In this document: positions 1 through 64,000 of the stretch, piece after piece | Numbering within the stretch: the first letter of the stretch is position 1 | Layout: each line of letters starts with the position of its first letter | Assembly: GCA_907163375.1 (NCBI GenBank) | Contig: CAJQUW010008929.1 | Coordinates: 1 to 64,000 of the forward strand | Length of the DNA stretch: 64,000 bases | From: Prostheceraeus crozeri | Lineage: Eukaryota > Platyhelminthes > Polycladida > Euryleptidae | Reading direction: 5' to 3' | Made by a program: the position numbers and the translations under genes | The notes under the pieces: model-generated | The model's input: the letters and a program-made list of their open reading frames with translations, nothing else | Told to the model about the DNA's origin: nothing | Database searches by the model: none

Positions 1-360
1 CTCGATCAAAAGGTATGGATAAAGTGTGACTCTACCGTCAAGCTGTACGTCTGTTCACCAAAGAGAGAAGATATTGACTATCGATTTTTCCGTTTCAGTG
101 ACGTCACATGGAGAAACTTTACAAAAGAGATACTACCACATATGATTTCATTCATTAAGGATGGAGGACATCAAGCGGATGGAAGTCGTGAATCGCATGT
201 TAACTACAAAAGTAAACTCAAAACTCAATCTTCAAGAAATCGAGCGGAACATTCCCAATCGAAAGCAATGGTTATTAATAAAACACAAGATGAAGCCGAC
301 AACGAATCTACATCTGGGAAGACCCTCAATGTTAACATGGAGGATACAGAGGAAGGATAA
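1..360 (+). CDS. PC4-like protein of element A, 5' end outside window
   Basis: The frame is open from base 1 to the stop at 358-360, so the start lies left of the window. The first 50 residues match the second half of the element B protein at 30,344-30,994 (pattern VWIK...LYV...F..F...W..F...I). That pattern resembles the strand-rich ssDNA-binding fold of the transcription cofactor PC4/Sub1; this is an inference from weak similarity. The last 70 residues are Ser/Lys/Asn/Glu-rich and overlap the start of the TBP-like gene in another frame, as in element B. The homology to element B is well supported; the PC4 assignment is not. Confidence 0.6.
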   Translation, partial: LDQKVWIKCDSTVKLYVCSPKREDIDYRFFRFSDVTWRNFTKEILPHMISFIKDGGHQADGSRESHVNYKSKLKTQSSRNRAEHSQSKAMVINKTQDEADNESTSGKTLNVNMEDTEEG

Positions 361-664
361 ATATGTGACTATCCTATTCTTTCCAAATGGAACAATCCAG
401 TGTGTTGGTGGCTTCACTGATGGTGATCTACCATATCTACATTCTACGTTGGAAAATTTACTTAGTGACTCATTATCTGAATGGGAAGTGAAGACAATGA
501 CTGTGTTATGTGAATTGAACTATCATTATGACTTTCGTAAAGTCACATCATCAAATAATCTCACTTATGAAGTGGAACTATTTCCAGCAGCACAGATGAC
601 TAACTGGCACCCATATCATGTTCATGTATTCCATAATGGAAAGATTGTGATAACCGGCATTTAA
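161..664 (+). CDS. TATA-binding-protein-like factor of element A
   Basis: A 167-aa protein, homologous along its length to the element B gene at 30,666-31,211. It shows two half-repeats like those of TBP: one ends in FPNGTIQCVGG, where TBP has the pattern F-x-S/N-G-K/T-x-x-x-T/G-G, and the second contains YEVELFPAA and VFHNGKIVITGI, very close to the YEPELFPGL...GKVVLTGA signature of the eukaryotic TBP C-terminal repeat. It stops right after this strand and lacks the last helix that the B copy retains (about 25 residues), so it may be slightly truncated. AATAAA follows at 666-671. It overlaps the preceding PC4-like frame by 200 nt. Expected role: promoter recognition for viral genes. Confidence 0.72.
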   Translation: MEDIKRMEVVNRMLTTKVNSKLNLQEIERNIPNRKQWLLIKHKMKPTTNLHLGRPSMLTWRIQRKDKYVTILFFPNGTIQCVGGFTDGDLPYLHSTLENLLSDSLSEWEVKTMTVLCELNYHYDFRKVTSSNNLTYEVELFPAAQMTNWHPYHVHVFHNGKIVITGI

Positions 665-671
665 GAAATAA

Positions 672-1254
672 ATCTATGTTCCTCCATCCTCTGTGATTTA
701 GAGAAAAATATTTGTGAAACTTACATTGTAGCTTATGTATAAAATATTTAGAAAAAGAACTGGCTGCTATTTGTACCATACATTTTGAAATGAAACATGT
801 TTTGCTTTCCCTCTTAAACCAACGATTTGGAACATAAAAACAAGGATATTTACATATAAAAATAAAAACTGTATTTCCCGCAACCGTTTCAATATTCATG
901 TTGATGTGAGTCTGTATAGAATTAAATTTTTATAGCAGTCTTTTCGAAAAAAAGTTGTAACACACTTTTTGAGCAGTTTTTATCAATGGTCGTCTCGTTG
1001 TGAAATCTTGCATAACCGCGACGGGAGATACAATGTTTGAGTGGAAACGATGTAACTTTCTTAAACGTCTGGGGACTAATCAACATAATGCAACTGGTCA
1101 TGTTAAGCGCGGTCGATTTCAGAGAGTCAAACTATTCAGCATTTTATATAAGCGATTTGATTGTAACAACTTGCAATTTCCAATGGTTTACCAGGAAAGA
1201 TTGTTGCTGTCCCGTAATTGTGATGATTAAGCGGAAAAAAACCAAGGGATAGAA
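672..1254. other. AT-rich stretch without a recognised gene
   Basis: Only short frames without recognisable motifs are seen on either strand. By synteny with element B, an adenain-like protease would be expected on the minus strand at or after this position, but I could not find its GxHW and TCG signatures. Confidence 0.4.
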
Positions 1255-3890
1255 AAGGGAAAAATTGAACTTTAGGGATAAAAAAAAACTTATCTCTAGG
1301 GAAAAAAGGACATTCAAGGAAAAATTAATTGGGAACCTTGGGAGTAAGGGGATGGAAAGGCATTTTCCCATTTTTTCCTTCAGATTTGTATGTTGCTTAA
1401 GTTTTACCTCAATTTTTCTGATAGCTAGGGGGGGGGGGAACAGTTAACGTTCTTCGCATTTTCTCGTTATTTTTCAAACTTTTTGCTATCAATTAAGATA
1501 GGCATTAAAAATTGAAGGGCAAAAGGAAATTGTTTTTCTTTCAAAAAAAGGTGGGGGAACTCAAATGGGGGGGGACACTCTAGTCGGTTAGGATTTTAAC
1601 CAGGGGGCTTTGTATAAAAAAAACTCCTTACCGGGCTTCCCACCGCCTAGATTCTTGCATCTTGCTGTGAGATTTGTTATATAATGAAGAAAGTATAAAA
1701 ACCCATTTTTTATAAAATAAATTCCCATTGTTAATTCCATTTTGAAAAAATCATCTGTTGTTAAAACATGCTAAGTGCAGTGATAAAGTAGAAAAAAACC
1801 ATAATTTTCACGTTGCAAAAAAATTTACCCCTCTTTTAAAAATTTAGGCTCATAAGCTTTTGCAAAGCAAAAAACAAAAAATTTTCCATTTCCTGATAGG
1901 GGGGGAGTGCTAGTTTTACTAAAAAAAACCGTTAAAAAAGGTGGTTTGGAAAAAATTAAAAAAAAATGGATTTCTTTTCAAAAAAAGCACAATATAAATG
2001 AATGGGGAAACCTCAATTTTCCAACCAAAATGTGATAATAAACCCCCACCGCCTTCGGCATTTCCGGCAGTGTGGGGAAAAAAAAAAAAAAAGGGATTTT
2101 GGGGTAAGGGCCATTGTAAGAGGGATGATCCCCGCACCAAATGTGGAAGGTTTTTTAAAAAAAAAAAAAAAACACACTGTGATTTAAACTGGATATTATT
2201 TGCAATTTTGGTGGGGCTTTTTCCTCAAAAATCCTTGTCCGGCCCCATTTGGGCTCCGGTTGATTTGGAACTGACGGGTTTTTTCATATTGTTAACTCTT
2301 TCCTTACATTGGGGGAGCCAACGGGCCCCCACTTTCTTATGTTGAAAAATTTGATAGTTTTTGTAGGCTCAAAAAGGGCATTAAAACGCGAAAAAATAAA
2401 AAACTCCAGGGATTTTGCAACGAATTAAAATTTTATTTTGCATTTTTTTTAAACCTGTGTTTAGTAGATAAAATTCTAGATTTGACGACAAAGGGAAAAA
2501 AATTCAAAGGATTAGGGACAGGTTTCTTTTTTTTTTCCAAAGTATAATTCCTTTTTGGAAAAAATCTGGATGTCCAATTCCATTTTCGTTTTTTTTTAAA
2601 AACCTTCCATTTTGGAAAAAAAACCTAAATCAAAAATTTTTCCTTGCTTGATCATCATTACCAGGCCGGGCGAAAAACCTTGCAAAAAGTGTGGACTGTT
2701 TAGCTTGGCTTTTCTGGGGAAAAAAAAAAATTTTGGCCGGTCCAATTGTATTTTTTTATTTGTATGCTTCCATTAGGGATATGGCTCGATTTCCCCTCCT
2801 TTCAATCTGTTTTTTGGTCAAATTCCAATAATTAAAATACCACCATCCTGAGAAAATAGGGGGGGACTGGGCCAATTAGGGGGGAAGATTTTGTAAATTT
2901 TCCCACTTTCCAAACTAATCAATTCCAAATATTGGTTTAACCAATTCCAAAGGTCTTTCTTAAAATTTGTTATACCACAAAATTCTTAAATCCAATGGAT
3001 TTTGGGAACAGTCAAATATAATCCTTGTGGAATTAGCAAGGGTATTTTTTTCAATTAAATAAACCTGAAATAGGCTGTTGGGGTTTTTACCATCGATATT
3101 TTGTTGGTGGGGATTTTATATCCAAAAACAATTAGTTGAAGGGAAACAAATAAATGGGTTTTTCAGTTTTTGTTGAGGGGGGTGAATCCAAAAAAAAAAA
3201 CCCCACAAAAGCCGAAATTGATTTTTACTTCTTTGCAATTTTTCGTTTATTAGGGCTTTAACAAAAAAATATGTTGGTTCTTCCTTCGTTTTTTTTGACT
3301 TGTTTTTCCAAGTCCGCTGTGGGGGGAAATTTTTTCGTTTTTTGTGCGGCTTTTCTTTGCTTCTTCACACGGGGGGGGGGGGGAGAACGTTCTTTGATTA
3401 AAGTAAAACGTGCTGCCCTTCTGTTGGGCCTTTTTAAACTTCCTTTCCTACGCCTTTTTGGTTAGTAAAAATAAAAAAACAAAAAATAAACTTTCGACCC
3501 CGATCCAACTTGTTCTTTGACTTCCTACCGGTTTTTCCGAAAAATAAAACTGTTTTTACGCCTTTCGTCTTTGGAGTTAAATAAAAAAAATCATATCTAA
3601 ATTGGGCGTTAATGGGGGCTGGATTGGCTGTTGGCACCGGCAATTTTCATGGGATTCACCGATATTCCTCCCCTTTTTGGGAAAGTGCATTCAAAGGCTT
3701 GGCAAAAACATTTGCACCCAAAAAAGTCTTAAAAGCACTCTTGTTTCCAACCCGTTTCATGGAAAATGGTTTTTTTACGCCATAACTTTTTGAGTGGGTT
3801 GGGAGAACCCATTAAGGTCTTAGTTGCACCGGAATAATTTGGGGGGCTCCTTACAAAAACTTTGTTTCCGGGTCTACCTTCCAGCCCCCA
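1255..3890 (-). pseudogene. Homopolymer-distorted tract with remains of capsid and core genes
   Basis: The tract is full of inflated A, G, C and T runs (for example 14 G at about 3,370 and long A runs at 2,080 and 2,158), unlike any other part of the window, so no frame stays open. On the minus strand at about 2,537-2,575 the peptide DFFQKGIIL matches the position of DFFRQSKFLL in the element B capsid protein, and at about 2,780-2,830 LTKKQIE followed by a PYP-like site matches its LTIGEQQVE...DYPY region. At 3,270-3,460 the minus strand is Lys/Arg-rich, as expected for the core protein. Gene order (capsid left, core right) agrees with element B. The cause, sequencing error or decay, cannot be decided here. 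Confidence 0.35.
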
Positions 3891-3894
3891 AAAA

Positions 3895-6800
3895 CCTACG
3901 GGATTAGCCGGCTCTGAATAGAATTGGGGACTCAGGATAACCTACGGACACGTACGGTTAAGACACACGGGTTGTCTACTGTGACATCGACCTACGGTCG
4001 GGGGGTACTATTTTACAGTATACCTCACGGCTTTTAAATGGATGGCTAACGGGGTGTTTGACCTCTATGGTTTTACCTGATTCACATTTGAGGGATTTTA
4101 ACGTACTCAAGGCTTATGACGACGACGTATTAGGCTACGGCTAGATAACTAACGGTCGCCACGGTAAAGAATTCAACGGCGCGATCTTCTCTTCGTACGG
4201 ATATGTGACTATCTCGCGTAAGGTAGATCAGGGATTTTTATTCCGGTGACGTTGACTATTAGACCGTTATCACGGCACTTAACAAATCAGAGAGGTCGGA
4301 AACTAGACTAATCTACTCTACGGAATCCGGGATTTAGGTCATTAAGACTCTAGGCTTGGTATTCAGTACTATGCTTCGGGTATAACGCATCTTCAGTTTG
4401 GAGTGGTAACGGCTATCGACGTATCGGACACTGGGACTTCTTTATGGGGAGGTTCCGTTTTTTTATTTGAATTCATTCGATAGTTCTTTTCCACTAACCG
4501 GCATTTTACCGCCGGTCAGGGGTTCGGATTTCACTATGTAAGCGGGTCGTGTTTTCGGGCGGAAGTACTCCTTCTTGAAGAACCGTTATGGGTACAGATT
4601 TTTTAAGCTGTTCCACCATGATATACACGGCTTTTCTTATTTGGAGTCTTTGATTGGTTCGGTGCATCGTTCTAGTGGTATTGGCGTTTTATAGATTGTT
4701 TCGTAATTGAATAGTCGGATATTCGTGTTATGGTGTCCGTAGTAACCCTTCTTCCTCTTTCCGGGTTACCCGGACTAGTTCGGTGTAGTGAGGAGTTGCG
4801 TTGTATGATCGTTTTGCGGGATGATTGTTTTTTCCTATTGTTCTTCTAGAAAACCTGTTGGTCTAGAATCTTTCGTCGTTTAACGGCGTGAGGATTCCGT
4901 TTGGGTGTGTCGTGTCGCCGGTTGCTTTGGTTTGGGGTATTGTCATTTTTCTTGAGTGACGTATGTCACCAGTTCGCTGGGTGGAGTATTGAGTTCTGTT
5001 GTGTTAAGTACTCATTTCCGCGGCGGCGGCCCGTGAACGTTGTCTAGTGAGGCGGTATGATTAATTCCGGATCAAAAACATTGTAATGTGATTAAAGGTT
5101 GCTTTCGTTTGGCGTGAGGAGCGGGAAAGTGCGGTAGTACTTGATCTCATCGGTTGAGATAAGTTTCGGTACGTTGATCATTCCGTAAACGTTGTCGGCT
5201 GTATGACGATCAGACGTTACTGATTTACAGGATAAACGACGACACGGTATTAGCCCCGGTTCTAGATCGGCTTCGGCGACGCGGCTATAGCTCCCTTACG
5301 TTGTATGTTAGTTTAAGCGACACTCGTGTGACCCTAATTGGGGATCAGTCTCTTGCTGTGGATTATATATCTCTGGATCTTTGTTGTTTCTCGCGTTAAC
5401 CGGTCGGCGTTTTGGTTACTTTCGAACTGTGACAGCCCCTTATATCGGTTCACCACGAAGCTTAAGTTACAGAATAAATACGATGTGTAAGCACAGGAAG
5501 GTTCGATATAGTTTGTGTGTGCTATAGACGCACGGCAAGTATACACGATTAACCATTTCTACCGGCTTATCTAACTCGGTAACACCATGTAATGAATCGG
5601 TAAATACCCGTGTATCTAATGACCTGCTGATACATCAGGAGTGTGTCACTGCGAGTTTAACCCTGACCTATCCCCTATTGTTTAAAGTAAAAACATAAGA
5701 CGGGGACAAATAAAGTTAGTCGGTCTCATAGTGTAGGTTAGTATAAACATTACCTCTGAAAAGGCTTATACGGTAAGGATTTGATATCTTTACACGAGAA
5801 TACCAAACCGATTCACCTCACTACGTGATTCTTAACCGTGGTTAATCTACCGGTATATATTATCGGATTTAAGTGTTCAAAAGCTGGACAACTGAAGTAA
5901 ACCTGTTTTAAGCACGGAGATATCCACGGACGCCCATACGGGACTGTGACCCACCAATCGGATAACGAACCGAACCGGCTATGATTACATTGACTAACCC
6001 TCATACTCATACGGATCGGACACGCTGGTAACCAACGCTCCTTCATTCTGACCTTTTAGATACTCTCTTACAATTTACATATAGTATCGAAACACGAGTA
6101 GAACCTATGCACGCGCATTTGTTTGGTAAATTAATACTGTTATTACGCTAAGGGCGACTCGTGTGTACGATAACGGCTATCCGATCATTTATAACCAAAA
6201 GGTCACACGGTGGACGATATCCTAGGACCTACGACTTTTAGTTACGGGGGTTAATACTTATAAACGCTACACGTGGATGTACTAATAATTTGAGATTTAG
6301 ACGGCCGTAAACGGGTCAGCCTTCGGTATAGCGAATTATTCCCCCGAACCCTATTAATCTGAATGAAGAGCTACTTAATGCCGGGGACTAGCCGGTACCG
6401 CGGCTTTATCTATTCTCAGGTAACCAAGAAAAGTATGAATTCCGGAAATCGGGACTTTTGAGAGAAGATGAACACGTACTGTACGAAAGAAACCGCTAAT
6501 AAGAGAACGGCTCAGTCACCGTTACCATAGGACCCATAGAGCGGTTACATGACCAAGTTAGATCTTAATAGAAGTTGAAAATACCCGTACTTGTTGATCA
6601 CCTAACGGCTTGTAAAAGCATTAATCGCGACCAAAGAGCGGATTCTGATTATCTAAGACTTACTCGCCGACAGGGACGACACGACAAAAACTCCAATAGA
6701 CGACACGTAAGTAGATCGCAGGCGCCAACGGATATTTCGTGGTAAACATGGGTATCAATGAAAGATAGAGTAAGACGGATACAACAGTACGAATGTACCA

Positions 6801-8228
6801 CTTTATAGATTATGTATACTATATTATTTATTGGGTACGAACGGTAACAATAAGGTCCGGAGACCGACTATTGTTAAAATGAAGGGCTAACATCATTTTA
6901 TAACCACGCACGGCTCAAGCAGTATGAAACTCTAGATGTAGCTAGACTTACCTACCGGTTAACCGTTAGACCTTAATTTTAACGATGAATTAGTGGTACG
7001 ATACCATTTTACGGATAACGTTAGACCGTAACGGGTACGTGTAATGAAAATATCACTACAACATATGCCTAACTAATGCCTTTGTAATACCTGCAAGCAG
7101 TAGTATTACCGGAGTATATATACGAACGGTATACGGGATCTTAACTGTGTGTACGGTATACTTACCGACGGCTGATTGATGGAATACACGACCCTAAACC
7201 GGTTTCTTTCGTCGGTTACGGCTTCGATACTCAGGTATAAACTGACATGTGTGGTTTTCTCGGATATGCCACCAACCATAGGCGGCAATGATTGTAAATA
7301 ATAGTACTTTAACGTATGACGTACTTACGCGCATTACGGAGTCGTTAAAACAGACTAGTAAGGTTAGAAATACGTAGGGATTACGATACGAAACCTCGCG
7401 AACCCGGAAGAACGGTACTTCGATTAATGGCCTTAGCTCGGAATATCGTTCCCACACTGATTACTTTACCCAGAACGGCACAGGCGGACTCCACGGAATC
7501 ACAGCGATTGGTCGGTGAATACCGTCCGGTAAAAGAGACTCCGTAGTGTTACCGAACGGCTAAGACGTATACTATTGGAGAATTTCGGCAGGCTCACAAA
7601 TAACAGAGAACTCGAGATTAGATTTTGGACTTAATAGTAACAAAGCCTTGGGAGACTGTAAGACTACACTATCATCCGGTTATTTGAATTAGGTTTAATA
7701 AACATTGTCTTTATACCACCTACCGAATCTGGACGACGGACGTTTGACGGGTAAACAAACGGTCCCGGTTACACAATTTATGTATAGTTTGTTCATACTA
7801 AAGTTAAACAGAGTAGTAGAAGTATAACAGTACTAACTACGACCTATGTACACTCGATGACACACCGCCACTTGAACATATAACCTGAACGTATTTAATC
7901 AAAGTATAGACCACATGCTTCCTCAATAAGGACACTGAAAGGAAGTAGAATATACGCTACAACTACGAACCTTCACTTACGAAAAATAGTAGATGACCTA
8001 TCGGAGGAAACTCGGACACCCTGAACTGACCGCAGGCACGAATCAGCGATCATAACTCTTGGTGACGATGAGTATGCGCAAATAACATACCAAATATTAT
8101 AATCAGTTACCGGGAGACGCGGTTATGGATCAAACACGTTATTGTCGGTATATATACGGGTCGACACCGATGAGTCCCGGCTATGCCTGACATTATGTCC
8201 CGTAGATAATTATAGATCCCACAATAGC
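3895..8228. other. Segment that looks reversed without complementing
   Basis: No gene is found on either real strand. By hand count, 3,961-4,320 has about 26 CG against 9 GC, and 6,901-7,260 about 23 CG against 10 GC; TA exceeds AT (34 to 22 in the first sample) and AC/GT exceed CA/TG. Invertebrate DNA usually shows the opposite. Complementing the written strand and reading it left to right gives a 68-codon Cys-containing open frame from 3,901 that ends in an ATGA overlap with a second Cys-rich frame of about 40 codons. The right edge falls just before the stop codon of the gene at 8,237. I infer a processing or assembly artefact. Confidence 0.55.
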
Positions 8229-8236
8229 GTAAAGCC

Positions 8237-9814
8237 TTATTCTCGTGTCCTGATGTGTAGTGTTAAAACAGTAACACCACCACAGAATGGTACTACTTCA
8301 CCTGTATCATCATGAATTGATATGTCAATTCTATTGATGACATTTCTGCTCATTGGTACATACATCGTGTTAAAAAATTCTCGATTGATTAGTTGCTTCC
8401 TTACGGATGAGAGTGGAAATGTGCGCAGAAGTGGGGCCTCAATGTCGCCAACCCTTGTATATTCAATAATGTTACAATAGACGTATAAGTTACTTATATC
8501 ACGCTCTAGTGATGGGGCTGTATCGCCTATTGATGAGCCTTCATAAATAGTTGATTTTGAGAATCCCAATGTGGACGTTAACACGCTATCCAGCTTGATA
8601 AGAGAGTTCTTCCCTACCTTTAGAATCATGCGTTTCTTATGTGGATCATAAGAAAAGTGATATTCATCTGCATCAAGGTAATCTACACCAAACTCATTTA
8701 ACTTTGTACACAATTCAGATGGCGTTTTCAAGCTTTCAATGTTCAAATTAACTCTTTTTACAAGTTCACTGGAAGTAGACAATTCATCACCCAATATGTC
8801 TTCGCTGTATACGTGGATATCCCATGAAGCATTTGTTGATGCTTTGAGTTTAGAAGAGGACAATTGAACCTTGAATGTATCATTTAACTCAGTCAACCAA
8901 GGTGCGCTTTCAAGGCCCTTAAACATCCCAATCATTTCAGATCCGAATTCAATAACAGCGGACTCAGACTTTTCCAATGGTGTCTTTTTAGTAAAAACAA
9001 TAAATTCTGCCTCCGTTTCAACAGTAAATAAAGTTACTTTCTCTTTCTTATATTCACAAGTCATTAACGTTTCTGGCACTGATCCTTGAAACTTTCTTGC
9101 AAAGTCTTCAACACTTCTAATGACCTCAAATTTATTTTTTACTCGGATGCTCCTCTTTTGTAATGCATACAATGGCACAATTCTACATTGAAAATCAGTG
9201 ACTTTCCTCTCCGAATTCCACCCACGTCCATTGTACCAATACCTTGATGAGAAAGTTGTTCTGGAATACCCAAAAGCATGACTCAAATCCTTACCTAATA
9301 CAAGAAGAACATGCTTCCCTTCCTTCATCAATTTTGTTGACCCCTTTATGACTGGTTTGTAGAATTTATTCAAAGTCAGCTTGAAGAGATCATTTATTCG
9401 TTCAAACATTCTACCGATTTCCTTTTCTGTATCTTGCAAGCTCATTGTGGGAACCTTAGAATCAAAAGTTGACGTTGCAAATGCCTTTTGAATTTTAATC
9501 ATGTTTTGGACAGATGGTAAAGATGTTGAAAAAGGATGTAAAGTTAGATGATGAAAAGCCCATGTACCATGTAGACTATTTTGAAATATGCGAAAGCAAT
9601 CATCCTTCTCTCGTACTTCTTTATGTAATTCAAAATAATTGTTTTTTAGCAAACTGATATCGTTGTAATAAGTAATTTCAGTTAGAGCAACTTCATGGGG
9701 TCCATGCAGAGTAATTGGATTAGCGAATTCAACAGAGTATAGAGATGGTTTGTTACTTGGGAATATCTTGGGGTTGCTATTGCTTGGAAGAATGATGTTG
9801 AAGTTAGTAGACAT
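8237..9814 (-). CDS. Vertex-type or minor virion structural protein, element A
   Basis: A protein of about 525 aa if it starts at Met 9,814 (MSTNFN); the frame is open to 9,847. The N-terminus has the ILPSNSNPKIFPSNKPS motif followed by a 'PHEVALTEITYY' stretch. Related proteins in element B start with YLPSNAS and LLSNAAT. Known: Polinton/adintovirus genomes carry proteins that begin with an LPSN motif followed by a GxWEVGL-type strand, and I take them to be penton-like or other minor capsid proteins; the exact role is inference. The C-terminus (DISIHDDTGEVVPF...LHIR) is closest to the 28,532-29,929 protein. It directly follows the integrase gene in the minus series, whereas its relatives in element B lie elsewhere. 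Confidence 0.65.
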   Translation of the reverse strand: MSTNFNIILPSNSNPKIFPSNKPSLYSVEFANPITLHGPHEVALTEITYYNDISLLKNNYFELHKEVREKDDCFRIFQNSLHGTWAFHHLTLHPFSTSLPSVQNMIKIQKAFATSTFDSKVPTMSLQDTEKEIGRMFERINDLFKLTLNKFYKPVIKGSTKLMKEGKHVLLVLGKDLSHAFGYSRTTFSSRYWYNGRGWNSERKVTDFQCRIVPLYALQKRSIRVKNKFEVIRSVEDFARKFQGSVPETLMTCEYKKEKVTLFTVETEAEFIVFTKKTPLEKSESAVIEFGSEMIGMFKGLESAPWLTELNDTFKVQLSSSKLKASTNASWDIHVYSEDILGDELSTSSELVKRVNLNIESLKTPSELCTKLNEFGVDYLDADEYHFSYDPHKKRMILKVGKNSLIKLDSVLTSTLGFSKSTIYEGSSIGDTAPSLERDISNLYVYCNIIEYTRVGDIEAPLLRTFPLSSVRKQLINREFFNTMYVPMSRNVINRIDISIHDDTGEVVPFCGGVTVLTLHIRTRE

Positions 9815-9860
9815 GTTGACCTCATATACACGTATGTAAGAAGTCACATGCTATATTAGC

Positions 9861-10949
9861 TTAAAAGTTACGAGTGTCTCCCACCTCCACATTTTGTAGA
9901 TCCTGGTGCGTTATCCAGCTATTGAATGAATCAGGATATCCTTTCCATTTAACTAGATATTTCCTTTGATTGCCATGGCCTTTCCTCCTAATTATTTTGT
10001 CAATCATATACACCTCTTCACTTCTGTCTACTACTTGCAATTCATAAGAGTAAAATTTTCCTTCAATTGGATTGCCATGGTAATCTATTAATTTATACAT
10101 GGTGGGTCTAAATTTTGTATTTACTTCATCTACAAAAAACTCTTCTTCAGTCCAATTAGGTAGGTACCCCTTCTCAAATGTAGACTTAACCTTTGAAATC
10201 CGAACTCTATCACCAACATTAATTTTCTTTTCATTGGAAATGTTTTTCGCTTTCTTATCATACAATCGAAGCCATACATCCATCGCATTATCTGGGGTAA
10301 CATCAACAGGTTTCATCTTAATGATTCGATGGTAGCTTTCATTGTAATTCTAAACAAATTTCTACAGCTGACCTACCCAAACATGTGTATTTTTTGCAGT
10401 GAAATAGCGCCATATTTTTGTCTTCAAAGTGCGATTGAACCTCTCAACCATGGCAGCTTTATAAGCACTTTTGACACTAAACAATTCCACATTATGACTT
10501 TTAAGGAGACTTCGAACATGAGAGTTTTCGAATTCCTTCCCTTGATCGGTCTGTATTCTTTGCGGAACACGCCCCTCATCGAAAATGCTCTGAAAAGCCG
10601 CTTCAACTTCTGGTCCTCGTTTAGATTTCAGCGCACGTGCCCAAGCATAGCGAGATAAAATATCTATTACGGTTAAGATGTATTTATAGCCATCATTGTA
10701 CTGTGATATCTGTTGCATGTCAGCCAAGTCCGCTTGCCATTGACTATCTATATTGTTAACAACATATTTTCTTGTTGGAAACCGCTTTCTCGCATTTTTG
10801 TGAAGAGTGTAAGTCGGTTGACTCCTTAACCACTTCTTGACTTTCTCTATCCCCACACCTGCTGCACGAGCTAGAACCTCCGGACGACTGAAACTTACGG
10901 GGTGATTTAAGTCGTAATAAATCTTTCTGAGTTTCACTGCTGTACTCAT
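9861..10949 (-). pseudogene. Retroviral-type integrase with chromodomain, two in-frame ambers
   Basis: Domains in order: N-terminal helical/zinc-like region, rve catalytic core with Asp in QWQADLAD, Asp in TDQGKEFEN and Glu in MVERFNRTLK (DDE), an SH3-like strand region, and a C-terminal chromodomain (YLVKWKGYPDSFNSW). It aligns without gaps to the intact element B integrase. Two TAG codons in the same frame, at 10,362-10,364 and 10,350-10,352, interrupt it between the core and the C-terminal half; no frameshift is involved. Start chosen at Met 10,949 by comparison with B, although the frame is open to 11,012. As it stands it would give a truncated catalytic core. It should be inactive unless the stops are errors or read through. 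Confidence 0.85.
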
Positions 10950-11082
10950 CGTCTTTGTTTTGATTTGCACGCGTATTACTCCCACAGCAACTGCTAACAC
11001 AATTGATATCAACCTCTATGCCCTCTTCTCCTTTACCTTCGAGCGCAGATTTCAAACAGCAGCAAAACTTTTGTAGCGACAT
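10756..11082 (-). CDS. Small Cys-rich frame overlapping the integrase start, element A
   Basis: A 108-aa frame beginning MSLQKFCCCL, with CVSSCCG, SCSRCG and CC at the end. It overlaps the 5' part of the integrase in another frame. Element B has a Cys-rich frame at exactly the same place (34,527-34,742) that begins MKQMCCLPC. The shared position and Cys-rich start suggest a real small gene, but sequence similarity beyond that is poor and the overlapping part may be chance. Function unknown. Confidence 0.4.
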   Translation of the reverse strand: MSLQKFCCCLKSALEGKGEEGIEVDINCVSSCCGSNTRANQNKDDEYSSETQKDLLRLKSPRKFQSSGGSSSCSRCGDRESQEVVKESTDLHSSQKCEKAVSNKKICC

Positions 11083-11116
11083 GATATGAGAGAAGCAAAG
11101 CTTAATTTATATTTGC

Positions 11117-11763
11117 TTAATATTTACTATAATCCTTTCCAACACGCATTGAGCGCCTAGTAGCTCTTTTTGGTTGAAGATCATCGGGATCATGAAGCTC
11201 TCGCTTGACCGCCATCGTGGGTGGTTTACTTTTTGTTTCATCTTGTAAGTGACCCTTGTCCAACTCATTCACAGTCGGTCCTCCAATAATATTGTGTGGT
11301 ACATTTTGATCAGATAAAATTTTCTGAAAATATGACCACCCTTGTGGTGCACCTAGTTTTCGCCTTACATCTCTGACAGCATATTGCAGAAGGTCATCTA
11401 TGTGACTATTTCTAATAACATCACCAGTTGTTTCATCTATTATCTCCCCTCATTCAACTTCACATGTGGATCAATGAAGTCAAATAATCGCTCAGCGCGC
11501 ACACGATATGGTCGAGATGTTGACAAGGTGCACAATCGTCGCAACTTATCACGAATCTGTCGCCTCTCATCAATGTTTTCAGCTGCTAACTGCATTCGTC
11601 GATAGGGATCCTTAATCTTCTGAATTTCCATATCCTTTTGTGTTAGTTCCTTAAGTTGAGTCGTAATAGGTTGATCTATATTTTTGACTTCCTGTGCACT
11701 TTGTAATGTAGTCAATTGTACATACTCCTCTTGAGGAATGACTACCATCTTTGAATACGACAT
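11117..11763 (-). pseudogene. Homologue of the element B 230-aa protein, broken by one base
   Basis: The N-terminus (MVVIPQEEYVQLT) matches MIVIPQDEYVQLT of the element B protein at 34,744-35,436. The first frame stops at about 11,440. The homologous continuation (GWSYFQKIL, ending in a KDYSKY-like tail like the KYMFSDY tail of B) runs in the next frame to a TAA at 11,117-11,119. The break lies in the C-run at 11,446-11,449 (G-run on the coding strand) and one missing base explains it. It sits between ATPase and integrase, as in B. Role unknown; a virion or packaging-linked protein is possible from its position. Confidence 0.75.
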
Positions 11764-11802
11764 GTTTGAAAATAATAAGGCAACAAAGTACATTGCTTAA
11801 AA

Positions 11803-12438
11803 CTAGCTGTGAACCGAGAAAACTGTCATTGGTTCAACGGAATTAGGTATGATATTAGTTCGAAATCGAAGTCGTTCCGGACATTCCTGAGTTAGATCAA
11901 TAAATAGATAGCCATGTGGTTTCTTAGTTACATCTTCATATATTTTTGAAAGAACTTTAGGTTGTTGAGGTAATATCTGTCTACTGAGATGATGTATCTG
12001 ACTGCTGTCTCTTGGATTTTTAAATATTGCCAAATAATGTGTATTCAAACTTCTAGTTCTTTGCTCTTTCCCTCCATCGAAGATATTTTGGGTGATGTAG
12101 ATAATAAAAGCTTCCCTATGATGTGCAGTTTGAATGAACATTTCAGTTACATCCTTTGAAGATTTGCTTTCACGTAATAGATCATCTAATACTAGTAAGT
12201 CACCTGCTTTGATGTCTTCAGTTGTCGGTAACCCTTGCTTCACATCATAACCTTTCTGGCGAAGTGCAGGATGTAGTTGTGGTTGAAATATGCCATAACA
12301 CCATTTAACTCTTTTAATTTCTTTATTAAACATCTCATTTCTAAATTGTAGTAATTGAGTTACAAAAGTAGTTTTACCGGACTGACTTGGTCCGGCCACA
12401 CACATTGTGCGATCAGTGAATAGGCGAAAATCTGTCAT
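11803..12438 (-). CDS. FtsK/HerA-type DNA packaging ATPase, element A
   Basis: A 211-aa protein with Walker A GPSQSGKTT near residue 16 and Walker B LLVLDDLL near residue 83, followed by a sensor-like YITQN. Known: this is the A32-like genome packaging ATPase shared by Polintons, adintoviruses, virophages and NCLDVs, acting at the capsid during DNA entry. It aligns along its length with the element B copy (35,433-36,050) and keeps the same neighbours. No breaks are seen. The start MTDFRLF matches the inner Met of the B protein. Confidence 0.93.
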   Translation of the reverse strand: MTDFRLFTDRTMCVAGPSQSGKTTFVTQLLQFRNEMFNKEIKRVKWCYGIFQPQLHPALRQKGYDVKQGLPTTEDIKAGDLLVLDDLLRESKSSKDVTEMFIQTAHHREAFIIYITQNIFDGGKEQRTRSLNTHYLAIFKNPRDSSQIHHLSRQILPQQPKVLSKIYEDVTKKPHGYLFIDLTQECPERLRFRTNIIPNSVEPMTVFSVHS

Positions 12439-12546
12439 CCTGAAATTTCAAAAGCTTTAAAGACCAACACCCACCAGTTTGCTTAGAATAAAACAAGTCA
12501 TGTTCCATAACAACTTTATTTACATTTAGAAACTTTCATTTCACAT

Positions 12547-13292
12547 TCACAGCATTTGTGTTTCCTCATCAATGTCAGCATCAAAATAACTTCTCGCGTC
12601 AATTTGAGCATCTTGGCGTTTCAATTTCAACTTAACACTCCCTTCCTTGGATTTCCGTCCCCGCTTTTTGCTTTCTTCAACATCCTTCCCATCTTTTGAA
12701 GTAGATTTATCGATGGTGATTAGACACTTATCAATCGGCATTGGCTCATAAACCAACTGTAGAACTTTCATTTGTAACGATGCCACTTTTCCGGTTGAGC
12801 CGTGAGCACCAATGTATAGTCCGTTGGCGTGTATTAAACCCATGTATCTCCGCGCTTCAGATCATCACACTCCATTGTATTTCCAAGTAGATCGAATGCT
12901 TGAAAGTGATCGGACAATTTCAAGAATAGCGTATCGAACTCGGGTAAATCCTTATAGCCACTTCCTTCCTCTAACGCCTTCCTCCAATGTGTAGGAGCAC
13001 TTTCGGGCAACACAACGCATTCCTTCGCGAAAGAGTCGATGGTTTTTAGTATCATCTGCTGCCATTTCGGAAAGGTCACTCGCATTTGTCTCATGTTGCT
13101 ATATCCAGATGAAGACATACCATTACTGTGGAAAAATGGAACTTGAAGGTAGAAACCATCGTCACCATAGCTCAACGTTTGGAAGTAAAAGGTATTTCCA
13201 ATCCCTTGAACCTTCCTTGTCGGTCGGAATTTAAAGAGATCACGTTCAAATGAGTCGCTCTCCTCTCTAACTATAAACATTTTTTGAGACAT
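12547..13292 (-). pseudogene. Conserved protein with NGLY motif, split by a frame change
   Basis: Two frames, 12,834-13,292 (152 aa) and 12,547-12,843 (98 aa), overlap by 10 bases. Together they correspond to the single 236-aa protein of element B at 38,056-38,831: ECDDLKRGDTW and NGLYIG...IASLxM-type sites lie on either side of the break and align with RCDELGEGTW and NGLYYG. The tail is Lys/Arg-rich (KKRGRKSKEG). A small indel near 12,840 is the simplest cause. Function unknown; a DNA-binding or virion accessory role is only a guess from the basic tail. AATAAA on the minus strand at about 12,509 follows. Confidence 0.65.
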
Positions 13293-13350
13293 AATTCAAT
13301 GTTGTACTTATTCGGAGCTTTTCAACCGTCAGCGATGAATGATAGCTTGA

Positions 13351-13390
13351 AAGTGATTAAAGAGTACAAGCGCGTCTCTCTTATATACAT
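13351..13390 (-). promoter_or_regulatory. Core promoter for the 13,292 gene
   Basis: On the minus strand TATATAA starts at 13,387, and a TCACTT initiator-like site lies at 13,356-13,351, about 31-33 nt downstream. The next ATG is at 13,292. Position and spacing fit a pol II TATA/Inr promoter. Confidence 0.6.
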
Positions 13391-13441
13391 ATTCACATGA
13401 GTCATCAATCAATGATGACGTGTCAATCCATGATTCGTCGT

Positions 13442-13834
13442 CTATAGCAACACTGCGGCACCTGCTACAACTTTCCCTAGTGGACTGTTGAGTACATTGT
13501 AAATGCTGTTTCCAATATCATTCAACATATTCAAAAACCCACCACCTCCACGCTGAACTAAGTTCCGCCTTTTCATATCACTGCTTCTTGGATTTGAAAA
13601 TTTTCTAATGCTGTTTAGAGAATCAGTACTCAATAAAGGCTTGTATATTGGGAGGCATTTGTGTATTGCAAAAGCCAAATCACGGATGAAATCATCACTG
13701 GAGTTCTGAATTAATTTGCACTTAACTTTATTGTTTCGCATGCTGTTTAACTTTCGCAACGCCTTCTTAAACTGACTTGAAGGTCTAAAAGAACCATTCT
13801 TCCGAGAAAAAGATGCCTTTTGTTTTGCAGTCAT
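13442..13834 (-). CDS. Basic protein with Gly-rich amphipathic tail, element A
   Basis: About 130 aa from Met 13,834 (MTAKQKASFSRK); the frame is open to 13,891. A Lys/Arg-rich N-terminal two thirds is followed by QRGGGGFLNMLND and a hydrophobic end. The element B protein at 36,082-36,438 has the same plan (basic body, QKGGFLSAILPMIAP end). Known: adenovirus and adintovirus precursor proteins such as pVI/pX combine basic regions with GG protease sites and amphipathic helices. I infer a protease-processed virion protein; the GG sites could be cleavage sites. Confidence 0.6.
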   Translation of the reverse strand: MTAKQKASFSRKNGSFRPSSQFKKALRKLNSMRNNKVKCKLIQNSSDDFIRDLAFAIHKCLPIYKPLLSTDSLNSIRKFSNPRSSDMKRRNLVQRGGGGFLNMLNDIGNSIYNVLNSPLGKVVAGAAVLL

Positions 13835-13900
13835 TTTTATTGTGTTAAAAGCAAAGCATTTATAAAAATATACATTTTTGCTTAGTTCCATGCAACAAAG

Positions 13901-14395
13901 TCAAACGGTAACAGATGGTAGGTCGTAGTCATCAACATCACTCAAGGTCTGAGTCGTTGCAGTTATAAGCTGTTCTATATTACACATTAAATCCTTTGAT
14001 AGAGGACAGCATGAACAGCATGGTTTTGAAGCGAAGACTTTTAAAAGATTAGCATAGTATGCTCCAAACTTGATTATGTCCCGGTCATCTTGCACTGCCA
14101 CATTGACGCTCATCGACGGGGGTCCGGTAAACATGTCCACCTTGAATTTGTCACCATTTTCCTCATAGTGGCTAAATACGATTATATCATGCAAACAAGT
14201 TTTCAATTTCCGTGTTCTCATTTCACAATAGCAACGAGAACTCTGTGGAATAGCATCCGTCAAACTCAGAGGCTTGAACACTTCATCGAGCCAAAATCTT
14301 AGTACTCGCGTAAGGGCATTGGTCAATGTCCTCATAAAGAGTTTCTGAAGTTCAATATCATCTTCACAATGGTAGAATGTGACAATATCCTCCAT
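13901..14395 (-). CDS. Uncharacterised 164-aa protein, element A
   Basis: An intact frame with no motif I recognise. It contains a CCSCC cluster near residue 125 and several Cys in the middle (CYCEMRTRKLKTC). No clear homologue in element B, although the B genes at the same place (136-aa and exonuclease-like genes) fill the equivalent accessory slot. Ten bases separate it from the basic protein downstream, which suggests shared transcription. Confidence 0.5.
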   Translation of the reverse strand: MEDIVTFYHCEDDIELQKLFMRTLTNALTRVLRFWLDEVFKPLSLTDAIPQSSRCYCEMRTRKLKTCLHDIIVFSHYEENGDKFKVDMFTGPPSMSVNVAVQDDRDIIKFGAYYANLLKVFASKPCCSCCPLSKDLMCNIEQLITATTQTLSDVDDYDLPSVTV

Positions 14396-14565
14396 CAGAT
14401 CTATGAGATCAGCTTTCTAACCAATAACATCATTTGCAGAGGAGAAAATTTGCTAGTAAACAGATTGTCTTTGTGAATAATTGAAACAGGAATGATCGTG
14501 GTAAATTGCATGTTTATTAATGTTTACAATCCTCAACAAGTATGGTTGTAATAGAAGTGTGATAA

Positions 14566-14576
14566 CCTTATATACA
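14566..14576 (-). promoter_or_regulatory. TATA box upstream of the 164-aa gene
   Basis: The minus strand reads TATATAAGG from 14,574; the ATG of the 164-aa gene is at 14,395. No good initiator is visible at the usual distance, so only the TATA box is called. Confidence 0.4.
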
Positions 14577-14621
14577 AAAGCTGCACAATAGCAACCAATC
14601 ACAGACACGCATGATGACTCA

Positions 14622-15128
14622 TCATGAACGATATACAGTAACTGTTGAAATTATTTCTTCATCACAAAGGGGACAAAATGTAGTTTCCAAGGGTACATAG
14701 CATGTAGAACAAATGACAAAATGAGAACATGGTAACAAGAGAAGGGATTTTTCCCGTTCAAAACACCTAATGCAGTTCCGTTCACATAATAATTCAAACG
14801 TCTCTATTTCTAATTTCTTTCTGAAGTCACTTTCATTGATAGAACATTTCGATAAATCAATTGACGGTTTCACTTTTTTTATCTCCGTTTCAGAAAGTTC
14901 CAATTTCATCCTCCTAATTTTACTGTCTTTATAATGTAGCACTGAGAAATCTTCTATCCAACTACGATCCAAATTAGCATTCATGGTATTCTCATCCAGA
15001 TCCATTAGTCGTTCAACTAAATCACCAGCTTTGATAATTTCATTTAGATTTGTAACAGTTTCTATAGCCTTTAGCGAAAAACCAAGGTCTCTTGCAACAA
15101 TCCATGAAATTGGGAAACTAGTCATCAA
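14622..15128 (-). CDS. UBA-RING E3 ubiquitin ligase-like protein, element A
   Basis: A 168-aa protein. The C-terminal 45 residues form a C3HC4 RING finger (CIRCFE, LPCSHFVICSTC, CPLC) of the type at the end of IAP proteins. Residues about 12-48 (ARDLGFSLKAIETV...DLVERLMDLDE) resemble the UBA domain that precedes the RING in XIAP-like proteins. No BIR repeats are present. Expected activity: ubiquitin transfer, perhaps modulating host apoptosis or immunity (inference). It is the outermost recognised gene of element A on the right. Minus-strand AATAAA lies at about 14,517. Confidence 0.75.
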   Translation of the reverse strand: MMTSFPISWIVARDLGFSLKAIETVTNLNEIIKAGDLVERLMDLDENTMNANLDRSWIEDFSVLHYKDSKIRRMKLELSETEIKKVKPSIDLSKCSINESDFRKKLEIETFELLCERNCIRCFEREKSLLLLPCSHFVICSTCYVPLETTFCPLCDEEIISTVTVYRS

Positions 15129-15394
15129 TATTCACATCAACAAACAACTTTCACGTATTCGTAACTTAACCTAGTTATGAAAATCAATACAATTGTCATC
15201 AATGGTCACAATTGTCACATTTGAGCAAGCAGTCTCAAAACAAACACCTGTTTAAGTACCGAAATAGATGTTCGCATCCCTATTCTAATTCACATACTCT
15301 AACTCAATTTCGGAACAAGCCGTTCCGATCTCAACACACAAATAAGTGTACCGAATCATTAAGTATGATCTCAATTCGCCTATCAATCGGAACG

Positions 15395-15545
15395 CGGTTC
15401 CTATTTACATGTTCCTATCCATGTTCGCATCCATTGGCAATTCGGAACATGTTCCTATCCATGTACGTATTCGCAATTCGGAACATGTTCGCATTGGCAA
15501 TTCGGAACACATGTTCCTATCCATGTTCGTATCCACTATCAGTGC
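15395..15545. repeat. Tandem degenerate repeat with GGAACATGTTCC palindromes
   Basis: Several variants of a unit built on AATTCGGAACATGTTCC, TATCCATGTTCG and CATTGGC follow each other. GGAACATGTTCC is a perfect 12-bp palindrome. Related half-sites (TTCGGAAC, GTTCCGATC) also occur from 15,310. It lies just outside the last gene of element A and could be part of its terminal repeat (inference); the other end is not in the window. Confidence 0.7.
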
Positions 15546-16378
15546 CTCCGCAATACTAACTACTCTTTCCTTATTTGAACGCATCTTTCTACGGCCTTTG
15601 ACATGCCAAAGTTTTCTATTGAGCTAATGCGTCTTGCAGTGTCTTCGTTTCCAAAAAGGAAATGCTGTTTAGTTTTCGTGAGTTTGTAGGCTTTTTAAAC
15701 TAGATACGTGCTTAGTGTTTATGACTGGATTGTAAACGGCAGATGCTCGTATGCATTATCTCATGCCCGTTATCTTCTTCAGTTATAAAATGTACATTTG
15801 GCTTAATCCTAGTAAATGGGGGGGAGATGGGATACTACGTGGAGTCTGATGGTACCGTGCATTTATCAGCAACCGCTGCTGATAAAGACAGATAATCATG
15901 AAAGAGGCGTCAATATTTGAAGCTGTTAAATCTGTAGAGAGGAAACATGAGGCATTAGACGAGTGAAGAATCTTATTGCATGAAAGGGATAAAAATTGAG
16001 TATGACAGGAAGCCATTAAAAAAGGCGATTTGATCGGAGTTAGGCAAGCAAATGAATTGTTGGACAATACTCAAAGTAAAGTGAAGTTCGGCACACAGAA
16101 GCATTCGAGTTATGAGTGAATAAAGAAAGCGTGTCACACATTGTTAAAAGTGGCCGAAAAGCTAAAGACTTCCAAAGAACTTGATATTTTGTTGTATCAC
16201 CCTGCCACCTATGCTTCACCTAGATTTCTCGCATGCTCAACTTTAGTATAACATGAGTTGTCATCTTATTTTCGTTGTAGATGATGACATGACGGACAGT
16301 GATCGAGAGAATAAATTTTCTGATTAGTACAGCTAAAGTTGACATATGCGCGCATAAGTGTATTTATGGTATTTATTT
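15546..16378. other. Stretch without intact gene
   Basis: The plus strand at 15,890-16,230 has a broken Lys/Glu-rich reading (for example AIKKGDLIGVRQANELLDN) interrupted by several stops, perhaps a decayed host or transposon gene. I do not recognise it, and nothing else stands out. Confidence 0.3.
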
Positions 16379-17004
16379 GGTACTTATGGGTTATCTCCCC
16401 CCCCCAGGTTTTCAAATTTGTCTATCATCCGCAAAAATGTATCAATCGCCACCAAACTTCAGGTACACGTAATTAAGCATATTTTCTACCCACATATAAA
16501 ATTTCACGCAGATTGGACAAGTACTTTTTGCATTAGAGACGATGACGTGAAGTGTAGCGATGTCATCTGCTTGATCTGACTTCGTCTGTTCGACGGATTA
16601 TTGCTACTCGTGTGTGCATTGTTCTCTCCCCCTCTTCGTCTCATCCACTGTTATTTGAAATCTTCCCGCGGCCACTACCTTGCCACACCTTTATTATAAG
16701 CTGAACATGTTAGTGTAAGGGATGTGGCCTGGTCATTATCACTTCACTAGTTGTCGGGAAATGACTTTGTTAACTTCAAGTGCTTTCTGCTCAGACGATG
16801 AGGTCAGAAGAAATCAGATCAAGCTGCAGCAACGCTTCATTTCAAGTTATCGCCCCTAATTCAGAACTTGTCCAATTTGGACAAGTTTTGGTATGTGGGT
16901 AGAAAATATCCTCACTCACATGCACTTATAGTTTTGTAGCGATTGTTTCATTTCTACGGATTTTACACGAATTTTAAAACGTGGGGGGATAACCCATAAG
17001 TACC
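16379..17004. mobile_element. MITE with long terminal inverted repeats, copy 1
   Basis: The left end GGTACTTATGGGTTATC (16,379) and right end GATAACCCATAAGTACC (17,004) are inverted copies, and the similarity extends about 220 bp inward (sites TTTTCTACCCACAT, GACAAGT, GATCTGACTT). There is no coding capacity. The same family is found at 17,194-17,295 plus 39,955-40,476. No convincing target duplication is visible for this copy. Confidence 0.8.
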
Positions 17005-17535
17005 TTATCTTTTGTAATAAATATATACTCCTTCATACGTTCGTGTCTTTTTACCGATATCAAAATTACAATAACAACAGATGAATCTACTTCGGACCAT
17101 TAACGGATTACAAAACAGAATCTCCTGGTATGAGCTCATGTTACGACTTTATTGTTTTCAGATGAATATCGATATTTATCTGTAAGGCGAATTGGTACTT
17201 GTAGGTTATCTCCCCCCACGTTTTCAAATTTGTCTACAATCCGTGGAAATGAATCAATCATCACAAAACTTCAGAGACACGTATTTGAGTATACAGTAGT
17301 GTTCGGATTTACTAACAATTCGGATTTACTAACATATTTTCGTAGCACGGCGAAGTTTCCTATTTATTGTAGAGAACTTGTTCGGATTTAGTAACGTCGA
17401 ATTTAGTAACAATTCGGGTTTAGTAACAATTTGGATTTAGTAACATATTTTACCTGCACGATGGCATGTTACTAAATCCGAAGTAGTAAGGAAGTGACAA
17501 ATACCAGATAGCGCAAGATGGCCGCCATCGCTGAC

Positions 17536-17633
17536 GTCCCCCCCTGCCCCTGCCCCTCCCCTCCTCTCCCCTCCCCCTCCCCCTCCCCTCCTCTCCCCTC
17601 CCCCTCCCCCTCCCCTCCCCCTCCCCCCCTCTG
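17536..17633 (+). repeat. C-rich polypyrimidine tract within the TIR
   Basis: About 100 bases of CCCCT/CCCCTCC repeats; the right TIR has a shorter G-rich mirror partner at about 39,839-39,880. The complementary strand can form G-quadruplexes or triplexes. Length difference between the two arms points to slippage. Confidence 0.85.
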
Positions 17634-17896
17634 GAACGGCAGAGTGTCGTGGTCGGCCGCCGTGGTGCTTCGGGTCTGAGTGTCGTGGTGGACTTGGGCG
17701 ACCGCCAGGATTAGTCTTGAGGCTATAGTGTGTGATGTTTTTCGTGCTGAATGTTGGGTTGTAAAATGGGCTGTTTCGAGTGGAAGGAGTGGTCGGATGA
17801 GAAAACGGAGGCCAGATTCGGATTCAGCGTGAAATTCTGCATCGGTATGGTGAGTTTCAAGGCAATCGGCGAGAAAAAATTTTCAACATTTTTCGA

Positions 17897-18740
17897 AAAA
17901 ACGACAGAGTTAGAATTTGGGACGTTTTGGGCTCTAGCTTCAAAACGAAGCATCGGATGGGAAAACGGAGGCCAGATTCGGATTCAGCGTGAAATTCTCT
18001 ATCTGTATGGTGAGTTTCAAGTCAATCGGAGAGAAAAAATTTTCGCTGACGTCCCCCCCCACTCTGGACAGCTCGCTTCGATTTTGGCTTCCAGTGGACG
18101 GATTTTGTCGTGCCATAGCTCGTTTGAAAGCTAAGAGTGAGATAAATTCACTGAAAGAATCGGCTTGTTCCTATCTGTCTTCGTTTAGATGTGAGACGCC
18201 ATTTAAGATTTTGGGACATTGGCAAAAAACGACAGAGTTAGAATTTGGGACGTTTTGGGCTCTAGCTTCAAAACGAAGCATCGGATGGGAAAACGGATTT
18301 CAGATTTGGAATCAGCGTGAAATTCTCTATCTGTATGGTGAGTTTCAAGTCAATCGGAGAGAAAAAGTTTCGCTGACGTCCCCCCCCTCTGGACAGCTCG
18401 CTTCGATTTTGGCTTCCAGTGGACGGATTCTGTCGTGCCATAGCTCGTTTGAAAGCTAAGAGTGAGACAAATTCACTGAAAGAATCGGCTTGTTCATATC
18501 TGTCTTCGTTTAGATGTGAGACGCCATTTAAGATTTTGGGACATTGGCGAGAAAACGACAGAGTTAGAATTTGGGACGTTTTGGGCTGTAGCTTCAAAAC
18601 GAAGCATCGGATTGGAAAACGGATTTCAGATTTGGAATCAGCGTGAAATTCTCTATCTGTATGGTGAGTTTCAAGTCAATCGGAGAGTTTTAAAGTCAAT
18701 CGGAGAGAAAAATTTTCAACATTTTTCGGAAAAACGACAG
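17897..18740 (+). repeat. Tandem repeats of about 327 bp in the left TIR
   Basis: The marker ACGACAGAGTTAGAATTT recurs at 17,901, 18,229, 18,555 and 18,734, that is at spacings of about 328, 326 and 179. Each full unit includes GACGTCCCCCCC, CTCGCTTCGATTTTGGC and GAGACGCCATTTAAG. The right TIR has the same units. Short frames across them are by-products of the repeats, not genes. Confidence 0.88.
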
Positions 18741-18915
18741 AGTTAGAATTTTTGCGATGGCTGCTTCCCGTAGAGCCAAAACGAAGCATCGGATGGGAAA
18801 ACGGAGGCCAGATTCGGATTCAGCGTCAAATTCTACATGGAAATGGTGTATTTCCAGCTCAATCGGAGCACTAGAACCGGAGATAGACGGGTTTTTAGTG
18901 TTTGGATGATGGGTA

Positions 18916-18978
18916 TTACGTCATCAGCTGATCGCCACACACTATATAAGCTGGGAACCGACAGAGACTTGTCATTCA
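18916..18978 (+). promoter_or_regulatory. CRE, TATA box and initiator at the inner edge of the left TIR
   Basis: TTACGTCA (18,917-18,924) resembles a CRE/ATF site. TATATAAG lies at 18,943-18,950 and a TCATTC initiator at 18,972-18,977, 31 nt from the TATA start to the A. It drives the spliced gene that follows. Confidence 0.75.
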
Positions 18979-21211
18979 GACGAGAGATTGCCAACGGTAA
19001 GTCGTCTCCCTGAGCTCCGATGATAGCTTCGGACATTCCAAATCCCGAGTTTCTATATGACACCGACTTAGAAAATTTCATTGCTGATATCAGCTAAGCC
19101 GTCAGACTTAGAGGTTCGCCAGGAGATGGCCTTCGTCTCCAGGCCATAAAAGACTCCAAAACTTTAAAGGCTTGTAACTTTGCTTCTACAAGTCCGTTTG
19201 ACTTGATTCAAAAAAGGTTCGGTCGCTATTGACCTGCCCTAAGTGATAGACTACTTATAAAATTTCATAAGTAGTGCTAAAAAGTTGAAAATTTTAAATT
19301 CACTATTTTTGGAGGTTTTCTGGGGTTTTCGACCCTGCTGAAGTCAATGAAAGCATTTTTAATGATGTCTGAGCCAGTCTTCTCATGCTATAAGCGGCTT
19401 TTCACTGAAAGCGAGCAAGACACGGAGAGTTTTGCTGTAATATTCCACTGACAGGGTGTTCCTTCGGGACGGCGGACGATGCCGTAGTGATAAGTGTGGC
19501 AAGGGAATGTGTCATATTTGAGACCGTAACCGCTGGGACAACTCATGTCTCATGTTGGGCATTTGACACAGCTCTCAACGTAGCACTTTGAACGCCAATC
19601 GGTTGAGTCTTAGCTATCTTGTCATGGGTGGCCTCTAAACATCTCCATTGCAAAACGCTGGTGAATCAAGCACTCTACGGCTTGCTATCAAGCTGATCAA
19701 AGCAATAACTTGGGATGTTTCCTCAAGGTTTTCAAGTATGCTAAGTTCAAATCTGCTATCAGATTTCAAATTTAACTAAGTCTAAGGCAGCTTTGAGGGG
19801 TTAGATCCCAGCTACTGTTCACTACCTTTGACTCGGCGTTGCTGTTACCACTTCGGGGCAGTGACAATGATGTCTTCAGCTGTAAATAGCGGGTATCGGG
19901 GAAGATCTCTCACTTCCCTAGTGATCAGTACAAGGCCTTCGGGCTGTCGACGGGATCGAGTGCCACTCACTACACTCAAATCTATCATTCCTCACTAAGT
20001 GTAAAAATCATTGTTTTCCGTTTTTCGCTTCAGAAATGCCGAAATACAATAATACGAAGACCAGTTTCAAACTGTGTCAATGCCGGAAGGTATTCCGAGC
20101 TGACGCCTTCAAGAAGCACGCTTCCACTAACAAGAAACAGATAGGGGTCGCTCGCTACTATTGCGGAGCCCACAAAGTCAGTCGCTTAAGTGAGCGGCTG
20201 GAGGATTGGCACTCACAACACAGCGAGTGTCAAACAGGCGAAGTAGGCGAAGAAGAACGGAGTTCACTCTTCGCCACTGAGCTCCGTTCTTTGGAGCTAC
20301 AATCTGCCAACGAGCAAGAACGGAGTTCACTCTTCACCACTGAGGCCACTGAGCTACAATCCGCCATTGAAGCGATTGCCGCTGTATCCTCACTTAGTAG
20401 CGAGAGCTCGCTGACCAGCAGCGATAGTGAGGAGGAGGAGGAGGGAGAGCTACAGTCGCAACTTATCGAGGACGTCGACCTCGATCGCGAGACCCCTACA
20501 GCCGTAACTGCGAGTGGAATTGCAACACAATGTCGCAATTTTGTCAAGCGCCCGCCGGTGATCGCCGAACGGGATAGACTAAAGAAAGAGGTGGAGAAGT
20601 TGAAGGAGGAGGCCTTCTCATACAAGGCAAAGTATGAGGACCTAAAGAACGTGGCCGGATAGATGAAGAAGGTGAAGGAGAGATTAAGCGAGCGGGATGG
20701 CGAGTTGGAGCAGGAGAGGCTCAAGACTCTCGACGGGAAAGCCAGAGAAGAGGCTTTACTAGCAGAGAGGGAAAGTAGGGAGAAGGAGATACGAAGGTTG
20801 AAGGAGGAAGTGGAGAGACTCCGTGTGCAGATGGCTAAGGTGGTCGAGACGAACCACGAGCTGCACCGTTCGGCGCAGCTGGTGGATCGCGATCGAAGGT
20901 TGCGTTCCAGTCGTCTGCACATCCCTATTAGAAAGGGGAGAGTAGCAGAAACTCCTCTCTTGTACGAGCGTGGAAGAGGGGAGAAATGCTACTCTCGGGT
21001 GAAGAAAGGGGTGGAGTGTCTACACTTCACCTTCGATCATCGTGATCCGATCTCGAATTTCCTTTATGAGGAAGCGTCCGAGAAGATCTGTAAGTAAAAA
21101 TGACTAAATTAAAATGTAAGATGATAACTCACTACTTCTTTCTTTACAGACATCCAAGAGAAGCGACCACCCGCCCCGTTGCCGGAGCCGCAGTCGAAAC
21201 AGCAAGCCTGA
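18973..21211 (+). CDS. Spliced coiled-coil protein with Cys/His-rich N-terminus, one in-frame amber
   Basis: Exon 1 (18,973-18,996) is a short non-coding leader ending in a GTAAGT donor at 18,997. The acceptor TTTTTCGCTTCAG ends at 20,033 and the ATG follows at 20,036. Residues 14-65 are Cys/His-rich (CQCRKVF, H, YYCGAH, H..H..C), like a small zinc-binding module. An acidic Ser/Glu region (about 85-145) precedes a long Glu/Lys/Arg coiled coil. A TAG at 20,660-20,662 interrupts the coiled coil in frame, and the frame then runs on to 21,089. A 60-bp intron (21,090-21,149, GTAAGT...TTTACAG) removes the next stop, and the product ends at TGA 21,209-21,211. A histone-like stem-loop follows. Not recognised; a viral regulator or DNA-binding factor is possible. 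Confidence 0.65.
18997..20033 (+). other. 1037-bp intron rich in hairpins
   Basis: GT...AG intron in the 5' leader. Strong hairpins lie at 19,122-19,140 (GGAGA/TCTCC), 19,250-19,275 (9-bp perfect stem ACTACTTAT/ATAAGTAGT), 19,749-19,766 (AAATCTG-CTAT-CAGATTT) and 19,899-19,918 (GGGAAG/CTTCCC), plus a TTCG loop at about 19,945. It contains copy 1 of the block-conserved sequence described separately. No coding frame is supported. Confidence 0.6.
19436..19653 (+). ncRNA. Candidate structured RNA, copy 1 (intronic)
   Basis: Shares an ordered series of short blocks with 21,383-21,593: TGTAATA, GGGTGTTCCT, GGCGG, CCGTAG, GCAAGGGA, CTCAACGTAG, TGTC, GCCT and TCCATTGCA, separated by variable spacers. 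Spacer lengths differ by amounts that are not multiples of three and the opposite-strand frame contains a stop, so conservation is not that of a protein. A hairpin ACGGC/GCCGT lies within the block. The nearby hairpin at 19,749-19,766 shares the core TCTGCTATCAG with copy 2. I cannot assign it to a known RNA family. Confidence 0.5.
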
Positions 21212-21243
21212 GTCCCTACCACACACCCCGAGAACGAACCATC

Positions 21244-21275
21244 GGCTCTCTTAAGGGCCACCATGGGGCAAGACA
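21244..21275 (+). terminator. Histone-type 3' stem-loop and purine-rich downstream element
   Basis: GGCTCTCTTAAGGGCC (21,244-21,259) gives a 6-bp stem (one G-U pair) with a four-base loop, followed directly by ACCA and then GGGGCAAGA. This mimics the replication-dependent histone mRNA end (GGYYCU-loop-AGRGCC, ACCA, HDE with CAAGA). It lies 32 nt after the stop codon, the usual distance in histone genes. The loop CTTA departs from the TTTN consensus in its first base. Confidence 0.5.
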
Positions 21276-21305
21276 TGATAGAACCTCCTCGCGGTTTGCC
21301 CTGGG

Positions 21306-21360
21306 CAGTCTTCGGACTGGCGAATACTATCATTAAGTTGAATCTGCTATCAGTCAACTT
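21306..21360 (+). other. Two strong hairpins before RNA copy 2
   Basis: CAGTC-TTCG-GACTG (21,306-21,319) is a perfect UUCG tetraloop hairpin. AAGTTGA...TCAACTT (21,335-21,360) encloses CTG-CTAT-CAG, the same inner loop as the intron hairpin at 19,749-19,766 but on a different outer stem, as expected for base-paired conservation. Confidence 0.6.
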
Positions 21361-21382
21361 GAACGTTGCAAATGAAGTTCGG

Positions 21383-21593
21383 TGTAATACTTCCTTTCGA
21401 CGGGCGTTCCTGTAAAGGGCGGCGGTGAAACCCGTAGCTATGTATACCGCAAGGGACATTCGGCAATGGTCAATCTTGTTAAACCTCTCTGCGTCATGTT
21501 TGCAAGTGATTGCCTCTGTCTCAACGTAGTATGCATTCGCGTCAGGGCGACATTTAGCCAACTGTCGAAGGTTGCCTAAAACTTTCCATTGCA
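21383..21593 (+). ncRNA. Candidate structured RNA, copy 2 (3' flank)
   Basis: Same ordered blocks as copy 1 (TGTAATA, GGGCGTTCCT, GGCGG, CCGTAG, GCAAGGGA, CTCAACGTAG, TGTC, GCCT, TCCATTGCA). A possible long-range stem is GCGGT/ACCGC. It lies downstream of the histone-like stem-loop of the spliced gene. A 161-aa frame on the opposite strand covers it but also runs through the stem-loop and coding exon, so I regard that frame as chance. Confidence 0.5.
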
Positions 21594-21615
21594 TACGTTA
21601 TGAGAACCATGAGTT

Positions 21616-21816
21616 CTACCTGTCTCTATCAATGAGACGAATTGATGAATGGAATGAAATGGGAGGACACTCACGCGCCACACGCAACATAACACACTTC
21701 TCTCTTCCGTAGTCTAACAAGCTCTTTACACATGGATCGCAGTCGATTGCTATCCCTGTATCAGAAGTGTAAGCTATCTTAATTTTATCTAACACTATTT
21801 CATCTACCATTATCAT
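21616..21816 (-). CDS. Small hypothetical protein
   Basis: A 66-aa frame starting MIMVDEIVLDKIKIAYTSD, with plausible amino acid composition but no recognisable domain. It lies between the block-conserved RNA copy 2 and the 151-aa gene on the same strand. A GTGAGT donor-like site is present at 21,674, so splicing is possible but no convincing continuation was found. Confidence 0.3.
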   Translation of the reverse strand: MIMVDEIVLDKIKIAYTSDTGIAIDCDPCVKSLLDYGREKCVMLRVARECPPISFHSSIRLIDRDR

Positions 21817-21960
21817 CCATATGAAATGTTATAAGAATTGCAAGTTAAACTAAGTGTGCTACTATTTCCAAATGAAAAAGTATACATGGTTAAATCATCC
21901 ACTGAAGCCCCATTCAAGTAAGTCAGTATGAAAGCAAAGATAATATGAAATAAAAATTTA

Positions 21961-22416
21961 TTATGGCATGTATTTCAAAAGGTCTTCATCATCAATATCA
22001 TCCCAGAGTCTGGCTTCACATAGATCACAAAAACAGTTGAGCTGCTTTAATCGTTCTTCCACTGCGAGCCTCACTTTGTCAATATACTCCCACTCCGCCA
22101 TAGTTCGTGGCTGGGAGTTAGGGGTGTACCACTCCCATAATTGGTGGAGGAATTTGGTGCTGGTGATCTCCATCACATCGTCAGTATCATACTGGAGATA
22201 CTTCCACCTCACGCCTGTTAAGTCGGGACACTCCTTCTCACATACACTCTCCTCTTCCTCATCCGCTGCTAATGACAACTTTCTGATATTGTCCAGTCGG
22301 TACACCTTCTCTACCTTCCCCCTCGTTGGAGCGTTTGGTGCAACGAGCACTTTTGCTGATGTGCATGGAGAGGAGAACTCCAATGCGGTATTTCGTGTTG
22401 TTGGAGGACTTGTCAT
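21961..22416 (-). CDS. Uncharacterised 151-aa acidic protein
   Basis: An intact frame with a Ser/Thr/Pro-rich N-terminus, an acidic cluster (ADEEEESVCEKECPD), a Trp/Tyr-rich centre (LWEWYTPNSQPR) and a C-terminus with CFCDLC followed by a run of Asp/Glu. The CxCxxC could bind metal. Transcribed away from PolB, from what looks like a shared promoter. Minus-strand AATAAA at 21,957 directly follows the stop. Not recognised. Confidence 0.55.
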   Translation of the reverse strand: MTSPPTTRNTALEFSSPCTSAKVLVAPNAPTRGKVEKVYRLDNIRKLSLAADEEEESVCEKECPDLTGVRWKYLQYDTDDVMEITSTKFLHQLWEWYTPNSQPRTMAEWEYIDKVRLAVEERLKQLNCFCDLCEARLWDDIDDEDLLKYMP

Positions 22417-22550
22417 GCTGACTGTGAATAATAACTTTGAAATGTTTTCTAATTCTTAAGTATCAACAAGCAACCAATCAGAATGAACAGCCAATGAATG
22501 ATGAATATGAAAGTATATATGCAAAGTGACATTCGTGTCATTTCACTCTG
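22417..22550. promoter_or_regulatory. Bidirectional promoter between the 151-aa gene and PolB
   Basis: GTATATATGC (22,513-22,522) reads as a TATA-like box on both strands. Two CCAAT boxes (ACCAATCAG, GCCAATGA) lie at about 22,475-22,497. On the plus strand TCATTTC at 22,538 could be the PolB initiator. Confidence 0.55.
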
Positions 22551-22694
22551 TCTTTGAGACGTATAAGTGAAGTGTTCTCTAGCGAATTCTGTTATTATTT
22601 GAGGTGTACAAGTGAACTGCTATCTCGTGAATTCCAAATTTGAGTGAAGTCTCTATCTTGTAGAAGTATCAACCTTAAACTTGATTTCATTGAA

Positions 22695-25600
22695 ATGGTA
22701 AGTTGAAAATTTCCTCTCTCATCTCCCTCAAACGTGTGGCTAATAGCATTTTCCTCAATTTCAGGCATCAACTTCATCACCAACGCCCTCCCTTCTCGAG
22801 GAAAGTTTAGAGTTGTTGAGTCAAGGTAGGTTGTAACAATACACTGAGACTTGAACAGAGATGATAGAATGATTTCTCTTTCAGGTGATGTGAGTTCCAT
22901 CTCAGAACTGTCGCGACATGGCAACGAGTGGGAATGTGCTGACTGTGGGCACATCTTCACGAGGAAATGGGATCTCACCCGACACATCAAGCGAGGTGTT
23001 TGTCGACCTAAGCCGGCATCAATCTCCGAAGGTGGGGATGATTCTGTTAACGTCGTCTCCTTTTCTTGCGACTTGTGCGCTCAGTCTTTCGAGACACGTT
23101 TTGAACTATCTTCGCACAGACTTCAACATACACACACGAACGATACCTACACCAACGGTACCTCCTCTATCCGACTCACTGAAGTGTCCATAAATAATTT
23201 AGTGAGGAACTACCAGATGGACTCCTCAGAAACCATTGCTAACTTTGAGGAATGGTTTCATCAAAATTCATCATTGATAGAAGCGCTCTTCAACAATTTA
23301 GACAATTTTAGGATGAAGGCGCTCATCTATCTTAAAATAAAATATGTAAAAATCGACCACCATACTGGACAAATAATAGAGAGGTTGGAGTTTCACATAC
23401 CCTCCTCTCCTGCAACCGAGGTTGTAGACTATGAGTCTTGGATAAATTTTCACATCCAAGGATTAAAATTAAATATTGATAAATTTAACGAGCGCGATAG
23501 CGGTCTCATTTTTGACGGCATTGAGTCCGCCTTATTTAAAATCAGTTTATTAGGAAATCATAGTGGTCGAGGCTCCTTTAAACTTCCAAAAAATTTAAAA
23601 AACAAAACAGCAGTCATCAATGTCGATTGCGAATCGCAATGTTTTAAATATGCTGTCCTCTCCATTCTCCACTATAATGACATCAATGCGAATCGAAATC
23701 GCACATATAGCTATAGGCAGTGGGAGAATGAATTAAACTTCGATGACTGTAATAGTGACGATATGAAAATTAAAGATATAGAAAAATTTGAAAAATTGAA
23801 CAACATTAAAATAGTTCTCCATGTTTGGGAAAAAGGATTGAAGGGTGTGCGCTACAACTCGCGTTCGAGTTGTTATGAACGTACAGTAAACCTGTTATTA
23901 GTAAAACAGGATGATAGTGAGGAATGGCACTACTGCGGTATTCCCAAAATCTCTCGCTTATACCACCACTTAGAAAACTCTAGTAGAGAGTTATATTACT
24001 GCGACAGATGTATTCGCCACTTTAGGAGGAAAACTAAATTTGAAACTCATTATGAGTGGTGTAAGCGAGGTAAACTGCAAATGGAACGCATGCCCAAAGA
24101 TAAGGAGTTTTCATATAGAGAGAATGGCGATGAACTAAGTCCTCTTCGTGTCATCTATGCTGACATCGAATGCTATATCGATGATAACATCCATCGACCA
24201 GCAGCCATTTCCTGCTATGAAGTATGGCATGATCACTTTAGGAGTAGGCAAAATAAAATGCGCGTCTGGCAAGGTGAGGATTGTATTTACCAATTCCTAC
24301 AATTCCTCGAACAGGCTGTAAAATTTCAACAAAAGTATGATGGTGAACTCTATCGCAGATCATTGCATATGACAGCAGATGATCAAGCAAAATTTGATAG
24401 TTGCAACGTTTGCCCCAAATGTAGGAAAACATTTGACGATGATAAGATTAAGAAAGTGCGCGACCATGATCACATCACTGGTAAATTTAGAAACGCACTC
24501 TGTTCAAAATGTAATTTTTCGCTGAGGATGAAGCGGCGTACATTACCCGTCATTTTCCATAATTTCAAGGGCTACGACAGCCATATGATAATAAAAGGAG
24601 GTTTAGGTCAAATGAAAGAGTGGAAGCTTGATGTAATAGCACAAACGAGAGAGAAGTTTATGGCCATGACAGCAAAAGTGCCTGTCGATAAAACTAAAGA
24701 AAATAAGACGGTCTATTTTGATATAAAATTTTTAGATTCCTACCAATTTATGACTGCATCACTGGCCTCTCTCGTGCAAAATCTAAAGTCTCTTCCACTA
24801 ACACAAAATCTTAAGAAACAATATCCAAATCTAACCGATGAAGTCATCACACGGAAAGGAGTCTTTCCATATGCATATTTTGATGCAATTAGTAAACTCG
24901 GCGAGACTTCTCTTCCGCCCATAGATAAATTTAAAAATGATTTGACCGGCGCAGAATGTAAGACCGAAGATTATGATCATGCACAAGATGCATGGATAAA
25001 ATTTGACTGCCATACATTTGGTGAATATATGATTGCCTACCTTAAGTTAGATGTATTTTTGCTGGCTGATGTATTTCAGGAGTTTCGACGAGTGGCATTA
25101 GAAGAAGATAAGTTAGATCCCGTCCACTTTGTCAGTCTGCCAGCCATGTCATTTAAGTCTGCTTTTAAAATGACTGGTGAGACCATTCATCTCTTACAAG
25201 ATCCAGAGATGTATAATTTATTTGAGCGAGGAATTCGCGGTGGTCTCACATTTGTAAATAAACATAGGTTAAAATCTGAAACAGTAGGTAATGATCATAC
25301 CCATCTTAAGTATTATGATCAAAATAATTTGTATGGTAGTTCATTATCCAAACCGCTACCTCACTCTGAGTTTAGCTGGTTAGATGATAGTGAAATTCAA
25401 CATTTCTCCAACCCTTCTAACATACTAGCAATTCCAGATGAAGGTGATTGGGGATATTATTTTGAGATAGATCTAATCTATCCAAATAATATTAAACATA
25501 AAACCGTAGATTTTCCACTCGCACCCGAATCAGGTGAAGTGACCAAAGATATGTTTTCCGACTTTATGAAACAATTTCATAAAGATTTAGAATCATGCGG

Positions 25601-26666
25601 TCAACCCGACTATAAGCCTTGCCGCAAACTTTTACTCACCCAGTATGATAAGGAAAACTATCTAGTCCACTTTAGCATCTTAAAATTTTATTTAGAAATG
25701 GGTATGATTTTAAAAAGAGTTCACCGCATTATTAAATTTAGACAGAAAGCCTTCCTCAAACCATATATTGATAGCAACAGCCAGAAACGTGCACTAGCCC
25801 AAAATAATTTTGAAAAAGATTTTTATAAATATAAGAACAACAGTCTATTTGGTAAGACGATGGAGGATGTTAGAAAGCGCGTAAACTACAAACTAGTTAA
25901 TGATGATCAAAAGTATCACAAATTGGCCTCATCACCTCTATTCATCGATAGAGACATTATCGATGAGGACCTTATAGGTGTTAAAATGATAAAATCTGAA
26001 GTTGAGTTGTGCAAACCCATCTATATTGGTCAAGCTGTACTAGATTACTCTAAGCTTGAAATGTACCAACTCTTTTATAAAATACTAAAACCATGTCCTC
26101 TCGTAAAAGAGGTTCGTTTGTTGGGTGGTGATACAGATAGTTTCTTCTTAGGTATTACCACTCAAAAAGATTTAAATTTCAATGAAGTAGGAAAATCTTT
26201 AGAAAGATATTTTGATACATCAAATTATCCTACTGATCACCCACTCTACTCCATCAAAAATAAGGCAAAACTTGGCTGCTTTAAGGATGAGACAGCAGGG
26301 AAGGAAATAGATGAAATGATTCTCCTCCGTCCAAAAATGTACAGTATGAAATTAAAGGATAGCGACGATAGTATTAAGCGTGCTAAAGGCATATCAAGAT
26401 CATTGGTCTCTAACATGAAACATAAGAATTTCAGGAAAGCCTATAGAAATAAAAATATAACGTTTGTCAATATGACAATCTTAAAATCTAAGTCGCATGA
26501 GATCAAAACTCATACTTTTAGGAAACGGGCGCTTTCAGCATGGGAGGATAAGAGGTGCTGGCTAGAACACAACATATCTCTTCCACATGGACATCCTGAC
26601 ACAAACATACCACCACCCAAAAGAATTAAACTCACACTACCACATTCAGGAGACGTCTTAGCATAA
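22695..26666 (+). CDS. polB: Protein-primed family B DNA polymerase, spliced
   Basis: The start codon at 22,695-22,697 directly precedes intron 1 (22,698-22,764, 67 bp); exon 2 is 22,765-22,825; intron 2 is 22,826-22,884 (59 bp); exon 3 runs to the stop, for about 1281 aa. Both introns are GT-AG and join in frame. Domains: two C2H2/C2HC fingers (CADCGHIF...HIKRGVC; CDLCAQSF...H), an OTU-like Cys box (DCESQCFKYA), a third finger (CDRCIRHF...H..WC), exonuclease motifs (YADIECYI; HNFKGYDSH; YLKLDVFLLAD), an HNH-like insert (CPKC...RDHDHITGKFRNALCSKC), polymerase motifs A (DQNNLYG), B (NNSLFGKTME) and C (GGDTDSFF). Function: replication of the linear viral genome from a terminal protein primer. 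No breaks. Confidence 0.95.
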
Positions 26667-26971
26667 TCATCCTTAACTTAGTATTTTGATGTTGATTTCT
26701 GTAGATAAACATTGTTGTTTTATGTATCGCATGAGATTGTTTTTTCCTTGTGAATATGTGTCCACATCTGTACATTCCCCATGTGATGACTTTTCCACTG
26801 AAAGACATTTTTCCTATCCCTGTATATTTCCACCCTTCACGAAGTAAAAAGACTTTTTGTATATAGCAATGTTTATTGAAGTGCGCTCATGTATATATTT
26901 TCAGTGGATGTTGTATAAAGTCTATTGCTTCACATTCATGTACATATTTCAATAAATGTTGTATAAAGACT
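26667..26971. other. Convergent intergenic region with poly(A) signals
   Basis: PolB (plus) and the 516-aa structural gene (minus) converge here. AATAAA occurs on the plus strand at about 26,951 and on the minus strand at about 26,867, so the two transcripts may overlap. A GTATATA..TTCA motif recurs at 26,890-26,960. No gene seen. Confidence 0.5.
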
Positions 26972-28492
26972 TCACTTTGTTTTCCGAAACACTAACGTTA
27001 TGAGGGATTTAGTATCTTTCACGTGGATGCACTCTTGTAAACCATTGGTAATTTTGATAGCAATAGAGGGTATAGTTTGTTTGACGACGGGATGATAGAA
27101 AATAGATTCAAACATCTTCTCGACTATTCCATATGAAGCGTCTTTATCATGAATGAAATCACGTAAAATGTATTCTTTTTTCTCACCAACAGAAATAGGT
27201 AGAATCAAATCACTTTGAATGTAAAGGTGCTGTTCATGTTTATCAAGTGTCATTGGTGTTTCTATACCAATCGTATGCGCAGCAGCAAACACTGTTTGTA
27301 GCATTGAAAAACCAAAGAGTTTTTTCAAATTTTTACTCAATTGACATTGAATGTCATCACCCAGTCTCAGAACAACGCGTTGATTTTCAATTGAAAACGA
27401 AATGTGGTGTGTCTTTACATCATATTTACTTTTCATCACATGCTTCAACTTCTGTTGTATATAAGGATTTACTACATGAATGAAGCTTTCAACTGTATGA
27501 TATAGACGCGGCATTATATTGATAGCAACTTTAGATTCTTCATAAGACTGGTAAATTTTCTTGATGCGATCGCCATAGATGTCCACCCACCATTCATCAT
27601 TAACTGAATCAGCTTTAGTGTGATATTCATGAGAAGCATACACCACACCGCTTCCAATAATAGGTGTATAATGTCTTACAAAATGACGCAAGGTTGGAGA
27701 GAAATAAACTGTAAGTTTGTCATTATATTTCTGAATAACCAACTTATTTTTGTTCGCCATAATTTTCTCTCCATACTTCTTACCCACAGTCTCATTCCAT
27801 CGTTTTACTAACTCAATAAGTGATAAAGGTTGAACACCACGCTTTTTCAAAATGATGCGTTCTTCACATTCTACAACATCTTCATCAAATATTTTAAATC
27901 TATAATGAAATTTGTTGATTCGATTTGAATAAACTTTTTTAACATTTGCAGTAGCAATTGATGTTAGATGTAGTCCATGACCAAAACCAAGATGTGGATA
28001 GAATTCATTATCCAACCTCAGCGTAAGACCTTTAGTAAAAGAATGAAAGCGGAGGAACTGTCTCCCACTCCAATGATAGATAGTAAACTCATAAGCTTTC
28101 TGATTTTTATTCTTCATGATGGAAGTATTACCACTGTTGAATGCCTTAATAATTTTCTCATTCCCAAATGGTTCATAAGAATCTGATTTTATCTGAATCC
28201 ATTCATAGTTCCACTTTCCATCTGATGTTAAATTGTATGGGAACTGAAATGCATTATTCATCGTTATTCCATCATGGGTGCGAGGAGTCAATATCATTTC
28301 TTCCAAATCATTCACATTCTGAATATTGCTATCATAGCAAATACTAGAAACGCCAACCTCCCATTCACCTTCTAAATGCAGTGGCCGATTTAATTCTACT
28401 CGATAGTCTGATGGTTTATTTTTGGGAAATTTATTCATAGAAGCATTACTGGGCAAGTAGATTAGAAACGAGTCCTTATTTTCACTTTCCAT
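26972..28492 (-). CDS. Vertex-type or minor virion structural protein 1, element B
   Basis: About 506 aa from Met 28,492 (MESENKDS); the frame is open to 28,522. It starts with the YLPSNAS motif and then the strand GEWEVGVSSICY, the signature shared with the genes at 28,532 and 8,237. The middle shows jelly-roll-like alternating strands, but I could not delimit domains. Known for the family: these proteins recur in metazoan Polintons/adintoviruses as capsid-associated proteins. Penton or spike function is inferred. It is read toward PolB and ends 305 bp from it. Confidence 0.65.
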   Translation of the reverse strand: MESENKDSFLIYLPSNASMNKFPKNKPSDYRVELNRPLHLEGEWEVGVSSICYDSNIQNVNDLEEMILTPRTHDGITMNNAFQFPYNLTSDGKWNYEWIQIKSDSYEPFGNEKIIKAFNSGNTSIMKNKNQKAYEFTIYHWSGRQFLRFHSFTKGLTLRLDNEFYPHLGFGHGLHLTSIATANVKKVYSNRINKFHYRFKIFDEDVVECEERIILKKRGVQPLSLIELVKRWNETVGKKYGEKIMANKNKLVIQKYNDKLTVYFSPTLRHFVRHYTPIIGSGVVYASHEYHTKADSVNDEWWVDIYGDRIKKIYQSYEESKVAINIMPRLYHTVESFIHVVNPYIQQKLKHVMKSKYDVKTHHISFSIENQRVVLRLGDDIQCQLSKNLKKLFGFSMLQTVFAAAHTIGIETPMTLDKHEQHLYIQSDLILPISVGEKKEYILRDFIHDKDASYGIVEKMFESIFYHPVVKQTIPSIAIKITNGLQECIHVKDTKSLITLVFRKTK

Positions 28493-28531
28493 ATTATTCA
28501 CATTGGAAAAATATATTAGCATACGTTTGCA

Positions 28532-29929
28532 TTAACTCTTCATTCGGAAATGGAGTGTGATACTTGTCACAGCATCTTTATGAAAAGGAATCAACGCACC
28601 AGCATCGTCATAAATGGCAATATCAATTTGTGGGATGTAGTTTGATTTCAGCTTTGTATAATGCACTTTCTTGAAAGTATGCTCAGATAAAATACTGCAG
28701 CTTTTTGGCTGGTATGGTATCATTGCTAGCAATGGAGCTTCAACATCTCCCACACGTACATCTTCACCAATATTGGAATATATCTGAAAATAGTTAATAC
28801 GACGCGATAGCGACATGTCTGCGCTAGCTTTGGTTACAGTACCACTTTTAAAGATATTTTGATCAAAACCCAAAATGTCCATTAGAGTTTTATCCATAAT
28901 TAGTTCAATACCTTTTCCACTTATAGTGAGAGACAAAGTACCTTCTTTTTCAGAAAATGAAATATGTTGGTCATTAATCACTTCATTTAAATAATCTACA
29001 ACCAATTTAACCGAAGTAATAATGCGAGGCATCAACACTCTTGTTTCATGTAAGATACCACCTAAAGGCTCTACACACTTTCTGTATAAAGATACGGTCC
29101 ATTCTGTATCAAATTGATTTGACCTTTCACATGGTAAATGTTGCATATCAGATTTTCCATGAACAGCTGCAGAACGATGTCGTAAGAACTGATGAAAATC
29201 TTTTGAACAAACTAATACTAGATCATCATCATTTAATTTGCTTATTGCAATATGATTAGATGATTTAATATAAGTCAATGTTGCCACTTGTTTGCCATCA
29301 ACTCGAAGGAGATAATTAAATTTCTTCAACAATGTTTCAGGAGTCATGTTTGTCTTTCTTGGCTTAATCACAATCTTCTTCACCAACGTCTTCTCATTTC
29401 TTGGAATAAGATCTACATAATAAGCTTCCTCTCGATATATTAACTGTTTATGACCACTTATGTGGTAATTAACGTTAAAATTATCATAGCTTGTTAAGGC
29501 GCTAGCGAGGTAACCTAAATCATTTCTTAAACTTGGACTTAAACCAACAATCCAATCTTTCTCAACTACATGATGTACATAATTATAATCATCATTGTGC
29601 GGAGTAAATTGGACAATATGTTTACTCGCTTTATTCAAGAAATCATATATAAACTTTTTACATGATAAGAGATCTTTCTTTGGCCACTGTGGAATGTATA
29701 CTCGGCACCCCTTTTCACATTGATAAGCAGCTGTACGCCTCATATTAATAGTCATCACCTCATGATCAAAAGTATAGACACAGTTGCTATAAACAAGTTG
29801 AGTGACACCCACTTCCCAATTTCCATTTAGCTGTTGTGCATGATCAATGGGAGTAGAAAAGAGTGCGGCTCGATTACTAGTAAATCTCTTTGTAGCCGCA
29901 TTGCTAAGCAAAATATGATAAAACGACAT
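28532..29929 (-). CDS. Vertex-type or minor virion structural protein 2, element B
   Basis: About 465 aa from Met 29,929 (MSFYHILLSNAATKRF); the N-terminal strand is GNWEVGVTQLVYS. The C-terminus (DIAIYDDAGALIPF...ITLHFRMK) matches that of the element A gene at 8,237, so these two are the closest relatives. Nine bases separate it from the frame of structural protein 1, which suggests a shared mRNA. Its start faces that of the PC4-like gene with only about 35 bp between, leaving a very compact divergent promoter. Confidence 0.65.
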   Translation of the reverse strand: MSFYHILLSNAATKRFTSNRAALFSTPIDHAQQLNGNWEVGVTQLVYSNCVYTFDHEVMTINMRRTAAYQCEKGCRVYIPQWPKKDLLSCKKFIYDFLNKASKHIVQFTPHNDDYNYVHHVVEKDWIVGLSPSLRNDLGYLASALTSYDNFNVNYHISGHKQLIYREEAYYVDLIPRNEKTLVKKIVIKPRKTNMTPETLLKKFNYLLRVDGKQVATLTYIKSSNHIAISKLNDDDLVLVCSKDFHQFLRHRSAAVHGKSDMQHLPCERSNQFDTEWTVSLYRKCVEPLGGILHETRVLMPRIITSVKLVVDYLNEVINDQHISFSEKEGTLSLTISGKGIELIMDKTLMDILGFDQNIFKSGTVTKASADMSLSRRINYFQIYSNIGEDVRVGDVEAPLLAMIPYQPKSCSILSEHTFKKVHYTKLKSNYIPQIDIAIYDDAGALIPFHKDAVTSITLHFRMKS

Positions 29930-29952
29930 TTTTATATTGCTAATCTGCAACT

Positions 29953-30321
29953 TTGCATAACATCATGAAGACTTGGATTTTGGACTCTCTACAATATATC
30001 AGAGTTGATCGTGATGGAAACGTACATTTCAAAAATTCTCATGGTCATACATCAAGAGGAATTACATTAACATGGCGACAATTTGTCAACCTCAATGATA
30101 TCATGAGGGATTTGGAATATTTTGAAACATTAAGATTCATCTCCTTGGGTGATCAAGTTTGGCTTCAACATTACAGAAATGAAATTCAAATCTACCATTC
30201 TCATTCCGCAAACTGTTTCTCATTTCGCAAATACAATTGGGAGAAGTATAGAAGATATATACATCGCTCCATCATGACATTTATTCGTCGTGAGTTCATC
30301 GCCCTACTATGCAAATCTTAA
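29953..30321 (+). CDS. PC4-like protein 1, element B
   Basis: A 122-aa protein (perhaps starting at Met 29,965) with two related halves: strand, turn and helix VHFKNSHGHTSRGITLTWRQF then VWLQ...IQIYHS...NWEKYRRYI. The order 'strand - positively charged loop - strand - LTxxQWxxLxxI helix' is that of the ssDNA-binding transcription cofactor PC4/Sub1. The similarity is weak and the assignment is inferred. It is paralogous to the next gene. Expected role: ssDNA or promoter binding during viral transcription or replication. Confidence 0.6.
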   Translation: MHNIMKTWILDSLQYIRVDRDGNVHFKNSHGHTSRGITLTWRQFVNLNDIMRDLEYFETLRFISLGDQVWLQHYRNEIQIYHSHSANCFSFRKYNWEKYRRYIHRSIMTFIRREFIALLCKS

Positions 30322-30343
30322 TCAGACATGACTACCACACATC

Positions 30344-30994
30344 ATGAGTTGGAAATTAGATTCCCTACAACGTATTGAAACGGATCATGATCGAAACGTC
30401 TATTTCAAAGATTCAACTGGAAATGTGAGAAGAGAGTTTGCTTTATCTTATCGTCATTTTCAATCTCTACATCATATCATGAAGGACTTGAAATACTTCT
30501 ATATGAAAAGACATTCACGTATTGGAAATCGCATCTGGCTGCGCGTCAACAATCGGCGAATTCAACTCTATCATTCCCAACTTCATACTAACTTCACATT
30601 TCATCAAGGTAGTTGGGAAAAGTATAAAAGGAAGGTACATCGCTCAATTTACTCATTCTTTCATCATGAAGCGCCATCGCTACACCATCGTCAACATTCT
30701 CCGTCGCTTCAGACTCTACACCAAAATCGATCTCACAACATTACACCAACAGCTTCCAAACAGCAAGTATTACCCGGGCCGTCCTCAAATGTTAGTGGTG
30801 AAGATGAACAATTCACGGAATCTTCAACTCTTCCCAAATGGGACTGTACAGATTCTCGGCGCCCTTTCTCATTCATCGGCGCAGTCAATGCGCTTAGAGC
30901 TACAAAGACTACTACGTCGGATATGGAAGAGGGAGAGGTGTGTGATGTCGAATCTGACTGTGGACAATATGGTGATCTCTACTCAATTGAGTGA
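30344..30994 (+). CDS. PC4-like protein 2 with low-complexity tail, element B
   Basis: Its first 110 residues are paralogous to the preceding protein (VYFKDS...REFALSYRHF, then IWLRV...IQLYHS...SWEKYKRKV). The last 105 residues are Ser/Thr/Gln/Glu-rich and overlap the TBP-like gene by 329 nt in another frame; the same arrangement occurs in element A, where the overlap is 200 nt. The tail may therefore be real, but selection on two frames cannot be judged here. Confidence 0.6.
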   Translation: MSWKLDSLQRIETDHDRNVYFKDSTGNVRREFALSYRHFQSLHHIMKDLKYFYMKRHSRIGNRIWLRVNNRRIQLYHSQLHTNFTFHQGSWEKYKRKVHRSIYSFFHHEAPSLHHRQHSPSLQTLHQNRSHNITPTASKQQVLPGPSSNVSGEDEQFTESSTLPKWDCTDSRRPFSFIGAVNALRATKTTTSDMEEGEVCDVESDCGQYGDLYSIE

Positions 30995-31211
30995 CAGTCT
31001 ATCATTTTTGAAGATTCGTACCAGCAGTTACAGTTTGTGTTATGAACCCGAACTTTTTCCTGCAGCTCTCATTAGTTGTTGGTTACCTGTGCATGTGGCA
31101 ATCTTTCATAATAGTAAAGTGATCATTACTGGACTAAAATCTCATGTACAAGCAAATATGATCCTAGACTATCTCATTGAGTATGTACGTACCCAGCGGA
31201 TTGTAAAATAA
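30666..31211 (+). CDS. TATA-binding-protein-like factor, element B
   Basis: A 181-aa protein from Met 30,666, the length of a TBP core domain. Two half-repeats are visible. Repeat 1 (residues about 5-75) has IVNILRRFRLYTKIDLTTL, YYPGRPQMLVVKM and LFPNGTVQILGA, matching TBP IVSTVNLGCKLDLKTI, YNPKRFAAVIMRI and IFSSGKMVCTGA. Repeat 2 has VDNMVIST, YEPELFPAALIS and IFHNSKVIITGL, matching IQNMVGSC, YEPELFPGLIYR and IFVSGKVVLTGA. The DNA-facing Phe residues are only partly conserved. The frame is open further upstream to 30,522 but the TBP match begins at 30,666. AATAAA at 31,207-31,213. Expected role: viral TATA promoter recognition. Confidence 0.82.
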   Translation: MKRHRYTIVNILRRFRLYTKIDLTTLHQQLPNSKYYPGRPQMLVVKMNNSRNLQLFPNGTVQILGALSHSSAQSMRLELQRLLRRIWKRERCVMSNLTVDNMVISTQLSDSLSFLKIRTSSYSLCYEPELFPAALISCWLPVHVAIFHNSKVIITGLKSHVQANMILDYLIEYVRTQRIVK

Positions 31212-31237
31212 AAAACAATTTTTCCAACATGATGTTT

Positions 31238-31699
31238 TTATTTCAAATCATGATAGAACTTACAAATCATTTTTTCATTAGAGGATGGATTACATGAAAA
31301 GTTTTGAATAACAGATGCAAATCGAGATACATGTAAACGTTTTAAGATGAAGTACAGTACAAAAGCACCACACGTTGATGAAAGTGGATGTTGTAGTATG
31401 CGTTCATTTCGCTGATATTGACGCGTATGTTTTCTCAACCACTGCTGTGTTGGTATATTTGGAGGTTGAGCAAGAGAGTCAAATAGTTCACCACGTCGGT
31501 CTTCTCCAATAAAGATCGCTTTCCAATGCTCACCGCCTAAATTCTGTGAATGAGTGTTTAGCACAATAAAGATGGGATAGTGATTTACTGCAGGTGGTAA
31601 GGTATCGAGTGAATAGACATTATCGAAAGCTTTCAACGTCGCTTCGTCTGCATTACGCTGCACTTTAGTCTTAATATCGTCAGCAGTCAACCAACTCAT
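31238..31699 (-). CDS. Adenain-like cysteine protease
   Basis: A 153-aa protein with a catalytic His in GGEHWKAIFI, an Asp in ELFDSLAQ, a Gln-containing helix, and the nucleophile Cys in LSSTCGAFVLYF. The order His-Asp-Cys and the length fit the adenovirus maturation protease/Ulp1 fold used by Polintons for capsid precursor cleavage. Its ATG overlaps the capsid gene stop by one base, so both are probably on one transcript. Likely substrates are the GG-containing core and basic proteins at 32,979 and 36,082. Confidence 0.9.
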   Translation of the reverse strand: MSWLTADDIKTKVQRNADEATLKAFDNVYSLDTLPPAVNHYPIFIVLNTHSQNLGGEHWKAIFIGEDRRGELFDSLAQPPNIPTQQWLRKHTRQYQRNERILQHPLSSTCGAFVLYFILKRLHVSRFASVIQNFSCNPSSNEKMICKFYHDLK

Positions 31700-32976
31700 T
31701 AACGATTATACTGAAGAATCACGTCACGATACTTTGTAATTTCAATATTTGAATCGAAGACTGCATAAATTAATACATTGATCGTCTCAGGTAGTGTTCT
31801 TTTGAACGTCAAATCCAAACGAATATTATGAGGCACGTTCGCTTGACGATAGGGTGCACTAATATCGCTGTCAGCAGTCAAATCAAATGCATAAATAGTA
31901 TATCCACTCTTAAACTCTTTCATAGTAAGTCCGTTGGTGTCATCCGTATTGTAAAAGCCAAAGACATCCATAAAATCAACATAACTGCGCATAAATTGAT
32001 CCGAAGCAAAATCTGGTTTGTAGGGTGGACCAGGATGACTCACACCATTTACACGTAAAGCAATTTCACTTAACTGATTGTGTTTAAAATTGAAAGGATT
32101 CTTCTTTATATTACCATTAAATGCATCATTTTCAACCATTGCCACCATGAGGAGCTTCGGTGCTTCCGATGGAAAGAGGCCATCTTTCATGAAACTCTTT
32201 TGATCTTTCGGAATTGTAAAGGTGAGAAGCTTTGTATGCTGAACGGGGTAAATGGCATTTTGGCGGTTAAGGCCTTCAGCATGCCCTCTAATGACACTTG
32301 GATTCGGTACTACTCGACGAATGTAAAGTGCAATATCTTCCACATGAATTCTAAAATTGTCAACTTTAGCAAATGCATTCAGCGCAAATTCAGGCTTATT
32401 CAATGTCAGCTTGAGTCGCATGCTGGTATTACACAGTAAAAACTTTGACTGTCTAAAGAAGTCTAAATTCAGCGGACCATATAGCTGACATACTTTACTA
32501 TCTTTAATCATAGCAGATCGCTTTACAAAGCCACTGTTTGTTTCAACATCAAATTTTCCTGCTTCATCTCTATACCATCCCATGGCTTCCATATGACTTT
32601 TTTGTGCTGCTGGATGAAACTGTGATACATGATTGAAATATGATTTATAGGGATAATCGCTTTGACCACCTTCCACCTGCTGCTCTCCAATCGTTAGAGA
32701 AACATCGCGAAGTAATGTAGTCAATGGTAAATTGTTCAGTCCAACTTTATGTGCATCGTCAATAGCAGTTCCATCTGCTTGCTGAATTCTAAACCTCAAA
32801 TCAAGCATCGCATAACTCAAATCTATGTAGTCATCACTACCACCAGGAATAACAAATTCAATGGGGCCAGCATTCTCAGCTGTTCGAGGATGATAATCTA
32901 CAATACTTGAACTAAGAATATCTGTCTGTATGGCTTGTTGATCAAACAAACAAAAACCGGAAGTTTTACACTCCAT
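31699..32976 (-). CDS. Major capsid protein, double jelly-roll type
   Basis: A 425-aa protein with the N-terminal site GPIEFVIPGGSDDYIDLSYA, then LRDVSLTIGEQQVEGG and SDYPYKSYF, then a second barrel (LDFFRQSKFLLCNTSMRLKL) and a C-terminal ISAPYRQANVPHNIRLDLTF. This is the family labelled F54H12.2-like in animal genomes, the Polinton/adintovirus hexon-type capsid protein. It lies between core protein and protease, as expected for a virion gene cluster. Complete and unbroken. Confidence 0.88.
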   Translation of the reverse strand: MECKTSGFCLFDQQAIQTDILSSSIVDYHPRTAENAGPIEFVIPGGSDDYIDLSYAMLDLRFRIQQADGTAIDDAHKVGLNNLPLTTLLRDVSLTIGEQQVEGGQSDYPYKSYFNHVSQFHPAAQKSHMEAMGWYRDEAGKFDVETNSGFVKRSAMIKDSKVCQLYGPLNLDFFRQSKFLLCNTSMRLKLTLNKPEFALNAFAKVDNFRIHVEDIALYIRRVVPNPSVIRGHAEGLNRQNAIYPVQHTKLLTFTIPKDQKSFMKDGLFPSEAPKLLMVAMVENDAFNGNIKKNPFNFKHNQLSEIALRVNGVSHPGPPYKPDFASDQFMRSYVDFMDVFGFYNTDDTNGLTMKEFKSGYTIYAFDLTADSDISAPYRQANVPHNIRLDLTFKRTLPETINVLIYAVFDSNIEITKYRDVILQYNR

Positions 32977-32978
32977 GA

Positions 32979-33434
32979 TTAGAAGTTATAGCAGCGTCGT
33001 CGTTTAGCGCCTGATGAATGATTAGAGCCTCTACGACGTTTGCGTGAATGCCTTTTGACTGAAGATCGCACCTTACCAGCTCCGCGATGTTTCCTCCTTC
33101 CTTTATTCATTCGTTTAGGTGATTTCTTTCCTTGAGTAACACCAGCAAAGGTCTGCTTCAATGTTTTTAAACCGCGTTCCTTCCCACGATTCAACAAACT
33201 GCTCTTAAAACTTCTACCTCTGGAAAGATCACTAGCAACATCACCAGCAAAGCCAACGGCATTACTTAAAACATTTCGTTTTAAAGATCTACCGACATTG
33301 GATATGAGAGGTGCTACAACAGATTTCAGTGCACCAAGTATGCTACCTCCACGTTGGCGGCGAGCACCGATGTAAATTTGTCCTCCACCACTTACATAGG
33401 AGGGTCGTGAATAAAATGAGGCAGTTGGATTCAT
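32979..33434 (-). CDS. Basic core protein with amphipathic GG segment
   Basis: A 151-aa protein. The N-terminal third has VSGGGQIYIGARRQRGGSI followed by a hydrophobic amphipathic stretch (LGALKSVVAPLI), and the C-terminal half is almost all Lys/Arg/Ser/Gly. Known: adenovirus pX/pVII and pVI combine GG protease sites, basic DNA-binding tails and a membrane-active helix. I infer a DNA-condensing and possibly membrane-lytic virion protein processed by the protease. Two bases separate it from the capsid gene. Confidence 0.7.
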   Translation of the reverse strand: MNPTASFYSRPSYVSGGGQIYIGARRQRGGSILGALKSVVAPLISNVGRSLKRNVLSNAVGFAGDVASDLSRGRSFKSSLLNRGKERGLKTLKQTFAGVTQGKKSPKRMNKGRRKHRGAGKVRSSVKRHSRKRRRGSNHSSGAKRRRCYNF

Positions 33435-33475
33435 AGCTCAAACCCTAAACATTGTTAGTTACAACTTTGCATGAA

Positions 33476-34564
33476 TCACTGTCGATCACTTAGATGAAAG
33501 ATGTCGGCACGACGCATCCAAGAGTTCATACTTGAAGGATAACCAGTCCATTTAACAAGACACCATTCTTCACCTTGCCGTTTTTTACATCGAATGATTT
33601 TCTCTACCAAATATGTTTCACTTTCAGTGACTACCTCAATCTCATCGCGGTAAAAGCTACCCTCAATTTCTTCATTATCGTAATCTTTCAACTTGTAGGT
33701 GGTCGGAGAGTCTTTTTGATTAATCCTTGATACTGTAAATACCTCCTCTGTCCAATTCGGAAGGTACCCTTTAGCAAAAACACTTTTCACTTTTGAGATA
33801 CGAACTTTATCGCCAATTTTCACATCACTTTTCACATGAGTGCGTTTACGTTGGAATGATTCGCGCACTTTATCTACATTGTCAGCATTTACATCTACTG
33901 GTCTGAGTCCAATAGAACGATGGATAGAGTGATTGTAGGCATGGAGTGTATCTTGTAGAACCTTTGTCCAATTTTGTGTCAAGTTGGCAGTAAAATGTCG
34001 CCACAAGCGATTTTTTAATGTGCGATTAAAACGTTCAACGAGTGCAGCTTTATAAGCACTCTTTACACTAAACAACTCAATGTCATGCCTCTCAAATAAT
34101 CTTCTCACATGCTGATTTTCAAACTCTTTTCCTTGATCACTCTGAATTCTTTTTGGAATCCGACCTTCTCGAAAAATTGTTTGGAATGCTTTTGCTACTC
34201 CTTTCCCTTCTTTAGTTTTTAAAGGTTGAGCCCACGCATAACGCGAGAAAATATCAATGACGGTTAAAATAAAATTATTACCCGAGTTATGTTTTGAAAT
34301 GGAGGCGACATCGCACAAATCTGCTTGCCACTGTTCATCGATGTCATGAACAATATAATGGCGGGTGCGGTACTTCTTTTTCGCTTGTTTGTGGAGTGTA
34401 TAGGTAGCCTGACCCTTTAACCATCGTTTCACTTGTGATTGTGGAAGACCACTCGCTTTTGATAATTTCTTGATAGATGCAAATCCTGCCGGATGTTTTA
34501 CATCATAATAGATTGACTTCAAACGCTCAGTCGATGACGACTGACTCTTTTTCCTCCTTCTCAT
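33476..34564 (-). CDS. Retroviral-type integrase with chromodomain, intact
   Basis: About 362 aa from Met 34,564 (MRRRKKS); the frame is open to 34,696, but element A and the overlapping Cys-rich frame support the later start. Domains: N-terminal helical region (LKSIYYDVKHP...VKRWLKGQATYTLH), DDE core with Asp in QWQADLCD, Asp in QSDQGKEFEN and Glu in LVERFNRTLK, a basic strand region (VRISKVKSVFAKGYLPNWTEE), and a C-terminal chromodomain (CLVKWTGYPSSMNSW). It inserts viral DNA ends into the host genome; the chromodomain may guide it to marked chromatin. No breaks, unlike the element A copy. Confidence 0.92.
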   Translation of the reverse strand: MRRRKKSQSSSTERLKSIYYDVKHPAGFASIKKLSKASGLPQSQVKRWLKGQATYTLHKQAKKKYRTRHYIVHDIDEQWQADLCDVASISKHNSGNNFILTVIDIFSRYAWAQPLKTKEGKGVAKAFQTIFREGRIPKRIQSDQGKEFENQHVRRLFERHDIELFSVKSAYKAALVERFNRTLKNRLWRHFTANLTQNWTKVLQDTLHAYNHSIHRSIGLRPVDVNADNVDKVRESFQRKRTHVKSDVKIGDKVRISKVKSVFAKGYLPNWTEEVFTVSRINQKDSPTTYKLKDYDNEEIEGSFYRDEIEVVTESETYLVEKIIRCKKRQGEEWCLVKWTGYPSSMNSWMRRADIFHLSDRQ

Positions 34565-34742
34565 CTTTTTGTTTTCTTGCCTTTCTACATTTACAACAAC
34601 TACAGCATTTAGCTTTAGCGGTTTTGCGATCGTGTTCACATTGCTTAGGGGTTTCATTATGAGAGCTGGCGCAGCAAGTGCAAGTGACAACGACATTCAC
34701 CTCTGGCGGCTCATTACATGGCAAGCAACACATCTGCTTCAT
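34527..34742 (-). CDS. Small Cys-rich frame overlapping the integrase start, element B
   Basis: A 71-aa frame starting MKQMCCLPCNEPP, with TCTCC and CCSCCKCRKARKQK, so 13 Cys, followed by a Lys/Glu-rich tail. It starts just after the 230-aa gene stop and overlaps the integrase start by about 40 bases in another frame. Element A has a Cys-rich frame in the same place. It may be a small metal-binding or membrane-associated viral protein. Function unknown. Confidence 0.5.
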   Translation of the reverse strand: MKQMCCLPCNEPPEVNVVVTCTCCASSHNETPKQCEHDRKTAKAKCCSCCKCRKARKQKDEKEEKESVVID

Positions 34743-34743
34743 A

Positions 34744-35436
34744 TTAATAGTCTGAGAACATGTATTTCCTGGGAGGAGCTGTTTTACGTTTTCCTTTTAC
34801 CAGTTTTAGTGACGATGTAGATCTACGTCGAGTTCTTCCTCTTGTTTGCTTAGTGAGTGTGGGAGGGGATGTAGCAGGTGACGACTTAAACCAATTTGTT
34901 GGCATTTTCATCGTCTGAAGCATTGGAGCAGTAGCCACTGTTGAATCAAGTTCTTTCAATGTCTCATTATTCAAAGCAAATTTTGGCACATTATGCTTTT
35001 TCAATAGTTTAAGAAAGTATGACCAACCAGGTGGAACATAGCCCTGACGGCGCTTTCTACGTGTCGCATACTGAATCAAGTCTTCATAACGTGAAGCATC
35101 AATCACTTTATTTTCATCTGTAATGATTTCTCCTCTATCATTTACATTGAGATGGGGCTCAATACTATTGAAAAGAGATATGGCATGTGCGCGAGATGCT
35201 AAAGGTGTAGCAGTCGATACAGAGTCACGCATCTTATTCTTCAAGTTTTTCAATTGCTCAACAGTTTCCGATTGTAATAATACAGCACGATGTGGATCTT
35301 TGATGTGAACATTTTGCTGATAATCTATTTCTTTCCTATACATTTGATTTGCAAGAGGTTGCTTTACTTGCTGCATGGCAGTCAATTGTACATATTCATC
35401 CTGAGGAATAACAATCATGCGAGAATAAGAACTCAT
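34744..35436 (-). CDS. Conserved 230-aa protein between ATPase and integrase
   Basis: N-terminus MIVIPQDEYVQLT, a charged helical middle, a conserved RGEIITDENK and GWSYFLKLLKKH site, then a basic Arg/Lys/Ser-rich region and the ending KYMFSDY. The element A homologue at 11,117-11,763 keeps all these sites. The start overlaps the ATPase stop by 4 bases (ATGA). Not recognised; position suggests a capsid or packaging role. Confidence 0.75.
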   Translation of the reverse strand: MSSYSRMIVIPQDEYVQLTAMQQVKQPLANQMYRKEIDYQQNVHIKDPHRAVLLQSETVEQLKNLKNKMRDSVSTATPLASRAHAISLFNSIEPHLNVNDRGEIITDENKVIDASRYEDLIQYATRRKRRQGYVPPGWSYFLKLLKKHNVPKFALNNETLKELDSTVATAPMLQTMKMPTNWFKSSPATSPPTLTKQTRGRTRRRSTSSLKLVKGKRKTAPPRKYMFSDY

Positions 35437-36050
35437 AGTTTGTAGATAATCATGGGAGTTTTCAAAATATCACTTCGAAATCTAAATTCTTCCGGACACT
35501 CTTGCGTAAAGTCAATGAATAAGTAACCGTATGGTTTTTCAGTAGCTGCTTGAAAAATTTCAATTAAGGCTTTTGATCCTCTGGGTGCAACTTGTCGCGC
35601 TAAAATTTCAAATTGACTTTTATCTCGCGGATTCTTGAAAATAGCATAATAGTGTGTATTCAGGTTTCGTGTACGAGCTTCTTTTCCATCAGGAAACAAA
35701 TTTTGTGTAATATAGATGATAAAACACCTTTTATGGTGTGCTGCGCGAGTGAACATATCTGTAACATCTTTTGAATTCTTACTTTCTTTTAATAAATCAT
35801 CCAATACAACAACATCATTAGACTGAAGTTTATCCACTGGAATAATTCCTTCATGTCGAATAAAGTTGCGACTTTGCAATTCCTGAAACAGCGACGGTTG
35901 ATAAATACCATAACACCAAATCACTCGATTGATAGGTTCCTTAAACAACTCCCTTCTTTTATCCAATAAATTCAGCGTGAAAACAGTTTTACCTGCATGA
36001 GATGGACCTGATACAGTCAGAACTTTATCACATTGAAGTCTGAAATCCAT
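35433..36050 (-). CDS. FtsK/HerA-type DNA packaging ATPase, element B
   Basis: About 205 aa from Met 36,050 (MDFRLQCD); the frame is open to 36,098, which would overlap the upstream gene. Walker A is GPSHAGKTV (His in place of the Gln of copy A), Walker B is VVVLDDLL, and the downstream site is YITQN. It is the genome packaging ATPase of Polinton-like viruses. Ends in an ATGA overlap with the 230-aa gene. Confidence 0.93.
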   Translation of the reverse strand: MDFRLQCDKVLTVSGPSHAGKTVFTLNLLDKRRELFKEPINRVIWCYGIYQPSLFQELQSRNFIRHEGIIPVDKLQSNDVVVLDDLLKESKNSKDVTDMFTRAAHHKRCFIIYITQNLFPDGKEARTRNLNTHYYAIFKNPRDKSQFEILARQVAPRGSKALIEIFQAATEKPYGYLFIDFTQECPEEFRFRSDILKTPMIIYKL

Positions 36051-36081
36051 TTTATTACTTTGAGACTCAACATTTGCATAA

Positions 36082-36438
36082 TTAACGCTTAGAGCCAAAG
36101 ATATTTCCCAATAGGTTGCCCACGGCAGGAGCTATCATTGGAAGTATTGCTGAAAGGAAACCGCCCTTTTGTGTTAGAGTTTTCCTCTTTCTTTGAAGGG
36201 CGACTTTAGGATTGGAGATGAAACGCAATTTCGTAGCATATCGCTTAAGTAACTTTCGTTGTTTTGGCGCTAATTTCTTCGTCCTCAACTTCCTGACATG
36301 AGAAATAATTTCACAAATGAATTTATCGTTAGCATGTCGTATAGCATTGTATCGCTGATTTGCTTTCATTCGTCGGAGAGCTTGAATGGCTGAAGAAAAC
36401 TTTTGACTTTTACGTTTCGTCATTTTACGTTTCGCCAT
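36082..36438 (-). CDS. Basic protein with hydrophobic GG tail, element B
   Basis: A 118-aa protein that begins MAKRKMTKRKSQK, is strongly basic for 90 residues, then has QKGGFLSAILPMIAPAVG and a hydrophobic end. It has the same plan as the 13,442-13,834 gene of element A. The QKGG site could be a protease cleavage site that frees an amphipathic peptide, as in adenovirus pVI (inference). Confidence 0.65.
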   Translation of the reverse strand: MAKRKMTKRKSQKFSSAIQALRRMKANQRYNAIRHANDKFICEIISHVRKLRTKKLAPKQRKLLKRYATKLRFISNPKVALQRKRKTLTQKGGFLSAILPMIAPAVGNLLGNIFGSKR

Positions 36439-36489
36439 TTTCCGTGTTAGTCTTTGCTAAAACCTATCTTTACCACATTTGCATAGGTA

Positions 36490-36819
36490 CTAACTATTGC
36501 GACATAAGTGACACTCGAAATGAGCAATATCACAGTGGTTACATTGGCAAAGTTGAATGCAATTACGTATGAAACAGCGTTGACAAAAAGCATGCTTACA
36601 TCTCTTGAAGATGCGCTTTTCATTTCCATCCTTTCGCTTACATACATCGCAACACATAGTTTCACCGTTACTGATGTCTATAGCAAGTCTTTTTGAAGAT
36701 ATGAATTTGCTAGCCTTTTCTAAATAATAGACGCATGTACAGAAGGAATATACTTCGAGAGTGAGCAGACATAGCTCGAAAACCAGTTGTGCTACAATCA
36801 AGTACCACTGCATTTTCAA
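36490..36819 (-). CDS. Membrane-anchored RING-like protein
   Basis: A 109-aa protein. Residues about 5-33 form one hydrophobic segment (YLIVAQLVFELCLLTLEVYSF), probably a signal anchor. The C-terminal half is Cys/His-rich (CCDVC, RCKHAFCQRC, CQCNHC, CHLC) with RING-like spacing. It ends in TAG, and eleven further codons with two Cys follow before the next TAG. Start overlaps the upstream gene by 4 bases. A membrane E3 ligase acting on host surface proteins is a reasonable guess. Confidence 0.6.
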   Translation of the reverse strand: MKMQWYLIVAQLVFELCLLTLEVYSFCTCVYYLEKASKFISSKRLAIDISNGETMCCDVCKRKDGNEKRIFKRCKHAFCQRCFIRNCIQLCQCNHCDIAHFECHLCRNS

Positions 36820-37226
36820 TTTTTCTTTATGGAAAGTTGAATGTGAATATCTGAAATCGCTTCAATCACTAGACTGCTACCATGATGGTTAAATGCGTTA
36901 AGACGTTCAGCAATTTTTATCATATGTCTTTTAAAAAATTCTTCGGGGTGATCTACCACTTCCATTGAATAAGAAGCAAAATGGAAAGAGCGACTTTCCA
37001 CCTCTTCCTTTCCAAAATGACTAAACTTAATTTTCGCAACTAATCGCGCCATGATAATGCTATCAGAGAATGTATTCATTAACTCTAGAAATAGAGTGCT
37101 AGCATCATCAACCACTGCTTCGATGTCGGTCTCATCTTTATGAAATTTTATCACATAATCTTGAACAGCTCCTTTTAAACTTTGCCTATGAAAACGTAAT
37201 GTTCCGCAGTCGTTTGAGAAAGACAT
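36816..37226 (-). CDS. Stand-alone copy of the PolB N-terminal module
   Basis: A 136-aa protein. Its last 90 residues align with the region of PolB that precedes the OTU-like box: KIKFSHFG...EVESRSFHF...VVDHPEEFF then ERLNAFNHHGSSLVIEAISDI here, KIKYVKID...IIERLEFHI...VVDYESWI then DKFNERDSGLIFDGIESA there. Known: this module, with an FxxxGSG-like site and IxxIxIxL strand, recurs in proteins of animal Polintons. Function unknown; it may bind the same partner as PolB. Confidence 0.65.
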   Translation of the reverse strand: MSFSNDCGTLRFHRQSLKGAVQDYVIKFHKDETDIEAVVDDASTLFLELMNTFSDSIIMARLVAKIKFSHFGKEEVESRSFHFASYSMEVVDHPEEFFKRHMIKIAERLNAFNHHGSSLVIEAISDIHIQLSIKKN

Positions 37227-37313
37227 GATCGCCCTTTATCTAACCCATCCATTGCATGAAAACAACAACTCTTCTCATAGTAACATTTATTGAATAACGG
37301 TAACAAGCATGCA

Positions 37314-37844
37314 TTATAAATCAATGGTTTGAAAGAGATAAAATAGATACAGCTGGTAACTATCATACAGCGAGCAATGATAACCATACAGGACTTTGGC
37401 AGTGTTGAGGTAAGGAGGAAAGAAGCATTGGTTATGAACGTAGCTACTACAACGAACAGACAAAATAGGAACACACAAATCCTTAAAACGTTTCGTGACT
37501 TCATGATAATGTTGATTCACTCTACTATCCCAAGGCGGGAGCAAAATATCATCAATGATTAGATTGGGAAATACTTTCCTCTCCTTACCAGGATTATTAC
37601 AAAAGATGCGTATAACATTGAAAGCAGCTAACCATCGTTTAAAGTCAATAAGAAGAGCACTCTCACAAGAAAAGCCATAGTCTTGCAAATATTTCAGATT
37701 AAGTCCATGAATGTGTTTTCTCGCCCATTGATCAACATTGGGATCGCAGTTGGCATGTTGATGATAGACACTAACAATCTGATATGTCCAATTGTTCATA
37801 GCAATAGCACTGAGCTCCTGTACAGGTTCACCCTCACAATCCAT
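37314..37844 (-). CDS. Exonuclease-like protein (DnaQ/DEDD type)
   Basis: A 176-aa protein starting MDCEGEPVQEL, a DxE motif at the very start, then ARKHIHGLNLKYLQDYG, an Asp in LLIDFKRWL, IFCNNPGKE, and YHEVTKRFKDLCVPIL near the end, which could supply the third acidic site and the His. Similar proteins occur as stand-alone genes in animal Polintons. The assignment is inferred from motif order. A role in DNA repair or replication proofreading is possible. Confidence 0.5.
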   Translation of the reverse strand: MDCEGEPVQELSAIAMNNWTYQIVSVYHQHANCDPNVDQWARKHIHGLNLKYLQDYGFSCESALLIDFKRWLAAFNVIRIFCNNPGKERKVFPNLIIDDILLPPWDSRVNQHYHEVTKRFKDLCVPILSVRCSSYVHNQCFFPPYLNTAKVLYGYHCSLYDSYQLYLFYLFQTIDL

Positions 37845-37895
37845 AAAAATGATGATAGAAGCCTAAAACGGAAATTACACATCTAAGGAAGCGTT

Positions 37896-38144
37896 CTATA
37901 ACATATTACAAAATGAAGAATTACATCGATGCTTTTCACGACAAAATACACAAATGATATGATGGCAACGAAGAAGTAAAATGTATCTAATAAGACCACG
38001 TCTACGACACTCAAAGCACATAAGCGAATTGTCATAGGGTAGAGTTAGGAAAGGGCTAGTAATTCTCCTTCTTTGATTTGCGTTTTGATGTAGCATTCTT
38101 CTCCGACTTGCGCTTCGTACCACTGCTGTTAAGGATTTGATCAA
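37896..38144 (-). CDS. Short RING-finger protein
   Basis: An 82-aa frame with a C-terminal RING-like motif (CFECRRRG, LRCHHIICVFC, CNSSFC). The frame overlaps the upstream gene by 89 bases; later Met codons (38,093 or 38,021) would reduce or remove the overlap. Ends in TAG. Likely an E3 ligase fragment or regulator. Confidence 0.5.
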   Translation of the reverse strand: MIKSLTAVVRSASRRRMLHQNANQRRRITSPFLTLPYDNSLMCFECRRRGLIRYILLLRCHHIICVFCREKHRCNSSFCNML

Positions 38145-38831
38145 TTATGTCGTCCACGTTGGGTGGTTTTGGAATATATAGGATGGATTCCATATGCATG
38201 GAGAGAGAGGCTATTTTATTATCCTTGTGTCGACCATAATATAGCCCATTCACTTTGAAAAGGATATCCCAAGTACCTTCTCCGAGCTCATCACATCTGA
38301 TGGCTATTGATTGATCTCCCTCCTTCTTATAGTAAGTACACCAATGTGATACCGGTAGGCAAATGTGATTACCATCCCAAATCTTTCTATAGGGAGTATC
38401 CTTGTCATCTCTAGCCTTCCACTCTTGAGCAAGAGGAGTAGGAATGTCCATATTTAATGTCACATACTCCTCAATAATATCAAGTTGGTGGCGAATGTAC
38501 GGACTCACGGGGATCAGTATGTAGTCCCCATACTGATTGCGCATTATCTTGACATCCGTGGAAGGGAGCATTCCCGTTTGGAGTACTACGCTATGATCGT
38601 CATAACGCAAGACTTGTTTAAATTTACGCTGTAGCGGTGTAGGATTATGTACCTTGGTTGTTTCTTCCACTGGCCTCAGTTGTAGATGATCTGACCGTAG
38701 CGAACCTTGTAACGTTTGACCGCCATTTTGTCCTACTAGTGCAGCAGATGGAGTAGATGCCTGAAAATGAAAAAAGATTGTATTAAGTTTACGTTCAAGG
38801 GAGGAGAGGGAGGAAAGTAGCGACTTACCAT
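38056..38831 (-). CDS. Conserved NGLYYG protein, spliced
   Basis: The ATG is at 38,829-38,831 and is followed at once by a 68-bp intron (38,761-38,828, GTAAGTCG...CATTTTCAG). Exon 2 runs from 38,760 to the stop at 38,056, for about 236 aa. An unspliced inner Met at 38,670 would give 204 aa. Motifs: LIPVSPYIRHQL, RCDELGEGTW, NGLYYGRHKDNKIASL and a Lys-rich tail. It is homologous to the broken element A gene at 12,547-13,292. It is the first gene after the 38.9-kb promoter. Function unknown. Confidence 0.75.
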
Positions 38832-38902
38832 TTTAGTTGGATAATAGAACAGGGAACTAGAGAGAGAAAATGTGCGTCCGTCACTCGTATGATTCAACGA
38901 TG

Positions 38903-38937
38903 GAATGATTCTCACTGTGGAAGGCTCGCTATTTATA
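38903..38937 (-). promoter_or_regulatory. Promoter of the long minus-strand series, element B
   Basis: On the minus strand TATAAATAG starts at 38,937 and TCATTC covers 38,908-38,903, with 31 nt from TATA to the initiator A, the same spacing and initiator as at 18,943-18,977. CCAAT-like sites (CCAATGAG, CCAATGAGA) lie upstream at 38,955-38,980. Confidence 0.75.
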
Positions 38938-38988
38938 CAGAAATGCTTGATTCTCATTGGATGATGATCCTCATTGGACAATAACATC

Positions 38989-39954
38989 AAGCTGATTCCA
39001 AATCTGGCCTCCGTTTACCAATCCGAGCCTTCATTCGCCTGCTGGAGCTGTATCTTGGGAAATTCTAACTCTATCGTTTTTCGTCAATCTCCCAAAATCT
39101 TAAATGGCGTCTCACATCTAAACGAAGACAGATAGGAACAAGCCGATTCTTTCAGTGAATTTGTCTCACTCTTAGCTTTCAAACGAGCTATGGCACGACT
39201 AAATCCGTCCACTGGAAGCCAAAATCGAAGCGAGCTGTCCAGAGGGGGGGGGACGTCAGCGAAACTTTTTCTCTCCGATTGACTTGAAACTCACCATACA
39301 GATAGAGAATTTCACGCTGATTCCAAATCTGAAATCCGTTTTCCCATCCGATGCTTCGTTTTGAAGCTAGAGCCCAAAACGTCCCAAATTCTAACTCTGT
39401 CGTTTTTCGCCAATGTCCCAAAATCTTAAATGGCGTCTCACATCTAAACGAAGACAGATAGGAACAAGCCGATTCTTTCACTGAATTTGTCTCACTCTTA
39501 GCTTTCAAACGAGCTATCGCACGACAAAATCCGTCCACTGGAAGCCAAAATCGAAGCGAGCTGTCCAGAGGGGGGGGGGAGGTCAGCAAAATTTTTTCTC
39601 GCCGATTGCCTTGAAACTCACCATACCGATGCAGAATTTCACGCTGAATCCGAATCTGGCCTCCGTTTTCTCATCCGACCACTCCTTCCACTCGAAACAG
39701 CCCATTTTACAACCCAACATTCAGCACGAAAAACATCACACACTATAGCCTCAAGACTAATCCTGGCGGTCGCCCAAGTCCACCACGACACTCAGACCCG
39801 AAGCACCACGGCGGCCGACCACGACACTCTGCCGTTCCAGAGGGGGGAGGGGGAGGGGGGGAGGGGAGGGGGGACGTCAGCGATGGCGGCCATCTTGCGC
39901 TATCTGGTATTTGTCACTTCCTTACTACTATCCGAACACTACTGTATTTTTTAC
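38989..39954 (-). repeat. Right terminal inverted repeat of element B
   Basis: Inverted copy of 17,296-18,830, ending CGAACACTACTG. It lacks the extra GGATTTAGTAAC-type repeats near the tip and has fewer 327-bp units and a shorter G-rich tract (39,839-39,880). No gene. Confidence 0.9.
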
Positions 39955-40476
39955 CTACATGCAGAATTTTATGCAAATCTGATAAGTATTTTTTGAATTA
40001 GAGACGATGACAAGCGTGGAGTGTAGCGATGTCAGCAGCTTGATCTGACTTTGCCTGACCTCATCGTCTGAGCAGATAGCACTAGGTCAACAAAGTCATG
40101 TCGCGACAACGTTACAGTAAAAGTGATAATGACCCAGACCAAATCCTTTCCATTGGTGTGCTTAACTTAAGAAATGTGTGGTGGGGTTGTGGTCGTGGGA
40201 AGATTTTAAATAGTGATGGATGAGACGGAGACGGAAAGAGAGCAATGCACACACAAGTAATAGTAATGCGTCGAACAGACAAGATCAGATCAAGCTGCTG
40301 ACATCGCTACACTTCACGTTATCGTCGCTAATTCAAAAAGTACTTGTCGGATTTGCATATTTTTTGTATATGGGTAGAAAATACTCAAGTACGTGTATCT
40401 GAAGTTTTGCGATGGTTGATTCATTTTTACGGATTTTAGATATTTGATAACGTGGGGTTAACAACCCATATGTACG

Positions 40477-40784
40477 CGAATTCATCAAATTCGCTTGATA
40501 ATTGATATTATCAATACTAAATGTATGGGCTGTTACTTTTCTATTTACTGGAAAAATTTCTGTCGGTTTTTCTTATCCCGATGTTTCAATCATGGTTTCA
40601 ATACTCGACTGCGCTAACCACTTTTGATGCAAACGCGGTATAATAATGTTCGAATGACGATTTAAAGCGGGAAAGCACGGTCATGTGTACAGTGCTGCTA
40701 AGTAGCTAAACTGCATTTAATTTTGTTACGGGTGCACACAGCTCAAAATTGTTGGCGAAATTCATGGCTTGGCTCGATACAGAC
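40477..40784. other. Host sequence without gene
   Basis: Nothing supported between the right MITE end and the hAT element. Confidence 0.4.
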
Positions 40785-41924
40785 TAGGGTTTACAATCCC
40801 GGGATCTCGGATCCCGGGATCCCGGGATCTCGACCCTATTTCCGAGATTAAAAATCCCGGGATTACGTTTTCGAGATCTCGAGATATTTCGAGATATTTG
40901 AAAGATTGGCCCTGAGTTCCTTCTAAGTGACATAGTTAAGAGAGTCAAAGGCTTTTTTGAAAATGCATCTAAATTTTTTATGTTCCAAGTTTGATAAATT
41001 GCCAATGTGCTGTATTTGCCGAGCCAGCTGGTTAAGCCTCGTTCACACGATGACACTAGTGTCGTGACATTAGTGCCGCGGAGCAGCGCGAAATCTGGGC
41101 TAAATCAATGCCGTGACACAAACCGTTCAGACGCTTAATAAACAGTGTTGTGACACTGCTACTAGTATTGCTTCTGTAAACTGAAAATACTTCGTAAATT
41201 AATAGCTGAAAGACAAATCACAACGATTTAAAATAGCGACTAAAGGCCCGTTCAAGGCTCGTTCAGACAGAGCTAGGTTTGCGGTTTGCGGTCTTTGAGG
41301 GAAAAACCGTCGAAGAAACCGTCATTCAACCCAGTGAGTCTCCCGAATTCGCTCTATTGACAGGTCACCGGACTGCTACTGCAGCTGCGCTGTGTTGGTT
41401 TTCACACATCGACAACGAATTGTGTCTCGGTGATTAATTGGCGGTGAAAGACAATTTGAAAAAAATCATTGGTTATCGACAAAATGACATTGCAGTTGTA
41501 TTCATCTTTGTTGTGACGAAGACAACGTTTCGTTCATCAAAATCGACCCAGTGGTTCAGAAGTTATGTCAAAAAATGCATTTGTTCTCTAAGTGAATGTA
41601 CAACTGATAAATGAGTACCGTTGACAGGAAGTCTTCGAAACACAAAATTGGCGATAGCTCAGCTAATATTACATCAAATTTAACAAAATAGACTTCATTT
41701 TACTTGTTATTTCATGATTGTGAAGATGGTGTTTGTTTAGTTCACGTTGAAAGATATACATTTTACAAGCACGTATCGTCTTTTGAAATATTTCTTGAAG
41801 CTTAATGATTAAAAACATATACAGCATATATAAATCTCGATCGAGATCCCGGGATCCCGGGATTGCGATTAGCCAGTCTCGAAAATCCCGGGATTGAGAA
41901 AACGGCTCGAGATTGTAAACCCTA
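40785..41924. mobile_element. Non-autonomous hAT-type element
   Basis: Ends TAGGGTTTACAATCCCGGGAT (40,785) and its inverted form ending GTAAACCCTA (41,924). A perfect 8-bp duplication ATACAGAC flanks it (40,777-40,784 and 41,925-41,932), typical of hAT elements. Both ends carry extra short repeats of ATCCCGGGATC and CTCGAGAT. The interior has no transposase. Confidence 0.88.
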
Positions 41925-41932
41925 ATACAGAC

Positions 41933-44900
41933 GCCCAAGTCATGGCAATTTCTCTGCATGAATTTCGACACCGCTGGCACGCACATCACGCATCTGGTAA
42001 CAGACGCACGCCGGTAACACACACTGATAAGTGTAACAATATGTTAGTAACTCGTTGCAAGCATCAAGGGAACCGGTATGCATCAGTTACAACACACACA
42101 CGCGCGTGCGTTCATGCGCAGGTTTGGAAAGTCTTATTCATCGAATGGCTTCTCATTGCAGTAAACCGAGACAATAAGCCTCCTTTAACAGATGTGGATC
42201 AGCCACTTAACAGATGTGGATCAGCCACTTATCTCATCGTACGATTATTGCGGAAATATACAACAGAGCGAGGTGATATGAGGTGCGCTTACAGCAAATG
42301 AGGGACTTTGTTATTTATGGAATTGCATGCCTTTTACAACAACGGTACTTTGCTGTTTTTTTTTATTCTTGATCAAAACCAATCTGGCGTCAATGAGGAA
42401 TCTTTTTGAGTGTTCGACAAGTGTTTCGGTGTCTCAACTGATAGAACGATTTTCAAGTGCAGCCATTTGAGTATGCAATATGATCTACACTACATCATTG
42501 TTGCAAACATTTGAACACTAAATGGATCAATTCATGGCGAGGGTATAAGTGTGTACTGTCCTCACGTAACTGGCCTGGATAACATGTAAAAAATGAATGA
42601 TGTCCTCAAAGCTAATAAGAAAACAATGGTGTAAATTTCACTAATCAAGATTTGTCGTGTGGTCGAGCGCGGACTAATAATTTCAATTATTGCGTCCACT
42701 TTCAAATTGTTGCACGCTATCGCAATTGAATAAATACTTCAAAGTACTACATACAATCAAATTTTACTCCTTAATGCTCGTTTTGATGATTTCACAACAT
42801 CTCTTAAAGTTCAATATTTAGATCTACTGATAAATTAGTTAGTAGCCACTAATCGTCGGTAAAACAAACCGATAGAAAAAGTCTTTTGTTAAACTGAAAT
42901 TTTATCATTAAATTGCGTGGTGCCATCAGTCTCTATTGTAAAAGGCCTTTCTGTCCGCTCTAGTTCCCTATATATTAAACCTCTTTGGTGTATACACATT
43001 GGTGATTTAATAAATGCGGAGTTACCACTCTACCTAATATATTTACTCTATGCATATCTGTTAAATTAACAGTCAAATATAATGCGCTGACACATCGTCC
43101 TGCATAAAATCAGTGACTACAATTATTATGCTATTCGACAAAAAAGTTCTATTCGCTCAATTGTCGCAATCACAGACATCGGTCGCAATGCTCTTTTTCA
43201 TATAGCATGGACACAGACATCGAACACCAAGCAAGTATGAATATGCTTACTCAATGCTCTTTTTGCCACGATAAAAAACGGCCGAAACTGACTCCACAGC
43301 TGGTGCCTCATTGTCCATATCTTTGATCCAGTTCCTTCAAAGAATGAAAAGAAAAGTTAAACTCATAGTGGAGTTAAAACAGACAATTACTCTTTTATCA
43401 AAATTTGCCTTAAAATTTCTCAAAATATTTCTGTCACACTCAACTAAACATCTTAGTGCAAACCATAACGCACTTAATTGCAATGATGCAGCATTAACAT
43501 TTCTCGTGTATATTCAATGCTTATCTACTCTACGAAAACGGAGAAAGCATTTGCTTATTCTCTTGCTTATTTATAGCTGTACTTTTTATAAAGAAATTGT
43601 GTTTCGTTTCATTCTCTTCCCAAGGACTTACTTTTAGAAATGATTTTCTATTGTTTTCGAAACAAATTTATCTGATTTTATTAGTGAGGTTTTGAAAAAT
43701 TGAGCGATATCTATCAACTAGCGTGACAAAAAACGCATTTCAAATTCTTTCTTTTCCAACTTGAGCCCTGCACCTAGACCTTCGCATCCAGCAGTGGTGG
43801 AAAACTAGATTGTGATATCGGGATACCAAATGAAGAAGACAGTAGTTTGTTTGAAACGCTTTGAGGACTGTTCCACTACCTTGTGTGGTCGAATGTTCAA
43901 GCCATAGAGTAGTAACACTCTGTGACAAACATCGCTAGCCAACTAGCTCAGACAAAAAAACTCTTCAAGTAAACCATCTACAGATCAATTTCACACAACG
44001 TATTTGTATTTATGAGAGAAAGATGTGGTTACTGACCATGAGTTGTGAGTGATAATCGATTATCTGATTACACTGTTTCGTAAAATCGGCCGTAGTTGAT
44101 TGCAGCACACGCATTGATTGGTACAAACAGAGACTGAGGTCAGACCAAATCAAATAGAGCTCTGCTGACCCATACGGAGTTATTTCATAGATCAATGATC
44201 TATTATTCTGAGTTCAAAGCCATGCGTCGAACGATAAGGATGCTCGGAGAATTCGCCACTGATATGAACTGTTTCTAGAATAATGAAAATAAAAAACATG
44301 CATTGATAAAAAACACTGTTTTTTAACATAAAAAGCACTGCTTTTTAATAAAAAAGAGTAAATAAACATAAATGCTGCTTTAAATAACAAGTTTTTTAAA
44401 GAACCCTGCCATGCAAGTTTTCAAGGAAAAGTTCAGATCTTATTGAGAGCTTCAAGGCTGAGATGTCATCCCCTAAATTCAATTTTCAGTGGCATGATTT
44501 TATGATTCACAAGGCGTCATTCCTTGAATCTGAATCATAGGGTAAGTACATTAATACTTACAACTACATACTTACTCTATAATCTGAATATTGATGTGGA
44601 CTCATTTACATCTTTTAAAGTTCATTGTGATCAGCTTCTTTGATTACGATGTATTGCTCTTTCAGTGACAGTTTGTGATCACGCTGAAGAAAATAATCCT
44701 ATTGTAGCAAAGCTGATGAGCTTTTAATGGTAGTCCATCGAGTTGCTGATTTAACAAACTTTCCTCTCCAAATGGTCATGACATAGAGAATTTGTATACA
44801 ACTTTTCTTTTTTCTTCTTTATTGCTGTCATAATCTGTCAATTTCCTGCACTTTTCTACAGAAGTGCAAAAATTTGCATATCACACATGTGGTGCTGGGT

Positions 44901-45877
44901 CTGAACTCAAGATCACTTCATGCAATCGAAACTGTACATACATTTGGGTTTGTGTCGAAGTTGAAGTACTCCACTCCGGTGCTCTAGGAGTTTGCACACA
45001 ATCCCTGACTCTAAAAGAACTACGCAGCGTCAGACTTTCAAAGTGGCAATGTACATTTTTGGGATCTGCGCTCGGAGATATTCTTAGTGAAATTGTTATG
45101 TCATGAGGTTATTTTATTGCACTCTTTAACTTACTTACTTCATCAATAGACACCCTGGAATATACATGGATCTAAAATACTTCCATACTTGGAATTTTCG
45201 CATCCGATGATTTAGTAAGTAGGTTATTCGAATTAATTAATCTTTTACACATAGACATCGGATCACATTATTCCTAATACTATAATCCGATGTCTATGCA
45301 TGCAATAGTTGTGGATTCTTGCCGTAATGCGGTATCTTGTATTTTTCTTGAAAATGCTTTCATGCTTAAAAAATAAGGAGAATGATTATAGATGAGAAAT
45401 GTGATGATAGATTATAAGAAAATATATAATGAGAAATGATTATAGCTCTGTACATTTACAAGGTGTATGTACACCTTGTGGCTGTCAGCTACTGGGAGGC
45501 ACCATGGTTTTGGTGCATTTGGGATGACAACACCTATCCATGGCGCACTCTTCCTTTCAATGCAAATGCAATGCATTGCTATTTCTGAGTGTCGGACTTC
45601 TAAGGTGGGAGCCAAGAAAACCGGCGTAAAACTTTTCGAAGTATAGTCTACTGGAGTACGATTAATTCATTCAACGGTTGCTCAATTTCTACTGATGGCA
45701 ATTACATTTCATGTCCGATCTAGTCCTCTGTTATTATCGAGTGACGGATTTCTATGGTAAAAAGAATGTAAAAAAGCATTGGAGTTATTTGATTTAATTC
45801 ACGTCATTATTAAGGAAAAAGTTACTTGCATTTGGAAGCAAGTAATATAATATGCTGTTACTCTTTTATTTTAACTG
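41933..45877. other. Host DNA without recognised gene
   Basis: No gene could be supported. Small features: a 22-bp direct duplication at 42,185-42,231 (AACAGATGTGGATCAGCCAC); two short palindromes around CACTG at about 44,303-44,360; a 14-bp inverted repeat CATAGACATCGGAT/ATCCGATGTCTATG with a 21-base loop at 45,250-45,298; and AAGGTGTA-TG-TACACCTT near 45,459. Confidence 0.5.
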
Positions 45878-46690
45878 ATGACAATTGAAAGAATGAATTC
45901 TGAAAACCTCGTGATGGAAATAACCTCCCTTAGACGCCTTTATAATTCTATTAAGGAAGAGCGTGAAGCAATAGTTGAGGATGAAGTGTGTATCGGAGGA
46001 TTGGTCTTAATGCTGTCAAATACATCTGAAGAGATAGTTTGTCTAACGTTTGACATTTTGCTTGAAATATCTCGTGACGCGGATGGCAAGCGAATTTTGC
46101 GAAATTGGCTTGGACTTAATGATCAAGTCCTACGGATTTTGGAGGAAAAAGACGTATCACAAAAGACATATCATGTAGGATTAAAACTCTACCGCACGCT
46201 ATACTGTGAAACGGATACGTTTGATGCAAAAACTGGATTTCACAAAATTGTTTCAGACAATTCTTGTGATTTAACTAAAAATGCCAAAACCTTGGTTTTT
46301 CAAGTTAGTGCAGTAAATGATCGTCATGATTGTGAAAAGATTCAGCGCAGCTTACTTGGATTAAAAGGATTGGTTAGCATCACCTTCGATTTGAGGAAGA
46401 AGCGTGTTGTAGTGCGGTGCAAGCGTCACATAGATGGTGCGACGATTGCTAATAGAATAGCTTCATGCGAAAATATGCATGCTAAACAAGTCATAAGAGG
46501 GAAGTGTGGAAATGAAGAACTTATTTCCTACATGACATCTGATAACAGTAATTGTGTTCCAGAGTATCTGCCTGAATCAGACATTTTTAGGCATGTTGAT
46601 GATCCTGCTCCGACATTTGTGCGAAAATGTGACACAGATTCAATTTGGAACAAAGTCTCCACTTTTTTCAATCATTCCTTCTTCTGGTAA
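45878..46690 (+). CDS. ARMC1: ARMC1-like armadillo-repeat protein (host gene)
   Basis: A 270-aa intact frame with the whole layout of ARMC1: an N-terminal armadillo-like helical part (GLVLMLSNTSEEIVCLTFDILLEIS), a heavy-metal-associated-like fold in the middle (KTLVFQV...LLGLKGLVSITFDL...VVVRCK), a PEYLPES site and the typical C-terminus FFNHSFFW, equivalent to FLSRSFYW of vertebrate ARMC1. Known: ARMC1 links to the mitochondrial MIB/MICOS complex and mitochondrial transport. The gene has no intron, so it may be a retrocopy or a single-exon gene; no poly(A) tail is visible. No viral feature is linked to it. Confidence 0.82.
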   Translation: MTIERMNSENLVMEITSLRRLYNSIKEEREAIVEDEVCIGGLVLMLSNTSEEIVCLTFDILLEISRDADGKRILRNWLGLNDQVLRILEEKDVSQKTYHVGLKLYRTLYCETDTFDAKTGFHKIVSDNSCDLTKNAKTLVFQVSAVNDRHDCEKIQRSLLGLKGLVSITFDLRKKRVVVRCKRHIDGATIANRIASCENMHAKQVIRGKCGNEELISYMTSDNSNCVPEYLPESDIFRHVDDPAPTFVRKCDTDSIWNKVSTFFNHSFFW

Positions 46691-48404
46691 TGGCTTGTGA
46701 TGGCACTTTGAATGCATTTATATTCTTTTTAATTCTGTTTCTATAGCTTTTTACAAGAAAAATAGATCCCTTATTAGAAAATGCGGTTTTTTTCAATGCT
46801 ATGGAACAATCTTTCGAAGCTGAACCTACACAAAATGGCCAGTAGGTACTTTAAAGCAGGGATGCGTGCTCCGACTCCGACTTCTGGGGTTGATAGGACT
46901 CCGACTCCGGGTGGCAAGTATACAAAGTGGTCTAAAAGTTTGTATATACCATGTTGAACGAAATATCTACATTTCTAATTTGATCTGGGTCAACCTGAAC
47001 AGTTTGACATCTAGTTGAGTCATCTAACAGTTCATGGACTATCGATGCTCAGTCAGACACTTTTGATTAGATGTCAATGTTAAGAACCATTGATTTGATC
47101 GAAAGATATATCCAAGCTTATAAATGCAATGTATTACCAAAGTCAATTCAAATTTTTTATTGTCACGTAATGTCTCGGAAGCTGTCATCCGACGAAAGAA
47201 AATTTATTTTGATCAGTTATTGTAAACATGAAAGCGCAAGTAAGGTGATCGAAGAATGGAAGAAGGCCTTTCCAACACCACCTCCAACTAGTGTTACCAT
47301 CAGGGCTGTGGAGCCGATGCGTTATCTCATCGGCTCCGGCTCCACGACACTGATGTGAAAGGCTCCGGCTCGGCTCCGGCTCCGACTTCAAATTCAGGTT
47401 CTATCTATGCTGGTTATCCTGGATCCGTTGAACGGGTTTTTTGGATAACGGTGTGGCCTTGAGAGGCTTGCTACAATCATCAAATTAGTTTTCATTAACA
47501 AGCAACGACTTAAGTTAATAATAAAAATGATAATAGCCTAATATAATGACAAATAACATACTTGTCATATATTTTCGCATGAATTGACTATCTCTGAAAG
47601 ATAAAATAAAGTTATAGCCAGGATTGGTTAAATTAGATAAGATCTCCCGCACTCGCTAAATATAAATTGGCCTAGCCTGCAACCAGTCTACTACGAAGAC
47701 CACATGAGTGATGATGATATACCTAATTAGCCGTCACAGGGGCCGAATAGTAGCATAAGCTATTAACAAAGCTTGAACATGAAACTGGATAGTGTATGCC
47801 TCTAAATAGCTTATGGGGCCTGTATCTACTCGAACATGGAAAGGGTATAGGCTATATAGCCAAATATACCGTATCAATAAAGATATCAATTGCTTTATTG
47901 AATATTAAAGTGCATATAGGCTATCTTAGGTTGTTATTGCCTTTATCCAATAGTCTGTTGGTCCATGAATAATATGATCGGTGGGTAGCCCACGACTCAT
48001 CATCTGTAGAAATTGTAATTTAGATAGTCTCATTGCAGTGTAGGCTAGAAATGTACAATTGAAAATTATACTTAAAAAAATTAAAAATATCTAATTCAGA
48101 ACGAGTTTTGTAATTCTATGCAGCATACTTAATAAGTTAAGGCTTAACTTACATTATGTTAATTTCGTATTTTTCATTATGGCGTAAAGTTGCACTATAT
48201 AATTCATCAATGATGCATGTATATTATTATATTCGATTTATGTATAACATATTACCACTATTCCTGTGATGATGGTTAGGCTGATGAAGTGAAAACAAGA
48301 AACATAGAATACGAATCAACTATTTATAATCAAAATTCAAAGTCTTAAAATCTAAATCTTGCTGATAGGGCTTATACATGTATGTCATTCAACAGTACTA
48401 CTTA

Positions 48405-48740
48405 CTATTCATTGGTTCTAATGAACAACAGTGCATCGATGAGATCTAGCTTCATGCAGCTCCTGTTTGATGGCTGCAAAAGATTAAAGGAACTAAAAAG
48501 TCTTTCGACGGACACCTGTGATATCGGCATTGCAGATACAATTTTTCTAGCCTGTACCAATTCATCGCATAATTCATATTGCTTGTCTTCGCTGTCCAAT
48601 AACTTCCAGAGGTCTCCTTTTCGTCGACCACTGTTTCTCAGTGCTTCAATATTTTTCTCCAAGGCTGATGAAACTGAACTTGGAGTATCACACAGCATGT
48701 TGCAGGGTGCAATGCATAATAAAAATTTGACAGCGATCAC
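48405..48740 (-). pseudogene. hAT transposase C-terminal fragment
   Basis: A 111-aa frame that ends in the hAT dimerisation domain (hATC): ISQVSVERLFSSFNLLQPSNR followed by LDLIDALLFIRTN. The upstream catalytic part is not found as an open frame, so the element is defective. Confidence 0.82.
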
Positions 48741-48978
48741 CGAGCAGAAATCCCACTAATTTGCTAGCATTCGAATGCGCGTGCGGTTTAATGTCATAGA
48801 CAATAGAAAAGGGAGGTCAAAAGGCGCCTTTTATGGAGAGCGTCTCAGTCTTTTTTTATTGTTTGCATATACGTCAATATGATATCAGTATAAAGTGTTG
48901 ACAGACGGAAAAAATAATAATGAAAATTCTTGAAATCCACAGGTCCATGACATTTGGGGAAATATTATTACACAATAC

Positions 48979-49918
48979 GGCTCTTGTGCAGACCTCCCCC
49001 CCCCATTTTTTCTCTGGTCAAAAGATGCAGCACCATTGGATGTCCGTTTCAGCATCACCTGTTTGAGTGAAGCATTCCGTGCTGTTGTAAAAATCTACGT
49101 GGGTAATTGCGATGTCATAGTCGCAAACTTCGTCAGCAAGTCAACATTGTAATTTGCCTTCGGGTTTTTTCGCATTGAAATATACCCTTTGAATTTTGAA
49201 GTCAAAGGAAATTCATTGTGAATGAGATACCTTTAGAATAATAAGGCGCTACTAGAAGTGGCTGGCAGTGTTGCGATTCGCGCGTGTTTACACGCGCGCG
49301 CGTTTTTTTGACAATTTGCGCGTGTAAGCGTGTTTTTTTCCATTTTTATCCATTTTGCGCGTTTTTTTTAAGTTTTCGACTTCTATTTTTAATTTTTGAT
49401 AATAGAAAACTTTGGTTCTAAAATATCAAAATCAAGATATCAAAATTTCAAATTACATGCAGTTTCTAGATAAGCCACATGTATAGCCTATCAAAGATCA
49501 TTTAGGTTCATTAACATCTCACTCAATGGATAGCCTATAGGCCCACTGCTCGTATGCATCTACCACTTAAGGCACGTGTGTATTTGACTTGTCCTGAAAA
49601 ATACCAAAGCTCTTACTATCTGATCTGCAAATTTAAGCTTTGTAAAAATTCGTTTCATCAAATACTGGCGATCATAGTTGCCATTTTGGCTTATTTGTAA
49701 GGAAATACATGTGCGCGTGTTTTTCGACCTTGCGCGTTTTTTTTACCCTACGCCAAGAATCGCAACACTGGTGGCTGGGTCGCTTATTGCTATAGCCATG
49801 CGCGGACTTGTAGTCAAGTCATTCGTGTGAGTGTGAAGAGTTATCCCTCCAATCAAAATTGATCAAATTGAATAATCGATTGTTTTGAAAAATGTAGGTG
49901 GGGGACTGCACAAGAGCC
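48979..49918. mobile_element. MITE nested in the hAT element
   Basis: Ends GGCTCTTGTGCAG (48,979) and CTGCACAAGAGCC (49,918), with flanks CACAATAC (48,971-48,978) and TACAATAC (49,919-49,926), 7 of 8 identical. It carries a C-run and a G-run just inside the ends. Non-coding; probably hAT-derived. Confidence 0.82.
49266..49770. mobile_element. Innermost MITE
   Basis: Ends CAGTGTTGCGATTC (49,266) and GAATCGCAACACTG (49,770), with a perfect 8-bp duplication GTGGCTGG (49,258-49,265 and 49,771-49,778). Rich in CGCGCGTT and TTTTTT runs inside both ends. Non-coding. Confidence 0.9.
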
Positions 49919-51046
49919 TACAATACAATCTAAGGAAATTGGCATTGTCACAGATGCCAGTAGCCATACCGATAGATGGTAACCTACATAGCAACCGTAT
50001 TAGATTTAAGACATTGCGCAAGAAATGTAGCTATATTATCTTCGCTGACTGAACTGGAAATGTGTACATAAATGACTGGCTACTTGTCTCTAGGAATCTA
50101 CAATCATCTAGTTAACATGCATATAACAAGTCTTCAAATTAATGGATTTTGGAGAATACGTTGTCACTAAAAGCTATGGAAATTAGTCTTACGAAACATA
50201 TGTAATAAAAAAATATTACACATGTGTGTAAATATAATACAAAAGAAGGCGGCAACTGCAAAGAAAGATATCGTGGAGGACAGATCATTGGTGTACTTAA
50301 AAGACATATCTTTAGATTTCAAATGATTTAATTTTTTTATGATGCCAATTAATACCTTTCAAAATTCTAGATTTATATCAAAACTCAAACTATCGGATCC
50401 GGAGCCTTTGTGATAAATCGGCTCCGGCTCCGACCAAAGCCATCGGCTCCTTAAGGCTCCGGCTCCGGCTCCACAGTCCTGGTTACCATGTACAGGATTC
50501 AAGATAAATTTGCAGAAACAGGCTCAGTTCAAGACGCACGAAGATCGGGAAGACCAGTCTCAGCAACCACACTAGACAACAGGTTTCTGGTTGCTCAGGC
50601 TTGCGAAATCAGTCCGAATAAGTCCACTAGACGTGGTAGTCTGGAACTAGGGTTGTCACGAGGATTACTGATTAATATTTTAGAGGAACTAGACAAGCAC
50701 CCTTACATTCCGCGTCTTATTCACGAACTTCGGGAAGATGACTACGATGGCGGTCTTTATTTTGCAGAGATTTTCATCAGTGAGGCCAATGATAATCCTC
50801 ATATTTTGAACAGGATTATCTGGTCAGATGAATCTCAATTCAAGCTGAGTGGGCAGCTGAACAGACATAACTGTGTTTATTGGTCTTCAGAAAACCCACA
50901 CTTCACTGTCACAAAGCAGTTGAACCAACCAGGCCTAACAGTTTGGGCTGGTATTTCCTCTGCAGGAATAATTGGACCTGTATTTTTCGATCACTCTAAC
51001 TGGTGAAACGTACTTGGAAAAATTACGAAGTGTCATTGTACCCACT

Positions 51047-53862
51047 TTGGTGGGTTGTCTGAAAGTAGCTACATGGAATGTTGGCACAATGACAGCTAGA
51101 TCTATGGAAGTGGCTGATGCTTTGAGGAGGTGAAAGGTGGACATCGCCTGTGTGCAAGAGGTGAAGTGGAAAGGTGCTAAAGCACGCTCAATTGGTCATG
51201 GATACAAGATGTTCTACAATGGGGATGACAGCAAGGTTAACGGAGTCGGAGTGATTGTTGCAGAAAGCATGCTAAGTAACATTTTGAATATCGAAAGATA
51301 CAGTGATCGGATTATGTCAATAAAGTTGGTCCCTCCTAACACTTCAGAGGTTCTTGCGGTCATGTCCGCTTATGCCCCACAACAAGGTAGATCTGATGCA
51401 GAGAAAGACCTCTTCTATGAACTGCTGGAGCAGGTGACTGTAAATGGAGGCCCTGTAATAATTGGTGGGGACTTTAACGGCCATGTTGGTCGTGAGGCAA
51501 ATGGAGCGCGGTCACATGGTAACAATGGTATGGGTGCAAGAAACAATGAAGGGGAGCGTCTGGTGGAGTTTGCGGATTCGCGTGATTTAATGATAGCAAA
51601 TACGTGGTTTACAATACTAGAGAAACAGCTGATAACATATAAAAGTGGACGAAATGAATCACAAATTGACTATATGATGACAAATCGAGCTAACATCAAA
51701 CGGGTCACGAACTGCAAAATTATCATGAACGAAGCTGCGGTCCCTCAGCATCGTCTTCTGGTGATGGACTTCAAGACTGACTCTACCAAGAGACAGTACA
51801 AAAAGCAAAACGAAGTCAAGATTAAGTGGTGGAAACTGGCGGACAGAGACGTGGCGACTAGATTCGCAGAGAAAGTGACAGAAGAAGTGGGTGCGTCAAA
51901 GAAAGATTGGCCGGAAGTAGAGACAATTATAAAAGATTGCTGTAAGAGTGCATGTGGAACCACTCGCGGTGGCCAGTCCAAGGAAGAGCGCGAAACATGG
52001 TGGTGGAATCCTCTGGTACAAGAGGCAGTTCGAACCAAGAAGAAGGCTTTCCAAAGATGGCAGAAAACGGATGCGATCGAAGACTTGGAGTATTATAGGA
52101 GAGCAAGGAAGAACGCCAAGATCGAAGTAGCAAAAGCGAAGGAAAAGGAAGTCGAGCTACTGTGCCAGAAACTCGGCACTAGAGAGGGTGAAAAGGCTAT
52201 CTACAGATTGGCGAGATCCAGAGAACAAGCTACGAAAGACAATTATGAAGGATACTATGTGAAAGATGTCGGCGGAAGTATGTTATGTACTCCCCGGGAA
52301 AACATCGAGAGGTGGAAAGAGTACTTCAAGGGGCTGCTAAATGTCTTCAGGCCGCATCAATTTGGGGAAGCTTTCACACCTGTTGAAGGACCGGTCCTCC
52401 GAATAATAACAGAAGAGGTTCTTTGTGCTCTGTCCTGTATGGCGAACGGTAAGAGCTGTGGGCCCGATAGAATACGTATACAAGCCTACCGAGTTTTACA
52501 GGCGAATGGGGTGCGTCTGCTGACGGACGCAATGAATGACATCCTTACGAGATGCTCGATGAGCAACAGTTGGCGAGAAAGTACCCTGACCCCTATCTTC
52601 AAAGGCAAAGGTGACCACATGGTTTGCTCAAACTATCGGGGCATCAAATTACTGTCACATGCACTTAAAGTGTGGGAAAGAATAATTGAGAAGCGGCTCA
52701 GAGAGTTGGTTGATTTGGCTGACAATCAATTCGGATTCAGACCAGGTTTGGGAACAACAGATGCCGTGTTTGTCTTGCGCACCACAATGGAGAAGTACCG
52801 TGAAGGCAACACACCGCTCCACATGGCTTTTATCGACCTGGAAAAAGCATATGATTCAATTCCACGTGAAATCTCTTGGAATTGTATGAGAGCTCACAAT
52901 ATCCCTGAGGTATATGTCAAAGTGATACAAGACATGTATACGGGAACAACAACGTAGGTGAGATCCAAGCAAGGTCTAAGTGATGCGTTCGAAGTGAGGG
53001 TGGGACTCCATCAGGGATCCGCCTTAAGTCCATTCCTCTTTGTCCTGGTCATGGACACAATTTCACAAGCGCAGAGAACAAGCCCACCGTGGGAACTGCT
53101 ATATGCAGATGATATTGCCATTGTGGATAGTTCGGAGCTATCTCTGGAGAGGAGGCTGAACCAGTGGAATCACACCATCGAGCGATATGGACTTAAAGTA
53201 AATGCTAATAAGACTGAGTACATGCCTACCGAAGACCATGGCGAAACGATGTTTTTACCATCAGGACAGGTGAAGAAGGTCGACCATTTCAAGTATCTGG
53301 GGTCTGTGATTGATAAAGACTGCACCATCGACAAAGAAGTCAATAGAAGGATCAAAGCGGCTTGGAGAAGATTAACAGGGGTACTGTAGGACAAGAAGAT
53401 GCCGACAAAATTAAAAGCAAAGGTCTACACAACCATGGTGCGACCAGTGATGCTGTATGGAAGCGAGTGCTGGGCAGTCAACGAGAAAAATCGCCAAAAG
53501 ATCGCCACAACAGAGATGCGTATGTTGCGGAGCATCCTCGGAGTAACAAAAAAAGATAGGATAAGAAATGAAGACATTCGCGGAGCACTCGGGATTCATC
53601 CGATTGATGGTATCATGCAGTGGCACAGACTGAGGTGGTACGGACACGTGGTACGTAGAGCTCGCGAACACCAGACCCGGCTAGCGTTGGAAATGTCTGT
53701 GCCAATGCCAAGAAACAGAGGGCGACCAAAGAAGACATGGGAGCGCCAGGTGCTGGAGGACATTAAACTCGTTGGAGCCTCAACCGTGGATGCATTAGAC
53801 CGCTCGAGATGGAAGAGGAAAATTAGGCCGCCCCCTTCACTGGGATAAGGCCTTTCAAGGTG
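51047..53862 (+). mobile_element. RTE-like LINE inserted in the mariner element
   Basis: A 2.8-kb insertion flanked by a 15-bp target duplication CATTGTACCCACTTT (51,032-51,046 and 53,863-53,877). It encodes endonuclease and reverse transcriptase and begins almost directly with the endonuclease, so it may be 5'-truncated. No poly(A) tail. Confidence 0.88.
51056..53848 (+). pseudogene. LINE polyprotein: APE-type endonuclease and reverse transcriptase
   Basis: Endonuclease: ATWNVGTM, QEVKWKG, GGDFNGHVG and NESQIDYMM sites. RT: TPIFKGKGD, NYRGIKLL, FGFRPG, AFIDLEKAYDS and, after a break, QGSALSPFLF and YADDIAI (the YADD box). The C-terminal part has MLYGSECWAV and HRLRWYGHV. Stops in the same frame lie at 51,131-51,133 (TGA), 52,955-52,957 (TAG) and 53,387-53,389 (TAG); the frame itself never shifts. 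The protein resembles those annotated craniofacial development protein 2-like in invertebrates. Inactive because of the stops. Confidence 0.88.
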
Positions 53863-55254
53863 AGCATTGTACCCACTTTACGGGAAAGAGAAGACTTTCA
53901 CCAGTTGTTTTTCCAGCAGGATGGCGCTCCCGTACACTATTCCGCTGCTGTCAGAGGCTATCTTGATGAAGTTTTCCCGATGAAGTGGATCGGTCGATCA
54001 GGTCCCATAGAATGGCCTCCTCGTTCCCCTGATCTCACCCCAATGGACTTCAGTGTTTCGAGGAATGGTCAGGAACTTAGTTTATGGCCAGCGACCAGCC
54101 TCTGTACCTCAGCTGAGAGCCTACGTAATCCAGGCGTTCTCAGACATTGATGGAGATAAAGACTTATGTCGAAGAATTTGCCAGTGTTTTGGAAAGATGT
54201 GAGCAATGTGCCGAAGCTCGTGGAAAGAATTTTGAGCACTTGAGGCATTGAAATCTTATTTACTTGTTTTAGTTTTGCGTTATCAAATATGAGATCCAAG
54301 TATGAATTATGTTTGTGAGAACTTAGTATCTTAAAATAACATTTAACAATCATTATCTCATTAGGCCTATTATACGAAAGGCAAAGTTTTCAATGTAATT
54401 TTAGAATTAGATTGATCATAGTTTTCTTTGTTTCCTCAATCATATGTCATGGATATCCATTTCAAATTATTTTCCAACAAACTTTTACTTGAATAGGGAA
54501 TCTACGTGTTAGAAATGCAGATATTTCGATTAGCATTGGGTAAATACAAACTTTTTGACCACTCGGTATATAGCTTTTTTTGAAGAAACTGGCAACCTGC
54601 ATCATAGATCATTATAGGCTTACCTGAACCTATCTTTAATGTTCATTGCTGTATCAATTATCTATCATTTTCAATGAAAGTTTATCAAATGTCGCTTTAA
54701 GTTGTATGCATGCGACTCTGCTCCTCCCATCTTGTTGATGTGTGCTTCACACGGTTTTCTCCAGTCTCTACCAGGCAGGAAAATCTCAATCCTTCTCCAA
54801 AAAATATGAGTGCACTTTCGATTTTAATATGCGCTTTGGAGGAGAAACCACACACGATTAGCGTGAGGGTAAGAGGTAATGTTCTCAAACAAACTACTCG
54901 TAGAATTTCATTTTTGTCTCTGACGTGACCTTTGGTGCGTAGGTGTGATCGAGGCTAGGTTAAGGCTTGTCTTCTCTACTAAATCGCCGAGTGAAAAGAC
55001 AATCCTTTTTTCACTTTCACGGTTCATTCCCTCAACTATTACAAGCTTTGCATGCAGCAGCGTCTCTGTACTTTTTGTTTGACGGAGAAAGTTGACATCA
55101 AAACAGTGGCAGCTATGCACAAGAATAAATAATTTGCTTGTATTATATCATTCCGTGTCTAGCTGTAGGCGGGAGTCCTATCTTTTGATAGGACTCCGAC
55201 TCCAGCAAAAATGATAGGACTCCGGTACTCCGACTCCGCATCTCTGCTTGAAAC

Positions 55255-56192
55255 AGCACTATTCTTCTACCGTTGTGCTCACTATGACTTTCATCCGAAC
55301 TTCGGCGATTCCCACATGTGTATTAGCATCATCATTATCTCTTGCCTGCCACTGTGCCCGTAAACAGTTTGACAGAAAGTTGCAGAACACCGTTCTGGAT
55401 AGTGCCCTAACCCTGATATGTTCCAACCAGCTGCCTGAACCTGTGGACTCAACGTCTGACGCTAGATTGAGCTCTATCCCTGAGAATGACACATCTTCTA
55501 CGAACCCTATTAAGTCCTACTGACAATCATTCTCCAAACCCTTCGCAAGTTGATCCTGCTCCTTCTCCTGAAGTCTCCTGAAACCCATCTACCTCATCTG
55601 CTGTGCCTACAAATGTGATCATAGTGCAGATTCTTCTGCTATGTCTCCTGCTGCTCAAAGAATGATGCCCACCATCTCGAGTGCCATTTTGTCAGTCTCC
55701 GATGCGAACCATGTTTCTACAGACATCCTCACAGTCACTCCTGCACTTCTCACCACAAACACTTCCTCCTCTCCAGCTGCACTCCTCTGCTGATGCTGTT
55801 GCTGCTTCCTACAGTGCACCACCTGCTACTCACAACGCTTCGAGTGAACAATTTCCTGTCATTTTTGGTGATTCGAACTGGGGAACCTTAAGGAACAGAT
55901 ATAGTATAGATATGAACAGATATAGTAGTAGAGCTTATACAATTGTTGCTAACACATATAGTAGCTCTAACCTTCGTCCCTAGCATGTGTATTGCATGCA
56001 TTTCATAACTGTAACTTCCTGGACTGTAACCGGACTTCGTACGCAAGCTCCAATGGACTTCATGTCTGCGCAATGATTCCTTCAACTCTGATCGATGCCG
56101 TTTCGGTCTCAAGCATGGCCATCTCGAGGCATTTTCTCATCTGACATTCATCGTTTGTATAATCGGATTCCGTCAGCACGTCATGCTTTTTA
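55255..56192. other. Transposon-derived low-complexity coding remnants
   Basis: Broken plus-strand frames rich in Ser/Pro/Thr (for example at 55,300-55,520 and 55,681-55,980) precede a Penelope-like fragment. They may be the N-terminal part of that element. No intact gene. Confidence 0.3.
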
Positions 56193-56334
56193 ATGAGCAC
56201 TCTTGTTTTTGGGTGTCGTAATCTCAGTGCAAGTGAAGTTCAGACTCTCGCCTCCCTTGCTCGAGATTCCGACATCACCGTGGTGCCTGCAGACGAAGGC
56301 GGTAAATGGATTATAACAGATTCCAGCACTTATC

Positions 56335-56335
<1 letters not shown>
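56193..56335 (+). pseudogene. Penelope-like element fragment, plus strand
   Basis: Encodes NLSASEVQTLASLARDSDI and VVPADEGGKWIITDSSTYRI, matching the conserved region N-terminal to the reverse transcriptase of Penelope-like elements (typically '..PADKGGAVVVMD..Y'). It stops at the (TA)n repeat. Confidence 0.65.
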
Positions 56336-56393
<58 letters not shown>

Positions 56394-56405
56394 ATATATA
56401 TATAT
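56336..56405. repeat. (TA)n microsatellite
   Basis: About 70 bases of almost pure TA, a perfect self-complementary tract. It separates a plus-strand and a minus-strand Penelope-like fragment. A shorter TA run lies at about 56,950-56,968. Confidence 0.95.
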
Positions 56406-56925
56406 TCAACTCTTTATCAAAATATACCATTGGATAATTGTTATTTGTCAAAATTCTTTTGATTTTGGCAACTTCTTCGTGAAAAGCCTTCCAGGTTGAG
56501 TAAATGCGGAGCGCTCGATGAATGTAACTTTTTATTACTGAAATTTTGTATCGATGGGCAGTGAAAGAAGTGAAGTCCAAGCAGTAGTTAGCAGCTGTGG
56601 ATTTGTGATAGATAGAAAAGCTGAGAGAATTATTGCGAGTGATGAAAACATCAAGAAAAGAAATTGAAGTATTTTCTTCAAGCTCATAAGTGAAATTCAA
56701 AACTGAACTTGACCTCAACTTCTCTATGATTTGGATCAAGTGAGCTTCATCTTTGACAATTATGAAAGTATCATCAACATATCGATAATAAGCGATTGTC
56801 TGTTCTTCTTTTGAAATTGATTGGAATACCTTGTTTTCTAGATATGCCATGTAAAAGTTCGCATATGTTGGACCAAGAGGTGATCCCATGGAAACTCCAT
56901 CAATTTGACGATAGACGTTTCCCAA
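56406..56925 (-). pseudogene. Penelope-like reverse transcriptase fragment, minus strand
   Basis: Encodes YRQIDGVSMGSPLGPTYANF, YYRYVDDTFIIV (the YVDD box) and SISFLDVFITR, then the thumb region, ending in the TA repeat. These are classic Penelope-like RT motifs. Upstream (to about 57,060) the reading continues in a broken form through a second TA run. No GIY-YIG domain is seen. Confidence 0.8.
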
Positions 56926-57105
56926 CCAAGTGAATGGAGTCTGGGTGGTGCAAATATATATATATATGATGCAGAAAAGTCAATCATGTAAAAAAGTTTG
57001 ATGTTTTTGAAGACACTCCACAGCAGTGTATGACAAACTATGGAGACATAGAAGGCCTCCATTTAATGAAAAAAGTGGACAGTTTTCTTTAATGTGCTCC
57101 ATTGT

Positions 57106-58184
57106 TTACTCCTCGTAACCGCAAATGCACTCAGGTGTACGTCGAGCACCCCATTTATGTAGAGTATGGGCGCAGATCCCTACTCCTTTTCGGAATCGGT
57201 TCAGGATTGTCCATTGCTGGCGTGGGAGTTGAAAGCCTGACAAGGCATAGGTAAGGTCTTCAATCAACCATTTGTTCTTCACGTTCGCATGTCGCAGTCG
57301 TGTCGAAGTCCGCTGGAGGTAGGTCGCGCCAAATCGGATGTCGTGAAACCAAGCACAGTCTCGGTGGTTCACAGATATCAGTCAGCAAGGGGAAGTCCGG
57401 AATTGCCCGCCGTGAGTCAAGGAGCCGTCGGGTTATGTTCTCGCGTCGGATTGCCGGAAGAGGAATACTGCCCAAAATTGGCAACCATTCTACCTCAGTA
57501 CTGTGGATTGTACAAGAAATGATGCGCATTCTAGCTTTGAGCAGTGAACGGAGCTCCGCCGCACTGGAGCACTAGATTCTGCGACTGAGTAACACAGTGG
57601 AAGCGCTGTTGCCCTCAAGGTAGTAGCATCCGCACCCCTTTAGATCCAGCAATCATCTGCAGAAGATTGTTTCTTGTTCTTATTTTCGATGTCAGATTTT
57701 GTAAGTGATTCCGAAAAGTAAGGCCCCAACACTGTAACCCCGAGATAGGTTGAATGGTAATCGTGCCTCATGCGGGCATCATGTATGAGGATGTTAGGCT
57801 CAATTTGACTCATGATATTGTGAAGATGAAATACAGATGACACAATCTTGTTTCTACGTAGCTTAAGTCTCCATTCTTGCAATAGGCTGTCAGACTCTTT
57901 GTGTCTTCATTCAAAGCTGTGTTCAGTTGGTCAAAACTTCTTCCCTGATACGCGTAACAAGTATCATCCGCATAGACGAACGCTTTGTTGATTGTCTTTG
58001 CTGTAAGGGACCATCTGACACTGTTCATACATTCCTCAGACACATAAATTCCATAGATCCCCAATTTCAAGTCGATCTTCAGCACTATCCATCTATCATA
58101 CGCTTTTTGGATATCGTAAGTTATCGTTCTCCAGCCAACTACCTTGCCCACAGAATCGGTTTTAAGGACACGGCACGCCGTCAA
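57106..58184 (-). pseudogene. Jockey-like LINE remnant
   Basis: Minus-strand pieces in several frames. 57,810-58,184 has a YDIQKAYDRW-like site and FVYADDTCYAY (YADD box). 57,640-57,882 follows with PNILIHDARMRHDYHSTYLG, the palm/thumb. 57,106-57,372 has LPRQQWTILNRFRKGVGICA and HKWGARRTPECICG, the C-terminal zinc-knuckle-like region of jockey-type ORF2. Frames are shifted between the pieces. Confidence 0.75.
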
Positions 58185-59560
58185 ATACTACCACTCGATT
58201 CGTACCATCCAACCCACGTCCACGAAGGTGTAATCTTCTGACAAATCCTTTGATGGACTACTCGCTCCTCAACTCGCGATGGTTTTAGTGCAACCTGTCA
58301 TACCGTCCTTCCTGTTTGGCGCTCTTCAGGTGTAACAAGAGCTGCTATCTGCTCAGTTTGTCGACGTCCTGAAGCTCACAAATTTTGCTTCCGACTCGAG
58401 GCTTCAGGAAATGCGAAGGCCTGCGATGTAGCGCTTGTGAGTTTACCTATGAGTGTGTAACTTTTAAAGCCACTAACTCTCGCCGCTCCCACGTTATTCT
58501 ATTCAACTTATCCTGCAACTCGAGCTGCTGCACTGTGTAGTAAGGTACCAACTGCGGAACCTCTTACATCGGTCAATCTTCCAACCCCATGCGCCAACGA
58601 ATCCGCCCGCACCTCCACGCAATAAGAAACAGAGATTCTGAGTCATCTCTTGTTCCTCACGTCACGGACATCTGTAATGTCTCAAACTTTTCCTTTTTCG
58701 CAATTGACCGCTGTATTGCTGAACAGAGTCGAATGTCAAAAGAAAGCCAATGGATAAAAAACCTCAACACCATTCGTCCCAATGGCCTCAAACGTTCCTT
58801 TCCAGAGCCCCAAATATTGTCAACTTGGTTGCGAATCATGCTGATTGCACTGCGAGACTCAACAACTTCATCAAGGAAGCTTGTCGACAAGTGACTGATG
58901 TTTACGGGCGACTTTCATATACAAATGACTGACAAGAATCTTTTTAGCATTTTATGATTATCTCTTTATCGAATTTCTTCTGTCCTCTGATAATCATTCA
59001 TTTATTATTTATAATTGCCATTCTTTAATGTATCTTATTTTGTAATTTATCCATTCAGTCTTTTTACTGGCTTTTGTCAGTCTTTGCATAGATATCTCTC
59101 TGACCATGTCATGGTTAATGAAAGCAATATCTACCTCTTTTGTGTCCGCATTGACTATCACTGTCATTTTGATCAGCATTTAGTGTCTGTCCTGCGCTTT
59201 CAGACCTTAAGGCATGTGTAATTCGTCTTTTGTCATATATAGTTAACTCTCGTTATAAGAATATATTCGTTATTAGAATCAAATCCATTTTCCCGAAACA
59301 TTTCTATACAACGATGTAAGTTTTCCGCTCGTCATAGGAATCATCATTTAACAACAATGAAATTAATTTATAAATCAAAAATCAGTTCTTCATGGCCTCG
59401 CTTGATCTCTATGTGAAAGACGTCAAGTGAATAAAACATCGAATGTTACGCTTAATAAAATCGGAAGATGATAAATAATGTTCAGCTACAACAGTGACGT
59501 AGTTAAATGTCCAGTCAACAATGAAATTAAATAAACGATTGATCAAACTGCCACTCAAAA
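58185..59560. other. Stretch without recognised gene
   Basis: Broken plus-strand frames at 58,300-58,930, perhaps transposon-derived (a Cys/His piece SVCRRPEAHKFCF), then AT-rich sequence. Nothing firm. Confidence 0.3.
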
Positions 59561-59567
59561 GATGTGC

Positions 59568-59605
59568 GGCTGGTAGGATTCGAACCTACGACCAAGGTTT
59601 TATTA
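59568..59605 (-). tRNA. tRNA 3'-half-like sequence (partial)
   Basis: On the minus strand GTAGGTTCGAATCCTAC forms a perfect T arm with a B-box, followed by CAGCCGCA like an acceptor 3' strand and a TTTT terminator. A matching 5' acceptor strand, D arm and anticodon stem were not found, so this is a tRNA fragment or a tRNA-derived SINE, not an intact gene. Confidence 0.4.
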
Positions 59606-59762
59606 CATAGTTTCATAACGCACCTTGCGAATTTTGTCCAGGTATTGCGCCAAGCATTGTATATGCTACTGATTCATGTGATCAGTATGTAGGATTAAGT
59701 CTAGATTAAAGTGAGAAGGCCCATGATTAAAGTGAAAATGATTAACAATGTTGTTTGATATG

Positions 59763-59968
59763 ATGTTAGAAAGAATCAGGAATGCTTTGATGCTGAACGA
59801 TTACAATTGATATTGCATGTAAATTTTTTCGGTCAGCATCCACAGACCATCTTCAGGTTCAAACTGAAAACTTGAAGATGGTCTGTGTATGCTGACCGAA
59901 ATATTTTGTATACAACATCAATTGTAATCGTTTAACATCAAAACATTCCTGATTCTTTCTGACATCAT
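59763..59968. repeat. Foldback inverted repeat
   Basis: Two arms of about 98 bp (ATGATGT.AGAAAGAATCAGG, GATTACAATTGAT, TTTCGGTCAGCAT, CAGACCATCTTCA) lie head to head with almost no spacer, about 85-90 percent identical by eye. The right arm starts at about 59,866. No gene. It may be a palindromic MITE. Confidence 0.88.
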
Positions 59969-60234
59969 AAGTTTAGATTATTGCCCATTTCAATACATAC
60001 ATAAAAAGAATTATGTGGTTATGTTCATCAAAATATATTGTGTCAACTAATTTTGTGCAATAGCTAATTTAATAGATTGGTATGATGGTCTACATTGTTT
60101 CATTGTGTGTTTCAAATTTCAACTAGAATGAAATGATGAATTTCCCTTCAACGCCTCTAAAAGGTGTTTATTTGATTGAAAGCATGGAATTAGCTCTGAG
60201 CATAAACAGGTCTGTAGAATTAAGGAGGGCATTA

Positions 60235-60335
60235 TCGAGAAATGAGCGAGCGAGCGGCATCTTTCGATGATTTTGAGCGGTGAGCGAGCGACAGGGCGAT
60301 TATGAGCAAATGAGCGATGAGCGAGCAAAAGCGGA
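60235..60335. repeat. GAGCGA-rich low-complexity tract
   Basis: Repeated GAGCGAGC, GAGCGG and GAGCAAATGAGCGATGAG variants over about 100 bases. No coding significance. Confidence 0.7.
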
Positions 60336-60644
60336 ATTTCGATCCGTCCGAAAACACTGATTGTCATAGCAATTCACTAGGTAACAAAATTTTGACAAGT
60401 TTTGGGTTGGCTAATTTTTTAGTGGGTTATTATAGAGGTAGGTTATGACATCTCGTGTATTTTGTTTTCTAAAAAAGTCGTTTTAGAAGGAATATCATCG
60501 ATATTGAGATTTTAATTGATTTGTAATATTGAAAGATTTTAATGTATATGTTAGTTTATTCATATTACTTAAGTTGTTGCTGTTTTTCTCAAGTAATTGA
60601 AGAAATGTTGAAAACCATAATCTTTTGATTTCTTAACTATGTAT

Positions 60645-61233
60645 TTACTTAGAATGATGTTTTAACTTAAGATCAATTATGAACGTACGAAGTAGGCTTG
60701 AGTCCATCTCAAGAATTGTAGAAAAACTAAACACATTTAAGACTTTTAGTCGAGGAATCGATGAAGAGTCTCCATTCTTCGGGATCATGCATGATATTAA
60801 GAGCTCTAGATAAGGCATACGTCTGTATAGTAGCACAATGAGTCCGTCATATCAGAATACTGCGCAAACTTTTCATGCCTTTTCCTTGCTGATGTTGACC
60901 GACAGTCCTTATTCAACAAATTCCATTGCCTCAGACATGAAAAGAGAAGTTCGGCATTACTTTCGGTAAGCCCCAGATCTCTCACAAGATCATCCATTTC
61001 TTTTTGATTAGGAAAGTAAGGTTCACAACTCTGAATGATTCCTTCAAAGTCATCATCTCTTTCTTCTCCTGAAGATATAGGACTGGCATCAGTAGATTCA
61101 ATGTACTGAGGAGAGGTTTTGGAACGGGTAAGTCATCAATATGATTTACTGGAGCAATCGATGAAGGAATGTTTGGATAGAAAACATCATTTCGATGCCT
61201 TGTTCTTCGAAAGCTGGATATATCCACCATCAT
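60645..61233 (-). pseudogene. Degenerate protein fragment of an unknown invertebrate family
   Basis: Minus-strand pieces in different frames: 60,806-60,997 reads MDDLVRDLGLTESNAELLF and LRQWNLLNKDCR, flanked by 60,982-61,233 upstream and 60,645-60,836 downstream. From memory, this text resembles a repeated uncharacterised protein of invertebrate genomes, probably mobile. Broken by stops and shifts. Confidence 0.45.
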
Positions 61234-61377
61234 ACAAAGTATAAATAATCGTTAATATGATTGCGGGGTTCACGCCAAATTCTGGGTATGGTAAAAGGCA
61301 TTACTTTACGTCATGCAAGAAACCAATCTTCCAATCTTGACCGGCATGCTCCACAGTCCACAGATGACGTGAGGCAG

Positions 61378-64000
61378 GGATGCGGAGTCCTATCATTTTT
61401 GCTGGAGTCGGAGTCCTATCAAAAGATAGGACTCCGGCCTATAACTAGACCCGAAATGTAATACAAACAAATTATTTATCCTCGTGCCAGGCTTGCCACT
61501 TGGTCTGTATTTACAGACTGGTTTGTAAAGTCTGTATTTGGTCTGTATTTCCTTATGAAGTCTGTAATAGTCTTTATTTATATTTTGCATTTGGAAAATA
61601 TAACTGTGGCGTAAATCATTGACTTCCAATGTCCGAGACTTATCTCTCTCTAATAAAATGAAATGACACGTTATTGTTACCTTGATTTCAGCTTTGTGAA
61701 AACCTGCATTCGGTCAGTATGACATGTTTCTGTTATTGCCACTTGTTAATTTAATGAAGACCATAATCACTTGACAATTGATAGTCAACTACGAAAATCA
61801 AGTCGTAATCAATTTTACGAAAAATAATGACTGGGGAAGTACTGGTGACAATAACTGGTGAAAAAGAAGAACATGATGGATTGTCGTGCTCAAATCATAG
61901 ACCCTACATCATCAATAACGTCTACATTATGTCTTTCTTTGATATGATGACCAATTGCCGAAAATTCCGTCCGCACCGTTTATGCGGATTATTTCCTTCT
62001 GACACAATGTAAAATGTTTTTCTTGCTGTTTTCTCTTGTGTGGTATTGTCTTCATCATACAGTGTTTGTTAATGATTTTGTTCCTCTGTTACATTTTCTG
62101 GCGCAGTTGGATGTGTTGCTTGTTTTTGCTTATTTAGTCAATATTTTTAAATAAATAAATATTGTTTTGAACGCGTTACAGATCTTTCACTATTTCGTCA
62201 TGTAAAGAGTTATTTAAGTCATAAATCATTCATATCGCATCATGGATGCCAATCAATGTCTTAGACTGCGCTTCAATTTGAATCATAATTGTACAATCTG
62301 CAAAAAGGTTAACTTATTAGTCATAAGTTATAAATGCGTATTCTGTAAAATAAAAACGCAAGACAATGGCAGGATGTTTAAAAAATTGAAGCTCGAGGAA
62401 CCAAAATTTCTTGCGGTCGCACTAAAGCACAATATATTGCCGTTCATGCCATTGCCCCTTATGTACGTGATCAGATGACGTTGGAAATTAGCAACAAGTT
62501 ATTTGCATTGCATGTCGATGAAAGTACCTATAATAAAAAGTGCGATTGGAATATTGGATTGCTTATTTGTCTGATGGAAAATCACGTGAAGTGAAATATT
62601 TATGCACTCGTGAATTGAATGTAGAATTTGATCTTCTCTCCTTTCTCTCAATTTCAACCACAAAGCTCAGTATTGAATCTCTCAAGCTTGTTGATGCAGA
62701 TGCCGTGTTCCGCGCAACTATGTCTGTTCTTAGCGATTTTAATTTGGATGTTAGCAACATGATTTACCTGATGACTGACAATAGTCCTGTAATGAGGGGC
62801 TGTCAAAGTGGATTTGTGAAAAAAATGTCAAACCATTGTCCCAACTTAATTAATATTGATGGCTGTGGATGCCATAAAATGAATTTACTTCAGAAAGATG
62901 CTGCCAAATCAAACACAATCCATCAGATCATTACCTTCGCAGAGAGACTATCTGATTTCATGGACAATAAGCCGTCAAAGTCTCATCGGTCTTCCTCGAA
63001 TAAGTGATTACTGTGAAACGCGATTCCTCTCACTCTTCCGTGTGATCAGTTCAGTGTGCGCACAATACAAGCTTTTGCAGAAAATTGTCTCTATTTCAAA
63101 AGAAACTGATGGACATGAATTGAAGTTACAACTTACATCTTCAAACTTTTTGGTTCACCTTGATCAGTTCATCATTCACACTGAGCCATTATACGCATTT
63201 ACGGTCAAAACTCAGTCTCAGGATATGACACTGTACGATTGTCGATGCGAGAAGTTGTCTCCAAGCTCTTGAATCGACTCGGCTACTGTATGTCGTTGAC
63301 CCCCAGCTCCTACCACCAGGATTCGTATCGCAAAAATGAACCAATACACTTTCCTCGAAAGAAAACGGAGTTCAGCATCTCAATCAACTACCCAGATGTA
63401 CAGGACGCAGCGGACTCTCTGTCGAAAATCGATCTAAAGAATGTACAGGAACAATGGGACCAACATAACGAACATCAACTCCAAAGACTACTGCGTCGTT
63501 TTCAAGAATTTTTGACATCTGATATTGTTCGCAGATGTCATCTCATTCATACCAGTGAATATAACGAGAAGTTCTTGAGATTTTTTCAGTCAGCGATTGT
63601 GCGATACATTGAACATGAACAGAATCAAGGCAGTAGACGAATTAGCATTGATTCGAGTTCAAATGAAGAATACAGTATCATTAGAGAAATTGTTTGCCGA
63701 GGGTAAACTAAATGACAGTCCGCACATTTCCCATGTCGTTGAGGTACTTCTTTCGTCGCTCCCTCATAACATGGTTGTAGAATCTGGATTCTCCAAAATG
63801 AAGACCGTTGAATCGATTTATCAGTCCAGAATGGATGCGGCAACATACGATGCTCGACGCATTATTTGTTCGCATTTTGACAGGAAAATTTCGAAACATT
63901 TCAAGCCTCCCAAAACCTCATGAAAATGATATCCCAGGCTTCCGCTCAATACAAACTGCTTCAGAAAAAGAAGTCAACCATAGAACTTCCACAACCGCTG
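61378..64000 (+). mobile_element. hAT element related to the outer hAT, running off the window
   Basis: Starts CAGGGATGCGGAGTCC at 61,378, homologous in inverted orientation to the end at 55,246 (both have GGAGTCCTATC repeats, then CTAGAC.CG.AATG and CAAATTATTTAT). It contains the transposase remnants below. The right end is not in the window. Confidence 0.72.
62242..63923 (+). pseudogene. hAT-type transposase, frame-shifted
   Basis: N-terminal zinc-finger-like part at 62,242-62,478 (CTICKK...CVFCK). Then a site LHVDESTYNKK (first catalytic Asp region), MTDNSPVMRG and IDGCGCHKMNLL (62,540-63,007), a middle part in two further frames (62,898-63,706), and the C-terminal hATC domain at 63,597-63,923 (LPHNMVVESGFSKMKTVE). 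At least three frame changes, so not functional. Confidence 0.78.

Follow-up and report, generated by a model that had tools for sequence, protein, structure and literature searches.

Element B and its gene content

The window, meaning the whole 64-kb stretch of Prostheceraeus crozeri DNA that was analysed (64,000 nucleotides), contains a 22,448-bp insertion, element B (17482..39929). The terminal inverted repeats of element B stop at 17482 and 39929 and the terminal 20 bases are identical at both ends. The termini read 5'-AG...CT-3' and the outer flanks are both ATCCGA, a 6-bp target duplication. From these ends, the duplication and an integrase with a chromodomain, the element hosting the TATA-binding protein (TBP) gene is an integrated Polinton/Maverick (adintovirus-like) element. 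Its integrase and its protease-like, ATPase-like and polymerase-like ORFs make up, taken together, the kind of gene set that marks Polintons/Mavericks. The main features of element B are:

17482..18687, + strand, left terminal inverted repeat, including tandem repeats of ~326 nt
22851..26666, + strand, 1271-aa ORF containing an Endonuclease VII domain and C2H2-like fingers and, by eye, a GDTDSF motif
26972..28522, - strand, ORF S516, paralogue of S472, presumed structural
28532..29950, - strand, ORF S472, paralogue of S516, presumed structural
29953..30321, + strand, 122-aa tandem paralogue of the 216-aa ORF that follows
30344..30994, + strand, 216-aa ORF upstream of TBP, residues 1-106 with a predicted Pur-alpha/Whirly/PC4-like fold
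30666..31211, + strand, TBP gene, 181 aa (P0001), from translation, PF00352, PDB profile search and predicted fold
31238..31699, - strand, cysteine-protease-like ORF (Peptidase_C48 E 0.0012 and C5 adenain E 0.043, neither reaching the curated cut-off)
31699..32976, - strand, capsid-like ORF, 425 aa, by position and resemblance
32979..33434, - strand, PX-like basic ORF, 151 aa, by composition only
33476..34696, - strand, rve integrase with chromodomain (rve E 5.3e-11, Chromo E 6.2e-7, both over cut-off)
35433..36098, - strand, packaging-ATPase-like ORF (Pox_A32 E 0.022, under cut-off)
38987..39929, - strand, right terminal inverted repeat

The preliminary description had placed the TBP gene within a capsid and polymerase gene cluster. 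The protease-like and capsid-like ORFs do adjoin TBP. The protease-like match was weak (C48 19.2 bits against a cut-off of 20.7). ORF 31699-32976 is a putative major capsid protein by its position and resemblance; profile searches of it gave no match. The 1271-aa ORF is presumably PolB, by its GDTDSF motif; Pfam and PDB searches returned no polymerase match for it. The tandem paralogues S516 and S472 (26972-29950) have an N-terminal motif of the FPxNKP...WEVG type and a relative in element A. The ATPase-like ORF has a relative in element A at 53% identity.

Element A (window 1-15128) is part of a second, decayed Polinton with another TBP lineage. Its relatives of the integrase and of a 230-aa ORF are spread over more than one frame and its TBP frame ends early. 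Cys/His-rich ORFs, RING-like by eye, are present in both elements, at 36490-36819 in B and 14622-15128 in A. Outside the duplication-defined ends of element B there is a further inverted pair (16402-16839 and 40022-40457, 79% identical). Endonuclease and reverse transcriptase ORFs of a non-LTR retrotransposon, broken over two frames, lie at 51137-53389. An Rfam scan of the 64-kb window gave nothing at the gathering threshold.

The TBP family and its copies in the host genome

The + strand ORF at 30666-31211 encodes 181 aa. Both TBP half-repeats had been read in this product beforehand. The strings quoted for them are present in the translation, and Pfam PF00352 (TBP) matched over two stretches with 71.6 bits (cut-off 22.9) and E 4.9e-20. 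A 32-row family profile searched against the PDB found 35 sequences at E <= 10, all of them TBP chains or TBP fusions, with a best E of 1.4e-24. The predicted structure has the two-repeat saddle. Profile and fold thus both upheld the TBP identity. As modelled, the 181-aa product is a minimal two-repeat TATA-binding protein of a virus lineage, consisting of the saddle only.

In the protein database 61 proteins matched the 181-aa TBP and 339 matched the family profile at E <= 10. The 61 sequence matches were combined with the 120 listed of the 339 profile matches to give a family set of 129 different proteins. No match to the 181-aa TBP was found in PHROGs or in phage records. IMG/VR viral contigs gave no result for the 181-aa TBP, the family alignment A1, the capsid-like and polymerase-like ORFs or the ATPase alignment, and prokaryote genome contigs gave none for A1. 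From the IMG/VR, phage and prokaryote searches, therefore, the TBP family was not seen beside other virus genes outside the host genome. IMG/VR contigs L001-L015 encode TBPs, three of them 51-54% identical to yeast TBP and others nearer the archaeal type by eye.

A tree was built from 55 rows, comprising 38 of the 129 family proteins, the two window copies, 4 cellular TBPs and 11 IMG/VR TBPs. Four of the 15 IMG/VR loci were left out: L007 and L008 (12 residues), L012 (incomplete) and L009 (a near-copy of L005). The 40 rows of the TBP family formed one side of a branch with support of 100/100. The window's two TBPs sat in separate deep parts of this clade, and the 11 IMG/VR and 4 cellular TBPs fell outside it. 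The attachment point of the clade is not fixed because long branches (1.16 and 1.54) flank the midpoint root.

The host genome comprises 2.05 Gb in 14,165 contigs. All 150 scored matches to the 181-aa TBP, the best 150 of 11,899 first-look candidates, were identical in protein across all 181 residues, which gives a copy count of at least 150. Compared as DNA across 3.1-3.5 kb, eight copies matched the window at 98.9-99.7% identity. A JGI contig of 10,296 bases encodes a protein (P0132) 99% identical to the 216-aa ORF, so near-identical element DNA is present in another data set. With the distant family member P0060 as query, the best 150 of 10,403 candidates showed 29-38% identity, with an internal stop in 4/150. 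At 30 loci from this search the upstream 216-aa ORF was matched in 30/30 (in lineage D in part through the tail of that ORF which overlaps TBP), and protease-like and capsid-like matches lay beside TBP in 27/30. The other three loci (L036, L042 and L052) contain a relative of a 204-aa ORF, and L036 additionally a polymerase-like ORF.

Five of the 30 loci (L024, L025, L031, L039 and L050) form lineage B', with TBPs 82-89% identical to that of element B. Lineage C (L054) has the gene order of element B across the 9.9 kb compared, with identities of 42% for TBP, 42% for the protease, 54% for the capsid-like protein and 63% for the integrase. In lineage D (L055, L057 and L061) TBP is near a polymerase-like ORF, and protease or capsid-like matches were absent within the stretch compared. 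L059 is of the A lineage and has an intact 187-aa TBP between a polymerase-like ORF and a protease, 75% identical to the element-A TBP. TBP identities among B, C, D and A/L059 ranged from 29 to 55%. TBP is carried by Polinton/Maverick elements across four deep lineages in this one genome. The window copy of the A lineage is:

161..664, + strand, element-A TBP, 34% identical to the element-B TBP (PF00352 E 1.9e-12)

A diverged TBP had been claimed at this position, and its PF00352 match agrees, but the window copy is shortened by an in-frame stop. Its frame has 172 codons, compared to 194 in most of 150 scored rows. All 150 rows scored with this query (window copy included) were 99-100% identical, and one had an internal stop. 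A-lineage TBP copies are very numerous in the host genome and intact copies exist.

Whole-gene dN/dS between the element-B TBP and five B' copies was 0.19-0.27, and 5/5 copies had no stop. Codons 111-181, which are free of the upstream-ORF overlap, gave 0.26-0.35 for B against B'. Among the five B' copies dN/dS was 0.16-0.41. All of these copies were picked by TBP similarity, which favours intact ones. The TBP gene is under purifying selection.

DNA-facing residues, promoter motifs and proposed role

The 181-aa TBP and 129 database proteins, 130 family members in all, were aligned to yeast TBP for residue counts, and yeast numbering is used. The roles of these positions (intercalating phenylalanines, TFIIB stirrup) follow TBP-DNA structures. 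F116 and F207 were kept in 130/130 proteins and F190 in 129/130. N159 and V161 were kept in 130/130, T215 in 129/130, and N69 in all 110 proteins having a residue there. The stirrup glutamates were also kept (E188 in 130/130, E186 in 128/130). Three of the four phenylalanines of a canonical TATA reader are thus present, and the fourth, F99, is fixed as Pro in 124/127. Further fixed changes were V122 to Gln (130/130) and L114 to Gln (125/130), and T124 was changed to Leu in 117/130 and L205 to Ala in 106/130. Because it retains only three of the four phenylalanines that intercalate, the 181-aa product, judged on its residues, belongs to the TBP family and not to the canonical TATA-box readers.

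Placed on TBP-DNA structures, most of the changed positions fall in repeat 1, with L205 of repeat 2 as an exception, and most of the kept ones belong to repeat 2 and the TFIIB stirrup. TBP repeat 1 grips the 3' half of the TATA box. Read against yeast TBP, the DNA-kinking phenylalanines of repeat 2 and the TFIIB-facing EPELF stirrup are retained and the repeat-1 DNA face is changed and fixed, a residue pattern which suggests that the protein binds DNA with a changed specificity and still contacts TFIIB. A DNA-gripping face half kept and half rebuilt suggests that the element steers the transcription of its own genes. A stirrup kept despite only 21-25% identity to yeast TBP would also fit a decoy or competitor, which would bind TFIIB or host promoters and shut down or reprogram host genes, and would not serve viral promoters. 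A pure TFIIB decoy would not need intercalating phenylalanines, of which 3/4 are kept, and a common motif stands before structural genes in two lineages (see below). Such a decoy is quite improbable.

The TBP gene is preceded by a TATA box.

30624..30631, + strand, TATA box TATAAAAG, starting 43 nt before the TBP ATG, within the upstream 216-aa ORF

For 21 element-B ORFs, the 120 nt that precede the start codon were scored for TATA boxes with an approximate weight matrix. The TBP gene scored 10.8 (TATAAAAG) and the next best ORF 6.9, and no strong TATA box was found before the other element-B genes among the 21 ORFs scored. Clear TATA promoters had been described in this element, which is true of the TBP gene but not of its other ORFs. 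TATAAA was present within 75 nt before TBP at 29/30 loci and in the window element-B copy; the exceptions were locus L046 (TGTAAAAG) and the window element-A copy (TACAAAAG). Four of five representatives (B, C, D and L059) have the TATA box and the window's element A does not. Its distance before TBP was 46-47 nt in C, 43 nt in D and 41 nt in L059. The chance of TATAAA in a random 31-nt stretch of the element-B + strand was 0.014.

The 216-aa ORF (30344-30994) overlaps TBP by 329 nt in a different frame. This overlap recurs in C, D and L059 and both frames remain open. From its model the overlapping upstream gene likely has a Pur-alpha-like fold. In B, C and D the TATA box within it falls on Tyr-Lys codons, and its conservation could therefore stem from coding constraint. 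In L059 the codons that spell the box are Phe-Ile-Lys, which means that the DNA word has been kept there despite a different protein sequence. A canonical TATA box at the TBP gene, together with the kept repeat 2 and both central asparagines, would be expected of a plain TBP copy working like the host's, which would raise TBP dosage at ordinary TATA boxes, alongside host TBP, with unchanged specificity. We consider this unlikely, as the repeat-1 face is changed and fixed (117 to 130 of 130 at V122, L114 and T124) and none of the other element-B ORFs (21 scored) approaches a TATA score.

A different motif, ATGCAAA, was found before other element-B genes.

28526..28532, - strand, ATGCAAA, 10 nt before the S516 ATG
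29952..29958, - strand, ATGCAAA, 29 nt before the S472 ATG
30309..30315, + strand, ATGCAAA, 35 nt before the 216-aa ORF
33466..33472, - strand, ATGCAAA, 38 nt before the PX-like ORF
36073..36079, - strand, ATGCAAA, 29 nt before the ATPase-like ORF
36478..36484, - strand, ATGCAAA, 46 nt before ORF 36082-36438

ATGCAAA lies at most 50 nt before the ATG in 6/21 element-B ORFs, a count that the best 7-mer reached in 0/500 shuffles. For upstream stretches of 50-80 nt, the counts of the best 6-mer and the best 8-mer were reached in 0 to 7 of 500. In lineage C the best 6-mer, AAGCAA, was present before 6/9 ORFs (reached in 1/500 shuffles) and 5-mers and 7-mers were weak (35/500 and 115/500). The motif was 29-46 nt before the ATG in 11/12 cases (ATGCAAA in B, AAGCAA in C). 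A comparison of B with B' shows the box retained upstream of S472 and of the PX-like ORF amid changes in the adjoining bases. Before the B' relative of the 216-aa ORF it reads ACGCAAAT, so the box is not strictly kept.

WGCAA, the pattern shared by the two motifs, was present about 15 to 52 nt upstream (-15 to -52) of 6/17 ORFs in B (reached in 5/1000 shuffles) and 6/9 in C (0/1000). This pattern was chosen from B and C, so only A, D and L059 test it, with one weak yes and two no. It was weakly enriched in element A (3/9 ORFs, 37/1000 shuffles), where no single upstream k-mer stands out. It was not enriched in lineage D (1/7 ORFs, reached in 435/1000 shuffles) and not seen in L059, though TBP is present in A, D and L059 alike. 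WGCAA might instead be read by a host POU/octamer factor, with the viral TBP serving another step such as origin recognition with its Pur-alpha-like neighbour. ATGCAAAT equals the host octamer (POU) site, the fold predicted for the upstream neighbour is of a type that binds single strands, and the results in lineage D and L059 fit. AAGCAA of lineage C is no octamer, yet it precedes a number of the genes that have ATGCAAA in B, with much the same spacing. A host factor in this role is doubtful. The WGCAA box as target of the viral TBP is a testable guess, and it would be a concrete predicted late promoter.

Probably the viral TBP is expressed from a canonical TATA box and goes on to act at further viral promoters, together with host TFIIB and polymerase II. 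Of the accounts that use the TATA, residue and motif facts together, this is the simplest. The upstream gene and TBP would form a module whose canonical TATA box is read first, by host TBP. The viral TBP would next bind another box, perhaps WGCAA (ATGCAAA in B, AAGCAA in C), and would bring in host TFIIB and RNA polymerase II to transcribe late genes of the capsid stage. A more specific form, offered tentatively as a possibility, is an old self-contained two-step switch in Polintons. The PUR-like/TBP pair would be expressed from a TATA box hidden in the first gene, and at capsid-stage genes the half-rebuilt TBP (with its repeat-1 glutamines), aided by host TFIIB and polymerase II, would read the G:C-containing TATGCAAA/AAGCAA. 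The preliminary description had suggested a self-contained promoter system. The TATA box at the TBP gene is in line with it, but in two lineages a different motif precedes structural genes. The two-step switch, if true, would give a roughly 22-kb virus-like element its own promoter-recognition code. Polintons are regarded as close to the origin of many DNA viruses of eukaryotes. Retention of a TBP across several of their deep lineages would mean that a ~22-kb integrating virus-like element governs its own promoter choice and is not wholly reliant on the host.

Comparison with known systems

Element B shares its terminal inverted repeats, 6-bp duplication and rve integrase with chromodomain with Polintons/Mavericks and adintoviruses. 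Its protease-like and ATPase-like ORFs (both matches under cut-off) would also fit these elements. It differs in having a TBP; none is mentioned for Polintons or adintoviruses in the open-access papers covered, some of them as excerpts. The preliminary description had likewise been aware of none in this class. No TBP was placed in a Polinton or adintovirus in that open-access set, excerpts included, with subscription papers and most preprints outside its scope, so priority is not proven. The main texts of PMC11071296, PMC11071308 and PMC10120064 do not contain TATA, TBP, transcription factor or TFIID. In the excerpt of PMC7786948 TATA-binding protein occurs only within a reference title.

Compared to cellular and archaeal TBPs (PF00352; M. 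jannaschii 2z8u, yeast 1ytb), the Polinton TBP is 21-25% identical to yeast TBP, has F99P, V122Q, L114Q, T124L and L205A, and is encoded by a mobile virus-like element. TBP-like genes in large DNA viruses, noted earlier as known, were recovered as BFVD fold matches named TBP/TFIID from Heterosigma akashiwo virus, mimivirids and marseillevirus- and pithovirus-like genomes. Structural matches without a TBP name came from iridoviruses, ascoviruses and an asfa-like virus. TBP is reported in giant and large algal viruses (excerpts of PMC11464507, PMC4602308 and PMC12085832), in 59% of mirusviruses (excerpt of PMC10132985) and in elements of putative mirusvirus origin (excerpt of PMC10675990). Large DNA viruses and mirusviruses share the viral TBP fold and differ by their large genomes, and most BFVD matches are longer proteins. 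The best BFVD match to the 181-aa TBP was A0A5P9U4S6 (189 aa, TM 0.72, 20% identity). The source virus of A0A5P9U4S6 could bear on the priority of the Polinton TBP.

The TBP mimics of beta- and gammaherpesviruses (KSHV ORF24, HCMV UL87) target TATT late promoters, according to excerpts of PMC13345323, PMC7162547 and PMC8360532. The first of these excerpts (PMC13345323) describes KSHV ORF24 as multidomain and at least 752 residues long, with five partner factors and a domain of its own that binds the polymerase. The same preprint excerpt argues that TFIIB may be displaced in herpesvirus late transcription (PMC13345323). Like the herpesvirus mimics the Polinton TBP has a virus-encoded TBP-like fold, and a non-canonical late box is proposed for it too. 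Unlike KSHV ORF24 it is a bare 181-aa saddle and not a herpesvirus-type multidomain protein, and its kept TFIIB stirrup would be a difference from the TFIIB displacement argued in that excerpt. By analogy, its proposed role on late promoters would resemble that of the herpesvirus mimics; it may work like them, and membership in that class is not claimed. The Polinton TBP offers a minimal single-domain viral TBP for studying DNA-specificity change without extra domains. The two-step switch, if true, would be an independent parallel to herpesvirus late transcription.
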